This document shows, piece by piece, positions 1 to 64,000 of a stretch of 64,000 nucleotides of DNA (within the stretch, counting starts at the first letter, position 1; each line of letters begins with the position of its first letter). The DNA comes from Burkholderiales bacterium (GTDB lineage Bacteria > Pseudomonadota > Gammaproteobacteria > Burkholderiales > UBA6910): NCBI GenBank assembly GCA_026005015.1, contig BPKG01000005.1, positions 1 through 64,000 of the forward strand. The letters are read 5' to 3'. The position numbers and the translations under genes are program-made. The notes under the pieces were generated by a model. That model did no database searches. It saw only the letters and a program-made list of their open reading frames with translations, and was not told where the DNA came from.

Positions 1-2
1 CT

Positions 3-482
3 TTCGGCGAGCGCGCCTTGGTGCAGCGCTGCCGCGTGCACAAGCTCAAGAACGTGCTCGACTACCTCCCCGACTCGCTCAAGCCCCAACTCAAGGCCAC
101 CCTGAATGCGGCTTTCAAGCTCGCCCCCAAGGAGGGCATCGCCAAGCTCAAGCAACAGGCGCTGTGGCTCAAGCGCGAGCACCCGCAAGCCGCGGCGAGC
201 CTGCTGGAGGGGCTTAAGGAGCTGTTCACCGTCAACCGGCTGGGGCTCACTCCCCGCCTCCTGCGCTGCCTCGCCTCGACCAACCTGATCGAGAATCCGA
301 GCGGGAGGCAGCGGGCGATCGCGCGCCATGTCACGCGCTGGCGCGACGGTGAGATGATCATGCGCTGGGCCGCGCTGTGCTATCTGGAAGCCGAGAAGGG
401 TTGGCGCAAAATCCAAGGCCATCGCGATCTGTGGATCCTGCGCCAGGCGCTCCGGCTGGCCCGCCGATGCAAAGCGCGTTGA
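3..482 (+). mobile_element. IS256-family transposase, C-terminal part (5' end outside window)
   Basis: The frame is open from the window edge to the TGA at 480-482. It encodes the C-terminal third of a Mutator/IS256-type transposase. The family-typical stretch TNLIEN followed by RWRDGEM and RWAALCYLEAEKGWR is visible, and the Glu of TNLIEN fits the third acidic residue of the DDE site. The reading frame already runs at base 3, so an M at 18 is not the true start. The right end of the element seems to lie near 537-545, where the neighbouring methyltransferase gene stops prematurely. Whether the copy is complete cannot be judged because the left part is outside the window. Confidence 0.85.
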
Positions 483-537
483 CCTCGCAAGCAAGGTCGC
501 TTAGCCTATGTTTCATCCCGCTACCTCGCACTTTCAA

Positions 538-1038
538 CTAAGCGCGGGACACCACCTCGAATCCTGCGGCTACCAGTCTCTCCCACCATGCTTGGCCCGC
601 CTCGAAGTTGACCGGGACGAGCCGCAGCCACTCAGGTATGCCGAAGCCAAGCTCAATCAGACGCTGACGCTTCCAAGCTTGGGGACCGGGCTGGTCGATC
701 TCGAACACACGCAGACGGGAGGCGATCTCCGGCCTGCGCTGAGCGAAGGTGTCTAGGCCGGCTCCGAGGATGACGTACTGCCTGACGCCGTGGTGAACCT
801 GTTCGACGAGCACGTCCTCAATAAAGCGAGCACGGGCAACGATGGATGCCCGCGCTCGGCTTGTGCCGCGTGGGTCCATATCCGGGCGGCGGCGCCATCC
901 GTCGTCCGGGGCTGCAAGCTTGAGGCCAATCTCGTCTTCGAACACGTGAGGCGGTGAATCGACTTCCACGTGTAGGGCACGCCACAAGGCGGTCCTCACC
1001 GCCGTGTTGTCTGGCGCCGCCACTTGCTCATCACGCAC
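538..1038 (-). CDS. Truncated leucine-carboxyl-methyltransferase-family SAM methyltransferase (integron cassette)
   Basis: The 166-residue product matches the N-terminal half of class I SAM-dependent O-methyltransferases of the LCM family. The SAM-binding stretch VILGAGLDTFA is followed by an acidic ExD segment (FEIDQPGPQAWK). Family members are usually about 280 residues, so roughly 110 C-terminal residues are missing. The frame ends in SRA-stop beside the IS256-type remnant, which points to truncation by the insertion. A GTG start at 1036-1038 is preceded by an AGGAGA ribosome site. The gene lies directly before an attC site in cassette orientation, so it is the last readable cassette of the array. 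Methyl acceptor unknown; the product is probably non-functional. Confidence 0.75.
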   Translation of the reverse strand: MRDEQVAAPDNTAVRTALWRALHVEVDSPPHVFEDEIGLKLAAPDDGWRRRPDMDPRGTSRARASIVARARFIEDVLVEQVHHGVRQYVILGAGLDTFAQRRPEIASRLRVFEIDQPGPQAWKRQRLIELGFGIPEWLRLVPVNFEAGQAWWERLVAAGFEVVSRA

Positions 1039-1065
1039 GACGTTCTCTCCTGCATGGTTCTTGCG

Positions 1066-1137
1066 GTCTAACGTCCAAGCTCAGCCGACGCGAAACCGCG
1101 CAGCGGTTGAGCGGTCGGCTGGAGCGCCTTGTTGGGC
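1066..1137 (-). other. attC site of the metallo-beta-lactamase-fold cassette (72 bp)
   Basis: Read on the minus strand, the site opens with GCCCAAC (RYYYAAC) and closes with GTTAGAC (GTTRRRY). The arms between are imperfectly inverted and can fold into the long hairpin that integron integrases recognise. It sits between the stop of the MBL-fold ORF and the start of the methyltransferase ORF, where a cassette attC should be. Confidence 0.85.
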
Positions 1138-1186
1138 GGCGGCGCCCTTACTGCACGTTCCGGTCCAAGCGTAAGTCAGGCATGGG

Positions 1187-1912
1187 TTACGAAGATAGCG
1201 CATCAGCGAGAGCACGTAGTAGTTTCGCGCCATCACCACGCCATGCGCTTCCATGCATACACGCGAGTGTCGTTGGGTTTGTCGAGGCCAACCTCTCAAG
1301 AATCACACGTGCATTCTTTGTGTGCGAGAAGTAATCCCATTGGTCGCGGAAAGCCTCGCTCGGTCCAAGGATGTCTGATTCCGTGATGGGGGGAAGACCA
1401 GCGCCCCCCTGCGTGAATAGGTCGCCACACAGCAGGGTAGAGGTGCGCTCCTCTGTCAGGAAGCCGCAATCCCACGCATGGGGCATGTGTGGCGCGTCGA
1501 ACCAGCGCACGGAGTGCTTGCCCAGAGGGACCTGTTCCCCATCGGCGAGCGCACGGGGTGCCCGGTCGGCAAGGTCACCGATCGATACCATGGCAGCGAC
1601 AGCACCGCATAGCGGTACGGACTGCGGCGCTGCGGCAAGCCACTCGTTGAGCGAACCGCATTCGTCGGCTTCCACATGGGACAATGCAATGTAACGAAGC
1701 CTCACGACCGGGAGAACAGTCGCGACCGCTTCATGCACCAGTGAAAACATCTTTCGCGGACCGGTGTGGAAAAGCAGTGGTTCATCATCCACGATAAGGT
1801 ATTGGTTGAACGAGAAACCGCCCCCTTCGCCCGGGACCGGTGTGTTGATGCGATAGATCCCGTCAGCAACCTCATGCACATTCGTCCCGGACTGGCTGTT
1901 CGTAATGGTCAT
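1187..1912 (-). CDS. Diiron-type metallo-beta-lactamase-fold protein (integron cassette)
   Basis: The 241-residue single-domain protein has the metallo-beta-lactamase fold. Its metal motif is HVEADE, the HxExD form seen in flavodiiron/oxygen-sensing (ODP) proteins rather than the HxHxDH of zinc hydrolases. Further ligands fit an His in the PHMPHAWD stretch, the Asp of CGDLF and the His of CMHGSAW. The flavodoxin domain of true flavodiiron proteins is absent. ATG at 1910-1912 follows an AGGGGAGC ribosome site. The gene forms one integron cassette together with the attC at 1066-1137. A role in oxygen, NO or peroxide chemistry is inferred only from the ligand pattern; the substrate is unknown. 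Confidence 0.8.
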   Translation of the reverse strand: MTITNSQSGTNVHEVADGIYRINTPVPGEGGGFSFNQYLIVDDEPLLFHTGPRKMFSLVHEAVATVLPVVRLRYIALSHVEADECGSLNEWLAAAPQSVPLCGAVAAMVSIGDLADRAPRALADGEQVPLGKHSVRWFDAPHMPHAWDCGFLTEERTSTLLCGDLFTQGGAGLPPITESDILGPSEAFRDQWDYFSHTKNARVILERLASTNPTTLACMHGSAWRGDGAKLLRALADALSS

Positions 1913-1962
1913 CAAGCTCCCCTTACTGTCGATTGAGGGATAGTGGCGTTCACGTACATGTC

Positions 1963-2022
1963 GCCCAACACCTGAGTTAAGCCGCGCCGCGAAGCGGCGT
2001 CGGCTTGGACGAATTGTTAGGC
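1963..2022 (-). other. attC site of the distal monooxygenase-domain cassette (60 bp)
   Basis: On the minus strand the element runs from GCCTAAC to GTTGGGC with strongly inverted GC-rich arms (AAGCCGACGCCGC against GCGGCGCGGCTT). The 60-bp length is typical of 59-base elements. It is almost identical to the attC at 2382-2441, as expected after cassette duplication. Confidence 0.9.
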
Positions 2023-2025
2023 TTG

Positions 2026-2328
2026 CTAGCTAGGTAGCTTTGCCGCAAGTACATCAACGTTTTCGATGGACGGGGGCTCGGAGAACAACTCACCTGCCTT
2101 TGCCATCAACGCGGCTGCGACCTTGCCGGAGAGATGGGCCTGCCGACCCGCTTCATCCGGGAAAGCATCAAAGATTCCGAAAGTGCTTGGTCCAAGGCGA
2201 ATGCCAAACCACGCAGTGGTGTCAGGCTCCTCATTGACGATGGGAAGGCCACTCACAAGGAAGTTCTCAACCTCTTTCTCTTTTCCGGGTTTCGCTTCAA
2301 GGCGAACGAACAAGGCTACTTTGACCAT
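2026..2328 (-). CDS. Antibiotic-biosynthesis-monooxygenase (ABM) domain protein, copy A (integron cassette)
   Basis: The 100-residue protein begins MVKVALFVRLEAKPGKEKEVE, the opening strand and helix of the small ferredoxin-like ABM dimer fold. Proteins of this fold oxidise quinol-like or aromatic compounds without cofactor, but many members have unknown substrates. ATG 2326-2328 is preceded by AGGAGAC. With the attC at 1963-2022 it makes a complete one-gene cassette. It differs from copy B at 2445-2747 by Asp/Ala, Asn/Ser and Ser/Gly substitutions only. Expression would depend on read-through from the upstream cassette promoter. Confidence 0.85.
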   Translation of the reverse strand: MVKVALFVRLEAKPGKEKEVENFLVSGLPIVNEEPDTTAWFGIRLGPSTFGIFDAFPDEAGRQAHLSGKVAAALMAKAGELFSEPPSIENVDVLAAKLPS

Positions 2329-2381
2329 GGCATGTCTCCTGTTGTTAAAACGACATCACGATGCGCGATGTTCTCTTGCAA

Positions 2382-2441
2382 GTCTAACGCCTGAGTTAAG
2401 CCGCGCCGCGAAGCGGCGTCGGCTTGAACGAATTGTTAGGC
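2382..2441 (-). other. attC site of the proximal monooxygenase-domain cassette (60 bp)
   Basis: The minus strand reads GCCTAAC to GTTAGAC, with the same GC-rich inverted arms as the site at 1963-2022. The internal arms differ by one base (GTTCAAG against GTCCAAG). This marks the boundary between the two duplicated cassettes. Confidence 0.9.
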
Positions 2442-2444
2442 TTG

Positions 2445-2747
2445 CTAGCCAGGTAGCTTTGCCGCAAGTACATCAACGTTTTCGATGGACGGGGGCTCGG
2501 AGAACAACTCACCTGCCTTTGCCATCAACGCGGCTGCGACCTTGCCGGAGAGATGGGCCTGCCGACCCGCTTCATCCGGGAAAGCATCAAAGATTCCGAA
2601 AGTGCTTGGTCCAAGGCGAATGCCAAACCACGCAGTGGTGGCAGGCTCCTCATTGACGATGGGAAGGCCACTCACAAGGAAGCTCTCAACCTCTTTCTCT
2701 TTTCCGGGTTTCGCTTCAAGGCGAACGAACAAGGCTACTTTGACCAT
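2445..2747 (-). CDS. Antibiotic-biosynthesis-monooxygenase (ABM) domain protein, copy B (integron cassette)
   Basis: This second copy of the 100-residue ABM-domain protein is carried by its own cassette with the attC at 2382-2441. The nucleotide match to copy A extends from attC to attC with about six substitutions, including the non-coding leader, so the whole cassette was duplicated rather than the gene alone. The start and the AGGAGAC ribosome site are conserved. Its place right behind the restriction-modification cassette puts it nearer the promoter than copy A. Function is as uncertain as for copy A. Confidence 0.85.
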   Translation of the reverse strand: MVKVALFVRLEAKPGKEKEVESFLVSGLPIVNEEPATTAWFGIRLGPSTFGIFDAFPDEAGRQAHLSGKVAAALMAKAGELFSEPPSIENVDVLAAKLPG

Positions 2748-2800
2748 GGGATGTCTCCTGTTGTTAAAACGATATCACGATACGCGATGTTCTCTTGCAA

Positions 2801-2864
2801 GTCTAACGCTCCGGTTCAGCGGCGGGCCGCGCAGCGGACGGTCCGCTGGAACCGGTTGTTAGGT
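2801..2864 (-). other. attC site of the restriction-modification cassette (64 bp)
   Basis: On the minus strand it opens with ACCTAAC and closes with GTTAGAC. Inner arms AACCGGTTCCAGCGG and CCGCTGAACCGG are inverted. It follows the endonuclease stop at 2875 by about ten bases and ends the first cassette. The arm sequence is unlike the other three sites, so this cassette has a separate origin. Confidence 0.88.
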
Positions 2865-2874
2865 CTCGCTGTTC

Positions 2875-3486
2875 TCATGGTTCGATGCCAACCAGAACAA
2901 GCGGGACGGCTGGGACTCCTCGGCCCTGACGAACAACGTTGTAGAACTCGCCCTCATAGTAGGCGACGCCAGAACTCATCTGGCTTTGGAGAGACTTCAT
3001 CGGAAGTATTTCGACCCCAACGTCAATATGGTCGCCCACGTAGAAAGCGAGGTGTTTGACAAAGAGGTCATAAGCTACGAACGCATACTTTCCAAATTGA
3101 ACCTCAACAGCCACGCGATCCTTGACGAAATCAGTTTGGTTGTAGCTGTAAATTGCCTTCTCGCCCGCCGCTTCAATCTCCCTTTTCTGCTCCTCTGGGG
3201 ACATTGTCAGCGTTTTCCGGATGAGCTTCTCACTCCGCGTGACCCAGTAGCTTACCCGGTTTTCTTGCCACGCCTTTTCGCGAAGAAGGCGCTTGAACGC
3301 GGCATTCATATCAATCGGGCTGAACAGAAGCGCCCCTTTCATCGTCTTCTCTTTGGACACCTTCGTCCGACATTCATTGGCGTCGACGGCGGAGATTACG
3401 CCTTGTATTTCCTTCCAAAGGGTTGGCTTGTGAACTAGAAGAAACTCAAGCCCGTTCAGGTGGGAGTAGGTCTCAGCAATCTTCAT
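2875..3486 (-). CDS. Type II restriction endonuclease of the BglII/BstYI family (integron cassette)
   Basis: The 203-residue protein carries the BglII-family core. NQTDF...VEVQFGK gives an Asp, then nine residues later a Glu, then Val-Gln, matching the D84/E93/Q95 catalytic spacing of BglII. It is followed by YAFVAYDLFVK and DVGVEILPMK, also typical of that family. BglII itself is 223 residues, so length is normal. The start codon overlaps the methyltransferase stop by four bases (ATGA), so the two genes are translationally coupled. Related enzymes cut around a GATC core (BglII AGATCT, BstYI RGATCY); that this enzyme does so is inference. Confidence 0.85.
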   Translation of the reverse strand: MKIAETYSHLNGLEFLLVHKPTLWKEIQGVISAVDANECRTKVSKEKTMKGALLFSPIDMNAAFKRLLREKAWQENRVSYWVTRSEKLIRKTLTMSPEEQKREIEAAGEKAIYSYNQTDFVKDRVAVEVQFGKYAFVAYDLFVKHLAFYVGDHIDVGVEILPMKSLQSQMSSGVAYYEGEFYNVVRQGRGVPAVPLVLVGIEP

Positions 3487-4451
3487 CGTTTTCTCCCGTA
3501 CTTCGGGCTTCTCTCCAACAGCGTAAGCTGCTTGGCCTCCTTCTTCCAGGGAACGACGGTGAGGCTGTTCCCCGCTTCAACAGGGTCATAGACGGGCCTG
3601 TCCATAGGACGGGTCCGCAAAGTCCCCTCCAACTCCTGTTGAATTCTCTCTCGTGCAAGCTTCACGTACTCGGGGACGATCTCTGCACCTGCACCCCGGC
3701 GGCTATGCCGAATGGCAGCGATGACGGTGGTTCCCGTCCCGAGGAATGGATCGAAGACCCAATCGCCGGCGTTTGTGAGGGAGAGCACTAACCGTTCAAT
3801 CAGCTCGACCGGGAACTGACAGGGATGCTCAGTCTTCTCGACATGGTTGCTCTTGACATTCGGAATCACCCACAGGTCTCCCGGATTTTTGCCTAGGGGG
3901 TTACAGGAATACTGGCCGGCCTTTGGACCTTTGAAATATTTCTTCCCAGGGTATTTTTGAGGTATCCGGACAGGGTCGAGATTGAACACGTAGCCGTCGG
4001 ATTTGGTAAACCAGATGATGGTTTCATATCGCCCAGAGAAGCGGCGGCTGCAGTGCAGCCCGTGCTCGAAGTGCCAGATGATACGATTACGCATCCTAAG
4101 CCCGAGCCCAGAGAAGATGGGATAGAGGACCGTGTCCAGCGGGATGATCGCTCCACGGTCAACGTAGTTGCCCACCTGCCAGCAAATACTACCTCGCGGG
4201 GACAGCGCGCGCGCACACTCGGCAATGACCTGCGCCTGCTGACGAAGGTACTGGTCCAGATGTAGTCTCTTCTCGTACTCCTTGCCGATGTTGTAAGGCG
4301 GTGATGTGACGATGAGCTGGAGCGATTCATCGGGGATAGTCTTCAGCAGAGCAAGACAGTCGCCGGGGTAGACCACGATGGATTCCGAAAGGGCAAACTC
4401 CTCGCAGATCTGGGTCTTCTGGCCGAACAAAGATTGATCGCGTGCGTTCAT
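3483..4451 (-). CDS. DNA methyltransferase of the BglII-like type II system (integron cassette)
   Basis: The 322-residue beta-class DNA amino-methyltransferase has motif IV TSPPYN near residue 50 and the SAM motif I DPFLGTGTT near residue 240, with the target-recognition segment between. TSPPY is common in N4-cytosine enzymes, which fits a BglII-type partner, though N6-adenine activity cannot be excluded. It is the first gene behind attI, so it is expressed ahead of the endonuclease, a sensible order for host protection. ATG at 4449-4451 lies about 30 bases from the attI crossover. The two genes share one cassette with no attC between them. Confidence 0.88.
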   Translation of the reverse strand: MNARDQSLFGQKTQICEEFALSESIVVYPGDCLALLKTIPDESLQLIVTSPPYNIGKEYEKRLHLDQYLRQQAQVIAECARALSPRGSICWQVGNYVDRGAIIPLDTVLYPIFSGLGLRMRNRIIWHFEHGLHCSRRFSGRYETIIWFTKSDGYVFNLDPVRIPQKYPGKKYFKGPKAGQYSCNPLGKNPGDLWVIPNVKSNHVEKTEHPCQFPVELIERLVLSLTNAGDWVFDPFLGTGTTVIAAIRHSRRGAGAEIVPEYVKLARERIQQELEGTLRTRPMDRPVYDPVEAGNSLTVVPWKKEAKQLTLLERSPKYGRKR

Positions 4452-4482
4452 TGCTGCTCTCTCAACTTATCGTTCTCGTGAG

Positions 4483-4500
4483 ACCTAACTAAAATTAGGT
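4483..4500 (-). other. Putative attI site / first-cassette junction
   Basis: ACCTAAC (RYYYAAC; GTTAGGT on the minus strand) at 4483-4489 faces TTAGGT at 4495-4500 across a five-base AT spacer. Inverted core sites of this kind make up the simple site bound by integron integrases. It sits between the first cassette ORF and intI, where attI belongs. Supported by position and motif only. Confidence 0.6.
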
Positions 4501-4507
4501 GAAGGCT

Positions 4508-4536
4508 AGCATAGACCGGCAAGCAGACTAAGTCAA
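4508..4536 (-). promoter_or_regulatory. Putative cassette promoter Pc
   Basis: Read on the minus strand, TTGACT (4531-4536), a 17-base spacer and TATGCT (4508-4513) form a good sigma-70 promoter pointing through attI into the cassettes. A cassette promoter between intI and attI is the normal integron arrangement. Confidence 0.6.
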
Positions 4537-4603
4537 TTGCATGATCTTAACAGTCAACGACATAGCGTTGCATTCCTGAATTAGGCTGCGTAAGATTTGA
4601 CGA

Positions 4604-5579
4604 ATGGATGCCATTGTCACGAAACGCCCGAAGCTGCTGGACCGGATGCGCGAAGCGCTGCGGGTGCGGCGCTACAGCTTGCGCACCGAGGAGGCCTACG
4701 TGGACTGGGCGCGCCGCTTCATACTGTTCCACGGCAAGCGCCATCCCCGCGAGATGGGGGCGGGGGAGGTGACGCGTTTTTGACGCATCTGGCGACGGTG
4801 CGAGAGGTTTCGCCTTCCACCCAAAACCAGGCCAAGGCGGCATTGCTGTTCCTTTACAAGCAGGTGCTGGGCGTTGAGCTGCCGTGGCTGGACGAGGTGG
4901 TGCAGGCCAAAGTGAAAAAGCGCCTGCCGGTGGTGCTGACGCCGCGCGAGGTGCGCGCGTTATTGAACGAGCTGAACGGCACGATGTGGCTCATCGTCAG
5001 CCTGCTCTACGGCACGGGCATGCGCTTGCTGGAGGGGCTGCGGCTGCGGGTAAAGGACGTGGAGTTCGAGCGGCGCGAGATCGTGGTGCGGGAGGCCAAG
5101 GGCGGCAAGGATCGGGTGACAATGCTGCCGGAGAATCTGATCGCGCCCCTGCAAGACCAACTGGCGCGGGCCAAGAAGCTGCACGATGAGGACCTGGCCG
5201 CCGGCTACGGCGAGGTGTGGCTGCCGGACGCGCTGGCGGTCAAGTATCCCAAGGCCGGCAAAGCTGGGGTTGGCAGTACGTGTTTCCTTCGACGGTGCGC
5301 TCGACGGATCCGCGGTCGGGTGCGGTACGGCGCCACCACATCCTGCCGGAGACGGTGCAGAGGGCGGTCAAGCTGGCGGCTTCGCGCGCCGGGATAACCA
5401 AGCCGTGCACGCCGCACGTGCTGCGCCATTCCTTCGCCACCCACCTGTTGCAGAGCGGCTACGACATCCGCACGGTGCAGGAGTTGCTCGGCCACCAGGA
5501 CGTGAGCACGACGATGATTTACACGCACGTGCTCAACCGCGGCGGCCGCGGTGTGGTGAGCCCCTTGGATCAGCTTTAA
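4604..5579 (+). pseudogene. intI: Integron integrase (tyrosine recombinase), two frameshifts
   Basis: Joined across two frames the gene gives a full-length IntI of about 325 residues. The first part (ATG 4604) ends near 4780; the second runs 4780-5265, with TGMRLLE holding the first catalytic Arg; the third runs 5265-5579, with [19 protein letters not shown] and the nucleophile in TMIYTHVLN. The integron-specific extra domain is present ([20 protein letters not shown]), which separates it from XerC/D. Each junction is repaired by adding one base. It is divergent from the cassettes, as in known integrons. Either the integrase is dead or the bases were lost in sequencing. Confidence 0.88.
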
Positions 5580-5860
5580 AGTCCTGACGCTTGATCTTTT
5601 CCTGGTATCCGGCAGTTTGTCGGAATTCACCGCGGCCTCGTGGAGTCGAATGGCTCTTCCAGCGTCGGTGAATCCGCGCCGCTTGCCACAGCGGCCGGCT
5701 TCATGGAAAAAGGACAAAGTTCGAGAACTTATTGACTACCCCTTTGCCCACAGGCCCGAGGACCATTAACCCGTCTCGATCGAGCCCGCCCAAAGCATAA
5801 GAAAAAAATGATAAAAACGGTAAGGCAAGCTTATACTTCTTGCGCTATCATATGTTGCGT

Positions 5861-5886
5861 CGCTCTTTCATATCGTGAAAAGAGCG
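5861..5886. promoter_or_regulatory. Near-perfect inverted repeat, possible operator
   Basis: CGCTCTTTCA and TGAAAAGAGCG face each other across TATCG, an 11-base dyad with one bulged base. It lies in the roughly 690-base stretch between intI and the aldehyde dehydrogenase. The AT-rich tract just before it (5795-5840) could hold a promoter. A second, shorter hairpin (GGCCGGAG-ATC-CTCCGGCC) is at 6128-6146. No regulator can be assigned. Confidence 0.4.
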
Positions 5887-5926
5887 GCGGAAGCCCGCGC
5901 CACGAGCGCGGACGAGGAGACCCGAG

Positions 5927-6115
5927 ATGAGCGCAGTGTTGAAGAGCATCGAAGACCGGCTCCCCCGGCCGGTCGAAGAGGAGGCGTCCTTCGGCGACGC
6001 CTCCGGGGAGTACCGGGCGTGCGGCTGCTGGCGGGAAGAGCGCCATCCGCGCACCTTTCCGAGCCGGCTGCAGGGCGATCCCCGCGCCATCGAAAATCCC
6101 TTCGGCGATCTTTGA
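5927..6115 (+). CDS. Small ORF of unknown function
   Basis: A 62-codon ORF lies between the inverted repeat at 5861-5886 and the aldehyde dehydrogenase. GAGGAGA lies about ten bases before its ATG. The product is charged, has a Cys-Gly-Cys at mid-length, no membrane segment and no family I recognise. It could be a leader for the downstream gene or chance; GC-rich DNA makes such ORFs common. Confidence 0.3.
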   Translation: MSAVLKSIEDRLPRPVEEEASFGDASGEYRACGCWREERHPRTFPSRLQGDPRAIENPFGDL

Positions 6116-6268
6116 ACGGCACCGGGCGGCCGGAGATCCTCCGGCCGGCTGAGCGATAGAGGTTTCGCCCCAGCCAGGGGGCGCCTAAAATTCCCTTTTA
6201 TTCGAAGAGCGCCCGTTGCGCCTTGGCGCGGGCGGGTGTCGTCTGTGCATCGTCTTTGAGGAACCTCC

Positions 6269-7783
6269 ATGTCCAGCGTCGAACCTCTGCGCACCCCCGC
6301 GAGCCCCGCCAAGGCCGCCGCCCTGACGGAAGCCCGCCGCCTCGCCGGCCAGGTCCTGGTGGACGGTCGGCTTCAGCCTCCGCCCAGCGGCCGCACCTTT
6401 CCGGTGGAAAATCCTGGCGACGAAACCGTCATCGCGGAAGCCGCCCGGTGCGACGCCCGGGACGTGGCCTGGGCGGTGGAGGTCGCCCATCGGGCCTACC
6501 CCGCCTGGTCGCACCTCCCGGCCCGGGAGCGGGGCGACCTGCTGCGCCGGGCCGCCGACCGGCTGGAGCAGGAGGCGGAACCCCTCGCCCGGCTCCTGGC
6601 GCTGGAGACCGGCAATGCCCTCGCCACCCAGTCTCGGCCCGAGGTGGCCGGCGCCATCGAGCTGCTACGGTTCTTCGCCGGCCTGTGGTCCGAGCTCAAG
6701 GGACGCACGATCCCTTGGGACTCGGACACCTTGGCCTACGTCTCCCGGGAGCCGCTGGGGGTGGTGGGGGCCATCATCCCGTGGAACTCGCCCCTCGCCC
6801 TCCTGTGCGTGAAGCTGGGTCCGGCCGTGGTGGCGGGCAACACCCTGGTGGTGAAGAGCGCCGAGCAAGCGCCCCTGACCGTGACCCGCACGGTGGAGAT
6901 CCTGAACGAAGTCTTGCCTGCCGGCGTGGTGAATGCCATCTCCGGGTTCGGGGAAGAGGCGGGCCGACCCCTAGCCGAGCATCCCCTGGTGCGCAAGGTA
7001 AGCTTCACCGGCTCCGTTTCGGTGGGTCGGCAGATCCTGCGCTACGCCGCTGAAAAGCTTTGCCCGGTTACCCTAGAGCTCGGGGGAAAGAGCCCGAACA
7101 TCGTCATGGACGACGCCGACCTAGACAAAGCAGTGCCAGGAATCATCGCCGGCATGCGCTTCACCCGCCAGGGCCAGTCCTGTTCCGCCGGCACCCGCAT
7201 CTACCTGCACGAGCGGGTCTACGACCAGGTCGTCGCCCGCACCGTGAAGGAACTGGAGAAGCTCAAGATCGGCGATCCCTTGGACGAGGCCACCCAGATG
7301 GGGGCCATCATCTCCCGCGAGCAGTTCGAGCGGGTCAAGTCCTACGTGGACATGGCCCGCGCTACCCCGGGCGCTCGCATCCTGTGCGGCGGCGGCCCCG
7401 CACCCGGGCTAGACAAGGGCTACTTCTACACGCCCACTCTGATCGAGGGAGTTCCCCACACCTCTCCGGTGTGCACCGACGAGATCTTCGGTCCCGTGGC
7501 GCTGCTGTACCGGTTTAGCGACTTCGACGAAGCCCTCACCCTCGCCAACGATACCCAGTACGGCCTCGCTGGGGCGCTGTGGACCCGCGATCTCGCCAAG
7601 GCCCTCGCCTTCGCGGAAAAGCTCCAGGCGGGTTTTGTGCAAGTGAACCAGTACGCGGGGCCGAGGGCGGGGCTGCCCTACGGCGGCTACAAGATGAGCG
7701 GGCTGGGGCGGGAGTATTCCCTAGAATCCATGCTGGAGCACTTCACCGCCACCAAGACGGTGATCGTGAATTACGGAAAGTAA
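6269..7783 (+). CDS. NAD(P)-dependent aldehyde dehydrogenase
   Basis: A complete 504-residue ALDH-superfamily enzyme oxidising an aldehyde to its acid in the cytoplasm. The Rossmann segment contains PWNSPL near 171-176, the general-base Glu270 lies in LELGGKSPN, and the nucleophile Cys305 in QGQSCSAGTR. The C-terminal part has EIFGPV and the GGYKMSGLGRE oligomerisation tail. ATG at 6269 follows GAGGAACC. It lies about 1 kb from the minus-strand mutase/sulfonate operon and might process an aldehyde from that pathway, but shared control is not shown. Substrate cannot be read from sequence. Confidence 0.92.
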   Translation: MSSVEPLRTPASPAKAAALTEARRLAGQVLVDGRLQPPPSGRTFPVENPGDETVIAEAARCDARDVAWAVEVAHRAYPAWSHLPARERGDLLRRAADRLEQEAEPLARLLALETGNALATQSRPEVAGAIELLRFFAGLWSELKGRTIPWDSDTLAYVSREPLGVVGAIIPWNSPLALLCVKLGPAVVAGNTLVVKSAEQAPLTVTRTVEILNEVLPAGVVNAISGFGEEAGRPLAEHPLVRKVSFTGSVSVGRQILRYAAEKLCPVTLELGGKSPNIVMDDADLDKAVPGIIAGMRFTRQGQSCSAGTRIYLHERVYDQVVARTVKELEKLKIGDPLDEATQMGAIISREQFERVKSYVDMARATPGARILCGGGPAPGLDKGYFYTPTLIEGVPHTSPVCTDEIFGPVALLYRFSDFDEALTLANDTQYGLAGALWTRDLAKALAFAEKLQAGFVQVNQYAGPRAGLPYGGYKMSGLGREYSLESMLEHFTATKTVIVNYGK

Positions 7784-7832
7784 CCGCGGTGCGTCCGTTT
7801 TCAGCGGACCGCCAGCTTGCAGGAGGCCAGCC

Positions 7833-8213
7833 ATGCCGCCCGGCAAACCGCCGGACAAGGCACGCCTCGACCGCATCGTGGCCGAGGCCCGGCGCGCCCA
7901 GGAGGAGCGGGAGAAAGGGTATCGGGCGCGGGCCCTCAAGCTCTTTCCCTGGATCTGCGCCCGGTGCGGGCGGGAATTCACCCGCGCGACGCTCCATCAG
8001 CTCACCGTGCACCACCGGGACGGCAACCACGACAACAATCCGCCCGACGGCAGCAACTGGGAGCTCCTGTGCCTCTACTGCCACGAGAACGAGCACGCGC
8101 GGGTCGTGGACGAGTCGGTGCGCGGCCGGCCCGCGCCCGGCACAGAGCCCGAATCCCGGGCAACCTACAAGCCGTTCGCCGACCTGGAGGCGCTGCTCAG
8201 ACGCAAGAAGTAA
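7833..8213 (+). CDS. HNH nuclease-family protein (YajD-like)
   Basis: The 126-residue protein has two Cys pairs (CARCG near 47 and CLYCH near 90) flanking the HNH core (VHHRDGNHDNN), which binds one structural zinc and one catalytic metal. A charged N-terminal helix precedes the domain. It resembles the small stand-alone YajD family, whose role is unclear. AGGAGG precedes the ATG. It lies 49 bases behind the aldehyde dehydrogenase and may be co-transcribed with it, although the two look functionally unrelated. Confidence 0.85.
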   Translation: MPPGKPPDKARLDRIVAEARRAQEEREKGYRARALKLFPWICARCGREFTRATLHQLTVHHRDGNHDNNPPDGSNWELLCLYCHENEHARVVDESVRGRPAPGTEPESRATYKPFADLEALLRRKK

Positions 8214-8274
8214 CCCCCTGCGGAACATCCCGCCGCACTCCCCGGCCTAAGGAAGCATCGGGCATTACCCTCCC

Positions 8275-8691
8275 ATGACGGTCGGTCAACGCGTCGTATT
8301 GCTTCTGCTGGCCTTTCCGTTTTCGGCCTCGCTCGCCGTGGGCGTGTACTGGGCGCTCGACCTGCCGGTGAGGTATGGGCTTCCCATCGCCGCCTTGATC
8401 TTCATCGCCGTCGAGCTTCTGCTCCAGCGTCTTGCCTCCCGAATTCGACCCCAGGTCGGCCCCGAGTCGCTTCCCGGCCAGGAGGTGGAAGTGCTCTCCG
8501 ACTTCCAGCAGGATGAGCACGGGTTCTACGCCGGGCACGTGCGGCTCAGGGGGGAACGATGGAAGGCACGCGCCGCAGGCCCCCAGGAACACGTGCCTCG
8601 CCCGGGCGCTAAAGCGCGCATCGAGCGGGTGGAAGGGGTCACGCTTTGGGTTTCGCCGAGCGCTCATCCGATAGATAAGCCCGGGCGATAA
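8275..8691 (+). CDS. NfeD-like membrane protein with OB-fold tail
   Basis: The 138-residue protein has two hydrophobic segments (about 8-28 and 36-52) followed by a soluble beta-rich domain starting LPGQEVEVLSDF and ending VEGVTLWV. This is the layout of short NfeD C-terminal proteins, where the OB fold usually works with a membrane protease or stomatin-type partner. No stomatin/SPFH gene is adjacent, so the partner is unknown. ATG at 8275 is preceded by weak ribosome-site sequence. Confidence 0.7.
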   Translation: MTVGQRVVLLLLAFPFSASLAVGVYWALDLPVRYGLPIAALIFIAVELLLQRLASRIRPQVGPESLPGQEVEVLSDFQQDEHGFYAGHVRLRGERWKARAAGPQEHVPRPGAKARIERVEGVTLWVSPSAHPIDKPGR

Positions 8692-8716
8692 AAAAAAGCC
8701 GGGCACAAGGCCCGGC
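8690..8716 (-). terminator. Rho-independent terminator of the mutase operon
   Basis: On the minus strand, GCCGGGC-CTTGT-GCCCGGC is followed by eight T residues. It lies 34 bases past the stop of the mutase epsilon gene and closes the minus-strand operon. Confidence 0.85.
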
Positions 8717-8749
8717 GCAAGGGAGGAAGCAATGGAAAACCCGATGGGT

Positions 8750-10246
8750 TCAGTCCCGCGCCCAAGCGTCGCTCATGAGCCGTGCCAGGGGCTCGGAGAT
8801 TTCATAGACGCTCGCCACCGCCAGCTCCGGGCCGAAGGGCACGCCATCCTTCTCCGCGCGCCGCTTGAGCCGCTCCTCGTGGATCTCCAGCACGTCCTTC
8901 GGGAAGGGCATGAGGCCAGGATCCAGGATGCGCAAGTACCCCTCGGCGTCCCGAGCCGGCATCACCCGGCTCTTGCACCAGCGGTTGGGGGACCAGGGGA
9001 TATCCATGACGCCGGCTTCGAAGGCGCGCACCGCCCCCACCGCCGCGTCCCCGTCCCCCATCTCCAGGGTCTTGTCGATGATGGGCCGCACTTCCCGCTT
9101 GATCAGCTCCACTTCGAACTGGAACTCGGGTAGGGGATCGAGACGGATCCGGCGCGCCAGGTAAATCCCCATGCGCGTCATGCGCAACCCTTCCGCGTTC
9201 GCCTGGGGCGTGGGGATGCCGAACGCCTCGTGGGTGGTCTTGGTGGTGACCGACACCGCCCCGGCCACGGCGGCCAGCGTTCCGCCGTAGACCACCAGGG
9301 CTGCCGACTGGGCCTCGTCGTGGGGCCAGGCGCCCATCCAGTGAAGAAGGGTGACTGGGGTAAATACATCCGTGTAGCCCGCCTTGCGCAGGTATTCCTG
9401 GACGAGCTCCTGGCAAGCCCGCACCGCCGCCGCGTCCTGGACGAGGTGCAGCGTCTGCCCCATCTCCAGGCCGTAATTCTTGACCCCCTGGGCGGCGGCC
9501 AGTAGCGCGTCCAGCACGCAGGTCATGATGGCGACGCAAGGCGGGATGTTGGTGCCGGTGAGGAAACCCGGCTGGCGCCGGTGCAGCTCGACGCCGTGCT
9601 CCTGGTACAGCGCCGCCAGCCGGTCTAGGTACTGGTAGTTGCGGATACCCTCCTCGATGGAGAGTTCCTTGATGTAGGAAGTGGTGTAGGCGATCCCAGA
9701 ACCCAGGTAGCCCGAATAGCCCGAGGCGAAACCGATCTCCCCCGTGAGCTTGGGCATGGCGGTGCCGGTCAGCATGATGGCGGGCTTGTCGATGGCCTCG
9801 ATCAGCTTCTTGCTCACCTCCACCCCGTAGTTCACGATGGGGTAGCCGTTCAGCATGGAGCGCCCCTCCCGCTCCGACTCCTCGATCCCCTTCTGCGCCA
9901 GCACCCACTGCTCGTTGCGGGTGTAGCTGTCGGTGGTGGTGGGCACGATGTCGGCTAGTCCTTCCTTGTCCAGGATTTGCATCAGTTCCAGTTGCAGCCG
10001 GAAAGTGCCGAAGCCACCCCGGGGTTGGGTAAGGCAGCGGCCCTCCTGCACCGCCCGCCGCATGACGTAGGCGAGCCGCTTGTGCTTCGGCAGCCGCTGG
10101 TGCAGCTCCACCGCCCGCTCGAGCACCACCTCCTTCCCCGTGGGCCAGCGGGCCAGGTTCTCCCGGCGCATGGCGTCGAAGGCGTCATCGGGGATCCGTT
10201 CCTGGGAGAGGGGTAGCCGAGTCTCAGGCGCCGACGGTGCGTTCAT
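8750..10246 (-). CDS. glmE: Glutamate mutase-like epsilon subunit (B12-dependent), altered active site
   Basis: The 498-residue protein is the catalytic TIM-barrel subunit of the methylaspartate (glutamate) mutase family. It aligns without gaps over its first 200 residues with the Clostridium cochlearium enzyme as I recall it, at a constant offset of ten. R66 and R100 of the arginine claw are kept as R76 (QPRGG) and R110 (SYTR), and Y177/Y181 as Y187/Y191. R149 is Leu159 and the amino-group ligand E171 is Leu181. Family membership is sure; use of glutamate is doubtful. It overlaps glmL by 23 bases and is the last gene of the operon with glmS, glmL, the enolase-superfamily gene and probably xsc. 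Confidence 0.9.
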   Translation of the reverse strand: MNAPSAPETRLPLSQERIPDDAFDAMRRENLARWPTGKEVVLERAVELHQRLPKHKRLAYVMRRAVQEGRCLTQPRGGFGTFRLQLELMQILDKEGLADIVPTTTDSYTRNEQWVLAQKGIEESEREGRSMLNGYPIVNYGVEVSKKLIEAIDKPAIMLTGTAMPKLTGEIGFASGYSGYLGSGIAYTTSYIKELSIEEGIRNYQYLDRLAALYQEHGVELHRRQPGFLTGTNIPPCVAIMTCVLDALLAAAQGVKNYGLEMGQTLHLVQDAAAVRACQELVQEYLRKAGYTDVFTPVTLLHWMGAWPHDEAQSAALVVYGGTLAAVAGAVSVTTKTTHEAFGIPTPQANAEGLRMTRMGIYLARRIRLDPLPEFQFEVELIKREVRPIIDKTLEMGDGDAAVGAVRAFEAGVMDIPWSPNRWCKSRVMPARDAEGYLRILDPGLMPFPKDVLEIHEERLKRRAEKDGVPFGPELAVASVYEISEPLARLMSDAWARD

Positions 10247-11647
10247 GACGGGACTCCTTGTGCACGGGAACGAGGCAGTTGCAGCCCAAGCGCAGCGCGG
10301 CTGCCGGCTCCACCTGGGCGAGCAAGCCGCAGGCGTACAGGGAATAATCGCGGTCGAGCATAAGCCGCGGAGCCCTCGGCCGCAGAGACCAGGGCTCAGC
10401 AGGATCGAACAGGGCCGTCTCCAGGATCGCTCCAGGATCGGCGCCGTGGACCAGCACGCCGCCGGTGCCGATCACCGTGGCCACTTCCCGCAGGTCCTTG
10501 CCGTGCTGCACCTGGACCGGCCCCTGGACCGTGTAGACGGTCTCCACCGTTCCGGCATGGCGCTGGACCGCCAGACGCACGGCGGCGCGGCCGAGGGCCA
10601 GATCGAGGGCCCGCTCTTCGTCGCTTTCTGGCAGCCGCTCCACCTCGCGCGAGAGCTCATCCACCATTTGCCTCACCCGGTCGGCGGGCAGTCCCGCATC
10701 CCGGGCCAAGGCCTCCAGACCGACGATCTCGGCCACGGCGCCGATGTTGTGGCGCATGCCCAGATCCCCTTCCACGGTGCGCTTGACGCGCGGCTCCGGC
10801 AGGCCGTGGGGTACGATCCCCGGCTGGGTCGGCTGCCCGTCCGCCACCGAGTGCACGTCCGTCGTCGCCCCGCCCGGGTCCACCACCAGCAGGGGCCCCA
10901 GCCCCGGCTCCCCCTCCCAGCCGTCGGCCAGCAGCCGCGCCGCCTTCCATGACCGCCTCGGGCGTGGGCATCAGCACCTGGTCGAACAGGGCCTGGGCCC
11001 GGTCGATGCCCTTCGCGTGCACGATGCGCTCGATGAACACCCGGCGGATGGCGGCGCGGGCGGGCTCGATGTTGAGCACGTTGAACTCCGGCATCACGTT
11101 CTCGGCGACGATCACCGTCTTGCCGCTCAAGGAGCCGTTGGGCCTCTTCGGCCGCCGCCCGGTTGCCCGCGTAGACGATGGGACACGCGAGGGCGGCGGT
11201 TGCCGCGAGCTGCTGCGGCGTTGTGCAGGATCACCTCGCTGTTTCCCCCGTCGGTGCCACCCGCGAGCAGCAGGATGTCGGGGGAGAGCGCCTCGATCTT
11301 TCTGCACGTCGCCGCGGGTCAGGCGATAGGCGAAGGCGCCCACTAGCTTCGCCCCCGCCCCCAGGGCCGCCCGCCGGGCCGCCTCCGCCGTGAGCTCCCG
11401 CACCAGCCCCACCGTGACCATGCGCAGGCCGCCCAGCCGCGCTGGAAGAGGCGAGCCGGTAGGTGAACCTGGGAAGCGGACCGATGTGGGCTTCCAGGTC
11501 CTCGAGCGCCGTCACCATGCCCACCGTGATGTCCGTGGCGACGGTGGACGGCCCCTGGCCGGCGCCGATGATGCGGGCATGGTCCACGTCCACCGCCCGC
11601 AGCTTGGTGTAGGTGCTGCCGAAATCGATGAGGAGCGCCGTCTTCAT
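10224..11647 (-). CDS. glmL: MutL/GlmL-like ASKHA protein of the mutase system (several frameshifts)
   Basis: Pieces in three frames add up to one protein of about 470 residues. The start [15 protein letters not shown] is the phosphate-1 loop of the actin-like ATPase fold. Then come [15 protein letters not shown], a piece around [26 protein letters not shown], one with [11 protein letters not shown], one with [19 protein letters not shown], and the tail from [12 protein letters not shown] to 10224. GlmL is thought to reactivate or assemble the B12 mutase. I count at least five one-base shifts, near 11445, 11315, 11217, 11140 and 10930. The conserved segments look otherwise intact, so base-calling errors are as likely as decay. 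Position between glmS and glmE is as in known mutase operons. Confidence 0.8.
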
Positions 11648-12119
11648 GCGATCAAGCGAGACTTTCCCCTCTGGCGCATCACGCCTCTGTGCTTCTGCCT
11701 GTCCCGCGCCTCGAAAGTCCCGCGCCAGGGCCTCGATCACCTCGTCGGTGCGCGTGCCGGGGGGGAACGCCCGGTCGAAGCCCATGGCGAGGAAGCGTTT
11801 CTCCACGTCTTCCCAGCGCTGCTTTCCCACCACCAGGTTCCCGCCCACGTAGAGCAGGATGTTCTCCAGGCCCGCTTCGATGCACTTGTCGCGAAAGCCC
11901 CGGCAGTCCAGCTCTCCCTGGCCGTAGAGGGAAGAGACCAGGATCCCATCAGCGTTCGTCTCCACCGCCGCCTTGATGAAGTCCTCGGCCGGGGTCAGCG
12001 CCCCCAAGGCCACCACCTTGTAGCCGGCCTTCTCCAGCGCCATGGACAAAATGCGGTTGCCCACGATATGGGTGTCCGACCCTATGACCCCGGTGACCAG
12101 CGTTTTCTCGTCCCATCAT
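11644..12119 (-). CDS. glmS: Glutamate mutase-like sigma (cobalamin-binding) subunit
   Basis: The small B12-binding subunit has the DxHxxG motif (SDTHIVG, encoded near 12062-12079), [11 protein letters not shown] and [10 protein letters not shown], which hold the cobalamin tail. From GTG 12064 downstream the frame is clean. The natural N-terminus needs one G removed from the GGG at 12112-12114, giving [13 protein letters not shown] from ATG 12117-12119. At the other end the frame runs straight into the GlmL start without a stop, although an ATGA overlap at 11644-11647 would be the expected junction. A second compensating indel is likely. Pairs with glmE to form the mutase. Confidence 0.85.
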
Positions 12120-12153
12120 CCCATCCTTTGGAAGCGCTTACATGCAAACACGC

Positions 12154-13248
12154 TCAAAGCGCGGCCGAGGCTTTCGCGGAAAATCCTTCCCGCGCCACCG
12201 TGTAGCGTGCCAGCGCGTCGCGGTCGAGGGAGGGCCGATCGCCCGGCTCCAGCACGATGGCCCCGCGCTCGAACCGGAGGGGCCGCTCCAGCAGGCGCGA
12301 CACGGGCTTCAAAAACCCGTTCATCTCGCCCGCGTTCCCGATCGTTTCCCGGGCGACGCAAGCCTCCATCCAGCAGCCGATCTCGCACGCCACGCCGTTG
12401 CCCAGGACCGGTTCCATGCCCAAAGCGCGGATGCGCTCGATGCCGGCCTTGAGGCGATCGAGGCTTCCCATTTTCATGAGCTTCAGCTTGATGAAGCTGG
12501 CGCATCGGAGCCGTGCGGCACGATCGATGTCTTCGAGCCCATAGATGGATTCGTCCAGCATCATGGGCACCGGCGAGATTTCGGCCACCGCCTTGGCCGC
12601 GGTCCAGTCCCCCGCCGCGCAGGGTTGCTCGAAGAGCTCGACGCCGGCCGGATCCAGCGTGCGCAAGAAGCGGCGCGCCTCGTCGACGTTGTAGCCCTGG
12701 TTGGCGTCGATGCGAAGCCGGGCCCGCCCGCGGTTGAACCGCTGGACGAGGGCCACCTTACGCGCGTCCCGCTCCGGATCGAAGCCCACCTTGATCTTGA
12801 GGGTGCCGTGACCCTCGCTGAGGAGCTTCTCGATCTCTGACTCCAGCTCGTGAGCTTGCGTGCCGTTCACGAGTCCCAGCAGAGGCACTGTCGTCGTTCG
12901 CTCCACCGACAAACACGGATGGCCCTCCAGCATATCCACAGCCGTGGCGAGGGCCGTGGTGGTGAAAGGCGCCGCGCCGACCGCCGCCTCGGCCACGCGC
13001 TTCGCGTCCATGGGGGAGCGGCCCACCATTCGGAGCGCCAGCTCCCGGGCGAGTGCCCAACTCCCGTCGATGGTCTCTTCGGTGTAGCCTGTGAGGAGCG
13101 TCGCCTCTCCCAGCCCCTCGCGGCCGTCCGAGTCCACCGCTTCCACCAGGATGGTGTCGAAGGCCCTGACCGGCCCGAACGCGAGCTTGTACGGGGTGGT
13201 CAGGGGCACCTTGAGCCGATAGAGCGTGACATGCTCGATGACGCTCAT
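12154..13248 (-). CDS. Enolase-superfamily enzyme, muconate-lactonizing (MR/MLE) subgroup
   Basis: The 364-residue protein has the N-terminal capping domain and a TIM barrel with KxK (K151-I-K153), Mg ligands D181 (DANQ), E207 (FEQP) and D232 (LDES), and the opposite-face Lys256 in KLKLMKMG. This set defines the MLE subgroup (cycloisomerases, o-succinylbenzoate synthases, dipeptide epimerases). It is not the methylaspartate ammonia-lyase that usually accompanies glutamate mutase. ATG 13246-13248 has an AGGAG site six bases upstream. It stands between xsc and glmS on the same strand, so it probably works on the substrate or product of the mutase. Exact reaction unknown. Confidence 0.85.
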   Translation of the reverse strand: MSVIEHVTLYRLKVPLTTPYKLAFGPVRAFDTILVEAVDSDGREGLGEATLLTGYTEETIDGSWALARELALRMVGRSPMDAKRVAEAAVGAAPFTTTALATAVDMLEGHPCLSVERTTTVPLLGLVNGTQAHELESEIEKLLSEGHGTLKIKVGFDPERDARKVALVQRFNRGRARLRIDANQGYNVDEARRFLRTLDPAGVELFEQPCAAGDWTAAKAVAEISPVPMMLDESIYGLEDIDRAARLRCASFIKLKLMKMGSLDRLKAGIERIRALGMEPVLGNGVACEIGCWMEACVARETIGNAGEMNGFLKPVSRLLERPLRFERGAIVLEPGDRPSLDRDALARYTVAREGFSAKASAAL

Positions 13249-13275
13249 GATTCTCCTAAGGTTTGCCGCGGCGCT

Positions 13276-13299
13276 GCCGGGCGCCTTGGGGCGCCCGGC
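13276..13299 (-). other. Intercistronic GC hairpin between xsc and the enolase-superfamily gene
   Basis: GCCGGGCGCC and GGCGCCCGGC pair perfectly across TTGG in the 121-base gap. There is no T-run behind it, so it more likely attenuates or stabilises the message than terminates it. Confidence 0.5.
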
Positions 13300-13369
13300 C
13301 CGCTGGGCTTTGGGCGGGTCGATCCCGCTTCTCGTCCTTGCGCGAGGGCGCGCGGGCGCCCTCGGGGCC

Positions 13370-15178
13370 TCACACGTAGTCCTTGTACTTTTCCAGCAGC
13401 CGTTTGGGCTTGGAGAGGGCGTCGCGGCGGAAGGGGTCGCCGAGCTCGCGCGAGACCAGGATTTCGAGGATGGTGGTTTTGCCCTCGGCCTGCGCCTGGC
13501 AGGCGCTGGAGAGCGCGGGGCCCACCTCCGAGAGCTGGTCGATCGTGACCCCCTCGGCCCCCATGGTGCGGGCGATGGCGGCAAAGCTCGGGTTTTCCAG
13601 ATCCGTGCCCACGAAGCGGCGGCTGTAGAAGTCCACCTGGTTTTTCTTCTCCGCCCCCCACTGGCGGTTGTTGAACACCACCGCGGTCACGGGGATTTTC
13701 TCGCGCACGCAGGTCAAAATCTCCCCCATGCTCATCGCCCAGGCCCCGTCGCCCACGTAGGCGACGGCCGGCCGCTCGGGGGCGGCCACCTTCGCCCCGA
13801 TCACGGTAGGAAAGGCGTAGCCGCAGTTGCCGAAGCTCATGGCGGCAAGCATCGAGCGCGGCCGCTCGAAGCGCAGGTAACTATTGGCCACCGAGCAGAT
13901 GTTGCCGATGTCGGTGGAGACCATGGCGTCTTGGGGCAGGGCGCGCTCGAGCTCCTTGAGGACCTGGCGCGGGTGCAGCAGATGGGGCTCGGCGCGGATC
14001 ACCTCCTCGGAATAGGGGTCGCGCTCGTGGGTCCACTGGGCAAGCTCCTGCTCCCAGGCTTCCTTCTCCGCCCGGATCGTCTTGAGCCGCGCCTCGCGGT
14101 TTTGCGCGCCGGCGAGCCGCTTGCCTTGAAGCCGCGCAAGGAGCGCCTCGGCCGCGGCCCGGGCATCGCCCGCAATGCCCACCGAAATCTTCTTCACCAG
14201 CCCGAGCATCCGGGGATCGGCGTCCACTTGGATCACTTTCGCGCTCTTCGGCCAGTAGTCAAGCCCGTGCTGGGGCAGCGTCCCAAAGGGGCCAAGGCGC
14301 GTGCCCAGCGCCAGCACCACATCGGCCTGCGCCAAAAGCTTCATGCCCGCCTTCGACCCCTGGTAGCCCAGGGGCCCGGCCCACAAGGGGTGGGACGCGG
14401 GGAAGGCGTCGTTGTGCAGATAGGAGGTCACCACCGGCGCCGAGAGGTGCTCGGCCAGCGCGACGCACGCCTCCACCCCCTCGGCCAGAATGACCCCGCC
14501 CCCGGCGATGATCACAGGAAACTGGGCGCTGGCCAAAAGCTCGGCCGCCTCGCCCAGGCTTCTCTCGCCCCCCGCCCCCCGCTCGATCACAATGGGCGCG
14601 GGAATCTCAAAGTCGTATTCGCCGTAGAAAAAGTCCCGGGGGATGTTGAGCTGGGCCGGACCCAGCTCCAGCATCGCCCGATCAAAAGCCCGGCCCGTGA
14701 GCTCCGCCATCCGGCGGGGGTTGTTCACGTGGGCCTGGAACTTGGTGATCTTGGAGAAAATGGGCAGCTGCTCCGTCTCCTGAAACCCCCCCAGCCCCAT
14801 GGTCATGCTGCCCGACTCGGGGGTGATCACCACCACCGGGGAATGCGCCCAGTAGGCCGCCGCTACCGCCGTCACAAAATTGGTAACTCCAGGGCCGTTT
14901 TGCGCCATGCACACCCCGTGGCGCCCGGAGATGCGGGCATAGCCGTCGGCCATGTGCCCCGCGCCCTGCTCGTGCACCACCGGAATGTAGCGAATGCCCG
15001 CCGCAGGAAAAAGATCCAGCGCATCCATCAGCGCCGAACCCACGATCCCAAAGACCTCCTTCACCCCGTGCGCCACCAAGGTCTCCACGAACGCTTCGCT
15101 CGGGGTCATGCGCACAGGACCCACGCCCACCAGCGCGCTGCCCCGGGGCTCTTCCATCAGTTTGGGATTGGTTGCCAT
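13370..15178 (-). CDS. xsc: Sulfoacetaldehyde acetyltransferase
   Basis: This 602-residue thiamine-diphosphate enzyme converts sulfoacetaldehyde and phosphate to acetyl phosphate and sulfite. The N-terminal domain has MTPSEAFVETLV and HEQGAGHMADGYAR with the ThDP-activating Glu. The middle has GPLGYQGSKAGMKLL, the C-terminal domain has the ThDP/Mg motif GDGAWAMS with NNRQWGAEKKNQ, and the end LGDPFRRDALSKP...YKDYV is diagnostic of Xsc rather than acetolactate synthase. ATG 15176-15178 follows GAGGACGAGG; the extra 18 residues before MTPSEA are unusual but plausible. Genes for dehydrogenase, uptake, regulation and sulfite export lie next door. A phosphate acetyltransferase gene is not in the window. 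Confidence 0.93.
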   Translation of the reverse strand: MATNPKLMEEPRGSALVGVGPVRMTPSEAFVETLVAHGVKEVFGIVGSALMDALDLFPAAGIRYIPVVHEQGAGHMADGYARISGRHGVCMAQNGPGVTNFVTAVAAAYWAHSPVVVITPESGSMTMGLGGFQETEQLPIFSKITKFQAHVNNPRRMAELTGRAFDRAMLELGPAQLNIPRDFFYGEYDFEIPAPIVIERGAGGERSLGEAAELLASAQFPVIIAGGGVILAEGVEACVALAEHLSAPVVTSYLHNDAFPASHPLWAGPLGYQGSKAGMKLLAQADVVLALGTRLGPFGTLPQHGLDYWPKSAKVIQVDADPRMLGLVKKISVGIAGDARAAAEALLARLQGKRLAGAQNREARLKTIRAEKEAWEQELAQWTHERDPYSEEVIRAEPHLLHPRQVLKELERALPQDAMVSTDIGNICSVANSYLRFERPRSMLAAMSFGNCGYAFPTVIGAKVAAPERPAVAYVGDGAWAMSMGEILTCVREKIPVTAVVFNNRQWGAEKKNQVDFYSRRFVGTDLENPSFAAIARTMGAEGVTIDQLSEVGPALSSACQAQAEGKTTILEILVSRELGDPFRRDALSKPKRLLEKYKDYV

Positions 15179-15523
15179 GATCCTCGTCCTCTCGGTGAAT
15201 GAACGGCGGCGGAAGCCGCGGTGATCGAATCGAAAACCGATTGTTTCACAATAGGGGGCGAGATGCAAGCGCTTACATTACCGTGCCTGCCCGCTTCCCC
15301 GGTCGCTGGGCGATCCAGCCTTGCCCATGAAAGCATAGAACCTGCCTCGAGATTGTTTCCCCAGCGGGGCGAAAGGCGCGTCTCGGCGTCCCGTGGGAAT
15401 CCCGCGCATTTCGCTGCGCTCAACCGCTCCTACGGTCAGTCACGAATGGGCGCGGGCTTTCGCGGACGGAGGCGGGATCGTTTTCTCATTCGTGGACATC
15501 CGTGTTCATCCGTGGCGAACGAT
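15179..15523. other. Intergenic region upstream of xsc
   Basis: About 345 bases without a gene. The 80 bases next to xsc are AT-richer and should hold its promoter; CGAAAA and TTTCAC around 15230-15247 form a weak dyad. From 15405 to 15520 the sequence contains repeat-like tracts, among them ATCCGTGTTCATCCGTGG at 15498-15515, a short motif I have seen in intergenic DNA of many proteobacteria. No RNA gene is evident. Confidence 0.4.
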
Positions 15524-17132
15524 CTATCCCGCGGCGGCGTCCTCCAGGATCATGTCGGCGGCCTTCTCCGCGATCATGACCACGGGCGCGTGGGTGTTGC
15601 CGGAGACGAGGGTGGGCATGATGGAGCAGTCCACCACCCGCAAGCCCGCGAGCCCCCGCACCCGCAACCGCTCGTCCACCACCGCCATGGTATCCGAGCC
15701 CATCTTGCAGGTGCCGGAGGGATGGAAAATCGTGGCGCCGTATTCCCGGGCGAATTCGAGCAGGTCATCGTCCGAGGTGGCGGCGGGCCCGGGCCGGTAT
15801 TCCTCGGCGATGTAGGGCTTGAGCGCCCCGGTCCCCGCCAGCCGGCGCGCGAATTTGATCGCCGCCACGGCGCAGCGCCGATCCACTTCCGCCGAGAGGT
15901 AGTTGGGCTGCATGGAAGGGGGCTCCATCGGGTCCGTGGAGCGGACGCGCACGTAGCCCCGCGACTCGGGCCGCAGCTGGCACACGGAGAAAGTGCAGCC
16001 CGGCCAGGGATGGGGCTCGCCCCCGGCCATGTCGGCGGAAAGGGTGGCGAAGTGGAACTGGATATCGGGGGTCCTGGACTCCGGCAGCACCCGGGTGAAG
16101 AGCCCGCCCTGGTTGATGCCGATGGCGAGCGGCCCCTTGCGGAACAGGAGCCACTTGAGCCCGATCTTGATCCGGCCCCACAGGGTGCGCAGCTCGTCGT
16201 TGGTGGTGATGGGTTTCGTGACCTTGTAGATCAAGCGCAACTGCAGATGGTCCTGCAGGTTCTCGCCCACGCCGGGCAGGTCCTTGACCACTGGGATGCC
16301 GAAGGACTGGAGGAGCGAGGCCGGCCCGACCCCGGAGAGCTGCAGGAGCTGGGGGCTCTGGAGTGCGCCGGCGGAGAGCAGGACCTCCCGCGCCGCCCGG
16401 GCCTCCCGGAGCTGGCCGCCCTGGCGGTACTGCACGCCCACCGCCCGCGCACCCTCGAACAGGATCCGGGTGACGTGGGCGTCGGTCTCGACGTACAGGT
16501 TGGCCCGCTTACGCGCCGGGCGCAGATAGCCCACGGCGGCGCTGCAGCGCCAGCCGTTGCGGGTGAAGAGCTGGTAGTAGCCCACCCCCTCCTGGATGGG
16601 CCCGTTGAAGTCGTCGTTGCGGGGAACTCCCCAGCTCGTTGGCGCCCCGGATGATGGCCTCCATCAGCTCGTGGCGCTCCCGGATGTCGGAGCACCATTG
16701 GGGGCCCTGGTCGCCGTGGTATTCGCTCGCCCCGCGGGTGTTGTGCTCGGAGCGGATGAAGTAGGGCAGCACGTCTTTCCAGGCCCAGCCCCGGTTCCCC
16801 AGCGCCGCCCAGCCGTCGTAGTCCTCAGGTTGCCCGCGCACGTAGATCAGCCCGTTAATGGAGCTGGATCCCCCCAGGCAGCGCCCGCGCGGCCAATAGA
16901 TGCGCCGGTTGTGCATGTGAGGATCGGGATCGGTGTAGAAGCCCCAGTTGTAGGCGGGGTTGAACATGGTCTTGCCGTACCCGATGGGGATGTGGATCCA
17001 GAGGTAATTGTCCTTCGGACCCGATTCCAGCAGCAGCACGCGGTAGCGCCCGTTCGCCGTCAGACGGTTGGCGAGCACGCAGCCGGCGGAGCCTGCGCCG
17101 ACGATGATGTAGTCGAAAGTGGGCTGGGTCAT
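15524..17132 (-). CDS. GMC-family flavin dehydrogenase, candidate isethionate dehydrogenase (one frameshift)
   Basis: A choline-dehydrogenase-like FAD enzyme of about 535 residues. The N-terminal FAD motif is DYIIVGAGSAGCVLANRL, the GMC signatures are RCLGGSSSINGLIYVRG and GALQSPQLLQLSGVGP, and the C-terminal active site shows GTCKMG and VSGNTHAPV. The frame shifts near 16630; removing one A from CTGGGGAGTT restores it, so the enzyme may be intact in the cell. A GMC dehydrogenase (IseJ) oxidises isethionate to sulfoacetaldehyde in known loci, and here it lies upstream of xsc on the same strand and divergent from the TRAP genes. Other alcohols cannot be excluded. Confidence 0.85.
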
Positions 17133-17272
17133 AGCGAGTTCGCGCCCGCGCCGGGCGGTGCCGGTGATGTTCACATCCCGCCGGGCTCAGGATGGCACGC
17201 TGGATTCCGCCAGGGGAGCGCCCGACCAGACCAGGTTGTTGGGTTCAATCGGAACAATTCATCCCGATTTTA

Positions 17273-17287
17273 TAGAAAGTATTTCAC
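17273..17287. promoter_or_regulatory. Candidate IclR-type operator in the divergent GMC/TRAP promoter region
   Basis: TAGAAAGTATTTCAC resembles the IclR box TGGAAATNATTTCCA at 11 of 14 defined positions. It is centred in the AT-rich 400-base gap between the divergent genes. A second dyad, ATAACGG (17289-17295) with CCGTTAT (17326-17332), lies beside it. An IclR-family gene is in the same cluster. Confidence 0.45.
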
Positions 17288-17530
17288 TATAACGGAAGAT
17301 AGTCAATATAATGGGACATATTTTCCCGTTATTGTCTATTTTTCCCTTGCGCCCCGTCAAAACATCGTCTACGATGAAAGCGCTTTCCTTTCTCTGTGAA
17401 ACCCAGGATGAAGGGGAAGCTACCGCTAGGGACGACCGCCCGACGGCCGCAGCCGAACGCGAGCCGCAGCGGTCGTGCCGTTCAAATCGCCGGCCGTCCC
17501 GAGGCCGGTCCAACGTGGAAGGAGGAGCAA

Positions 17531-18652
17531 ATGAGCCGCAGTTTCCTATGGAAATGGGTGGCCACCGCAGCCGCGGCGTTCCTTGCGCTCGGCGGCTCGG
17601 TGGCCCAGGCCCAGCAATACAAAATGCGCATCCAGACGGCGGTGCCCACGTCCAGCATCTACTTCGAGCTGCTGAAGAAGTTCGGCGACCGGGTGGAGAA
17701 GATGTCCGGGGGGCGGTTGAAGACCGAAGTCCTGCCCGACGGGGCGGTGGTTCCGGCCTTCGAGATCCTCGACGCCGTGGACAAGGGCATCGTGGAAGCG
17801 GGCTACGCCTGGACCCATTACTGGTCCGGCAAACACCCGGCGGCGGGAATCTTCTCCAACCCGATGGCTGGCTCCGGTGTGGGGATGGATCAGCTTTCCC
17901 ACATCGCCTGGCTCTTTGAGGGCGGTGGCTACGACCTTTACAAGAAGTTCTACGCGGATGTGCTCAAGGTCAACGTGGAGCCCCTGCTCGTGCAGCCCAT
18001 GGGGCCCGATCCCCTCGGCTGGTTCAAAAACCCGATCAAGAACCTGGAAGACTTCAAGAAGCTCAAGTACCGCTCGCCGCCCGGAATCACCGGAGAGATC
18101 TTCAAGGAAATGGGCGTCTCGGCGGTGGCCATGCCCGGGGGTGAAATCGTCCCGGCGGCCCAGCGGGGAGTGATCGACGCCGCCGAATGGATCGGCCCAG
18201 CGGACGACATCAACCTGGGTTTGCACACGGTGTGGAAGCACTACTATCTCCAGGGCCTGCACCAATCCACCGACGTGGGGGAAATCCTGATCAACAAGAA
18301 GTTCTGGGACAAGCTGCCCAAGGAGATCCAGGAAATCATCCGCGGCGCGGCCATGGCCTCCATGACCGAGACCTACACCTACAACGTGTACCGCAACGCG
18401 CTGGCCATCAAGACCATGCGCGAAAAGCACGGGGTCCAGGTGCACGACACGCCCAAGGACATCTACGCCGCGTTCGTGAAAGCCACCAACACGGTGCTGG
18501 ACCGCTACGCGGCCAAGGACCCGTTCTTCAAGGAAGTGCTGGACTCCCAGCGGAAGTTCGCCCAGGTCGTGGTTCCGTACTGGACCAAGATCCTGGACCT
18601 GTATTCCGGCCTGGGCAACGCGGCGCTGGAAACCGGCGCGGTCAAGCCGTAA
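17531..18652 (+). CDS. TRAP transporter periplasmic solute receptor (DctP family)
   Basis: The 373-residue exported receptor of a sodium-driven TRAP transporter starts at ATG 17531 behind GGAGGAG. The signal peptide (MSRSFLWKWVATAAAAFLALGG) ends near AQAQQ. The mature protein opens YKMRIQTAVPTSS, and carries the DctP features GGRLKTEVLPDGAVVP and KNLEDFKKLKYRSPPG, the latter before the ligand-binding Arg. The small and large membrane subunits follow directly. The genes surrounding it suggest a sulfonate such as isethionate, but carboxylates bind to the same fold, so the ligand is inferred from context. Confidence 0.92.
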   Translation: MSRSFLWKWVATAAAAFLALGGSVAQAQQYKMRIQTAVPTSSIYFELLKKFGDRVEKMSGGRLKTEVLPDGAVVPAFEILDAVDKGIVEAGYAWTHYWSGKHPAAGIFSNPMAGSGVGMDQLSHIAWLFEGGGYDLYKKFYADVLKVNVEPLLVQPMGPDPLGWFKNPIKNLEDFKKLKYRSPPGITGEIFKEMGVSAVAMPGGEIVPAAQRGVIDAAEWIGPADDINLGLHTVWKHYYLQGLHQSTDVGEILINKKFWDKLPKEIQEIIRGAAMASMTETYTYNVYRNALAIKTMREKHGVQVHDTPKDIYAAFVKATNTVLDRYAAKDPFFKEVLDSQRKFAQVVVPYWTKILDLYSGLGNAALETGAVKP

Positions 18653-18739
18653 CCGGTATCACATCGCTCGATCCCGTGGGGGCGCGGAGCGATCCGCGCC
18701 CCCTTACGGCACTGTAACGGCCAAATCGAGGCAAGGGTC

Positions 18740-19267
18740 ATGGCAAGTCCGCCAATCGCCCTACGGCGCGCGATCAATCTCCTCGACGGCATTAGTCTCT
18801 GGTCAGGGAAGATCGTGGCCTGGCTTATCTTCCCCATGGTGGGAAGCCTCGTCTACGAGGTGATCGCCCGCTATGCATTCAACGCTCCCACCGTCTGGGC
18901 CTACGACATGACATTCATGCTGTACGGGAGCTTTTTCATGCTGGGTTCGGCCTACACCCTGCTGCGCAAAAGTCACATCCGCACCGATATGTTCTACATG
19001 AACTGGCCGGCGCGGCGCCAGGGCTGGGTAGACACGGTGTGCTACGTGCTGTTTTTCTTTCCCGGCATGATCGCTTTCCTGGTGGTGAGCTGGGATTTCT
19101 TCTGGATTTCGTGGGAGCGGGGCGAGCGCATCGTCACCAGCCCCTGGATGCCCATCGTCTATCCTTTCAAGGCGACGATCCCCATCGCCACCTTATTGCT
19201 CCTGCTCCAGGGACTCTCTGAGCTGCTAAAGAGCGTCTACGCCGCCCTCAAGGGAGAATGGCTGTGA
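18740..19267 (+). CDS. TRAP transporter small membrane subunit (DctQ family)
   Basis: The 175-residue protein has four hydrophobic segments (about 27-47, 57-77, 98-120, 140-162) and the DctQ-type stretch YEVIARYAFNAPTVWAYDMTFMLYG. It joins the solute receptor to the large permease. The stop overlaps the DctM start by ten bases, which supports coupled translation. The 87-base gap after DctP contains no obvious terminator. Confidence 0.9.
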   Translation: MASPPIALRRAINLLDGISLWSGKIVAWLIFPMVGSLVYEVIARYAFNAPTVWAYDMTFMLYGSFFMLGSAYTLLRKSHIRTDMFYMNWPARRQGWVDTVCYVLFFFPGMIAFLVVSWDFFWISWERGERIVTSPWMPIVYPFKATIPIATLLLLLQGLSELLKSVYAALKGEWL

Positions 19268-20581
19268 GCCCAGAAGTGATCGGATTTCTGGCGCTCGCCG
19301 CCCTGTTCGCCGCCATCTTCATCGGCTTTCCCATCGCCTTCACCCTGATCGCTGTCGCCCTGGCCTTCGGTTACTGGGCCCTGGGCGACGTGGTGCTGTA
19401 CTCTGATGACGCTCCAGGTCTTTTCCGTGATGCGGGACCCCACCCTGGCGGCGGTGCCGTTTTTCCTGTTCATGGGATTCCTGCTGGAGCAGTCGGGGCT
19501 CATGGAGCGCCTGTTCCGTGGCATCGAGCATCTGCTGGCCGACGTGCGCGGATCGCTGTACCTGGCGGTGCTGGTAACGGCCACCATCTTCGCCGCCGCC
19601 ACCGGCATCGTGGGCTCGTCGGTCACGCTCCTCGGCGTGATGGCGGCGCCGGCCATGATGAAGAGCGGCTACGACGTGAGGATGTCGGCCGGGGCGATCA
19701 CCGCCGGCGGAACCCTGGGCATTCTCATTCCGCCGAGCGTGATGCTCATCGTCATGGGGCCCGTGGTCGGCGTTCCCACCACCTATCTCTTCGCCGCTGC
19801 CGTATTTCCCGGGCTGATGCTTGCCGGGCTGTACATCGGCTACACCCTGATCCGGAGCTTCATCAATCCGCGTCTTGGCCCTCCGCTGCCGATAGAAGAA
19901 CGAGCTGAGAATTTCGGCATCGTGCTCAAGGAGCTGATGGTCGGGGTGGTGCCCGTGGTGGTGATCATCCTGGCGACGCTGGGGGTGATCCTGGCCGGCA
20001 TCGCGACTCCCACCGACGCGGGAGCCATGGGAGCGTTCGCGGTGCTCCTGCTCACCCTGCTCTACCGGCAGATGAGCTGGGAGAGGCTGAAGAAGGCGGT
20101 CTACGCGACGCTCGAGGTCTCATGCATGATCCTGTTGCTGGTGGCCGCCTCCAACTTCTTCGGCGCGGTGTTCTCCCGGCTCGGCAGCGCCACCTGGCTC
20201 GCCGAGGGGCTGCTCACCCTGCAGATGACGCCGATTGTGATGCTGGTGCTGATTCTGGCCATCATCTTCATCCTCGGCTGGCCCCTGGAGTGGGTGCCCA
20301 TCGTGCTGATCGTGGTGCCCATCTTCCTGCCGTTGGTGAAGCAGCTCGGCATCGATCTGGTCTGGTTCTCCACCCTGGTGGCGGTGTGCCTCCAGACTGC
20401 CTGGCTCTCGCCGCCGGTGGCGCTCTCGGCCTACTTCCTGAAGGGCGTGGTGCCGGAATGGGGGCTCAAGGACATCTACCTGGGCATGCTCCAGTTCATG
20501 GGGCTGCAGTTGATCGGCCTGGGAGTCCTGCTGGCGTTCCCGGCGCTGGCCACCTGGCTTCCCCAGTATCTGTTCCAATGA
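19258..20581 (+). CDS. TRAP transporter large permease (DctM family), one frameshift
   Basis: The main transport subunit is about 440 residues with a dozen hydrophobic segments. The first 50 residues (start MAVSPEVIGFLALAAL) are in one frame. From about 19402 the protein continues in another as LMTLQVFSVMRDPTLAAVPFFLFMG, a well-conserved DctM stretch. Removing one base of TACTCTG restores a single frame. The rest is intact, with GGTLGILIPPSVMLI and PTDAGAMGAF typical of the family. With DctP and DctQ it makes a complete transporter. Confidence 0.88.
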
Positions 20582-20623
20582 GCAGGCCGCGGGCACGATG
20601 TCGCGGACTCTGGCGAAGTTACA

Positions 20624-21496
20624 ATGATGGGGACCGCTGCGGCCGCCCCCGCCGACCCGGCGGAGGCCCCACCGGTCCAGCGTGACTTTCCTTCTATGGC
20701 GTCGAGCCCAGCGATCCCATCGGCCCCCGCGCCCAGCCAAGGCGCCTCGCCCCTCTCCCGCGCCGTGGAGATCCTGGAGCGGGTTGCCCGGGCCGAGCGC
20801 CCCATCGCCCTGGCGGACCTGATCGAGCAGAGCGGGTTGCCGAAGTCCACCGTGCATCGGGTGCTGGCCCAGCTCGAGCGGGAGCTGCTGGTGCAGCGGG
20901 AACCCGACGGTAAGCGCTACACCGCCGGACCGCGCCTCTCCGCCATCGCCCTCGCGGCCATGCGCAATTCCTCCGATCGGGCAGCGCGCCACGCCATCCT
21001 GCGGGCCCTGGTGGACGAGATCGGCGAGACCTGCAACTTCACCACCCTGGACGGCAACGAGATCGTGTACCTGGACCGGGTGGAAGCCCACTGGCCCCTG
21101 CGCATGGTGCTGCAGCCCGGCTCCCGGGTGCCGCTCCATTGCACCGCCAGCGGCAAGCTATTTCTGGCGCTGATGCCGGCGCCGCGGCGGCAGCGGCTGC
21201 TGCGGGCGGCCCCCCTCAAGCGCTTTACCGACAACACCATCACCAATCCGGAACGGTTGGAGCAGGCCCTGAAGGTGATCCGCGAGGAAATGGTGGGCAC
21301 CGATGAGGAGGAGTTCCTTGCCGGACTTTCCGCCATCGCGGTGCCCGTCCTGGACCGCCAGGGGCGCATCTGCGCTACCGTGGCGGTGCATGCCCCCACC
21401 GCGCGCATGAACCTCCAGCAGGCCCGCGCCCATCTTCCCGCTCTGCGCCGGGCCGCTGCCGCCCTCGCGGCTAGCTGCGCCTACGAAAAAGCCTAG
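20624..21496 (+). CDS. IclR-family transcriptional regulator
   Basis: The 290-residue regulator has an N-terminal winged helix (LSRAVEILERVARAERPIALADL...GLPKSTVHRVLAQLE) and a C-terminal effector-binding GAF-like domain (TCNFTTLDGNEIVYLDRVE, then ASGKLFLAL and EEFLAGLSAIAVPV). The first 24 residues are Ala/Pro-rich; ATG 20696 is an alternative start. It follows the TRAP genes by 42 bases and precedes the TauE/SafE gene, so it probably controls this cluster. Isethionate loci often carry an IclR-type regulator (IseR), and an IclR-like operator is proposed at 17273-17287. Confidence 0.9.
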   Translation: MMGTAAAAPADPAEAPPVQRDFPSMASSPAIPSAPAPSQGASPLSRAVEILERVARAERPIALADLIEQSGLPKSTVHRVLAQLERELLVQREPDGKRYTAGPRLSAIALAAMRNSSDRAARHAILRALVDEIGETCNFTTLDGNEIVYLDRVEAHWPLRMVLQPGSRVPLHCTASGKLFLALMPAPRRQRLLRAAPLKRFTDNTITNPERLEQALKVIREEMVGTDEEEFLAGLSAIAVPVLDRQGRICATVAVHAPTARMNLQQARAHLPALRRAAAALAASCAYEKA

Positions 21497-21518
21497 CCGG
21501 AATGTCCGGGTTGACCCG

Positions 21519-22292
21519 ATGATGGAAGCTGGGGCGTTGTCCCCCGCCCATTTCGCCCTGGCGCTGGCCATCATGGCCCTGGCGGGACTGGTGCACGGCG
21601 CCCTGGGGCTCGGCTTTCCCCTGGTGGCGACTCCGCTCCTCGCCCTCATCACCGACATGAAGACGGCCATCGTCTTCACCTGGCTCCCTACCTTCACCGT
21701 CATCCTCCTCAGCATCGCCAAGGGCGGGCGGCCGGCGGAGACGGTAGTGCGCTTCTGGGCGCTGCCCCTGTACATGATCGTGGGCAGCTATCTGGGCGCG
21801 CGGCTCCTCATCGTCTCGGACCCGGCCCCCTTTGGGCTGCTGCTGGGGCTGCTCGTGCTGGCCTACCTCAATCTGGATCGGCTGCGGAGCCTGGCCGGCC
21901 GCTGGATCGAGGAACACGCCCGGCTCGCCCGCGCGGTCTTCGGTCTGATGGCCGGCCTGTTCGAGAGCACCGCCAACGTGGCCGGGCCCGTGCTCCTCAT
22001 CTACTTCCTGTCCCTGGGGCTCGCCCCGGCCGTCCTGGTGCAGGCCCTCAATTTCTGTTTTTTCGCCGGTAAATCCACCCAGGGTGTCACCCTGGCGCTG
22101 GCTGGCGGCGTCGCGCCGGCCGTGTGGCTGTCCACGGTGCCCTTCGCCGCGGCGGGGGCGGCGGCCCTTTTCGGTGGCATCGCGCTGCGCAACCGGATCA
22201 GCGCCGAGACCTACCGGCGCTGGCTGCGGGGCGCCCTGTGGGTGATCGCCGGGCTACTCATCGGCCAGTTCGCCTGGCGGTCGGTCCACTGA
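21519..22292 (+). CDS. TauE/SafE-family sulfite/anion exporter
   Basis: The 257-residue membrane protein has about eight hydrophobic segments and the TauE/SafE start (ALAGLVHGALGLGFPLVATPLLA) and mid-repeat (FGLMAGLFESTANVAGPVLLIYFL). The family exports sulfite, sulfoacetate or other anions. Xsc releases sulfite, so an exporter here is meaningful. It lies 22 bases after the IclR gene in the same direction and probably ends the TRAP operon. Substrate is inferred from the neighbours. Confidence 0.88.
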   Translation: MMEAGALSPAHFALALAIMALAGLVHGALGLGFPLVATPLLALITDMKTAIVFTWLPTFTVILLSIAKGGRPAETVVRFWALPLYMIVGSYLGARLLIVSDPAPFGLLLGLLVLAYLNLDRLRSLAGRWIEEHARLARAVFGLMAGLFESTANVAGPVLLIYFLSLGLAPAVLVQALNFCFFAGKSTQGVTLALAGGVAPAVWLSTVPFAAAGAAALFGGIALRNRISAETYRRWLRGALWVIAGLLIGQFAWRSVH

Positions 22293-22313
22293 CGGCGGGC
22301 AGCCGATCAGCGC

Positions 22314-23438
22314 TTAGAAAACGACCACCTGGCGCACCGCTTTCCCTTGCCGCAGGCGCTCGAAGCCCTCGTTGATCTCGTCGAGAACGAGCCGCCCCGT
22401 CACCAGCCGGTTCACGGGAAGGCGCCCGCGGCGGTACAGGGCCATGTAGCGCGGGATGTCCCGGGCCGGCACGCAGGTGCCGATGTAGCTGCCCTTCACG
22501 GTGCGCTCCTCCGCCACCAGGTTGACCAGGGGCAGGGGAAGGGCGGCGGTGGGCGGCGGCAGGCCCGCCGTGACGGTGATGCCGCCGCGCCGGGTGATGC
22601 GATAGGCGAGCTCCATCGCCTTGACCGAGCCCGCGAACTCCAGGGCGTACTCCACGCCGCCCCCCGTGGCGGCGCGCACCTGATCCACGCACTCGGGCGC
22701 TCCGGCATCGAAGGTGTCGGTCGCCCCCAGCCGGGCGGCGAGGGCCAGCTTGTCCTCGGCCAGGTCCACGGCCACGATCCGGGAGGCGCCGGCGGCGACC
22801 GCCCCCAGCAGGGCCGCCAGGCCCACGCCGCCCAGGCCCACCACCGCCACCGTGGCCCCGGCGGACACCCTGGCCGTGTTCACCACCGCCCCCACGCCGG
22901 TCAGCACCGCGCAGCCGAACAACGCCGCCTCGTCCAGAGGAAGCTCGGGATCGATCTTTACCAGGGAGCGCCGGGACACCACCGCGTACTCGGCGAAGGC
23001 CGAGCAGCCGAGATGGTGGTGGATGGGGCTGCCTTTGCGCGTGAGCCGCCGCTCGCCGGAGAGCAGCGTCCCGGCCGTGTTGGCCGCCGCTCCGGGCTCG
23101 CACAGGGCGGGCCGCCCTTCCGCGCAGGGCAGGCAGTGGCCGCAGCTCGGCACGAACACCAGCACCACGGGATCGCCCCGCTTGAGATCGTCCACCCCGG
23201 GTCCAGTCTCCTCCACGACCCCCGCCGCCTCGTGGCCCAACAGCATGGGGGTAGGCCGAGGCCGGTCACCGTTGATCACCGACAAATCCGAGTGGCACAG
23301 CCCCGCCGCCGCGATTCTGACCAGCACTTCGCCGGGGCCTGGCGGGGCCAGCTCCACCTCCTCGATCTTGAGGGGCCGGGTGACCGTGTAGGGGGGCTCC
23401 ACCCCCATCCGCTCCAGCACTGCGCCGCGAATCTTCAT
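22314..23438 (-). CDS. Zinc-dependent alcohol dehydrogenase (MDR superfamily, class III-like)
   Basis: The 374-residue enzyme has catalytic-zinc ligands Cys in GLCHSD, His-Glu in LLGHEAAGVVEE and Cys in ALFGCAVLTG. Four structural-zinc Cys lie in CGHCLPCAEGRPALC, and the NAD fold is VAVVGLGGVGLAALLGA. It oxidises an alcohol or hydroxyacid derivative to an aldehyde. It lies 56 bases behind the livF-like gene on the same strand, so it belongs to the ABC transporter operon and probably acts on the imported compound. Its 3' end faces the TauE/SafE gene. Exact substrate unknown. Confidence 0.9.
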   Translation of the reverse strand: MKIRGAVLERMGVEPPYTVTRPLKIEEVELAPPGPGEVLVRIAAAGLCHSDLSVINGDRPRPTPMLLGHEAAGVVEETGPGVDDLKRGDPVVLVFVPSCGHCLPCAEGRPALCEPGAAANTAGTLLSGERRLTRKGSPIHHHLGCSAFAEYAVVSRRSLVKIDPELPLDEAALFGCAVLTGVGAVVNTARVSAGATVAVVGLGGVGLAALLGAVAAGASRIVAVDLAEDKLALAARLGATDTFDAGAPECVDQVRAATGGGVEYALEFAGSVKAMELAYRITRRGGITVTAGLPPPTAALPLPLVNLVAEERTVKGSYIGTCVPARDIPRYMALYRRGRLPVNRLVTGRLVLDEINEGFERLRQGKAVRQVVVF

Positions 23439-23494
23439 ACGTCCGTCTCCATCAAATCGAGTTCATTCGGGGATCATCTTTTCGAACCCGCGTT

Positions 23495-24154
23495 TCAAGC
23501 TTCCACTCCGGCCCGCTCCGACACCACGCCGCGCTCGATCACGAACACCTTGTCCACCAGCCCCGCGCAGTGACGGTAGTCCGACTCGGACACGAGCACC
23601 GCGGGCCCCTCCGCCTTGAGCCTGCGCAGCACATCCCCCAGGCGATGGGCGAGGGCCGGGGCGATGCCTTCGAAGGGCTCGTCCAGGAGCATCAGGCGCT
23701 CCCCGTTCATCAGCGCCCGGGCGAGGGCCGCGAGCTTCTGCTGCCCGCCGGAGAGCTGCAGGGCGCGGCGCGAGGAAAAACCCTCCACCTCGGGCATCAG
23801 AGCGTAGATCCAGGCGAGCCGCGTCTCGGCGCCGGGGATGTCGTTGGCCCAAGCGGGAAGCAGGATATTTTCCTGCACCGTGAGTTCCGGCACCAGGCGC
23901 CGGTCCTCGGGCATGTAGCCCACGCCCAGCTTCGCCCGCAGGTGGGGCGGCAGCGCCGTCGCGTCGCGGCCGCCGATGGCCACCCGGCCGCCCGAGGGCT
24001 GCACCAGCCCCATGACGGCGCGCATCAGGGTGGTCTTGCCGGCGCCATTGCGGCCGACGAGCCCCGCCATCGTCCCCGCGGGAAGATCGAGGCAGGCACC
24101 GCGCAACACCTGGGCTCCCTCGATCCCGACGTCGAGCCCTTCCACCCTAAGCAT
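23495..24154 (-). CDS. ABC transporter ATP-binding protein, LivF type
   Basis: The 219-residue ATPase has Walker A GRNGAGKTT near residue 35, signature LSGGQQKLAALARAL near 134 and Walker B LMLLDEPFEGIAP. The PEDRRLVPELTV stretch is the LivF form. It powers uptake with the LivG-type partner, whose stop overlaps its start by eight bases. LivF proteins are about 235 residues, so the length is near normal. Confidence 0.93.
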   Translation of the reverse strand: MLRVEGLDVGIEGAQVLRGACLDLPAGTMAGLVGRNGAGKTTLMRAVMGLVQPSGGRVAIGGRDATALPPHLRAKLGVGYMPEDRRLVPELTVQENILLPAWANDIPGAETRLAWIYALMPEVEGFSSRRALQLSGGQQKLAALARALMNGERLMLLDEPFEGIAPALAHRLGDVLRRLKAEGPAVLVSESDYRHCAGLVDKVFVIERGVVSERAGVEA

Positions 24155-24926
24155 GGGGCGCGCTCCTCCCCGCCCGGTGCAGCTCGGTCCCCACCACGTG
24201 GCGCCGCACCTCTGGGTCCCCCAGCACCTCCTCAGGCGGGCCGTCGGCGATCACCCGCCCTTCGTAGAAAGCGAGCACCCGGGGGGCGTAGCGCTCCACG
24301 ATCTCCATGTCATGTTCGACGAACAGGCTCGCCGCGCCCGTCTCCCGCACCGCGCTCATCACCGTGTCCATGAGCGGAAACTTCTCCTCCACCGACACGC
24401 CGCTGGTGGGCTCGTCCAAGAGCAGCAGGGCTGGCCGGGCCACCGTGGCCATGGCGATGTCGAGGAGCTTGCGCACCCCCTGGGGCAGGGTCGCCGCTCG
24501 CGCTGGCGCGTATTCGGCGATGGCGTAGCGCCGCAACAGGGCGCTCCCGCGCTCCTCCCGCTCCCGGGTGCGCAAGGGCCTCACCCACGTGAGCCGCCCC
24601 TCTCCCAGCATGGCCAGGGCGATCAGCACATTTTCCAGCACCGAAAGCTCGCGAAAGATCTGGGGGATCTGGAACGAGCGGCAGACCCCGGCGCGGGTCA
24701 CTTCGCGCGGAGCAAGCCCCGTGATGTCCCGCCCGCGGAAATGCACCGTGCCCTCGGAAGGCTTGAGATAGCCGGTCACCATGTTGATGAAGGTGGTCTT
24801 GCCCGCGCCGTTGGCGCCGATCACGCCCACGACTTCCCCTTCCGCCACCCGCACGCTGACCTGCGCCGCCGCCACTACGGCGCCAAAGCGCTTGCTGAGG
24901 GATCGGGTCTCCAGGATCGGCCCCAT
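24147..24926 (-). CDS. ABC transporter ATP-binding protein, LivG type
   Basis: The 259-residue ATPase has Walker A GANGAGKTT, the LivG feature ITGLAPREVTRAGVCRSFQ, a signature region LPQGVRKLLDIAMATVARP (the usual LSGGQ is LPQGV here) and Walker B LLLLDEPTSGVS. ATG 24924-24926 lies four bases behind the livM-like stop; a longer reading into livM is possible but unlikely. The LPQGV signature is seen in a subset of these ATPases and need not abolish function. Confidence 0.92.
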   Translation of the reverse strand: MGPILETRSLSKRFGAVVAAAQVSVRVAEGEVVGVIGANGAGKTTFINMVTGYLKPSEGTVHFRGRDITGLAPREVTRAGVCRSFQIPQIFRELSVLENVLIALAMLGEGRLTWVRPLRTREREERGSALLRRYAIAEYAPARAATLPQGVRKLLDIAMATVARPALLLLDEPTSGVSVEEKFPLMDTVMSAVRETGAASLFVEHDMEIVERYAPRVLAFYEGRVIADGPPEEVLGDPEVRRHVVGTELHRAGRSAPHA

Positions 24927-24930
24927 GGGT

Positions 24931-25863
24931 TCACGCCCTTCCGCGTCCGGCCACCAGGGACCACAGGCCCCTGGGCAGGAACAGGATGATGGTGAGCAGC
25001 ACGGCACCGAGAATGAGCTGCCAGGTGTAAGGCGAGACTTGGAACGCGTAGCTCTTCACCAGCTCGAAGATGAGGGATCCCAGGTACGGGGCGGCCACGT
25101 GGGCGGTGCCGCCCATCAGGGCGATGAACACGAATTCGCCGGAAGTGGTCCAGTAGGCCATGTCCGGTCCCACGTGGCCGGTGGCGAAGGCGGTGAGCGT
25201 CCCCCCCAGGGCGGCCAGGCCCGCGGCCAGCACGTACTTGATATAGACCACGCGCCGCGCCGAGACGCCCAGGTATTCCACTCGGATCTCGTTCTCCCGC
25301 ACCGCCTCGCCGGCGTAGCCCAAGCCGGCGTGGAAGTAGCGGTGCAGCCCCCAGGCGCAGGCCACGGCCACCAGGCTCGCGAGGGCAAACACCCAGGTCC
25401 CGGCGTTCTCGGGCGCATATCCCAGGAAGGTGGGAGAAGGGACGTGGAAACCGTCCGTGGAGCCCAGGGCCTGGGAGCGGGCGAGGATGCCGTACAGGAT
25501 CATGGAAAAGGCCAGGGTGAACATGGCGAAGAAGATCTCCCGGTAACGGCACAGCAGCGCTCCCAGCACCGCCCCGATGGCGAGTCCGGAGGCGAGCCCC
25601 AGGGCGAGGAGGGCGAAGGCGTCGGTCAGCCCCAGGTACCTGCCGGCGAGCCCCGCCGCGTAGCCGCCGACGCAGAAGTAGAGCCCCTGCCCGAAGGAGA
25701 CCAGCCCCGCTCGCATGAGCACCACCACCCCCGCCACCACCAGCGCCCGGGCGAGGGCCACCGTGACGAGAAAGGAGAGCCACCGGGGAAGCCAGGGCCC
25801 CGCGATGAGCAGGGTGGCGAGCGCCAGCACCGCCGCGACGGCCGTCTTGTCCGGCTTCCCCAT
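24931..25863 (-). CDS. ABC transporter permease, LivM type
   Basis: The 310-residue membrane protein has about nine hydrophobic segments. It contains GLVSFGQGLYFCVGGYAAGL and the EIRVEYLGVSARRVVYIKYVLAAGLAALGG loop that identifies LivM permeases. The start overlaps the LivH stop by one base (TGATG). It forms the translocation path with the LivH-type subunit. Confidence 0.93.
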   Translation of the reverse strand: MGKPDKTAVAAVLALATLLIAGPWLPRWLSFLVTVALARALVVAGVVVLMRAGLVSFGQGLYFCVGGYAAGLAGRYLGLTDAFALLALGLASGLAIGAVLGALLCRYREIFFAMFTLAFSMILYGILARSQALGSTDGFHVPSPTFLGYAPENAGTWVFALASLVAVACAWGLHRYFHAGLGYAGEAVRENEIRVEYLGVSARRVVYIKYVLAAGLAALGGTLTAFATGHVGPDMAYWTTSGEFVFIALMGGTAHVAAPYLGSLIFELVKSYAFQVSPYTWQLILGAVLLTIILFLPRGLWSLVAGRGRA

Positions 25864-26759
25864 CAGATCTTCCTCACCGCGGCGCCGGCGAACAGCCCGT
25901 GGGGACGAAACGCCAGCACCGCGGACATGACGGCATAGACCACGAACAGCTCCAGCTCCGGGAAGTAGTGCACCGCCGCGGCCCGCGAAAGTCCCACGAT
26001 GAGGGCCCCCACCACCGCCCCGGCCACGCTCCCGAGGCCACCGATCACCACCACGGCGAAGGCGATGACGATCACCTCCACGCCGATGCCGGGCACCACC
26101 GAGAGCAGCGGCGCCGTGAGGGCGCCGGCCAGGGCCCCCAGGACCCCGCCGATCACGAAGGTGATCACGAAGGTGCGGGAGACGTTGATTCCCAGGACGG
26201 CGGCCATCTCCCGGTCGTAGATCACCGCCTTGAGGAGCCGGCCCGGCCGGGTGCGCTCCAGCGCCCACGCCAGCAGCGCGGAGATCGCCACCGCGGCGCC
26301 GATCAGGACGAGATCGTAGCGGGCGAAGCTCACCTCGCCCACCTGGAGCCTGCCCAGCAGGCTGTAGGGCTGGTGGGCCATGTAGGGATTCACGCCCCAG
26401 ACGAGCTTGATCAAGTCCTCCAGCATGAGCAGCACCGCGTAGGTGACCAGCAGCATCACCACCTCGTCGCGGCCGTACATGAACCGCAGCACGCCCCGCT
26501 CCACCAGCAGGCTCACCGCCGCCCCTGCGACCAGGGCGGCCGCCAGGAGGACCGGGTAACCCCCCCAGGGAACGTACCCGGCGGCGAAGTACCACCCGGC
26601 GGCGGAGGCGGCGGCGTAGGCGCCCACGGCGTAGAGGCTGCCGTGGGCCAGGTTCAGGATCTTCATCACCCCGTAGACCAAGGTAAGGCCCGCGGCCACG
26701 ATGAACAGCCACGAGGCGTAGATCAGCCCGTCGGCGACGATGGCGAGCAGCTTGAGCAT
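25863..26759 (-). CDS. ABC transporter permease, LivH type
   Basis: The 298-residue permease starts MLKLLAIVADGLIYASWLFIVAAGLTLVYGVMKILNLAHG, the canonical LivH N-terminus. It has the EAA-like loop EMAAVLGINVSRTFVITFVIGG and the ending FRPHGLFA. About eight membrane segments. Four bases separate it from the upstream binding-protein stop. Confidence 0.93.
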   Translation of the reverse strand: MLKLLAIVADGLIYASWLFIVAAGLTLVYGVMKILNLAHGSLYAVGAYAAASAAGWYFAAGYVPWGGYPVLLAAALVAGAAVSLLVERGVLRFMYGRDEVVMLLVTYAVLLMLEDLIKLVWGVNPYMAHQPYSLLGRLQVGEVSFARYDLVLIGAAVAISALLAWALERTRPGRLLKAVIYDREMAAVLGINVSRTFVITFVIGGVLGALAGALTAPLLSVVPGIGVEVIVIAFAVVVIGGLGSVAGAVVGALIVGLSRAAAVHYFPELELFVVYAVMSAVLAFRPHGLFAGAAVRKI

Positions 26760-26763
26760 GGAC

Positions 26764-28065
26764 CTAGCACTTCGCCCCCGGGAAACCGGCCTCGATCCAC
26801 TGCTCGCTGGTCATGGTGTCCGGGGGATTGACGCACTCGGCCGGGTAGCGCTTGACGTTCACGATCGCCGGCTTGCCCCCCTCCCGCTTGAAGCGTCCGT
26901 AGACCATTTCCTGTACCGCCTGGTGCCCTTTGCCCAGGACCATCTTCACCGTGCCGCTGGGCGCTTCGAAGGTGAGTCCCTCCAGGGCGGCGATGATGTC
27001 GGCCTCCGATGGATTGGGCTTCGCCTGGGCCGCTTTCTCGGCGGCGGCCTTCAGGCCCAGGATCGCCTGGGCCATCTTGTAGGAGGGGTAGGTGGGCCAG
27101 GTGTTGTAGCGGTTGAAGTAGCTCTCCCGGAACCAGCGGTTCAAGGCGTTGTCCGGCGCGAACACGCCGTAGGGTCCACGGCCGCCGATCACGGCGCCCT
27201 CGGGCATCTGGTCGGCGAGGCGGAACATGGCGGTCTCGCCGGTGGTGAGCACGGGCGTCTGCTTCGCGAACAGGCCCCGGGCGGACGCCTGCAGCACGAA
27301 GCTTTCCATATCTCCGCCCCAGAAGCTGGAATGGACGTAATCGGCCTCGTGCAGCATCAGCGCCGAGATCTCCGCGCCGTACTGCCCGGCGAAGAGTTTC
27401 GGCCACTGGACGGTGCCCACCTCCACGCCCGGCTTCAGTTTCTGCAGGGCCTTGATGAAGTCGTTCCAGGAGTCCTGCCCCCAGGCGTAGTTCTGGTTGA
27501 TCCCGTTTACCCGCTTGAGGTTGGGGGTGAGCTCCAGGATGTAGCGGGCGGCGCCCACGTTGTCCATGGTGGCGGTGGGGCCGGTGCGGAACACGTACTT
27601 GTAGCTGCGCTCTTCGAAGACCCGGGGCGTGCCGCAGTCGAAGAAGACGGTGAGTTTCTTCAGCTCCTCCGCCACTGGCGCGACGGCGAGGCAGTCCCCC
27701 GAGGAGATATAGCCGATCACCGCGTCCGCCTTGTCCCGCTGCACCAGGTTGCGAAATTCTGCCACCTGCTTGGTGGGACCGCCCGCCTCGTCCACCCAGA
27801 TCGGCTTGATGGCGAGCCCCGCGATCCCCTTGGCTCCGTAGGGCGCCGGCACGGTGCCGTTGTTGATCGCCTCGATCACCATCTCGGCGGCGTTGCGCGC
27901 CGGGACGCCGAAGGGACCCGCGGCGCCGCCGGAAAGGAAAGTCACCAGCCCGAGGCGGTACTCCTGGGCGGCCGCCGGAGCCGTCGCCGCCGCCAGAAAT
28001 ACCCCCGCGAGGAGCCCCGTGGCCAGGCCGCCGAACCGTTTCCCCTGCTTCGATCGATCTTTCAT
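26764..28065 (-). CDS. ABC transporter substrate-binding protein, branched-chain-amino-acid type (first copy)
   Basis: The 433-residue periplasmic type I binding protein has a signal peptide ending at PAAAQEYRLG. The mature part has FLSGGAAGPFGVPARNAAEM and the binding-site region around GYISSGDCLAVAP, with DYVHSSFWGGDMESF further on. ATG 28063-28065 follows AAGGAGG and overlaps the second binding-protein stop by four bases. Receptors of this type take amino acids, amides, aromatic acids or short carboxylates; nothing here fixes the ligand. Confidence 0.9.
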   Translation of the reverse strand: MKDRSKQGKRFGGLATGLLAGVFLAAATAPAAAQEYRLGLVTFLSGGAAGPFGVPARNAAEMVIEAINNGTVPAPYGAKGIAGLAIKPIWVDEAGGPTKQVAEFRNLVQRDKADAVIGYISSGDCLAVAPVAEELKKLTVFFDCGTPRVFEERSYKYVFRTGPTATMDNVGAARYILELTPNLKRVNGINQNYAWGQDSWNDFIKALQKLKPGVEVGTVQWPKLFAGQYGAEISALMLHEADYVHSSFWGGDMESFVLQASARGLFAKQTPVLTTGETAMFRLADQMPEGAVIGGRGPYGVFAPDNALNRWFRESYFNRYNTWPTYPSYKMAQAILGLKAAAEKAAQAKPNPSEADIIAALEGLTFEAPSGTVKMVLGKGHQAVQEMVYGRFKREGGKPAIVNVKRYPAECVNPPDTMTSEQWIEAGFPGAKC

Positions 28066-29378
28066 GGTCCCCTCCTTATCCGTGTGTCTGCGTTTGTCGG
28101 TTGGATTCCGCCCGCCGGGCCGCGCGCGGCCGAGCGCAGCGCCTCCGGCGGGTACACCTTGAACCGGCTGAGCATGGCCTTCGCGGGCGGAAAGCGCTCG
28201 TCGGGCACCACCTCGCCGATGGCGACGGTCTGCTGCATCTGGTGGGTCGCCGGATCCATGTAGGACTCGAAGCCCTCCGGGTCTTCCGGGAGCTTGAGCC
28301 GCAGCCCCTCCAGGGCGGCGATCAGGCGCTCGCCGTCGGCGACCCCGCCCGCCCGAGCCACCGCCTCGGCGATGGCCAGGATCCCGGTGTACGCTCCTTG
28401 CGCCGCGTAGGAGGGATAGCGCCCCGCCCGGGCATGGAAACCCTGGACGAAGCGGCGGTTCGCCTCCGTCTCGGGCCAGTTGTTGTGGTGCCGCGCCGAG
28501 AGGATCAACCCGGTGGGCATGTCGGCGCCTAAGGCGGCCATCACTTCGTAGTTTCCGCCGGCGTCGAAATTGGCGAACTGTATCTTCTCGAACAGGCGCA
28601 CCGTCCTGGCCTGCTGGATGAAGGCCACCAGGTCGCCCCCCCAGTGGCCGTTCACCACCAGGTCGGGCTTCGCCTCCAGGAGGGCCGCGATGTAGCGGGA
28701 ATAGTCCGGCTCGTACAGCTTGGGCCACAGCACCGCGGCCACCTCGTAGCCCACGCCGAGGGCGTCGAGGGCCTGGCGCAGGTCCAGCCACTGCCTGTGA
28801 CCGTAATCGTAGTCCGGCCCGATGAAGGCGATGCGCCGCCAGGGCCTGCGGCGCTGCAGCTCCTGGAGGTAGCGGGCCCCCGCCTCCATGGACTGGCGCG
28901 TGTTGTTGGTCACGCGGAAGTAGTGGCGGTGCAGCGCCTCCTCGGTGAGCCGCGACGAGGCGTGGTCGGTGCCAATGAAGATGGTCCGAGTGCGCCGGGC
29001 CACCTCGGTCACCGCGAGGGCGACAGCGGAGGAGACCACCCCGCACAGGAAGTGCACCCGGTCCCGCTCGACGAAGCCCTGGGCGGTCAGGGCCCCGAGG
29101 GAGGGCTTGGACTTGGTGTCCTCCACCAGCACCCGCAGCCGGGGCGTGTCGCGCCGCTCCGCGATCTCCGCGAGGGCCAGTTCGATGGCCGCCACGCTGT
29201 CCCGGCCGTAGAGGCCTCCGCGCCCGGTCATGGGGAACATGCAGCCCACCACCACGTCGGCCTTGTCCCGAGGCGCCCCCAGCTCGATGCGCGCCGCCGC
29301 CGGGGACGCGGCCAAAGCGCCAGCGGCGAGGAGCAAGGCCCCCATGCTACCTAGGATCCGACGCCCTCCTCCGTTCAT
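28062..29378 (-). CDS. ABC transporter substrate-binding protein, branched-chain-amino-acid type (second copy)
   Basis: The 438-residue exported receptor starts at ATG 29376-29378 behind GGAGGG. Its signal peptide ends near ASPAAARIE. The mature domain shows VVVGCMFPMTGRGGLYGRDSV and GPDYDYGHRQWLDLRQAL. It is clearly diverged from the next receptor gene, so the transporter may take two ligands. It is the first gene of the operon, 26 bases from a sigma-54 promoter and downstream of paired palindromes, and is therefore probably activated by the adjacent NtrC-type regulator. Confidence 0.9.
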   Translation of the reverse strand: MNGGGRRILGSMGALLLAAGALAASPAAARIELGAPRDKADVVVGCMFPMTGRGGLYGRDSVAAIELALAEIAERRDTPRLRVLVEDTKSKPSLGALTAQGFVERDRVHFLCGVVSSAVALAVTEVARRTRTIFIGTDHASSRLTEEALHRHYFRVTNNTRQSMEAGARYLQELQRRRPWRRIAFIGPDYDYGHRQWLDLRQALDALGVGYEVAAVLWPKLYEPDYSRYIAALLEAKPDLVVNGHWGGDLVAFIQQARTVRLFEKIQFANFDAGGNYEVMAALGADMPTGLILSARHHNNWPETEANRRFVQGFHARAGRYPSYAAQGAYTGILAIAEAVARAGGVADGERLIAALEGLRLKLPEDPEGFESYMDPATHQMQQTVAIGEVVPDERFPPAKAMLSRFKVYPPEALRSAARGPAGGIQPTNADTRIRRGP

Positions 29379-29403
29379 GTGCTGGCCCTCCTGTCTCCTC
29401 CTG

Positions 29404-29419
29404 AGCAAGGGGCGTTCCA
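29404..29419 (-). promoter_or_regulatory. Sigma-54 (-24/-12) promoter of the ABC transporter operon
   Basis: On the minus strand, TGGAACGCCCCTTGCT matches the RpoN consensus TGGCACG-N4-TTGCW with one mismatch and correct GG/GC spacing. Transcription would start about 15 bases before the first binding-protein gene. An RpoN-dependent activator gene ends about 110 bases upstream. Confidence 0.75.
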
Positions 29420-29485
29420 TGGACATCCGCAAAGCCAAATCGTTGGGATTCAACCTGTTGCACCAAACGATGCCCCGGGCCCCTT

Positions 29486-29531
29486 GAGCGCTTTCCGCTC
29501 TAGGGGGCGCGAGGCCGAGCGGTTTCCGCTC
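29486..29531 (-). promoter_or_regulatory. Paired palindromic upstream activator sites
   Basis: GAGCGCTTTCCGCTC (29486-29500) and GAGCGGTTTCCGCTC (29517-29531) are near-identical 15-base dyads with centres 31 bases apart, about three helical turns. They lie about 80-115 bases upstream of the -24 element, where NtrC-type activators bind, and the farther one overlaps the last codon of the regulator gene. Confidence 0.7.
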
Positions 29532-30883
29532 AGCCCACCTTGAGGCGCTTGAGCCGCCGCTTGAGGGCGTGGCGGGAGATGCCCAGCAACTGGGCAGCGA
29601 GGCCCTTCTGGCCCCGGGCCCGGGCCAGCGCTTCCAGCAGCAAGTCGCGCTCGGCCGCCGCCAGGCGCTCTGGCAAGGCGTGGCGACCGGCCGCCGGACC
29701 TCCCGGATCGGAGGGTCTCATCTCCGGGGGGAGGTGCGAGGGCTCGATGGTCTGGCCTGGATGGAGAATGGTGAGCCGCTCCATCAGGTTGCGCAGTTCC
29801 CGCACGTTCCCCCGGCCAGGGGTAGGCGCGGAACAGCCTCCGTGCCGCCTCCCCCAGCTTGACCGGGGCGCATCCCTCCTCCCGGGCGAAACGCTCGGCG
29901 AAGTGGGCGGCGAGCAGGAACACGTCCTCGCCCCGGTCCTGGAGGGCCGGCAGCTCCATGGGGACCACGTTCAACCGGTAGTACAGGTCCTCGCGGTAGC
30001 GGCCCGCGCGCACCTCCGCCGCCAGATCCCGATTGGTGGCGGCCACGACGCGCACGTCCGCCGCCGCCTCGCGAGCGCTCCCCAGGGGGCGATAGGTGCG
30101 GTTTTCTAGGAAAGAGAGGAGCTTCGCCTGCAGCGGCGGCGCCAGCTCCCCGATCTCGTCGAGGAACAGGGTGCCCCCGTCGGCCAGGGCCACCAGCCCG
30201 ACCCGCCGCTGATGGGCGCCGGTGTAGGCCCCTTTTTCGGCGCCGAAGAGCTCCGCCTCCAGGAGCGGCTCGGGCAGGGAGGCGCAGTTCACCTCCACGA
30301 AGGGCCCGGCGCGGCGCTCGCTCTCCTGGTGGATCGCCCGCGCCACCACCGCCTTGCCGGTGCCGGAAGCGCCCAGCAACAGGATGGTGCGGGCGCTGCT
30401 CGCCGCGACCCGGGCCACCTGCTCGCGCAGCCGCTGGGTCGCGGGATGCTCGCCGACGATGACCGCCTCGCTCGCCGTCAGCCCGCGCCGGTAGGCCACC
30501 TCTTGGTCGATGCGCCGGCGCTTCACGGTGGATTCGATCAAGTGCACCAGCTCGTCCAGGTCGAAGGGCTTGGTGAGGTAGTCGGAGGCGCCGGCCTTCA
30601 CGCATTGCACGGCGGCCCGGGTGTCGCCGTGGGCCGAGATCATGATGACCGGCAGGTCCGGCCGGGCCGCCTTGAGGGCGGCCAGCACCTCCATGCCCGA
30701 GACCTCCGGCAAGCGCAGATCCAGGAGCACCGCGTCGGGATCGATCTCGGCGGCGAGCTTCAGGCCGCTCTCGCCGTCGAACGCCCCGCGCGCATCGATT
30801 CCCGCCCCCTTCAGGGCGAACTCCAGGGAGCGCACCAGCTTGCGCTCGTCGTCAATGATGAGCACCAGGGGCGCAGTCTTCAT
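29530..30883 (-). CDS. NtrC-family sigma-54-dependent response regulator (one frameshift)
   Basis: The activator of about 450 residues has a receiver domain (IIDDE, phospho-acceptor Asp55 in LLDLRLPE, Lys in LTKPFD), an AAA+ domain with Walker A GASGTGK, the sigma-54 loop GAYTGA (Phe replaced by Tyr) and GGTLFLDEIGEL, and a C-terminal Fis-type helix-turn-helix (AAQLLGISRHALKRRLKRL). One extra G in the five-G run near 29815 shifts the frame between PWPG and NVRELRNLMERL; removing it gives one protein. Its start overlaps the kinase gene by 32 bases. It probably drives the sigma-54 promoter just downstream. Confidence 0.9.
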
Positions 30884-32627
30884 GGGTGAGGTCCGCGGCG
30901 GCGAGGGGAAGGCGCACGGTCACCGTGGTGCCGGCGCCGGGCTCGCTCGCGATCTCGATCCGGCCCCCGTTCATCTCGGCGAGCTGGCGCGACACGGCCA
31001 GCCCGAGCCCGGTGCCGCCGGGTTTGGTGGTGAAGAAAGGCTCGGCCACCTTGTCCACGAGCCCCGGCGGGATGCCGACCCCCGTATCGGACACGGCCAG
31101 GCAGCCGACGGGCCCGTCCCGGTAGGCGCGCAGGGTGAGCGTTCCCCCCTGGGGCATCGCCTGCAGGGCGTTCAGCACCAGGTTCACCAGGATCTGCTGG
31201 GCCTGGCCCGCGTCCAGATGGAAGCGCAGGTCCCGCTCCCCCAGCACGGAGATGGCGACCCGGGATTCCTCCGCCATGGAGCCGGCGAGGGCCGCCACCC
31301 GGCGCAGCAGCTCCCCCGCCGTGACGTCGCTTTTCTCCGGTTCGCTGGGGCGGGCGAAGCTGAGCAGGCTCTGGATCACGCCGTTGATGCGCTCGATCTC
31401 CTCGACGACGAGATCCACCAGCTCCCGTCGCGCGGGCTCCGTCTCCCTCGCTCCCAGGGCCTGCACGCTGGTCTTGATGGTGGCCAGGGGATTGCGCACC
31501 TCGTGGGCGATGCTGGCGGCGAATTCCCCCAGCGCCGCCCGCTTCTCGGTTTCCACCCGGGCGCGGATCAGCGCCCGCAACTCAGCGCTCATGCGGTTCA
31601 GCGCCCGCGCCAGGGTGGCGATCTCGTCCCGGCCTTCCACCGGAACGTGGATCGCCAGCTCGCCCCGGGCCACCGACTCGGCGCCGGCCACCAGGGGCGC
31701 GATGCGGCGGCGCATGCGCGCCCCCAGCCGCAGGAACAGCAAGAGCAGGGCGCCGGCGGACGCGCTCGCGAGACCCAGCATGATGTAGCGCACCGGGGCC
31801 CCGGGGGAGGGCAGCTCGGCCGCCTCCCGCAGCATCGCCGGAAACCATCCCGGCGCGATCTCGGGACCGGAGACGAGGGGCGCGGCGACCCGCAGCTCGG
31901 TGCCTACCTCGGAGAAGACGCGTCCATTGGGGGTGTGCAGGACCGGGCGGTAGACGTCTAGCGCCGCCCCCGTTAGCAGCTCGGTGACCGAGGCGAGCCG
32001 CACCTGGAGGGCGACGCTCACCGGCTCCGATCCGATGCGCCGGCGCAGCAGAAACCAGCTGGGGCGCCCGTCCCCCGGCACCAGCGGGCCGATCAGCTCG
32101 GCGCCCTGGAACTCCACCCGGGGCAGCGCCCCGAGGGAGAACTCCCGCTCCTCCCACAGAGGCGCACCGGGTACGCCGTGTCCAGGCAGCGCCGCCAGCA
32201 CCCGCCCGGCGGCATCGAAGAACAGCACACCGTAGACGTCCGGGGCGTCGGTCTCGTAGCGCAGCAGGTTGAGCAGGCGTTCGTCGAGCCGGTGCAAGTC
32301 CGTGTGGGCGATGGCCGCCAGCTCGGGAAAATCGGCCAGGGCCTCGAGCTGGAACGCCTTGGTCCTCAGGAAATCGGCCAGCTTGCTCGCCGCGGCGGTG
32401 AGCCGGCTTTCGAGGCGCTGGTCGGCGAGCCGCACCACCAGCTCGGCGGCATAACGATCATAGAGGACCACGGTGGCGGCGAGGGGCACCAGAGCCGCCA
32501 ACAGGGACACCAGGAGATAGCGCGCGCTCAGGCTCGAGTGCACTGGGATGTCGCGCAACCGCCCCCATGACTGGCCCAGGACGCGGCGGGCCCGGCGCGA
32601 CACCGTGGTGAAGGGACTCCCTGGCAT
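30852..32627 (-). CDS. NtrB-like membrane sensor histidine kinase
   Basis: A kinase of about 591 residues. The first membrane segment is near residues 37-56, then an extracytoplasmic sensor region of about 220 residues, a second segment near 280-300, HAMP, the phosphoacceptor His375 in SIAHEVRNPL, and the ATP-binding domain with NLVLNALQA (N box), DTGVGIPP (G1) and GGTGLGLAVS (G2). ATG 32627 is chosen; a GTG at 32669 would add 14 residues. The signal is presumably periplasmic and linked to the substrate of the transporter operon. Confidence 0.9.
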   Translation of the reverse strand: MPGSPFTTVSRRARRVLGQSWGRLRDIPVHSSLSARYLLVSLLAALVPLAATVVLYDRYAAELVVRLADQRLESRLTAAASKLADFLRTKAFQLEALADFPELAAIAHTDLHRLDERLLNLLRYETDAPDVYGVLFFDAAGRVLAALPGHGVPGAPLWEEREFSLGALPRVEFQGAELIGPLVPGDGRPSWFLLRRRIGSEPVSVALQVRLASVTELLTGAALDVYRPVLHTPNGRVFSEVGTELRVAAPLVSGPEIAPGWFPAMLREAAELPSPGAPVRYIMLGLASASAGALLLLFLRLGARMRRRIAPLVAGAESVARGELAIHVPVEGRDEIATLARALNRMSAELRALIRARVETEKRAALGEFAASIAHEVRNPLATIKTSVQALGARETEPARRELVDLVVEEIERINGVIQSLLSFARPSEPEKSDVTAGELLRRVAALAGSMAEESRVAISVLGERDLRFHLDAGQAQQILVNLVLNALQAMPQGGTLTLRAYRDGPVGCLAVSDTGVGIPPGLVDKVAEPFFTTKPGGTGLGLAVSRQLAEMNGGRIEIASEPGAGTTVTVRLPLAAADLTHEDCAPGAHH

Positions 32628-32696
32628 AGGCTTCCGGTCTCGAAGGCGACTGCCGGGACATTTGAGCACGGGGCGGACGCGGTTACAATCCGCGGC

Positions 32697-33353
32697 CTAA
32701 CCGGCCCGGCCCTCGATCACCCTCCAACCGGTGCGGCGGGCCGCCGCGGTGAGCCCGGCGTCGGGCGCCACGGCGACGGGCGTGCCCACCGACCCGAGCA
32801 GCGGCAGGTCGGACGCCGAGTTGGCGTAGGCCACGCATTCCCCCAGCGTCGTTCCATGAGCCACGCATAGGCCCTCGGCCAGCATCCGTTTTTCTTCGCC
32901 GTAGGGATGGACCAGGGGCGGGGCGGCGCTGTAGCGCCCGGCCCCATCGGTGGCGCACACGGTGGCCACCACCTGGGGCACGCCGATGGAGCGGGCCAGC
33001 GGCCAAGCGAGGAAATCGGGCGTGCCCGTGAGCAGGACCAGGCGGTCGCCCCGCTCGGCGTGGGCGCACAGCCGCTGGACCAATGCCGGGCGGATATGGC
33101 GGACCAGGTGTTCGGCCACGAAGCGCTCCCCCAGCCGGGCGATGTCCTCGACCTCGAGCCCGTACAGGTAGGCCTTGTTCTTCCTCAGCACGTCGCGCCC
33201 GTAGCGCGGCCACTCGCGGACGGCGAAGCCCGCGTAGGCCAGCATCTGGCGCGGCCCCAAGAAGCCGCGCCGGGCGAGATAGGCGGCGAAGCGCGGCTCG
33301 GAATGGGCCACCCGCAAGAGCGTCCCGTCCACGTCGATCAGCACCAGGGCCAC
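32697..33353 (-). CDS. HAD-superfamily phosphatase (SerB-like, subfamily IB)
   Basis: The 218-residue protein has motif I DVDGTLL near residue 8 (DxDGT), motif II LLTGTPDF, the conserved Lys in GEEKRML and motif III NSASDLPLL. This is the HAD-IB layout of phosphoserine phosphatase-like enzymes, several of which dephosphorylate lipid-linked phosphates. It is seven bases from a CDP-alcohol phosphatidyltransferase gene, so action on a phospholipid precursor such as phosphatidylglycerol phosphate is reasonable but unproved. Confidence 0.85.
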   Translation of the reverse strand: MALVLIDVDGTLLRVAHSEPRFAAYLARRGFLGPRQMLAYAGFAVREWPRYGRDVLRKNKAYLYGLEVEDIARLGERFVAEHLVRHIRPALVQRLCAHAERGDRLVLLTGTPDFLAWPLARSIGVPQVVATVCATDGAGRYSAAPPLVHPYGEEKRMLAEGLCVAHGTTLGECVAYANSASDLPLLGSVGTPVAVAPDAGLTAAARRTGWRVIEGRAG

Positions 33354-33359
33354 GGCGGA

Positions 33360-33980
33360 CTAGCGCGCCGCCCGGGCCGGGGCGACCCGCTCGGAGGCGA
33401 CAAACTCCACGATCACCGGCAGGCCGCGGGCCAGGCACAGGACGACGGCGATCAACACCAGGGCGTCCTTGATGCCGAGGAGCAGGGCGCTCCTCTCCGC
33501 CCACAGTTCGGGAAACACCTGCGGCCAGGGCTGGATGAGCAGAATCCAGCAGAAGGCCAGCATCTTGGCCGCGCCGTAGGCGAAGCGCATGAAGCGTCCC
33601 GCCACCAGCCAGCGCCCGAGGGCCGTGCGCGCCATGGCGAACGGGGTCTCGCCCCGCTTGAGTCCCTGGGCGCGCACCGCGTCCACCAGGAAACCGCGGG
33701 TGAGAAAGACGATCCCGACCCATACCGGCACGAGGCCCAGGTGCACAGTCACGAGCCACAACACGTTTTCCACCACGCGATCGACGGCGATATCGAACAC
33801 GGACCCGAACAGGCTTTCCTCGCGGCGCTTGCGGGCGACGTAGCCGTCAATGCCGTCGAGGGCGAAGATCAGCACGAGGAGCGGCGCATTCAGGAGCTGC
33901 CAGGGCGGCGGTAACTGGTAGACCATGACGACCAGCACGAAAAGGAGGACGAAGCGGGAGGCGGTGATCAAGTTGGCCAT
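33360..33980 (-). CDS. CDP-alcohol phosphatidyltransferase family membrane protein
   Basis: The 206-residue protein has about five hydrophobic segments and the CDP-alcohol transferase signature D-G-x2-A-R...G-x3-D-x3-D (DGIDGYVARKRREESLFGSVFDIAVDR). Enzymes of this family make phosphatidylglycerol phosphate, cardiolipin, phosphatidylserine or inositol lipids at the inner membrane. ATG 33978-33980 fits the family N-terminus (MANLITASR); a start at 34043 is possible. The acceptor alcohol cannot be told. It precedes the HAD phosphatase gene. Confidence 0.88.
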   Translation of the reverse strand: MANLITASRFVLLFVLVVMVYQLPPPWQLLNAPLLVLIFALDGIDGYVARKRREESLFGSVFDIAVDRVVENVLWLVTVHLGLVPVWVGIVFLTRGFLVDAVRAQGLKRGETPFAMARTALGRWLVAGRFMRFAYGAAKMLAFCWILLIQPWPQVFPELWAERSALLLGIKDALVLIAVVLCLARGLPVIVEFVASERVAPARAAR

Positions 33981-34190
33981 GGGACGCGGCGTCGAGGAAT
34001 GGAGAACGATGGTATGAATGGACTCCGTTCCGGCGGCCGCCACCGCTTCCGCGCCCCCGGGCCGAGAGCGGGAGCCGGCGCGCCGGGCGTCGTGGAATTG
34101 GAAGACGATCCGGGGTTGCGGGTTCCCGAGCCCGCAGCGGCTTGGTAATGCTCTTGCCTCGACGGGCGTAGGTCGGCCCCCGAGGCCCTA

Positions 34191-34217
34191 TAAAAAAGCC
34201 AGCCCGGAAGGCTGGCT
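34191..34217 (-). terminator. Rho-independent terminator after grxD
   Basis: On the minus strand AAGCCAGCC-TTCCG-GGCTGGCTT runs into six T residues. It is 26 bases past the grxD stop. Confidence 0.85.
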
Positions 34218-34243
34218 TTCCTAGGACACGAAAGCGGACCGAC

Positions 34244-34564
34244 TCATGCCGCCGTGGCGCGCTCCAGGAGCTTCTGGAGCTCTCCCCGTTGGTACATCTC
34301 GGTCATGATGTCCGAGCCGCCGACGAACTCCCCGTTCACGTAGAGCTGGGGGATGGTGGGCCACTGGGCGTACTCCTTGATGCCCTGGCGGATCTCCGGA
34401 TCCTCCAGCACGTTCACGCTGAAGAAGTCGGTGACGCCACAGGCCTTGAGGATGTTCACCGCGTTGGCGGAAAAGCCGCACTGGGGAAACTGGGGCGTGC
34501 CTTTCATGTAGAGCACCACCTTGTGGCCGGTGACTTGTTGCCTGATCTTTTCCTGGACGCTCAT
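34244..34564 (-). CDS. grxD: Monothiol glutaredoxin
   Basis: The 106-residue protein has the active site CGFS (FPQCGFSANAV) and WPTIPQLYVNGEFVGGSDI, which bind glutathione and a [2Fe-2S] cluster. It delivers iron-sulfur clusters in the cytosol. ATG 34562-34564 lies five bases from AGGAG. It is last in the hemA-prfA-prmC-grxD row and has its own gap of about 60 bases. Confidence 0.95.
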   Translation of the reverse strand: MSVQEKIRQQVTGHKVVLYMKGTPQFPQCGFSANAVNILKACGVTDFFSVNVLEDPEIRQGIKEYAQWPTIPQLYVNGEFVGGSDIMTEMYQRGELQKLLERATAA

Positions 34565-34625
34565 CTGCACTCCTATAAACGTTTTGAATCCATCGATGGA
34601 AATAACCGACTAATTTGCTAAGGAA

Positions 34626-35501
34626 TTATACAGGGCTGCCGGCTAAAGTCTCAAGGCGGGCACCACTGACCCGTTCGAGGCCGGCCAGGTCGCGGACGGT
34701 GAACCCATCGATCAACCCGGCCTGCCCGAAGAGGCGGCGGCACGCCTCCCCCTGGTCGAACCCGTGCTCCAGCAGCAGCCAACCCCCGGCAAGCAGGTGG
34801 TCGCGGCAGCCCGCCACGATGCGGCGGATGCCATCGAGCCCATCGGGGCCCCCCACCAGGGCCTCGTGGGGCTCGAAGCGCAAGTCCCCCTCCTGGAGGT
34901 GGGCGTCGCCGGCCGCCACGTAAGGCGGATTCGAAACGATCACCTCGAAACGCTCGCCTTCCAGTCCTTCGTACCAATCCCCATGGACGAAGCGCACATT
35001 GGCCGCGCCGAGGCGGGTGGCGTTTTCCCGGGCCACCGCAAGCGCCGCCACCCAGAGGTCGGTGGCGACCACCCGGGCCTGGGGCCGCTCGCGGGCGATG
35101 GCGATGGCCACCGCGCCGCTGCCGGTCCCCAGGTCCAGCACCCCCACCGCTTCACCGGGCGGGATGCGCGCCAAGGCTTGCTCCACCAGCAGCTCCGTCT
35201 CCGGCCGGGGGACCAGCACCGCGGGCGTGACTTTGAACTGGAGACCGTAGAACTCCTGGCGTCCGGTGATGTAGGCGACCGGCTCCCCCCGCCTTCTGCG
35301 CCCGATCAGCGCGCGAATCCGCGCCTCGTCCGTCTCGCTCAACACCGCGTTGGACGCGGCGACGAGCTGGGCGGCGCTGCGGGAAAGGGCATGGCCGGCG
35401 AGGGCGCGCGCCTCCAGGTGCGCTTCGCCGAAGGGAAGACCCAGGGCGTCCTGCAGCGCCCGCGCCGCCTCTCGCAAGAAGGCGTCCAACGTCGTGTCCA
35501 T
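34626..35501 (-). CDS. prmC: Peptide chain release factor N5-glutamine methyltransferase
   Basis: The 291-residue enzyme methylates the Gln of the GGQ motif in RF1/RF2. The N-terminal helical domain is followed by GRQEFYGLQFKV, VLVPRPETELLVE, SAM motif LDLGTGSGAVAI and the glutamine-binding NPPY (VSNPPYVA). ATG 35499-35501 is chosen from the family start. It follows prfA, whose product is its substrate, with a gap of about 90 bases. Confidence 0.95.
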   Translation of the reverse strand: MDTTLDAFLREAARALQDALGLPFGEAHLEARALAGHALSRSAAQLVAASNAVLSETDEARIRALIGRRRRGEPVAYITGRQEFYGLQFKVTPAVLVPRPETELLVEQALARIPPGEAVGVLDLGTGSGAVAIAIARERPQARVVATDLWVAALAVARENATRLGAANVRFVHGDWYEGLEGERFEVIVSNPPYVAAGDAHLQEGDLRFEPHEALVGGPDGLDGIRRIVAGCRDHLLAGGWLLLEHGFDQGEACRRLFGQAGLIDGFTVRDLAGLERVSGARLETLAGSPV

Positions 35502-35590
35502 GTCCCTGTCCCGGCCTGTGCGCTCTCGCCCCGCAACCCTGAAACCTTCTGTCCAGCCATTAACCCCGCGCCCCAGAGCGCCCGGGCGAC

Positions 35591-36676
35591 TTACGCCGGG
35601 GTTTCCGCCATGGCTTGGAGCTGCTCGCTCTGGTGCTCGGTGGCGAGGGCATCCAGCAGCTCGTCCAGATCCCCGTCCATGATCTGGTGGATCTTGTACA
35701 GGGTGAGGTTGATGCGGTGGTCGGTCACCCGGCCCTGGGGGAAGTTGTAGGTGCGGATGCGCTCGGAGCGGTCGCCGCTGCCGATCAGGAGCCTGCGGGT
35801 GGCGGCCTGCTGGCTCTGCTGCTCCCGGAGCTGCTTGTCCTTGATCCGGGCCGCCAGGATGGCCAGCGCCTGGGCCTTGTTCTTGTGCTGGGAGCGGTCG
35901 TCCTGGCACTCCACCACGATGCCCGTGGGCAGATGGGTCACCCGCACCGCCGAGTCGGTCTTGTTCACGTGCTGGCCGCCGGCACCCGAGGCGCGGAAGG
36001 TGTCGATGCGCAGCTCCGCCGGGTTGAGGACCACGTCGCTCACCTCGTCGGCCTCCGGCATCACCGCCACCGTGGCCGCCGAGGTATGGATGCGACCCTG
36101 GGTCTCGGTGGCCGGCACCCGCTGCACCCGGTGCCCGCCGGACTCGAACTTGAGGCGGGAATAGACCCCCTTGCCCACGATCTTGGCGATGATCTCCTTG
36201 TAGCCGCCCAGCTCGCTCGCGCTCGCGCTCAGCACTTCCACTTTCCAGCCCTTACGCTCGGCATAGCGGGAGTACATGCGGAATAAGTCTCCGACGAAGA
36301 GGGCCGACTCGTCGCCCCCCGTGCCGGCGCGGATTTCCAGGAACACGTTGCGCTCGTCGTTGGGATCTTTGGGCAAGAGCATTCGCTGCAGCTCCGCCTC
36401 GATGCGGGCGATCTGCCCGCGGGCCTGCTCCAGCTCCTCTTCCGCCAGCTCCTTGAGCTCCGGGTCGCCCAGCATCGTCCGGGCGGCCTCCAGGTCCTGC
36501 TGCCGCTGGCGGTAGCCCCGGTAAAGCTCCACCAGGGGCGTCAGTTCGGCGTGCTCCCGGGCGAGCTTACGGTAGTGGTCGAGATCGGCCGCCGCATCCT
36601 CCCGGGCGAGAGCCCGGTCGATCTCCTCCAGGCGCCGCTCCAGCTTGTCCAGCCGTTCGACCAGGCTGCGCTTCAT
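35591..36676 (-). CDS. prfA: Peptide chain release factor 1
   Basis: The 361-residue RF1 reads UAA/UAG stop codons. The GGQ loop is in [16 protein letters not shown] near residue 235, and the PAT anticodon-like motif is PATETQ, which distinguishes RF1 from RF2. Coiled N-terminal domain is present. Its ATG overlaps the hemA stop by four bases. Confidence 0.96.
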
Positions 36677-37929
36677 GGGTGGGGGTGATGCATCTGGTAC
36701 AGGCGATGAACGAGCTCCAGCAGCCGCTCCCGGTCCTCGGGGGTCGCGTGGGACAGGGCGTGGCTGGGGGCATGGAGCAGCTTGTTGGTGAGGGCCCGGG
36801 ACAGGGCCTCCACCACCCGGACCGGGTCTTCGCCTCGGGCGAGGGCCTTCAGCGCCCGCTCCAGTTCGTGCCGCCGCTGGCGCTCCGCCTGGTCCCGCAG
36901 CGCCCGGATGGTCGGCACCATTTGCCGGGCCTCCAACCATTCCATGAACGAGACCACGTTGCTGTCGATGATGGCCTCTGCCTGCACCACCGCGCCCTGG
37001 CGCGCGTCCATGCCCTCCTGCACGATCTCCGCCAAGTCGTCCACGGTGTACAGGAACACGTCGTCCAGCTCGCCCACCTCGGGTTCCACGTCCCGGGGAA
37101 CGGCGAGATCCACCACGAACATGGGCCGGTGCTTGCGCGCCCGCACCGCCCGCTCCACCAGCCCCTTGCCCAGGAGGGGCAAGGGGCTAGCGGTACAGGT
37201 AATGACGATGTCGTGCAAGGCGAGGACGTCCGGCAGCTCGCTCAAGGTCACGGCCCGGCATTGCAGCCGCGCGGCCAGCGCCTCCGCCCGGTCCAGAGTG
37301 CGGCTGACCACGGTCATGCGCTGCGGCCGGTGGGCGGCGAAATGGGTGGCGCACAGGTCGATCATCTCCCCCGCGCCCACGAACAGCACCGATTGCTCGC
37401 CGATGGAGGGGAAAATCTTGAGCGCCAGGCGCACCGCCGCGGCGGCCATGGAGACGGAATTGGCGCCGATGTCGGTGCGCGTGCGCACCTCCTTCGCCAC
37501 GCTGAAGGTCCGCTGGAACAGCTTGTGCAGCAGCACCCCCAGGGTCCCCGCCTGCTCCGCCGTGCGCACCGCCTCCTTGAACTGGCCGAGGATCTGGGGC
37601 TCGCCCACCACCATGGAGTCCAGGCCGCTCGCCACACGAAAGGCGTGCTTCACCGCCTGCTCCCGGGGGAGTTGGTACAGGTAGGGCTCTAGGGCGGCGG
37701 CGGGGATGCGGTGGTAGCCCGCCAGCCAGCGCACCGCCTCGTCCGGCTGGTCGGTGCTGCAATACACCTCGGTGCGGTTACAGGTGGAAAGGATCGCGGC
37801 TTCCGTGACCGGCCGCCGCTCCACCAGGTCGCGCAGCGCATCCGTCAGCGCTTCCGTCTGGAACGCGACCTTTTCCCGCACCTCGACGGGGGCGCTCTGG
37901 TGATTGATTCCGATGGTGTACAACTGCAT
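36673..37929 (-). CDS. hemA: Glutamyl-tRNA reductase
   Basis: The 418-residue enzyme reduces glutamyl-tRNA to glutamate-1-semialdehyde, the first step of C5 heme synthesis. Catalytic Cys lies in STCNRTEVY near residue 50. The NADPH domain has [13 protein letters not shown], and the C-terminal dimer domain is helical. ATG 37927-37929 is used, as [15 protein letters not shown] is the family start. A TATAAT sequence at 37989-37994 on the minus strand is a likely -10 element of its promoter. Confidence 0.96.
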
Positions 37930-38058
37930 GGCCCCGCCGGCGGGCACGAAACGCCTCGCCGGCGCTCCGAAAATGCAAAAAGTGATTGATTATAGTATGG
38001 GAACATCCGGGGCGCACCAGCAGGACGGGGGGCCTTGGCGGGCCGCAGGCGCCGGCGC

Positions 38059-40483
38059 TCAGGCGCCCGGCCGAGCCGGGACCGACAGGCCGAGGGGCGG
38101 GCGGAGCTTTTCGGGCAGCCCCCGCCCCATGCGGGCCCGATGCCCGCAATAATGGGCCAGTTTCTCGCCCGCGAGGACCAGGGTCTTGCTCTTTCCGCTG
38201 CGGGGCGCGACGCCGCTGACCGAGAGCTCCTGCTGGTCCGACACCGCCACCGCGGCGAGCTTTTCGTCCGTCTCCAGCCCCATGACGATCACTCCCCCGG
38301 CCCCGGGCCAGGCGCTTCATCTCGGCGATGGAAAAGAGGAGCAGCCGCCCCCGCTCCGAGAGGGCCGCCACGTAGTTGCCCGGGGAGTCCTCGAAGACGA
38401 AGGGCGCGATGGGGGCCTCCCCCGGTTCCAGCGCCATGAACTCGCGCCCGGCCCGGCGGGTGGACACCATGTCGCCGAGGGTGGTGATGAAGCCGTAGCC
38501 GCCGCTTCCCGCCACCAGCACCCGGGTGTCCGGCCTGCCCGCTACGCAGTGCAGGATACGGCCGCCTGCCTGCACCTCCACCAGGGAGGAGGCGGGCGCG
38601 CCGTCGCCCCGGGCGCTCGGCAGCTCCGAGGCCTGCACGGTGTAGGCCCGTCCGTTGGAGTCGAGGAACACCACCGGGTCCACGGTGCGGCAGCGGATCA
38701 GGGCGGCCAGGGAATCGCCTTCCTTGAAGGAGAGGGCGGAGGCGTCCACTTCCCAGCCCTGGCGGCTGCGCACCCAGCCGTTGCGGGAAAAGATCACCGT
38801 CACCGGCTCGTCGATGACGGGGGCGGCGACCGCCGCCTTTTCGGTGGCCTCGATGAGGGTTCGGCGCCCGTCGCCGTAGGTCTTGGCGTCGGCCTCGATC
38901 TCCTTGACCACCAGGTTCTCCAGGGCCCGCCGGCTCGCCAGCACCTTCTCCAGCGTCTCCCGCTCCTTGCGCAGCTCCTCCAGCTCTTTCTCCACCTTGA
39001 GGTGCTCGAGCTTGGCGAGCTGGCGCAGCCGGATCTCCAGGATGTCCTCCGCCTGGCGCTCGGTGAGCTTGAACGCCTTAATGAGCTCGGCCTTGGGATC
39101 GTCGGCGGCCCGGATGATCTTGATCACCTTGTCCACGTGGAGCAGCACCAGCATGCGCCCTTGCAGCACGTGGATGCGCTCCAACACCTGCGCCAGCCGG
39201 TGCCGCGTGCGCCGGGTCACCGTGGCGAGGCGGAACTCGAGCCACTCGGCGAGCGCCTGCTTCAGCGACTTGGTGGCGGGCCGCCCGTCCAGCCCCACCA
39301 TGGTGAGATTCAGGGAGACGTTGGTCTCCAGGCTGGTCTTGGCCAGCAGCAGGTTCACGAACTCGGTCTCGTCGACGCGGGAAGTCTTGGGCTCGAACAC
39401 CAGCCGCACCGGGTGGGCCCGGTCGGACTCGTCCCGGGCCCGGTCCAGCATGGAGAGCATGAGCTGCTTCTCCCGCACCTGCTCCGGCGCCAGGGACTTC
39501 TTGCCTGGCTTGGGCTGGGGATTGGTGATGGCCTCGATTTCCTCCAGCACCTTGCGGGCGGAGGTGCCGGGCGGCAGCTCGTGCACCACCACCTGCCACT
39601 GGCCCCGGGCCAGGCGCTCGATTGTCCAGCGCGCCCGCACCCGGATCGTTCCCCGCCCCGTTTCGTAGGCCTGCTTGAGCTCCTCGGGCGGGGTAATGAT
39701 CTGGGCGCCTCCAGGGAAGTCGGGGCCCGGGACGTACTGCATGAGCTCTTCCACGCCGAGCCCGGGATCGCGGATCAGGGCAATCGCCGCGCGCGCCACC
39801 TCGTTCAGGTTGTGGCTGGGGATCTCGGTGGCCATGCCCACCGCGATGCCCGAGGCGCCGTTCAAGAGCACCACGGGAAGACGCGCCGGCAATACCTTAG
39901 GCTCGGTGCGGGTGCCGTCGTAGTTGGGCACCAGGTCCACCGTGCCCTGGTCCACCTCGGCGAGCAGCACCTCGGCGAACCGGGTGAGCCGCGCCTCCGT
40001 GTAGCGGTAGGCGGCGGGGTCGTCCCCGTCCCGGGAACCGAAGTTGCCCTCCCCGTCGATCAGGGGGTAGCGCAGGGTCCAGTCCTGGGCTTGGCGCACC
40101 AGGGCGTCGTACACCGACGCGTCGCCGTGGGGATGGTACTTCCCGAGGACATCGCCCACCACCGCAGCGGACTTGGTGCGCTTGGCGCCGGAGCGCAGCC
40201 CCGCCTCCCACATGGCGTAGAGGATTCGGCCCTGCACCGGCTTCTGCCCGTCGGCGAGCCGGGGCAGCGCCCGGTCCTTGACCGTGGCGACGGCGTACTG
40301 CAGGTACTGGGTCGATGCATATCTGCCCAGGGGCAGGGCATCGCCGGGCTCGCCCTCCAGGGGGGCGAAGGAGGGCGGCAGCCTCCCGCCGCCCGACCCG
40401 CCGGCCGGAGGCGAGCCCTTGGGTTTCGGTTTTTCCCCGACGACGGTCGCGCCGCCTTCGAACAGCTCCGACTGGTTTCCCAT
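38059..40483 (-). CDS. parC: DNA topoisomerase IV subunit A (one frameshift)
   Basis: The subunit of about 800 residues decatenates chromosomes with ParE. The catalytic Tyr region ([11 protein letters not shown]), [17 protein letters not shown] and the C-terminal beta-propeller are present. Near 38300 the frame shifts in a run of five G; removing one A from GGGGGAGTG restores continuity into [16 protein letters not shown]. ParC is essential, so the shift is probably an assembly error. parE ends 25 bases upstream. Confidence 0.93.
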
Positions 40484-40508
40484 CCAAGCCTTCCTTACTC
40501 TTCGGCCC

Positions 40509-42497
40509 TCACGTGATGTCCGCCTCCACCAGGTTGCCGTAAGCCTCCATCCACTCCCGGCGCTGGGCGGCGTTTTCCCGGGCCATCATCATGTTGAAGA
40601 CGGAAAGGGACTCCTGCAGCTCGGCCCCGGCGAGGCTGACCGGCAGCACGCGGCGCGTGTCCGGATTGAGGGTCGTCTCCCAGAGCTGCTCCGGGTTCAT
40701 CTCCCCCAGGCCCTTGAAACGGCTCACCGTCCAACTCCCGGGGCGCACGCCCTCGTCGGCGAGCTTCGCGAGCAGCGATTCCAGCTCGGCGTCGTCCAGG
40801 GCGTAGAGCTTGCGCGCCGGGCGGCCCTTGCCCTGGGCCGGCACGTCGACGCGGTACAGGGGCGGCCGGGCCACGTACACGTGGCCGCCCTCGATCAGCT
40901 TGGGGAAATGGCGGAAGAAGAGGGTCAAGAGCAGCACCTGGATGTGGGCCCCGTCCACGTCCGCATCCGCCAGGATGATGATGCGCTTGTAGCGCAGCCC
41001 CGAAAGATCCACCGCGTCGCCGGGCTTGTGGTGATCGACGCCGATGGCCAGCGCGATGGCCTCGATCTCCTTGTTGGAGTAGAGAGTATGGGGATCGTCC
41101 TGCCAGGTGTTCTTCGGTTTGCCCTTGAGGGGCAGCACCGCCTGGAACTCCTTGTCCCGGGCCTGCTTGGCCGAGCCGCCTGCGGAATCGCCTTCCACGA
41201 TGAAGAGCTCGCTGCGCTCCGGGTCGTCGCTGGCGCAATCGGTGAGCTTGCCGGGCAGCACCGCCACGCCGGAGCTCTTGCGCCGCTCCACCTTCTGCGC
41301 CGCCCGGGTGCGGGCCTGGGCCTGGCGGATCGCCAGCTCGGCGATGCGCCTGCCTTCCTCCACGTGCTGGTTGAGCCACAGCTCGAAGGGGTCGCGCACC
41401 ATCTGGGCCACGAGCTTCACCGCATCGCGGGAGATCAGCTCGTTCTTCACCTGGCCCTTGAACTGGGGATCCAGCATCTTGACCGCCAGCACGTAGGAGG
41501 CGCGGGACCACACGTCCTCCGGCACCACCTTCAAGCCGCGGCTGCCCATGGAGTGCAGGTCGATGAAGTTCCTAACCGCCTGGTAGACCCCTTCCCGCAG
41601 ACCCGCCACATGGGTGCCGCCGTGGCGCGTGGGGATCATGTTGACGTAGGACTCGGTGACGGTTTCGCCCTCGGCGGTCCAGGCGATGGCCCACAGGGCC
41701 CCCTCTCCTTCCGCGAAGCTGTCGGACTCGGACTGGGCGGTGATGTAGCGCTCGCCGTAGAAGGGCGCGGCGACGGGCCCGAGCCCGGCCATGGCCTCGG
41801 CGAAGTAGCCCCGGATCCCCTCCGGGAAGTGCCACTCGGTAGTCTCGATTCGGCCCTTCTTCTCGATCCCCAAGGTGAAGCGCACGCCGGGCAGCAACAT
41901 GGCCTTGGCGCGCAGCAGTGCCACGATCTGCTGGACGTCGATCTTCGGCGAGTCGAAATACTTGGCATCGGGCCAGAAGCGCACCCGGGTCCCGGTCTCC
42001 CGGGGCCCCACGGCGGCGATTTTCCGCAAGGGCTCCTTCACCTGGCCGTTGTCGGCGAACACGATGCGGTAGTGGCCGCCGTCCCGCTTCACCTCCACCT
42101 CGAGCCGCCGGGACAGGGCGTTGGACACGCACACGCCGACCCCGTGGAGCCCCCCGGCGATGCGGTAGGCCGCGTCCTTGTCGGTCTTGCGGAACTTGCC
42201 GCCGGAATGCAACGTGGTGAAGATCACCTGCACCGCCGGCACCTTTTTCTTGGGGTGGACGTCGATGGGAATGCCCCGGCCGTCGTCCTCCACGGTGGCG
42301 GAGCCGTCCTCGTGCAGGATCACCGAGACGCGCTTCGCGAACCCGGCGAGCCCCTCGTCGGCGGCGTTGTCGATCACCTCCACCAGGGCGTGGTTGGGGT
42401 TCTGGGGATCGGTGTACATCCCCGGCCGATGGAGGATCGGCGACAGATCCTCCAGGATCTCGATGTCCTTTGCGCTGTAGCCCGCGTCCTTGGCCAT
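40509..42497 (-). CDS. parE: DNA topoisomerase IV subunit B
   Basis: The 662-residue ATPase subunit has the GHKL N-box [28 protein letters not shown], the [20 protein letters not shown], the DADVDGAHI acidic cluster and the ending [12 protein letters not shown] 42495-42497 is preferred over one three codons upstream. The order parE-parC is common in betaproteobacteria. Confidence 0.96.
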
Positions 42498-42506
42498 GAT
42501 GGTCAA

Positions 42507-42848
42507 TCGCTTCCCCGCCGCTCCGCGGAAAGGCTCAAGCCGCCATTCAGGAAGCGAAAAAGGCTTGCCGACTTTCGGGATCGCGCAAGCCTTGGGTGTT
42601 CCGCGTCGTCAATGGGAGAAAACCGCTTTGTCGTTTAGGGTTCTCCTTGCCCGCGCCCCTCGACCACGGAGCGTTCGGCGCGAAATTATGGCACAGTGCG
42701 GAAAAGCCTGTCACGCTGGGGCCACCGCCTTGAACCCGCGGCTCCGGAATACCATATAGAATCGAGATAGAATCAGGATACCCACGGAGGAGTGAAGGAG
42801 CGGAAGTTGCTTCGATCATCCCGATTCTCGGGTCAGGGAGAACATACC
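42507..42848. other. Intergenic region between parE and the host-attachment-family gene
   Basis: About 340 bases without a supported gene between divergent genes. AGGCTTGC and GCAAGCCT (42569-42592) form an eight-base dyad. The AT-rich stretch 42752-42785 (ATATAGAATCGAGATAGAATC) is the best place for the promoter of the downstream gene. Nothing else recognised. Confidence 0.4.
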
Positions 42849-43299
42849 ATGCGAAAAATGTGGATCCTGGTGGCCGACAAGGCCAAGGCGCGCATCTTTC
42901 TGGCCGAAAAACCCCTGGGACCCCTCACCGAGCTGGAGGCACTGGTGCATCCGGAGAGCAGGCTGCACGCCCGGGAGCTGGTCTCGGACGTCCCCGGGCG
43001 TACCTTCGACCGCAGCGGCGAGGGGCGCCACGCCAAGGAGCCCAACGTGGACCCCAAGGAAACCGAGGCCATCAAGTTCGCCATCGAGATCGCCGAGCCG
43101 CCTCGACGCCGCCCGGGTGCGGGGCGAGTTCGACCGGCTCGGACTGGTGGCCGCCCCCGAGTTCCTGGGCCTGCTGCGGGAGCGGCTCACGCCGGAGACC
43201 CGGGCCCTGGTGGAGTTCGAGATCGACAAGGATTTGATGCACCTGCGGCCCCAGGAGATCAGAGCCCGGCTGCCGGAGCGGTTGTTCTCGGCCGTGTAG
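42849..43299 (+). CDS. Host attachment family protein (one frameshift)
   Basis: The protein of about 149 residues starts MRKMWILVADKAKARIFLAEK, the signature of the small family annotated as required for attachment to host cells. Real function is unclear and it occurs in free-living bacteria. An extra C near 43100 shifts the frame; correcting GAGCCGCCTC gives IEIAERLDAARVRGEFDRLGLV, which continues to the stop at 43299. The ATG lies downstream of AGGGAGA. Confidence 0.8.
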
Positions 43300-43339
43300 C
43301 GCCGCCTCCACCGGACCGATTCCCCAGGCGTTCCCTATC

Positions 43340-44572
43340 ATGAACAAGCAAAAGGTTCTGGTGGCCGATCTTCGTCCCGGAATGTTCGTGTGCGAGCTGG
43401 ATCGCCCCTGGCTCGAGACGCCTTTTCCCTTGCAAGGCCTGCTGATCGAGAGCAGGGAGCAGATCGAGGCACTGGAACGCTACTGCACCTACGTCTACAT
43501 CGATCCCCTCAAAGGCTCGAGCGGCCAAGACGGCCCCGCGCCGAGACAGGCCGCGGTCTCCTCCGCCGCCCCGGGCGTCAAAGCGGCGAGCGCCTCCCAC
43601 CCGGTCCCCGGGAACGTGTTGTACGAGGAACAGGCAAGCGTGGAGGAGGAGTTCCCGCGGGCGGAGCCCATCCGCCAGACCCTCTACACTCTGATGCAGG
43701 AGGTCCAGCAGGAGATCCGCAACGGGCGCATGCTGGAGACCTCGAAGCTCAAGCAAGCGCTGGGCGACATGGTGGACAGCGTGATCCGTAACCCCAACGC
43801 GCTCCTGCTGCTCACCCGCCTCAAGGCCAAAGACGCCACGTTGCTGGGACACTCCATCGACGCGGCCATCTGCCTCCTGGCGTTCGGCCGCCACCTGGGC
43901 CTGCACCGGGACGAATTGCAACTGCTGGGGCTCGGTGGCCTGCTCTACGACGTCGGCAAGATCCGGCTGCCAGAAGAGGTCCTCGCCAAGAAGGGGCGCA
44001 TGAGCGCCGAGGAGCTCAGACTCATGAAGGGTCACGTGCAGTACGGGGTCGAGATCCTCAGCGCCACGCCCGGCATGCCGCCGGAGGTGATCGAAATGGC
44101 GGCGACCCACCACGAAAGGGAAGACGGAAGCGGCTACCCGGAAGGATTGGGCGGCGACCAGGTCGGGCCGTTCGGGAAGATGGCCGCCATCGTGGACTGC
44201 TTCCAGGAGTTGACCAGCGATCGCCTGCCGGTGCCTCCCGTACCCCACGCCGTGGCGCTGCAAATGATGCACCAATGGCGCCACCAGCTCTTCAACGGCT
44301 ACCTGGTGGAGGAGTTCATCCAGTGCCTGGGAGCGTACCCAGCGGGCAGTCTGGTGGAGCTGAGCACGGGAGAGGTGGCCGTAGTGGCGGCGTCCAATCC
44401 GGGCAACCGCCTGAAGCCCCGCGTCATCCTGGTCCTCGATGCGGACAAGAGGCCTTATCCGGCCAAGGAGCTCGTCGACCTCGGCGCGGAGGCGCCGGGC
44501 TCCCGGGAAATCAAGCGCGCGCTGCAACCGGGGACCTACGGCGTCAACCCCGAGGACTGCTTCCGCCGTTAG
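43340..44572 (+). CDS. HD-GYP domain protein with DUF3391-type N-terminus; HD motif changed to YD
   Basis: The 410-residue protein has an N-terminal domain (VADLRPGMFVCELDRPWL) and an HD-GYP domain from about residue 160. HD-GYP proteins degrade cyclic di-GMP. The GYP signature is intact (HHEREDGSGYPEG, 257-269), as are H171, H232 and D286. The metal-binding HD pair, however, reads Y203-D204 in LLYDVGKI. One metal ligand is therefore missing, and activity may be altered or lost. No GGDEF partner is near. It starts 41 bases after the host-attachment gene. Confidence 0.88.
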   Translation: MNKQKVLVADLRPGMFVCELDRPWLETPFPLQGLLIESREQIEALERYCTYVYIDPLKGSSGQDGPAPRQAAVSSAAPGVKAASASHPVPGNVLYEEQASVEEEFPRAEPIRQTLYTLMQEVQQEIRNGRMLETSKLKQALGDMVDSVIRNPNALLLLTRLKAKDATLLGHSIDAAICLLAFGRHLGLHRDELQLLGLGGLLYDVGKIRLPEEVLAKKGRMSAEELRLMKGHVQYGVEILSATPGMPPEVIEMAATHHEREDGSGYPEGLGGDQVGPFGKMAAIVDCFQELTSDRLPVPPVPHAVALQMMHQWRHQLFNGYLVEEFIQCLGAYPAGSLVELSTGEVAVVAASNPGNRLKPRVILVLDADKRPYPAKELVDLGAEAPGSREIKRALQPGTYGVNPEDCFRR

Positions 44573-44633
44573 CTGCGTCTGCCCCACGGGCGGAACGGAC
44601 CGGAACCAGACAGAAGGTAGAAGGAGTCCGGCG

Positions 44634-44912
44634 ATGCTCGAGTTCCGATTGATCAGCCCGGAAGAGCGGGAGGCGTTCATCGCCGCCCTGCGTCGGCACG
44701 GCTGGCGCCCGGAAGACTTCACCCTCACGGAACAGCCTCTGGATCCCGCGACCGCGGAGGTGGAGGCGGAAACGGGGGAAGTCGCCGTCGCCTGCACCCG
44801 CAACCACCGGGTGGCGGTGTACCCCGTGGGGCGCGGATCCAGTTGGGTGTCGGACTTCGCCGACGACCTGCGCGCCGGCAGGTTCGGTTCGCCGACGGGT
44901 GGGATGGCGTGA
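44634..44912 (+). CDS. Conserved hypothetical small protein
   Basis: The 92-residue acidic protein starts MLEFRLISPEEREAFIAALRR and has an alternating strand/helix look with ACTRNHRVAVYPVG in the middle. No signal peptide or membrane segment is seen. GAAGGAGT lies before ATG 44634, and the gene is 61 bases after the HD-GYP gene, so both may share a transcript. I do not recognise the family. Confidence 0.55.
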   Translation: MLEFRLISPEEREAFIAALRRHGWRPEDFTLTEQPLDPATAEVEAETGEVAVACTRNHRVAVYPVGRGSSWVSDFADDLRAGRFGSPTGGMA

Positions 44913-45142
44913 ACTCGCCGCCCGGCCGCGGGCAAGCCCGGCCGCGGAGGGAACGGGCTTTGGCCGGTGAGGGAAGGGCCGCAGGGGCGGGACGGAAATG
45001 GAAGCGGAACCCGTTATTTTCCTCATCCGGGGACCGATGACCTCCCTGCCCGATCAGCGAGAGAAAATCCTTGAATTTTCGGTCTAATGGTCAACGAGCC
45101 ATTGACCGCTGGCTTTTGTTTTGCCGCAGAATTGCTATTGCA

Positions 45143-46048
45143 TCAAACCGGCGCCACTCCGGCGGGCAATGCGGATTTGAGCGTTTCGGCCAGGCGCTCG
45201 AAGGTCTCCGGCAGCGGCGCTCTCCTGCGCCACACCAGGCCGATCGTGCGTCCTGGCGCGGGTTTCCTGAATGGCCGGCTTTCCACGCTTTTCCGGCTCG
45301 CGCGTGGTCCCGTGTCGATCGCCAAGGCCGGCAGCAGCGTCACGCCCAGCCCCATGCCCACCATCTGGCGCAGGGTCTCCAAGCTGGTGGCGCGCACCTC
45401 CTCGCGAATGCCGGCACGGACGCCACATATGTCGAGGGCCTGGTCGCGCAGGCAGTGGCCTTCGTCGAGCAGCAGCAGCTTCTCTCGGGCTAGATCAGCA
45501 ACCCTCACCATGTCGCTTGCCGCTAGCGCGTGGCCGGCGGGAATCGCGGCATAAAAAGGCTCGTAGAACAACGGCGCGATCCTGAGGTTGTCGTCGCCCA
45601 CCGGCAACGCCAGAAGCCCCGCGTCGAGCCGGCCATCGAGCAAATGAGCGATGATCTGCGGTGTCATTTCCTCGCGCAGCAACAGGCGCAGTTTCGGATG
45701 CTTTTTGTGCACCAGCGTAAGCGCGTGAGGCAAGTAGTAGGGCCCGAGCGTGGGAATGACGCCAAGACGGAGCGTGCGCGCCATCGGGTCCTGGGCATGG
45801 CGGGCGAGTTCGCGGATGCGCTCCGCCTCCTCGACGATCCTGCGCGCCGCCGCGAGGATTTCGCGGCCGATGGGGGTGGGCGTCACGCGTCTCACGCTGC
45901 GGTCAAACAACGTAACCCCAAGGAAATTCTCCAGTTTCTTGATCTGGGTGGACAGCGTGGACTGGCTAATGGAGCAGGCTTCGGCCGCGCGACCGAAATG
46001 GCCGTGCTCGGCCAGCGCGACAAGGTATTTCAACTCCTGAAGTGTCAT
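45143..46048 (-). CDS. oxyR: Hydrogen-peroxide-sensing LysR-type regulator
   Basis: The 301-residue LysR regulator has the DNA-binding domain (ELKYLVALAEHGHFGRAAEACSISQSTLSTQI) and the two redox cysteines in EGHCLRDQALDICG, the OxyR hallmark. Oxidation forms a disulfide that activates transcription. It is divergent from katG across 121 bases. AT-rich sequence with ATTCTAAACGATTCAT between them probably holds its binding sites, so it should control katG and itself. Confidence 0.94.
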   Translation of the reverse strand: MTLQELKYLVALAEHGHFGRAAEACSISQSTLSTQIKKLENFLGVTLFDRSVRRVTPTPIGREILAAARRIVEEAERIRELARHAQDPMARTLRLGVIPTLGPYYLPHALTLVHKKHPKLRLLLREEMTPQIIAHLLDGRLDAGLLALPVGDDNLRIAPLFYEPFYAAIPAGHALAASDMVRVADLAREKLLLLDEGHCLRDQALDICGVRAGIREEVRATSLETLRQMVGMGLGVTLLPALAIDTGPRASRKSVESRPFRKPAPGRTIGLVWRRRAPLPETFERLAETLKSALPAGVAPV

Positions 46049-46160
46049 GCGCTGCCGTTCGATTCCATCAATGGAAATATTCTAAACGATTCATTAGACA
46101 AATTCTCAACCATGGCTTTCAATACGTTTACTCCACCGTGGAGTCGTAGTCCTACTATGA

Positions 46161-48362
<2,202 letters not shown>

Positions 48363-48482
48363 GCAAGACGCACGATCCCGGCCGGCTACCGCAAGGCGGC
48401 CGTCCGGGAACTGGCTCTACGCGACGGCTTTGCCGATGCCCTGGGCCCGGACGGAAGCCCGTGGGAGAAGCTGACCTGTATA

Positions 48483-48558
<76 letters not shown>

Positions 48559-48580
48559 CACTTCGTATCACCGACTGCTG

Positions 48581-48718
48581 GCACGCGGATTTTAACTCCG
48601 GCCGCTCGGCTCGCGCCTCGCTTCACATCGCGTGCGCGATGTGAGCCTTCGTTGCGGCTGGCCCGCGCCGCGGGCAAGCCGTCAGTCCGCTGCTCTACCA
48701 ACTGAGCGACTTGGTTCG
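48581..48718 (-). pseudogene. Degenerate tRNA-Phe-like copy interrupted in the anticodon loop
   Basis: TCAGTCCGCTGCTCTACCAA and the next bases CTGAGC (48681-48706), and CACGCGGATTTT (48581-48592), repeat the adjacent tRNA-Phe exactly. They are split by 88 foreign bases at the anticodon loop. The insert contains a perfect ten-base hairpin (48622-48643). The acceptor and T arms have lost pairing, so this is not a working tRNA. Confidence 0.6.
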
Positions 48719-48756
48719 CGGAAAGGCAAAATTATACCGGGAATCCTCGTGGCGGG

Positions 48757-49275
48757 TTAAGCCGCTCCGGACAGCCGGCCCGGGCGGCCGATCAGCGCCT
48801 CCAGGATGGCCAGCTCCCGTGCCGAAAGATCGACGGGCTTGCCGGCGACATGGCCCTGGCGTGCGGCCGGATCGAAGGCCAGACGTCCCAGCGCGATCAC
48901 GCCGGGCGCACCGCACAACCCCCGGCGCAGCAGCGCCCGCACCCGGGCCTCCAGCTCAGCCAGCTCGAAGGGTTTGGTAAGGTAATCGTCGGCGCCGCCG
49001 TCCAGCCCCCGGACCCGATCCTCGGTCCCATCCAGAGCGGTGAGAATCAGCACTGGCGTGCGCTGGTTCCGGGACCTCAGACGGGAAAGCACCTCCAGGC
49101 CCGGCAGCCGGGGCAGACCCAGGTCGAGGATCAGCAGGTCATAGCGGTGGGCGGCTAGGGCGGTGTCGGCCGCTGGGCCGGACTCGACCCAGTCGACGGC
49201 GTAGCCGCATTGCCGGAGCGCCCGCGCCAGCCCGTCGCCCAGGATGCGATCGTCTTCCGCCAGCAGGATCCGCAC
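48757..49275 (-). CDS. Truncated OmpR-family response regulator
   Basis: The 172-residue product has a complete receiver domain (MRILLAEDD, phospho-acceptor in LLILDLGLP, LTKPFELAELEARVRALLRR) like the QseB/PmrA group. It has only the start of the winged helix (LSARELAILEALIGRPGR) before an early stop. About 50 residues including the recognition helix are missing, and no kinase gene follows. The break lies beside the disrupted tRNA copy, so a rearrangement there probably cut the gene. Confidence 0.8.
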   Translation of the reverse strand: MRILLAEDDRILGDGLARALRQCGYAVDWVESGPAADTALAAHRYDLLILDLGLPRLPGLEVLSRLRSRNQRTPVLILTALDGTEDRVRGLDGGADDYLTKPFELAELEARVRALLRRGLCGAPGVIALGRLAFDPAARQGHVAGKPVDLSARELAILEALIGRPGRLSGAA

Positions 49276-49305
49276 CGACCGGAGCCCTCCATGTTTTGAA
49301 CCTTC

Positions 49306-49331
49306 GGTAAATGGTTAACGAACCATTTACC
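49306..49331. promoter_or_regulatory. Perfect 11-base inverted repeat upstream of the truncated regulator
   Basis: GGTAAATGGTT and AACCATTTACC are perfectly inverted across AACG, 31 bases before the regulator start. A related element, ATGGTCAACGAGCCAT, lies at 45087-45102. It may be an autoregulatory operator or a terminator stem; no T-run follows. Confidence 0.45.
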
Positions 49332-49382
49332 GCAAGCACCGGACGCTCTGCCCATATTATGGACGGCGGCGGAGCGGGAAAC

Positions 49383-49407
49383 AAAAAGCCCCGCGGGCGC
49401 GGGGCTT
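49383..49407 (-). terminator. Rho-independent terminator of groESL
   Basis: On the minus strand AGCCCCGC-GCCC-GCGGGGCT is followed by five T residues, 52 bases behind the groEL stop. Confidence 0.85.
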
Positions 49408-49458
49408 GGGGGACATCGATCCGCGCGAGCCGAAACGCCCGCGCGGGGGTGATGCTTC

Positions 49459-51421
<1,963 letters not shown>

Positions 51422-51466
51422 AAAGTTTTTCTCCTTCAATAGGTTGTGGTCGATGACGGGGATTTG

Positions 51467-51493
51467 TTAGCACTCGATGCGAGAGAGTGCTAA
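51467..51493 (-). promoter_or_regulatory. CIRCE operator
   Basis: TTAGCACTC-N9-GAGTGCTAA matches the CIRCE consensus perfectly. It lies 46 bases before groES and is the binding site of the HrcA heat-shock repressor, whose gene is not in this window. Confidence 0.96.
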
Positions 51494-52295
51494 TGGTAGC
51501 TCCGGGACAGGAGCGAAGGCAAGTGACGGTGACTGACGGGCGGCACTTGGTTTGAAAAACCAGGAAGCCCGCGACAGGGGTATCATGGAAACGGCGGGTG
51601 ACGACCCCGGAAATTTTCGGTGTCCGGTTACTCGGCCCAGTCAGGGGTCTTGGATGGAGGGACGGCCGGCCTCCCATCCGCCTTCCCTGACATCATTTTC
51701 GCTTGGGCGGGCGACGCGGTGAATCTCCGGCCGTAGCACGGCGGCGACGCCGGAGTGCCATGTGGGGGAGACGGGAGTCCTCACCCCGCCCAGCTCGACA
51801 AGTCTTTATCGCCTAAAAAGCTCCGCCGAAGCCCTGCTCCCCATGGCGGAGCGTCCCTATATTGAGCGGAAACATCTGGTCTTGACATTCTCGTTGCCGC
51901 CCAATCCCGCTGGCATGAAAAGACAAAGCATCATAAGATCGTTGTGGTTTGAAGCGCGCGGAACAGCGGCGGTAAGTAGTCGGTCTGCGTCGGCGCGGCT
52001 AGGCATGTGAAGCTATCGCCGAGGAGAGTGCCTGTCGCGCATCGGGGTGTTCAACCTCTGCCAATGTCATGTACAGGAAGGCGTGCGCATTGAGAGACAA
52101 GCGCGGCGGCGCAAGCTTGGCGAGCGCAGCTCGCCAAGCCCAGCCAGGAGGCCGAGACTCGCCGACTGATCTGCGACAAGGCACCGGACCCGTTGAAGAT
52201 GGCCTTCGCCCGGTGAAACCGGCAGGCGGTGTGACAGCCGATCGTTGAGCGCTGTGGGATAGCGCTTGCGCCGCAAGAAGTGGGCAAGCACCTGG
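51494..52295. other. Long stretch without recognisable genes
   Basis: About 800 bases upstream of groES. The groESL promoter should lie close to the CIRCE element. Beyond that I see no ORF with family features, no RNA gene and no terminator. The part from 52050 on may be diverged transposon sequence belonging to the neighbouring IS5-like fragment. Confidence 0.4.
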
Positions 52296-52395
52296 CGCGT
52301 CGGCACCGGCTTGCGCCTGCTCGACCTTCGGCAAGGGTCTCTTCGGGAAAATGCTCCCGAATTCGCTCCCACTGTTCGTCGCTCAGACGCAGCAT
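52296..52395 (-). mobile_element. IS5-family transposase N-terminal remnant
   Basis: The minus-strand reading starts MLRLSDEQWERIREHFPEE, the usual N-terminus of IS5-group transposases. After about 27 residues it passes, by a frameshift, into RKPVPTRQVL. Nothing of the catalytic DDE domain can be found, so only the end of an old insertion remains. Confidence 0.65.
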
Positions 52396-52500
52396 GCATC
52401 CGATTCTACGAACTCATCCTCACGCCAACAACAATTTTGAGGTAGGCTCTGAACCTACAAATCCATCGTTTCTAAGTGAAGGAAAGCCGCTAGCAATCTT

Positions 52501-52629
52501 ATGCACGTGGGCAACAAAAAGCGCCGCTCATTCTCGCTCTGCCTCTTGCTGCTGGTGACGCGAAGCGTTGCCGCCTCGTCTGAGGCTGTCGCGACGTTTG
52601 CCTATATGCACGGCACTATGGCAATCTAA
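52501..52629 (+). CDS. Short ORF with signal-peptide-like start
   Basis: The 42-codon ORF reads MHVGNKKRRSFSLCLLLLV followed by a VAA-SS cleavage-like site and only about 17 further residues. It could be the broken start of an exported protein. No ribosome site of good quality is seen and the surroundings are full of gene debris. Confidence 0.25.
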   Translation: MHVGNKKRRSFSLCLLLLVTRSVAASSEAVATFAYMHGTMAI

Positions 52630-52658
52630 CCTTTGCTTTGGCTCTCGTGGAGTGAGCC

Positions 52659-52884
52659 ATGGTTTCAACTGTCGAATTGCTGGAAGCTGAAGCGTTGCAA
52701 CCCGCCGACCACAGGCTGGACGTGATTGGTCGAGCGATTGATTCCAAGTCTTGACATGGATCCTGGTGTCGAGGAGGCATGGGCCGCAGAGGTGGAGCGC
52801 CGGAATGCCGAGATGGAAAGCGGCGCCGTCTTGTTGGTCCCTAGCCCCGGGGCGTTGGCTGAGCTGAAGGCCCGGTTCCAGTGA
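52659..52884 (+). pseudogene. Decayed addiction-module antitoxin (TIGR02574-like)
   Basis: The start MVSTVELLEAEALQ and the end DPGVEEAWAAEVERRNAEME...ALAELKARF match the small antitoxin family annotated as putative addiction module component. A stop near 52755 and a frame change interrupt the middle. The last base pairs overlap the start of a toxin-like reading frame, as in intact pairs. Confidence 0.65.
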
Positions 52885-52988
52885 ACTACTGGCTGCACCC
52901 CGAGGGACACCGTGGTTGGTCACCAACTGCGTATTCTTTCACTCGCTCCCATAGCCGACGTCCCGGCTACTGGCGCGGGCGGAGGTAG
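52881..52988 (+). pseudogene. ParE/RelE-type toxin remnant
   Basis: GTG 52881 overlaps the antitoxin stop, and the reading frame begins VNYWLHPEG, like the first strand of ParE/RelE toxins that follow TIGR02574 antitoxins. It then loses similarity and stops after about 35 codons. No functional toxin is possible. Confidence 0.5.
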
Positions 52989-53030
52989 CGGCTCAAACCG
53001 TTACACCTTGACTTTCTGAGATGCCGACAA

Positions 53031-53636
53031 ATGGCAACCGACGCGATGATGTATCAGATCAAGGTGACGCTGAACGGCGTCAGGCCGCCGATTTGGCGCC
53101 GGCTGCTTGTGCCGAGTTCCCTTTCGCTGGCCGACCTGCACGAAGTCCTCCAAGTCGCCATGGGCTGGACAGACTCGCACTTGCATCAGTTCGTTGCAAG
53201 GGGCGTGCTTTACGGGGAGCCCGATCCTGAATTCGCGATGGAACGGATCAACGAAAAGCGCGTGCGCCTGGACGAGGTCTTAAGGACCGTCAAAGACGCG
53301 ATGATCTATGAGTACGATTTCGGTGACGGTTGGGAACACAAGATCGTACTGGAAAAAGTGCTCGGGGGCGCCAAGGAAGACGCCCGACTCTCTTGCATTG
53401 CCGGCGCCAGGGCGTGCCCGCCGGAGGACTGCGGCGGCGTCTGGGGCTATGCGGACTTATTGAAGATCATTGCAGATCCCTCGAATCCCGAGCATGAGGA
53501 AACGCTCGACTGGCTCGGTGCCGGATTCGACCCGGAGCGGTTCGACATCGCTGCCGTAAACAACGTGCTGGCGAAAATACGACGGGGTTTACAAATACGT
53601 TCAAGAGCGACGGGCCGCAAGCGTCGCGTACCTTAA
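53031..53636 (+). CDS. Plasmid pRiA4b ORF-3 family protein
   Basis: The 201-residue protein has the whole family pattern: MYQIKVTLNGVRPPIWRRLLVPSSLSLADLHEVLQVAMGW, IYEYDFGDGWEHKIVLEK and CPPEDCGGVWGYADLL. The family is common on plasmids and near transposons; its biochemical role is unknown. It is intact although its neighbours are debris. ATG 53031 lies seven bases behind a diverged ribosome site. Confidence 0.88.
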   Translation: MATDAMMYQIKVTLNGVRPPIWRRLLVPSSLSLADLHEVLQVAMGWTDSHLHQFVARGVLYGEPDPEFAMERINEKRVRLDEVLRTVKDAMIYEYDFGDGWEHKIVLEKVLGGAKEDARLSCIAGARACPPEDCGGVWGYADLLKIIADPSNPEHEETLDWLGAGFDPERFDIAAVNNVLAKIRRGLQIRSRATGRKRRVP

Positions 53637-53919
53637 CGCGGACCCGCGAAGAAATCGGTCCGCGAATGCTTGCGAGACATCGCCAAGCTCACTGGCCTTT
53701 GGCCCGAGAATCTGTAGGGCACGGTCATCGGCGGCGCCCAAAAGGGTTTGGGTACAGTCCCCGGGGTGCGGGGGCACCCCCGATGCTCGAAGCGCCAGGC
53801 CGGGCACGCGGCGCAAGGGCGCAGCTTACCGGCACCTGCCCTCCCGCTGGACCAAGGACGCCGGGAGTTGTCTAATAGAGTGGTCGATCGAGAGCAATTC
53901 CCTGCCGTCTCGGGTCCGT

Positions 53920-54930
<1,011 letters not shown>

Positions 54931-55217
54931 ACGTGGCGCCTGCGCCGCACGTGTCGCGGCAGGCGGGCGAAGCGTACCGGCATCCCCCGAGCGGTGCGCC
55001 AAGGCGCACCCTACGCGCCCTATCTGTTCCTAGGTGTCCAGCCCGGACCTGTGCCTGGCCCGCACCCCAGACGCTCTGCTAGGTTTCTGCTCCAGCGGGC
55101 GCGGGGAACGGCGTTGCCGCGCTTGCCTGCCTTGGTCTCAGCGCTTCGAGGCTCAGCGCCAGCCTTATGTGACAGAAAAATGAGGACGCACAAACCGGCA
55201 TTGATCAAGCCGAGCTT

Positions 55218-55380
55218 TTGAGTTATCCGCCCACTCAAAAGCGCGTAAGCTGGGCGGGGTGCGCATTGTTCACATTCCGTGGGGAGAAGATTGCGGACGT
55301 GTGGGTGCTCGGCGATTTGAAGGGCTTGGAAAAGCAACTGAAGCGAGCGGAACTGGCAGCCCACCGGCCATCCCAGCATC
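55218..55380 (+). pseudogene. C-terminal fragment of a SnoaL-like ester cyclase
   Basis: The frame contains FTFRGEKIADVWVLGDLKGLEKQL, the C-terminal strand and helix of SnoaL-like/ester cyclase proteins, but the N-terminal 90 or so residues are absent. The fragment runs directly into the cupin reading frame in another phase, so the junction is probably a deletion. Confidence 0.55.
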
Positions 55381-55644
55381 GAGCGCAGTCTTTACCGCAA
55401 CAACGAATCCGGAGGGCGTTCCTCGGTGGTGCGTCTGGCGGCCGGATCGCGCTTTCCCCGCCATACCCATCACGGCACGGAAGAGGTGGTGGTCCTCGCG
55501 GGAAAGGTATCGATCGGGGGCGCCGAGTTGTCGGAAGGCGATTATCTGTTCACCGAACCCGGCGAGGAGCACGATGTCGTCGCTTTGTCCGACGCCGTCA
55601 TCATCGTCTCCTCCCAAAAGGCGACGCCGCTGGTGGATCCGTAG
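55341..55644 (+). CDS. ChrR-like cupin-domain protein, probably 5'-truncated
   Basis: A single cupin barrel with SRFPRHTHHGTEEVVVLAGKVSIGG (metal His-x-His-His...Glu) and EPGEEHDV for the fourth ligand, similar to the cupin of ChrR-type anti-sigma factors. The similarity starts upstream of the first ATG (55426), at PTGHPSIERSLYRN. The frame opens just after a stop near 55341, so the original start is lost at the junction with the cyclase fragment. Whether the ATG 55426 product is made is unclear. Confidence 0.6.
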
Positions 55645-55693
55645 CTCGATTCCGGTGCGTTTCGCTTGCGCTCCACGCACCCTACGACCACGG

Positions 55694-57397
55694 CTATTGT
55701 CGCGAATTGCCCCAGGAATCTCTCAGGGTGACGCTTCGATTGAACACCGGACGCCCGGGCGCGTGGTCGCGCAGGTCGGCGACGAAATAGCCGTGTCGCT
55801 CGAACTGGAACCGCTCCTCGGGCTGGGCGGCGGCGGCGAGCGGCTCCACCCAAGCGCGGATCACCCGCTTAGAATGGGGGTTCAGGTCTTCCCGGTAGTC
55901 CCGGCCGCCCGCGCCGGGATGGGGCACCGAGAACAGCCGGTCGTACAGGCGCACCTCCGCCGCCGCCGCGTGCCGGGCTGAGAGCCAGTGGATGTTGCCC
56001 TTGACCTTGCGGCTCTCCGCCCCCGGGGTGCCGCTCCGGGTCTGGGGGTCGTAGGTGCAATGCACTTCCACCACGCGCCCCTCGGCGTCCTTCTTCACGT
56101 CTACGCATTTCACGAGGTAGGCGTAGCGTAGCCGCACCTCCGCGCCGGGCGACAGGCGGAAGAAGCCCTTGGGAGGATGCTCCATGAAGTCGTCCCGCTC
56201 GATCCATAGCTCCCGGCAGAAGGGCAATTCCCGCGTGCCCAGCTCCGGCTTCTGGGGATGGTTGGGCGCGCGGCAGGTCTCTTCCCGCTCCTCCGGGTAG
56301 TTCACGATCACCAGCTTCAGGGGATCGAGCACCGCGATGCGCCGCGGCGCCCGCTCGTTCAGGTCCTCCCGGATGCAGTCCTCCAGCACGGTCATGTCGA
56401 TCCACGATTCCTGCTTGGATACGCCGATGCGCTCCACGAACAGGCGAATCCCTTCGGGGGTATAGCCCCGGCGCCGGCAGCCCACCAGGGTGGGCATACG
56501 CGGGTCGTCCCAGCCGTCCACGTGCCCGCCTTCCACCAGCTCGATCAGCTTGCGCTTGGAAAGCACCGTGTAGAGGAGATTCAGACGCGAGAACTCGTAC
56601 TGCCGCGAATGCCAGGGCAGCACCTCGGCCAGCTCGTCCAGGATCCAGTCGTAAAGCGCCCGATGATCCTCGAACTCCATGGTGCAGATGGAGTGGGTGA
56701 TCCGCTCCAAGGCGTCCGAGATGCAATGGGCATAGTCGTACAGGGGATAGATGCACCACCGATTTCCTGTGCGGTGGTGGGGCGCGTGGCGGATGCGGTA
56801 GATGACCGGATCGCGCAGGTTGATGTTGGGCGACGTCATGTCGATCTTGAGCCGCAGCACGTGGGCGCCGTCGGGGAACTCGCCGGCCCGCATGCGCCGG
56901 AAGAGGTCCAAGTTCTCTTCCACCGGGCGGTCCCGGTAGGGGCTGTTCCTGCCCGGCTCGGTCAGGGTGCCCCGGTAGTCGCGGATCTCCTCGGCCGAGA
57001 GGCTGTCCACGTAGGCCTTGCCCTGGCGGATCAGATATTCCGCGAACTCGTAGAGCTTGTCGAAGTAATCCGAGGCGTAGTACAGGTGCTCGCCCCAATC
57101 GAAGCCCAGCCAGCGCACCGACTCCAGGATGGAGTCCACGTACTCCTGCTCCTCCTTCTCCGGGTTGGTGTCGTCGAAGCGCATGTGGCACTCGCCGCCG
57201 TAGTCCCGGGCCAGGCCGAAGTTGATGCAGATGGACTTGGCGTGGCCGATGTGGAGATAGCCGTTGGGCTCCGGGGGAAAGCGGGTGGCGACCCGCCCCC
57301 CCCATTTGTTGGTGCGCAGGTCCTCCTCGATGATCTGGCGCAGGAAGTTGGTGACGTGGGCCGCGGGGGCCTTGGGGGCGGGCTTGGGGGCTGACAT
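55694..57397 (-). CDS. glnS: Glutaminyl-tRNA synthetase
   Basis: The 567-residue class I synthetase charges tRNA-Gln. The HIGH motif is in [15 protein letters not shown] near residue 42, and the KMSKS-like loop is in [10 protein letters not shown]. The tRNA-binding beta barrels have [19 protein letters not shown]. The Ala/Pro/Lys-rich N-terminus is a local extension. Its presence agrees with a beta- or gammaproteobacterium, since most other bacteria use an amidation route. Confidence 0.97.
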
Positions 57398-57860
57398 GGA
57401 CGGGGGCAGGAACCGGTTTATTTGGAAAACTCAAAGTTTACCCGAGGCGCTCCGGGAGGCGGAGCCCGGCGGACGGATGGGCCTAGAGGAACCCTCGGCG
57501 TACCGCTTCGGCGTACCGGGGCGCTGGGGGATCAGGACGGTGCCGCAGCTCCCCTCCACCGGGCGGCCGAGCCACCGGGGCACCTCCCAAGCCGCCCCCC
57601 GGCGGCTGGCGGCGCTTCTTCCGGCGAACGGGCCTCTGGAGGCCGGCGCCGCTGGGTTTAGTCCCCCAACGGAGCCCTGCGGACGCCCGCAAAACGGCCT
57701 CGATCGGCGCGGAGCCCGGAAAAAACGGGCGCCTACGGGCAAAAACCCCTTGCGCAGAGCCAAAAGCTTAGGCATTCTCTCGTCGCCTAGCTATCGCCTT
57801 GAGCCAGGCACCGGCATAGAGGGGAAAAGGCGACCGCACGCATCGATTGGAGGGAAGATT
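57398..57860. other. Intergenic region between glnS and the H1-SWIB gene
   Basis: About 460 bases between divergent genes, GC-rich with several Gly/Pro-type tracts and no ORF with family features. The stretch from 57700 to 57800 is richer in A and T and is the likeliest promoter area for the H1-like gene. No terminator or RNA seen. Confidence 0.35.
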
Positions 57861-58280
57861 ATGGCGACCAAGAAAACCGCGAAGAAGCCGGCGGCGAAGA
57901 AGCCGGCGACCAAGAAACCGGCCGCGAAGAAACCCGCGGCCAAGAAGCCGGCGGCCAAGAAGCCGGCGGCCAAGAAGCAGCCCGCGGCGAAAAAGCCGGT
58001 CAAGAAGGCGGCCAAGCCGGCAGCCAAGCGCAAGCCGAACCCCGCCTTCATGAAGCCGATGACCCCCGACGCCACCCTGGCGGCCGTGGTGGGCTCGAGC
58101 CCTATGCCCCGCACCGAGGTCACCAAGAAGGTCTGGGACTACATCAGGAAAAACAAGCTCCAGGACACCGTGAACAAGCGCATGATCAACGCCGACGACA
58201 AGCTCAGGGCTGTCTTCGGCGGCAAGAGCCAGGTGTCCATGTTCGAGATGACCAAGCTGGTCAACAAGCACCTGAGCTGA
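57861..58280 (+). CDS. Histone H1-like (AAKKP repeat) protein fused to a SWIB/MDM2 domain
   Basis: The 139-residue protein has two parts. Residues 1-60 are repeats of the type KKPAAKKPA, resembling the tail of eukaryotic H1 and of bacterial H1-like DNA-binding proteins. Residues 62-139 form a SWIB domain ([16 protein letters not shown]...[14 protein letters not shown]...[12 protein letters not shown]). ATG 57861 follows GGAGGG. Such fusions are known in betaproteobacteria and Chlamydiae and are thought to bind and shape DNA. The low-complexity DNA makes the repeat number liable to change. Confidence 0.9.
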
Positions 58281-58362
58281 CCCCATCCCGCCCCGCCCGC
58301 GCCGTGGCATTCCTCCAGCGGGCGGGGCTCGTTTCCTTTGTTTCCTTTCCTGCGCTGGCTCC

Positions 58363-59259
58363 ATGTCCCCTGCGCCGGCTCCGCTTCATCGACCCTTCCC
58401 TCGAAACCGGCCCCGGTGGCTGACGGGGCTCGCCTGGGCCTTGGCCTGGGCCGCCGGCGGCGCCTGGGGCGCCTGCGCCACCGAGGCCGAAGCCGACGTT
58501 CTGGCGGCGGCCTGGCACGCTCGGATCCCCTTGGGAGGCCTGGATCCCGCCATGACCCTGGAGGAGGCACTCTGCACCCAGGCCAAGCTGGTGGTGCGGC
58601 TCGAGCCCAGGCTTGGACCCCGAGTGGGCTACAAGGTGGGGCTCACCCATCCCGCTCTGCAGCGTCGCTTCGGCGCCGCCGCGCCGGTACGGGGGGTGCT
58701 CCTGGAAAAGATGCTGCTTCCCGGCGGGGCCGCGGTGCCGGCCGCCTACGGGGCCCGGCCGGTGGTGGAGGCGGACCTGCTGGTGCGGATAGGAAGCGCT
58801 GCGGTCAACGAGGCGGCCACGCCCGGGGAAGCCCTGGCCGCCCTGGGGGAGGTGATCCCCTTCATCGAGCTGGCGGACCTGGCCCTGGCGGAAGGGGCGC
58901 CGGTCAACGCAGCCCTCATTACCGCGGTCAACGTGGGTGCCCGCCTCGGCGTCCTGGGCACGCCGCTTCCGGCGGCGCGGCTCGATCCGGTGGCCCTCGG
59001 GACCATGGAAGTGGTGGTGGAGGACGGGGCGGGGCGCGTCCTCGCCCGCGCCCCCGGGTCGGCGGTGCTGAGCCACCCCCTGAACGCGCTGCTCTGGCTC
59101 GCCCGGGACCTCCAGCGCCGGGGCGAGCGGCTCGAGCCCGGGGACCTGGTGAGCCTGGGCGCCTTCAGCGCGCCCCTGACACCCGAGCCAGGCGCCTCGA
59201 TCCGGGTCCGGTACCGGGGGCTGTCAGGAGAACCCGAGGTGGTGGTGACGTTTCGCTAA
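58363..59259 (+). CDS. Hydratase/decarboxylase-family (MhpD-like) protein with signal sequence
   Basis: The 298-residue protein matches 2-keto-4-pentenoate hydratases over most of its length: [33 protein letters not shown] and [14 protein letters not shown]. Before the enzyme domain is a hydrophobic stretch with Arg and Ala-Trp repeats ([21 protein letters not shown]) that looks like a signal or lipoprotein peptide. An exported version is unusual for a cytosolic family. It is 82 bases behind the H1-SWIB gene. Substrate unknown. Confidence 0.8.
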
Positions 59260-59411
59260 GGGATCCGTCTCGCGACGACGGGGGCATGCAGGAAGCATAA
59301 TGGTCGCGCTCGCCGGTGCACCGTTTGCCGACATCCGAACCTTGCCGGTGCCACGGAGGTCGGGCAACCGGACCCACGGCGCCGTTCTTGCTCTTGTATA
59401 ATCGACTAGCT

Positions 59412-60347
59412 ATGCGCACGCTGATCTGCGGCTCCATCGCCTACGACACGATCATGGTGTTTCGCGATCGGTTCAGGAACCACATCCTACCCGATCAGAT
59501 TCACATCCTGAACGTGTCCTTCCTGGTGCCGGACCTGCGGCGGGAATACGGCGGCTGCGCCGGCAACATCGCCTATAGCCTCAGGCTGCTGGGCGGTGAG
59601 CCGGTGGTGATGGCCACCGTGGGGGAGGACTCCCACCCGTACGAAAGCCGCCTGGAGCGGCTCGGGCTGGAGCGCACCCACGTGCTGCGGGTCGAGGGGA
59701 CCTACACGGCCCAGGCCTTCATCACCACCGACCTGGACGACAACCAGATCACCGCGTTTCACCCGGGGGCCATGAACCATTCCCACCTGAACAGTGTCCA
59801 TGAAGCCGAGGGCATCGGGCTCGGGATCGTGGCGCCGGACGGCCGCGAAGGCATGCTCAAGCACGCCCGGGAATTCCGCGAGGCGGGCATCCCGTTCCTC
59901 TTCGATCCGGGCCAGGGACTGCCGATGTACAATGGCCGGGAGCTGCTCGACTTCATCGACGCGGCCGACTACGTGGCGGCGAACGACTACGAAGCCAAGC
60001 TCCTGGAAGAGCGCACTGGGCTGCCGGTCGCAGCCTTGGCGCGGCGGGTGAGGGCCTTCGTGGTTACCCGGGGGGCCCAGGGGTCGGTGATTCATGCCGA
60101 GGGCCGGGAGATCCACATCCCCTGCGTGCGGGCCGATGCGGTGGTGGATCCCACCGGCTGCGGGGACGCCTACCGGGCGGGATTGCTGTACGCCATCGCC
60201 AACGGGCTCACCCTGGAAGACGCCGGTCGGCTCGCTTCGGCGATGGGCGCCATCAAGATCGCCCATCGGGGTGCCCAGAACCACCAGCCGAGCCGCGAGG
60301 AAATCGACGAGCGTTTCTACGAGGCGTTCGGCTATCGTTTGTGGTGA
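59412..60347 (+). CDS. PfkB-family carbohydrate (adenosine-type) kinase
   Basis: The 311-residue kinase has the family start (LICGSIAYDTIM), GGCAGNIAYSLRLLGG near residue 48 and the anion-hole and catalytic DPTGCGDAYRAGLLYA near 251, with Asp as base. Kinases of this shape phosphorylate ribose, fructose or nucleosides such as adenosine. ATG 59412 is chosen; an ATG at 59316 would add 32 unsupported residues. Substrate cannot be fixed. Confidence 0.88.
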   Translation: MRTLICGSIAYDTIMVFRDRFRNHILPDQIHILNVSFLVPDLRREYGGCAGNIAYSLRLLGGEPVVMATVGEDSHPYESRLERLGLERTHVLRVEGTYTAQAFITTDLDDNQITAFHPGAMNHSHLNSVHEAEGIGLGIVAPDGREGMLKHAREFREAGIPFLFDPGQGLPMYNGRELLDFIDAADYVAANDYEAKLLEERTGLPVAALARRVRAFVVTRGAQGSVIHAEGREIHIPCVRADAVVDPTGCGDAYRAGLLYAIANGLTLEDAGRLASAMGAIKIAHRGAQNHQPSREEIDERFYEAFGYRLW

Positions 60348-60366
60348 ACCAGAGCTGGAGAAGGTC

Positions 60367-60825
60367 ATGAGCAAGCGGATGTTGGCTTGGGTGCTGGCGA
60401 CTATCGCGGTGGCGGTGGCGGGGTGCGCCGGGAGCCTGTCGGGCGGCGCCTACAGCCGGGACCAGGCGCGCAAGGAGCAGACCGTGCGCCTGGGGGTGGT
60501 GGAGAGCGTGCGGCCGGTGACCATCGAGGGCACCAAGACCCCCATCGGCGCGGCGGCCGGCGCCGCCGCGGGGGGCATTGCGGGCAGCGAGATCGGCCAC
60601 GGCAAGGGCGCGGCCATCGGGGCCATCGGCGGCGCCGTGCTGGGAGGGCTCGCCGGCGCGGCGGCCGAGGAGGCCCTCACCCGCAGGCCCGGCCTGGAGA
60701 TCACGGTGAAACTGGACAGCGGCAGCCTGATCGCGGTGACCCAGGAGGCCGACGAGAGCTTCAAGCCCGGCGACCGGGTGAGGGTGGTGTCCGGCGGGGG
60801 CGTGACCCGCGTCACTCATTACTGA
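60367..60825 (+). CDS. Glycine-zipper outer-membrane lipoprotein (SlyB/Pcp-like)
   Basis: The 152-residue protein has a lipoprotein signal ending in the lipobox AVAGC near residue 20. The glycine-zipper segment is GAAAGAAAGGIAGSEIGHGKGAAIGAIGGAVLGGLAG, followed by a small beta domain (ITVKLDSGSLIAVTQEAD). Family members stabilise the outer membrane under stress. It starts 19 bases after the kinase gene and may share its transcript. Confidence 0.88.
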   Translation: MSKRMLAWVLATIAVAVAGCAGSLSGGAYSRDQARKEQTVRLGVVESVRPVTIEGTKTPIGAAAGAAAGGIAGSEIGHGKGAAIGAIGGAVLGGLAGAAAEEALTRRPGLEITVKLDSGSLIAVTQEADESFKPGDRVRVVSGGGVTRVTHY

Positions 60826-60947
60826 ACCGAGGGGCTGCCCGGTGCACCCGGGACGGGCGGGGATTTCATCCAGGGTTAGCAGGTCTTTCACGCAAGCGTC
60901 ACGGTTCCGGCCTACAGTGGCGCCGACCGTGGTGAAGGGATCGACCA

Positions 60948-61004
60948 TGCAACGCCTGAACGGGCGCTACGCGCGCCATTTCCTGAAAGATCATCACGCC
61001 TAGC
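60948..61004 (+). pseudogene. Possible remnant of an OlsB-like acyltransferase C-terminus
   Basis: MQRLNGRYARHFLKDHHA resembles the end of OlsB-type GNAT acyltransferases (…RYARHFL), which are often followed by a PlsC-type gene, as here. The rest of OlsB is missing. Resting on a few residues only. Confidence 0.35.
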
Positions 61005-61076
61005 CTCCATCCCTTCGTCCGTTCCGCGTGGCGGATCGCGCGCCTGGCGTATCACCTGGCGGCGGGGCTCGCTCGC

Positions 61077-61853
61077 GTGACTTTCCAGTATCCGCGGCTC
61101 GACCGGTCCGCCCGGGCCCGGGTCATGCGCCGCTGGTCCCTCCAGCTCCTGGGCATTCTGGGCGTCGAGCTTTCAGTGCGGGGCGATCCTCCTGGCGTGG
61201 AGCCGCGCACGGGGGTGGTGGTGGCGAATCACGTCTCCTGGCTCGACATCTTCGTCATCTCCGCGGTGAGCCCGTGCCGTTTCGTGGCCAAGGCGGAGAT
61301 CCGGCGCTGGCCGTTGATCGGCTACTTGAGCGAGCGGGCGGGGACGATCTTCGTCGAGCGCAGCCGGCGCCACGACGCGGCGCGGGTGAACGGGGAGATC
61401 CGGCGGCTGCTGGCCGCCGGGGAGCGCCTGGCGGTCTTCCCCGAAGGCACCACCACCGACGGCACCGAGCTGAAAATCTTTCACCCCTCCCTGCTGCAGC
61501 CCGCCGTGGAGGTCGTGGCGCCGGTCCACCCGGCCGCCCTGCGCTACCGGGATGCCTCAGGGGCCCTTTCCCGGGCCGTCCCCTACTACGGAGACATGAG
61601 CTTCGCCGGGTCCCTCAAACGCATCCTGGGGGAGCCTTACACCCGGGCCGAAATCGTCTTCTGCGAGCCTATCGACCCCCGCAGCCTCACCCGCCACGAG
61701 CTGGCCCGGGCGTCGGAACAGGCCATCGCCGCCGCTCTCGGTCTGCCCCTTCCCCGCAGGCGACCTGGAACACCTGCCGGTCCTGCAGGCGCAGCGCCGT
61801 CAGCTTCCCGCCCCATACGCAGCCCGTATCCAGCGTCGCCAGAGCCTCGGTGA
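61077..61853 (+). CDS. 1-acyl-glycerol-3-phosphate acyltransferase-like protein (PlsC family)
   Basis: The acyltransferase has motif I NHVSWLD (NHxxxxD), the EGTTTDG motif and VAPVHPAALRY, the set of PlsC/OlsA enzymes that acylate lysophospholipids or lyso-ornithine lipids. Only GTG 61077 is available as a start, but the same frame upstream to about 60990 (VRSAWRIARLAYHLAAGLAR) looks like the native N-terminus, so an indel near 60985 is likely. The reading frame overlaps apaH on the other strand by 167 bases; its last 40 residues are Pro/Arg-rich and may not be natural. Confidence 0.8.
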   Translation: MTFQYPRLDRSARARVMRRWSLQLLGILGVELSVRGDPPGVEPRTGVVVANHVSWLDIFVISAVSPCRFVAKAEIRRWPLIGYLSERAGTIFVERSRRHDAARVNGEIRRLLAAGERLAVFPEGTTTDGTELKIFHPSLLQPAVEVVAPVHPAALRYRDASGALSRAVPYYGDMSFAGSLKRILGEPYTRAEIVFCEPIDPRSLTRHELARASEQAIAAALGLPLPRRRPGTPAGPAGAAPSASRPIRSPYPASPEPR

Positions 61854-62547
61854 TGGCGAGCCCGTGGGCGGCCCAATGGCCGCAGACGATGAAATGGTCC
61901 CGGCTGCGGCGCTCGGGCACGGCGTACCAGGGCACGCAGCCGGCGGGCGCGTGCTCGGGCGGGCCGGTGTAGGTGAGCTCCATGCGCCCGTCCGGGGTGA
62001 GGATCCGTAGCCGCGTCATGGCGTTGACGATCACCCGAAGGCGCTCGTAGCCGGTCAAGGCCTCGTCCCACCGGTCCGGGTGATTGCCGTACATGTGGCG
62101 GCAGAAGCCGTCCAGGTCTTCCACCAGGGCTCGCTCCACTTCCCGCCCCAATTCCAGCGCCCGGGGCACGCTCCACTCGGGCAGCAGCCCCGCGTGCACC
62201 AGGACGGTGGCGCCTTCGGCATGGATCAGGGGGCGGCGGCGTAGCCAGTCGAGCAGCTCGTCCCGGTCGGTCGCCCCCAGCACGTCCCTCAAGGTGTCCT
62301 GGCGGTGGAGGCGGCGAACCCCGCGCGCCGCCGCCAGCAGATGGAGGTCGTGGTTACCCAGCACCGCCACCGCCGCCGCGCCCAGGCTTTTCACGAAGCG
62401 CAGGGTCTCGAGGGAGGCGGGGCCGCGATTGACCAGGTCGCCGGTAAACCATAGCCGGTCCCGGGCCGGATCGAAGCGCATTCTCTCCAGCAGGCGTTGC
62501 AGCGGGGCGTAGCACCCCTGCACGTCGCCGATCGCGTAGGTCGCCAT
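61687..62547 (-). CDS. apaH: Diadenosine tetraphosphatase (symmetrical)
   Basis: The 286-residue metallophosphatase hydrolyses Ap4A to two ADP. The metal motifs are GDVQGCYAPL, TGDLVNRGP and LGNHDLHL, with VHAGLLPEW and CGHWAAHG further along, all typical of ApaH. The C-terminal 20 residues past the family end overlap the plsC-like gene in reverse. An ATG at 62545-62547 is well placed. Confidence 0.94.
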   Translation of the reverse strand: MATYAIGDVQGCYAPLQRLLERMRFDPARDRLWFTGDLVNRGPASLETLRFVKSLGAAAVAVLGNHDLHLLAAARGVRRLHRQDTLRDVLGATDRDELLDWLRRRPLIHAEGATVLVHAGLLPEWSVPRALELGREVERALVEDLDGFCRHMYGNHPDRWDEALTGYERLRVIVNAMTRLRILTPDGRMELTYTGPPEHAPAGCVPWYAVPERRSRDHFIVCGHWAAHGLAITEALATLDTGCVWGGKLTALRLQDRQVFQVACGEGADRERRRWPVPTPGPARGG

Positions 62548-62558
62548 GGCATCAGAAA

Positions 62559-62588
62559 CAAAAAAGGCGCAGACTCGGATCTGCGCCT
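62559..62588 (-). terminator. Rho-independent terminator of the cytochrome gene
   Basis: On the minus strand AGGCGCAGA-TCCGAG-TCTGCGCCT runs into six T residues, 18 bases behind the cytochrome stop and just before apaH. Confidence 0.85.
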
Positions 62589-62605
62589 CTGGTGACCGTC
62601 TGCCC

Positions 62606-63160
62606 TTACTTGGCGTGCTCCACCATGTAGTCTACCGCGGCCTTAACCTCCGCGTCGGACAGGACAGGATTTCCTCCTTTGGGCGGCATGGCGCCCTTGC
62701 CCTTGAGCGCGGCTGCGTATAGAGCATCCTTGCCCTGGGCGATGCGGGTGCTCCAGGCCGCCTTGTCGCCATGCTTCGGCGCGCCTGCCACGCCTGCGGC
62801 ATGACAGGCGGCGCAGGTTTTTTGATAGACCGCCTGGCCGTCCAGGGCGGCGGTCTGAGTTCCGGCCGCGGGCGCCGGGGCTTGGGCGGGCGCCGGGGCG
62901 GGGGCGGCCGCGGCGAGGCGCTGGGCCTCGGCTTCGGCGGCGGGCGTTCCCGCCACCACCAGGGTTCCCACGGGCTTCAACCGCTGGGCCACGGCTTCCG
63001 GCGCCATCGCCTCTTTCGGCGTCTTGATGCCGCCCGTCATGAAGTGGGCGATCATCACGATGACGACCACCGGCACGAGGAAGGCCAGCACCACCGTGAT
63101 GATGAGTTGCTTCGGGGTCTTGATGAGGGAAGAGTGCTCTTCGATGTGGATGTCTGCCAT
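62606..63160 (-). CDS. Membrane-anchored cytochrome c5-like protein
   Basis: The 184-residue protein has an N-terminal membrane anchor (about residues 20-43), an Ala/Pro-rich linker (95-110) and one c-type heme site, CAACH near residue 127, with the axial Met in GAMPPKGG. The domain is like cytochrome c5 (CycB) of betaproteobacteria, an electron carrier to oxidases at the periplasmic face. ATG 63158-63160 is used. It carries its own terminator. Confidence 0.9.
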   Translation of the reverse strand: MADIHIEEHSSLIKTPKQLIITVVLAFLVPVVVIVMIAHFMTGGIKTPKEAMAPEAVAQRLKPVGTLVVAGTPAAEAEAQRLAAAAPAPAPAQAPAPAAGTQTAALDGQAVYQKTCAACHAAGVAGAPKHGDKAAWSTRIAQGKDALYAAALKGKGAMPPKGGNPVLSDAEVKAAVDYMVEHAK

Positions 63161-63269
63161 GCCGGGTCCCGCACGCAAAAAAGTCGTGAAATTATAGCGG
63201 CTTTGCCAAAAGCCCTCAAAGCACGGGCGTGGACGCCCTAGCGGGAAAGCGGCATAATACAGGCCCCGC

Positions 63270-63346
63270 GCGCCCGTAGCTCAGCTGGATAGAGTGTCGG
63301 CCTCCGGAGCCGAAGGTCGTGAGTTCGAATCTCGCCGGGCGCGCCA
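63270..63346 (+). tRNA. tRNA-Arg (CCG)
   Basis: The acceptor GCGCCCG pairs with CGGGCGC. The D-arm is AGCTCAGCTGGATAGAGT, the anticodon loop CTCCGGA carries CCG, the T-arm is GAGTTCGAATCTC, and CCA is encoded. AGGCGTGG-like sequence and a TATAAT-like AATAC precede it. Confidence 0.95.
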
Positions 63347-63499
63347 CCCTCCTTGCCTTGCGGTTATCGAGCGTCGCAGAAAAACTTGGGGCGCTCGCCC
63401 GCTTTGCGAACCTTTCCCGATCCCTCGGCCTGCCACCGCCGAACGCGGAGGCCGTGCGGATGCCCAACCAGGGGGACCGTTTCGACCCATCGAGCGAAG

Positions 63500-63964
63500 A
63501 TGCCTAGCGAGCGCGGAGCGTCCCATGTGGCGCTGGTGATCGGGACGCAAAAAGGATTGTTCGTCGCCCGCTCGAGCCTCGCGCGGGCGCGCTGGCGCCT
63601 GGAGGGGCCGCATCTCGCGGGGTATGAAATCCTCCACGCATGGCTCGATCCGCGCAACTCGCAGACCGGATACGCTGCGGCGGCTCATCCGGTGTGGGGC
63701 GCCCATCTTTATCGCACCGGGGACGCGGGCCGGCGCTGGACGCCCCTTACCCGGGGGTTGCCGCAACGTAGGGCGTACGTAAGCGTGCTACGGGAGGCGA
63801 TGGACGCCGACGGGATCGAGCCCTGCGGCCTGTATTTCGGCACCACCAACGGGCAGCTCTTCGCCAGCCGGGATGGGGGCGAGCATTGGCGAGTCCTCGC
63901 CCGGTTCCTCCCGCGCATCCTGTCGGTGCGGGCGGCGGTCGTGGCCCGGGACCCGGACCGATGA
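63500..63964 (+). CDS. BNR/sialidase-like repeat protein with probable internal deletion
   Basis: The 154-residue protein opens ALVIGTQKGLFVARSS and has an Asp-box-like repeat (YRTGDAGRRWTPL). It then jumps to GLPQRRAYVSVLREAM and GLYFGTTNGQLFASRDGGEHWRVLARFLP, which in family members is near the C-terminus of proteins of roughly 350 residues. About half of the beta-propeller is missing in frame. A partner ORF overlaps its stop by four bases. Confidence 0.7.
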   Translation: MPSERGASHVALVIGTQKGLFVARSSLARARWRLEGPHLAGYEILHAWLDPRNSQTGYAAAAHPVWGAHLYRTGDAGRRWTPLTRGLPQRRAYVSVLREAMDADGIEPCGLYFGTTNGQLFASRDGGEHWRVLARFLPRILSVRAAVVARDPDR

Positions 63965-64000
63965 GGGGCGAAGACCTGCTCGATCTGTTCGGCGCCCGCT
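63961..64000 (+). CDS. Start of an ORF cut by the window end
   Basis: ATG 63961 overlaps the previous stop (ATGA) and the frame reads MRGEDLLDLFGAR to the window edge. Too short to assign. Confidence 0.35.
   Translation, partial: MRGEDLLDLFGAR

Follow-up and report, generated by a model that had tools for sequence, protein, structure and literature searches.

The gene at positions 12154–13248 on the minus strand of the window (the whole stretch of 64,000 nucleotides analysed, from a genome of the order Burkholderiales) was confirmed to encode an intact protein that belongs to the MLE subgroup within the enolase superfamily, and not a methylaspartate ammonia-lyase (MAL). Together with the mutase genes beside it, this gene probably marks a distinct and recurrent subfamily of B12 enzymes of the glutamate-mutase type, which is accompanied by an MLE-type partner, occurs in carriers of sulfonate genes and is probably misnamed. 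The explanation preferred here, held with somewhat less than even confidence, is that the MLE-type protein acts as partner to a re-tooled AdoCbl mutase, the mutase moving a non-amino and probably sulfonated group (X) and the MLE-type enzyme racemising the branched acid.

The reading frame of the MLE gene was translated into 364 amino acids with no internal stops, starting at an ATG at 13248 with AGGAGA just 5′ of it, while a longer frame started by TTG would reach 476 amino acids and overlap the end of xsc. The protein presented the motifs KxK (K151/K153), DANQG (D181), FEQP (E207), LDES (D232) and KLKLMK (K254/K256), and the residues K151, K153, D181, E207, D232 and K256 were invariant in an alignment of 28 sequences. 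Thus, the KxK pair, the Asp-Glu-Asp metal ligands and the opposite-face lysine of the MLE subgroup were all found, K256 being aligned with the lysine of the IKLMK motif in 1jpm, which we take to be catalytic. Moreover, three motifs particular to the relatives of this protein were conserved (GEATxLTGYTxET, GNGVAxxxGCWMEA and NAGEMNGF). In the Pfam search, the MR_MLE_C and MR_MLE_N domains scored 103.4 and 23.8 bits, respectively, and no MAAL domain was found. None of the NCBIfam equivalog cut-offs was passed; the nearest curated models, for muconate cycloisomerase and for o-succinylbenzoate synthase, all fell short of their cut-offs, and the muconate/chloromuconate cycloisomerase model TIGR02534 gave 99.8 bits against a cut-off of 335.

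The separation from MAL was consistent across methods. The MAL model TIGR01502, which gave 604 and 539 bits with two genuine methylaspartate ammonia-lyases, was not among the models matching the protein at E ≤ 0.001, so that neither the MAAL N/C domains nor TIGR01502 place it in that family, and the comparison of profiles found a weak similarity over 119 columns with a probability of 17, the MAL side comprising four sequences. The possibility of a true MAL was therefore ruled out by the family models and the profile comparison. Furthermore, the AlphaFold model of the protein (mean pLDDT of 94.7) resembled solved MLE-subgroup structures, with the top 15 chains showing Z-scores of 39–41 over 340–355 residues. 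The closest folds were the N-succinyl Arg/Lys racemase 2p88 (Z of 40.9, 353 residues aligned, 2.3 Å) and the chloromuconate cycloisomerase 1nu5 (Z of 40.8), which were 22–23% identical to the protein, within the 19–25% of the ten top-ranked chains; MAL was absent from the list of structural matches, an absence that was not counted as evidence. The initial annotation had described a protein with KxK and LDES signatures of the MLE subgroup standing in the place of MAL and apart from it, and had suggested a different chemistry. Residues, Pfam domains and fold model agreed with the first of these statements; the separation was borne out by the family models and the profiles, with the nearest folds being those of MLE enzymes, and a chemistry different from that of MAL was supported, the reaction that would replace the loss of ammonia being taken up below.

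The MLE gene was placed between xsc upstream and glmS-glmL-glmE downstream, the minus-strand order being GMC oxidoreductase, xsc, MLE, glmS, glmL and glmE. The sulfoacetaldehyde acetyltransferase Xsc (13370–15223, minus strand) scored 961 bits with TIGR03457 against a cut-off of 676. The GlmS-type B12-binding subunit (11700–12112, minus strand, approximate ends, start frame-disturbed in the assembly) scored 167 bits with NF002612 against 110, and its B12-binding DxHxxG loop could be read as G-S-D-T-H-I-V-G at about 12059–12082. The GlmL-type reactivase (10224–11656, minus strand, approximate ends) was identified by family models and broken over three frames, while the GlmE-type epsilon subunit of the mutase (8750–10246, minus strand), identified by models and alignment, had 498 amino acids. 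An aldehyde dehydrogenase gene (6269–7783, plus strand; 541 bits with Aldedh, reaching none of the cut-offs of the 25 NCBIfam models listed) followed, which adjoined glmE in the same genus too. On the other side, a GMC (choline-dehydrogenase-like) oxidoreductase in two frames was found upstream of xsc (15524–17129, minus strand), followed on the plus strand by a TRAP transporter (17396–20581; solute receptor identified by Pfam as DctP, two membrane subunits assigned by position), an IclR-family regulator (20624–21496; NCBIfam relatives BhcR, PcaR, KdgR and IclR, none above cut-off) and a TauE/SafE-family exporter identified by Pfam (21519–22292).

The same order of xsc (cut by the contig end), MLE, glmS, glmL and glmE was kept in a genome of the same genus (G415, locus L113), where glmL was one intact stop-to-stop frame of 476 amino acids and the contig continued past glmE to TctC-TctB-TctA-SauS-SauT. 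In the genome of the window (G000), the TctCBA-SauS-SauT genes were located at 5271–11417 of another contig (C4), whose first 532 bases correspond to window bases 534–1 reversed with 99.3% identity. Given this inverted overlap, the two contigs may abut; TctCBA-SauS-SauT would then probably lie downstream of glmE at a distance of some 13 kb, matching the gene order of the same-genus genome. Genes split over frames were observed at glmS/glmL (10224–12112), the GMC oxidoreductase (15524–17129), the large TRAP subunit (19258–20581) and the TctC gene (C4, 5271–6156); since the contig ends show 99.25% identity in their overlap, with a 2-base difference in length, these splits are likely assembly errors, decay being possible. 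As further observations, a second copy of xsc was present in the same genome (window 13367–15178 and about 168113–169924 of contig C2), the two copies being 99.8% identical over 1812 nt, barely more than the length of the gene, and pieces of tyrosine recombinase-like frames were read by eye between glmE and the contig end (4597–5579), where a mobile element has likely been inserted.

The substrate pocket of the mutase was compared with that of Clostridium cochlearium GlmE (1cb7), to which the window GlmE was aligned over 471 residues with zero gaps (391 bits), so that residues could be transferred between them, with window numbers equal to those of 1cb7 plus 10. In glutamate mutase, the migrating glycyl group is described as held by R66, R149 and E171 and the acrylate as held by R100 and Y177, with E171 binding the glycyl amine and R66, R100 and R149 forming an arginine claw (PMC10947579). 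In the window sequence and 46 relatives, positions 149 and 171 were Leu and position 214 was Arg, instead of R149, E171 and E214, in 47 of 47 sequences, whereas R149 and E214 were kept in 11 of 11 comparison sequences and E171 in 10 of 11. The complete claw with E171 was therefore found in none of the 47. These sequences came from hits of at least 330 amino acids, with partial GlmE genes left out. A total of twenty columns separated the 47 from the comparison set, comprising R149L, E171L, P180S, E214R, F/Y216P and 15 more, while R66, R100, Y177, Y181, M294, K326 and E330 were kept in every row covering the position, one of the 47 rows being without the stretch that holds R66 and R100, both kept in the remaining 46. 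Moreover, the 47 changed sequences formed a single, fully supported group (100/100) on a long stem in the GlmE tree, some of these rows being near-copies and some comparison rows being long branches. As judged from these residues, the loss of R149 and E171 together with the change of E214 to Arg indicates that glutamate would not be the substrate of the changed GlmES, in line with the earlier suggestion of a changed mutase substrate.

The family models did not reveal this change, as the curated model of the glutamate-mutase large subunit names the changed GlmE a methylaspartate mutase though it has lost two of the glutamate-holding residues. In particular, the window GlmE passed TIGR01503 (447.6 vs. 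390.1 bits) and GlmS passed TIGR01501 (158 vs. 135.8 bits), and a distant member of the changed group also passed the methylaspartate-mutase model (452.5 vs. 390.1 bits). These scores would fit an ordinary route, in which 3-methylaspartate is still the product of the mutase and the MLE-type enzyme has become an ammonia-lyase by convergence, within an assimilation cycle for the acetyl-CoA released through Xsc, whose product is acetyl phosphate. No MAL above cut-off was found in the genome of the window, as this route would also allow, and a CaiB-type CoA-transferase like the one beside MAL in Gemmobacter and Ensifer was found within 10 kb of the MLE gene in 5 of 80 loci. However, Arg149 and Glu171 were lost in all 47 sequences, and the CoA-ester lyase standing beside MAL in Gemmobacter and Ensifer was absent among the 63 neighbour families examined, which makes the ordinary route very unlikely. 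A clean exclusion between MLE and MAL was also ruled out, as MAL was above its cut-off in 5 of the 50 genome rows searched for it (four distinct genomes if G421 and G928, with identical hits, are the same; these 50 differ from the 50 used below for SauS and Xsc), and a further genome (G505) had a MAL-like match in two pieces, below the cut-off.

A scan of 84,980 species genomes for relatives of the MLE-type protein yielded 80 loci of other genomes at 49–64% identity, the 80 kept of 126 found; such a recurrence indicates that the arrangement in the window is not due to chance. Adding three further loci, a total of 83 were examined, in which, with the thresholds used, the most frequent neighbours were GlmS (51) and GlmE matches (46), followed by QOR-like reductases (36), SauS (16), SdhA-like proteins (11), Xsc and TauD (8 each) and fumarase-alpha-like proteins (7). 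Of the 51 loci with GlmS, 28 had this gene behind MLE at a distance of no more than 400 nt, another 20 had it at a greater distance on the MLE strand, and 3 had it on the other strand. For the 38 genomes without a full GlmE in the locus, GlmE was found elsewhere in 14, the matches in G940 and G945 being partial, and none was found elsewhere in the other 24; in three of these 24 (L020, L025 and L027) GlmS lay near a contig end, so that fragmentation would explain the absence of GlmE only in part. The hosts were, according to the record labels, mostly alpha-, beta- and gammaproteobacterial MAGs, and other MAGs bore the labels Nitrospira, Nitrospinae or Acidobacteria. Among the records not marked as MAGs were Hyphomicrobium sp. 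CS1BSMeth3, with the mutase present, and the isolates Variovorax sp. WDL1 and Hansschlegelia zhihuaiae, which had MLE and SauS without the mutase, indicating that the MLE-type enzyme can act without it. Three loci labelled as the Bordetella parapertussis group (L017, L038 and L090) clustered with uncultured betaproteobacteria in the trees, and that label looks doubtful.

The linkage of MLE to GlmSLE recurred across the MLE tree, which argues against a chance neighbourhood between the mutase and an MLE-type epimerase of dipeptides or N-acylamino acids. Such an epimerase would agree with the presence of L-Ala-D/L-Glu epimerase among the closest solved sequences (87 bits) and with an amidase gene near MLE in L031, L034 and L043, but these are only 3 of 80 loci, and the Peptidase_U32-type genes of five other loci lie kilobases off, beside SCP2, and resemble ubiquinone genes. 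This origin of the neighbourhood is accordingly most improbable. The five loci in question (L050, L067, L072, L079 and L088) carried a pair of Peptidase_U32-type genes together with SCP2 a few kb off MLE, which we take to resemble ubiU, ubiV and ubiT of oxygen-independent ubiquinone synthesis.

A total of 72 neighbour families appeared in at least three loci, of which 63 were examined and nine left unannotated; three of the 63 had zero Pfam matches. A saccharopine-dehydrogenase-like family (c21) and the dapA, bamC and MBL genes were rejected as parts of the pathway, as they recur in one betaproteobacterial chromosomal setting. The idea of an entirely specific neighbourhood was likewise rejected, given the CaiB-type CoA-transferase in 5 loci and the amidase in 3, both of them rare. 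Upstream of the MLE cluster in another set of loci (L028, L029, L030 and L035), an IclR gene preceded a gene for a PTA-type phosphotransacetylase and a set of molybdopterin oxidoreductase genes; the PTA would suit acetyl phosphate coming from Xsc. TauD-type dioxygenase genes were found in 7 of the 80 loci (L014, L016, L019, L037, L038, L040 and L090), a number too low for an obligate partner, which was rejected. The genomes of six of these seven lacked GlmE, GlmE being present in 1 of 7 genomes with TauD compared to 13 of 31 others (38 genomes, Fisher P-value of 0.23), and the TauD label needed 4 changes on the MLE tree. A dioxygenase of this type could free sulfite directly from an alpha-sulfo acid, and its replacing the mutase is only a lead, with weak statistics.

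The MLE-mutase module was strongly associated with sulfonate genes. SauS was above its cut-off in 42 of 50 MLE genomes compared to 17 of 200 background genomes (Fisher P-value of 8e−26), and Xsc in 41 of 50 compared to 23 of 200, where the 50 were chosen by hand (42 with GlmE in the locus and 8 others, from several classes), the backgrounds came from the window's own order only with MLE genomes included, and, for Xsc, the same-genus G415 was scored as having no match, its copy being cut by the contig end. Within a 200-genome draw of the order, apparently a single draw for mutase and SauS, the latter was found in 5 of 5 genomes with the changed mutase (G000, G415, G421, G465 and G505) compared to 12 of 195 others (P-value of 2e−6). 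In the genome of the window, SauS scored 792 bits against a cut-off of 600 and adjoined a SauT-like protein 55% identical to an AMP-ligase representative, so that Xsc, SauS and a putative sulfoacetate-CoA ligase, the genes expected for sulfoacetate, were all present. Moreover, the loci L044 and L047 together presented xsc, SauS, SauC, SauD, Sdh-like, MLE, QOR, TctCBA and GlmSLE genes in one direction, a run broken only by a GntR gene on the opposite strand. The MLE-mutase module is thus strongly tied to sulfonate catabolism by association, which it would feed, the order of the reactions being proposed from the genes. This sulfonate context of the MLE gene was not part of the initial annotation.

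Sulfoacetate clusters have been published in which a tripartite tricarboxylate transporter accompanies SauS and either SauT or SauCD (PMC12625764), and SauCD/SauS sulfoacetate genes are described elsewhere (PMC12890257). In the open-access literature of PubMed Central, no paper joining methylaspartate mutase with sulfoacetaldehyde acetyltransferase was found, none of the titles and abstracts among the matches listed described a mutase-MLE sulfonate system, and methylaspartate mutase and sulfonate were mentioned together in one open-access paper, on Halobacterium salinarum genomes as far as its listed text goes.

The near-constancy of these sulfoacetate genes would be explained directly if X were a sulfoacetyl group. 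The mutase would then interconvert 4-oxo-5-sulfopentanoate and 2-methyl-3-oxo-4-sulfobutanoate, the latter being cleaved to sulfoacetate or sulfoacetyl-CoA and a C3 acid, with SauT or SauCD, SauS and Xsc acting next in the pathway. The leucines at 149 and 171 could pack such a larger and less polar group, and acyl migration is the chemistry by which methylmalonyl-CoA mutase works. Against this, a hydrolase or thiolase cleaving the C–C bond was not seen in the neighbour families examined (63 of the 72 present in at least three loci), and we know of no natural substrate for the migration of a sulfoacetyl group; this alternative is regarded as unlikely.

According to the preferred explanation, a re-tooled mutase with an MLE-type racemase as its partner, the mutase would interconvert X-CH2-CH2-COO− and CH3-CH(X)-COO−, a pair expected from the conservation of the acrylate-binding half of the pocket (Arg100 and Tyr177). 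An amine in X would fit poorly with the loss of Glu171, and Arg66 together with Arg214 suggests an anionic group, so that X would be amine-free and probably still anionic. Enolase superfamily chemistry begins by taking the proton next to a metal-bound carboxylate, and the MLE-type enzyme, with D181, E207 and D232 as the likely Mg2+ ligands and K153 and K256 in an arrangement like that of two-base racemases, would enolise the carboxylate of the branched acid and then racemise or epimerise it for a stereospecific mutase. Since the branched acid has an alpha proton and the lysines of both faces are conserved, racemisation or epimerisation was taken as the first choice and beta-elimination as the second. 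Points against the preferred explanation are the presence of MLE without the mutase in the two isolates, the MAL found in 5 of 50 rows, and the rare CaiB and amidase neighbours.

The second choice would make the MLE-type enzyme a lyase that takes the alpha proton of CH3-CH(X)-COO− and eliminates a group borne by X (e.g. hydroxyl), the QOR-like reductase then acting on the alkene. The gene occupies the neighbourhood of MAL, itself a lyase, the MLE subgroup includes beta-eliminating cycloisomerases and a dehydratase, and of the 36 loci having the QOR-like gene, 24 had it no farther than 400 nt from MLE. On the other hand, a pure lyase would not need the lysine kept on each face, and QOR was present in those 36 of 83 loci only. 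The best folds of the predicted model comprise cycloisomerases as well as racemases, which would fit either choice; taken together, a lyase appears possible though rather doubtful.

Within the preferred explanation of mutase and racemase, a tentative proposal, to be held with caution, is that X is a sulfonate (or a sulfonate-bearing fragment), sulfonate itself being the simplest candidate in such a cluster, and that the MLE-type enzyme is a racemase, the mutase linking 2-sulfopropionate and 3-sulfopropionate, which would be the sulfo-analogues of methylmalonate and succinate. 3-Sulfopropionate is reported as a microbial product (PMC11489063), the same paper citing a thesis on 3-sulfopropionate via sulfoacrylate and sulfolactate in Roseovarius nubinhibens. 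Genes for SdhABC-like proteins and a two-subunit fumarase-like protein were found near MLE or GlmE in L049, L050, L069, L070, L073, L074, L086 and L124, and sulfopropionate would account for such neighbours in some relatives, as they may convert 3-sulfopropionate to 3-sulfoacrylate and this to 3-sulfolactate. Moreover, the QOR-like protein, related to 2-haloacrylate reductase (234 bits) and slightly closer to quinone reductases, would suit a sulfoacrylate. In the SdhA-like proteins of L074 and L044 (two proteins, compared by eye), FrdA Thr244 was replaced by Glu and the flavin-linking His by Cys, the Glu not appearing to be an obvious sulfonate-binding change. With sulfopropionate as substrate, the near-constancy of SauS and SauT/SauCD would be explained indirectly, as belonging to a shared guild.

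If the proposal of a changed subfamily is true, a recurrent B12 enzyme family of environmental sulfonate degraders carries the wrong name, hidden behind the methylaspartate-mutase model of the databases, and a hitherto unknown step in organosulfur cycling could be tested with few proteins and a handful of C3–C5 sulfonates. Furthermore, if the migration of a sulfonate is true, a radical rearrangement of C–S bonds would take part in sulfonate catabolism.

Finally, the module was compared with known systems. With glutamate mutase GlmES of C. cochlearium (1cb7/1i9c) and GlmL, it shares the near-full-length alignment, the B12 loop of GlmS, the S-L-E gene order and the residues R66, R100, Y177, Y181, K326 and E330, but it differs in R149L, E171L and E214R, in the separate tree group and in the MLE-type gene in the place of MAL. 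With the sulfoacetate pathway, the genes for SauS, SauT or SauCD, Xsc and a TTT transporter are common, such genes being present in the genome of the window, and SauS and Xsc in most of the relatives searched as well; the published clusters differ in that the excerpts of PMC12625764 and PMC12890257 mention no mutase or enolase-superfamily enzyme. Compared with muconate cycloisomerase, N-succinyl Arg/Lys racemase and L-Ala-D/L-Glu epimerase, the MLE-type protein has the same catalytic residues and fold, with low identity (the 19–25% of the top-ranked chains) and conserved motifs of its own. In control operons of Peptoclostridium, Gemmobacter, Ensifer and Prevotella, MAL directly followed glmE, and a Roseibium region had glmE without MAL, beside peptide-synthesis genes. 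The MLE gene shares the neighbourhood of MAL in these operons, and MAL belongs to the same superfamily; the differences of the MLE-type protein are its subgroup, the absence of MAAL and TIGR01502 matches, and the presence of KxK and K256. Lastly, methylmalonyl-CoA mutase is served by methylmalonyl-CoA epimerase, an enzyme from a different superfamily, and the proposal for the window is alike in that a branched acid would be racemised and then rearranged by a B12 enzyme to the linear one, with the difference that the window module implies no CoA ester.
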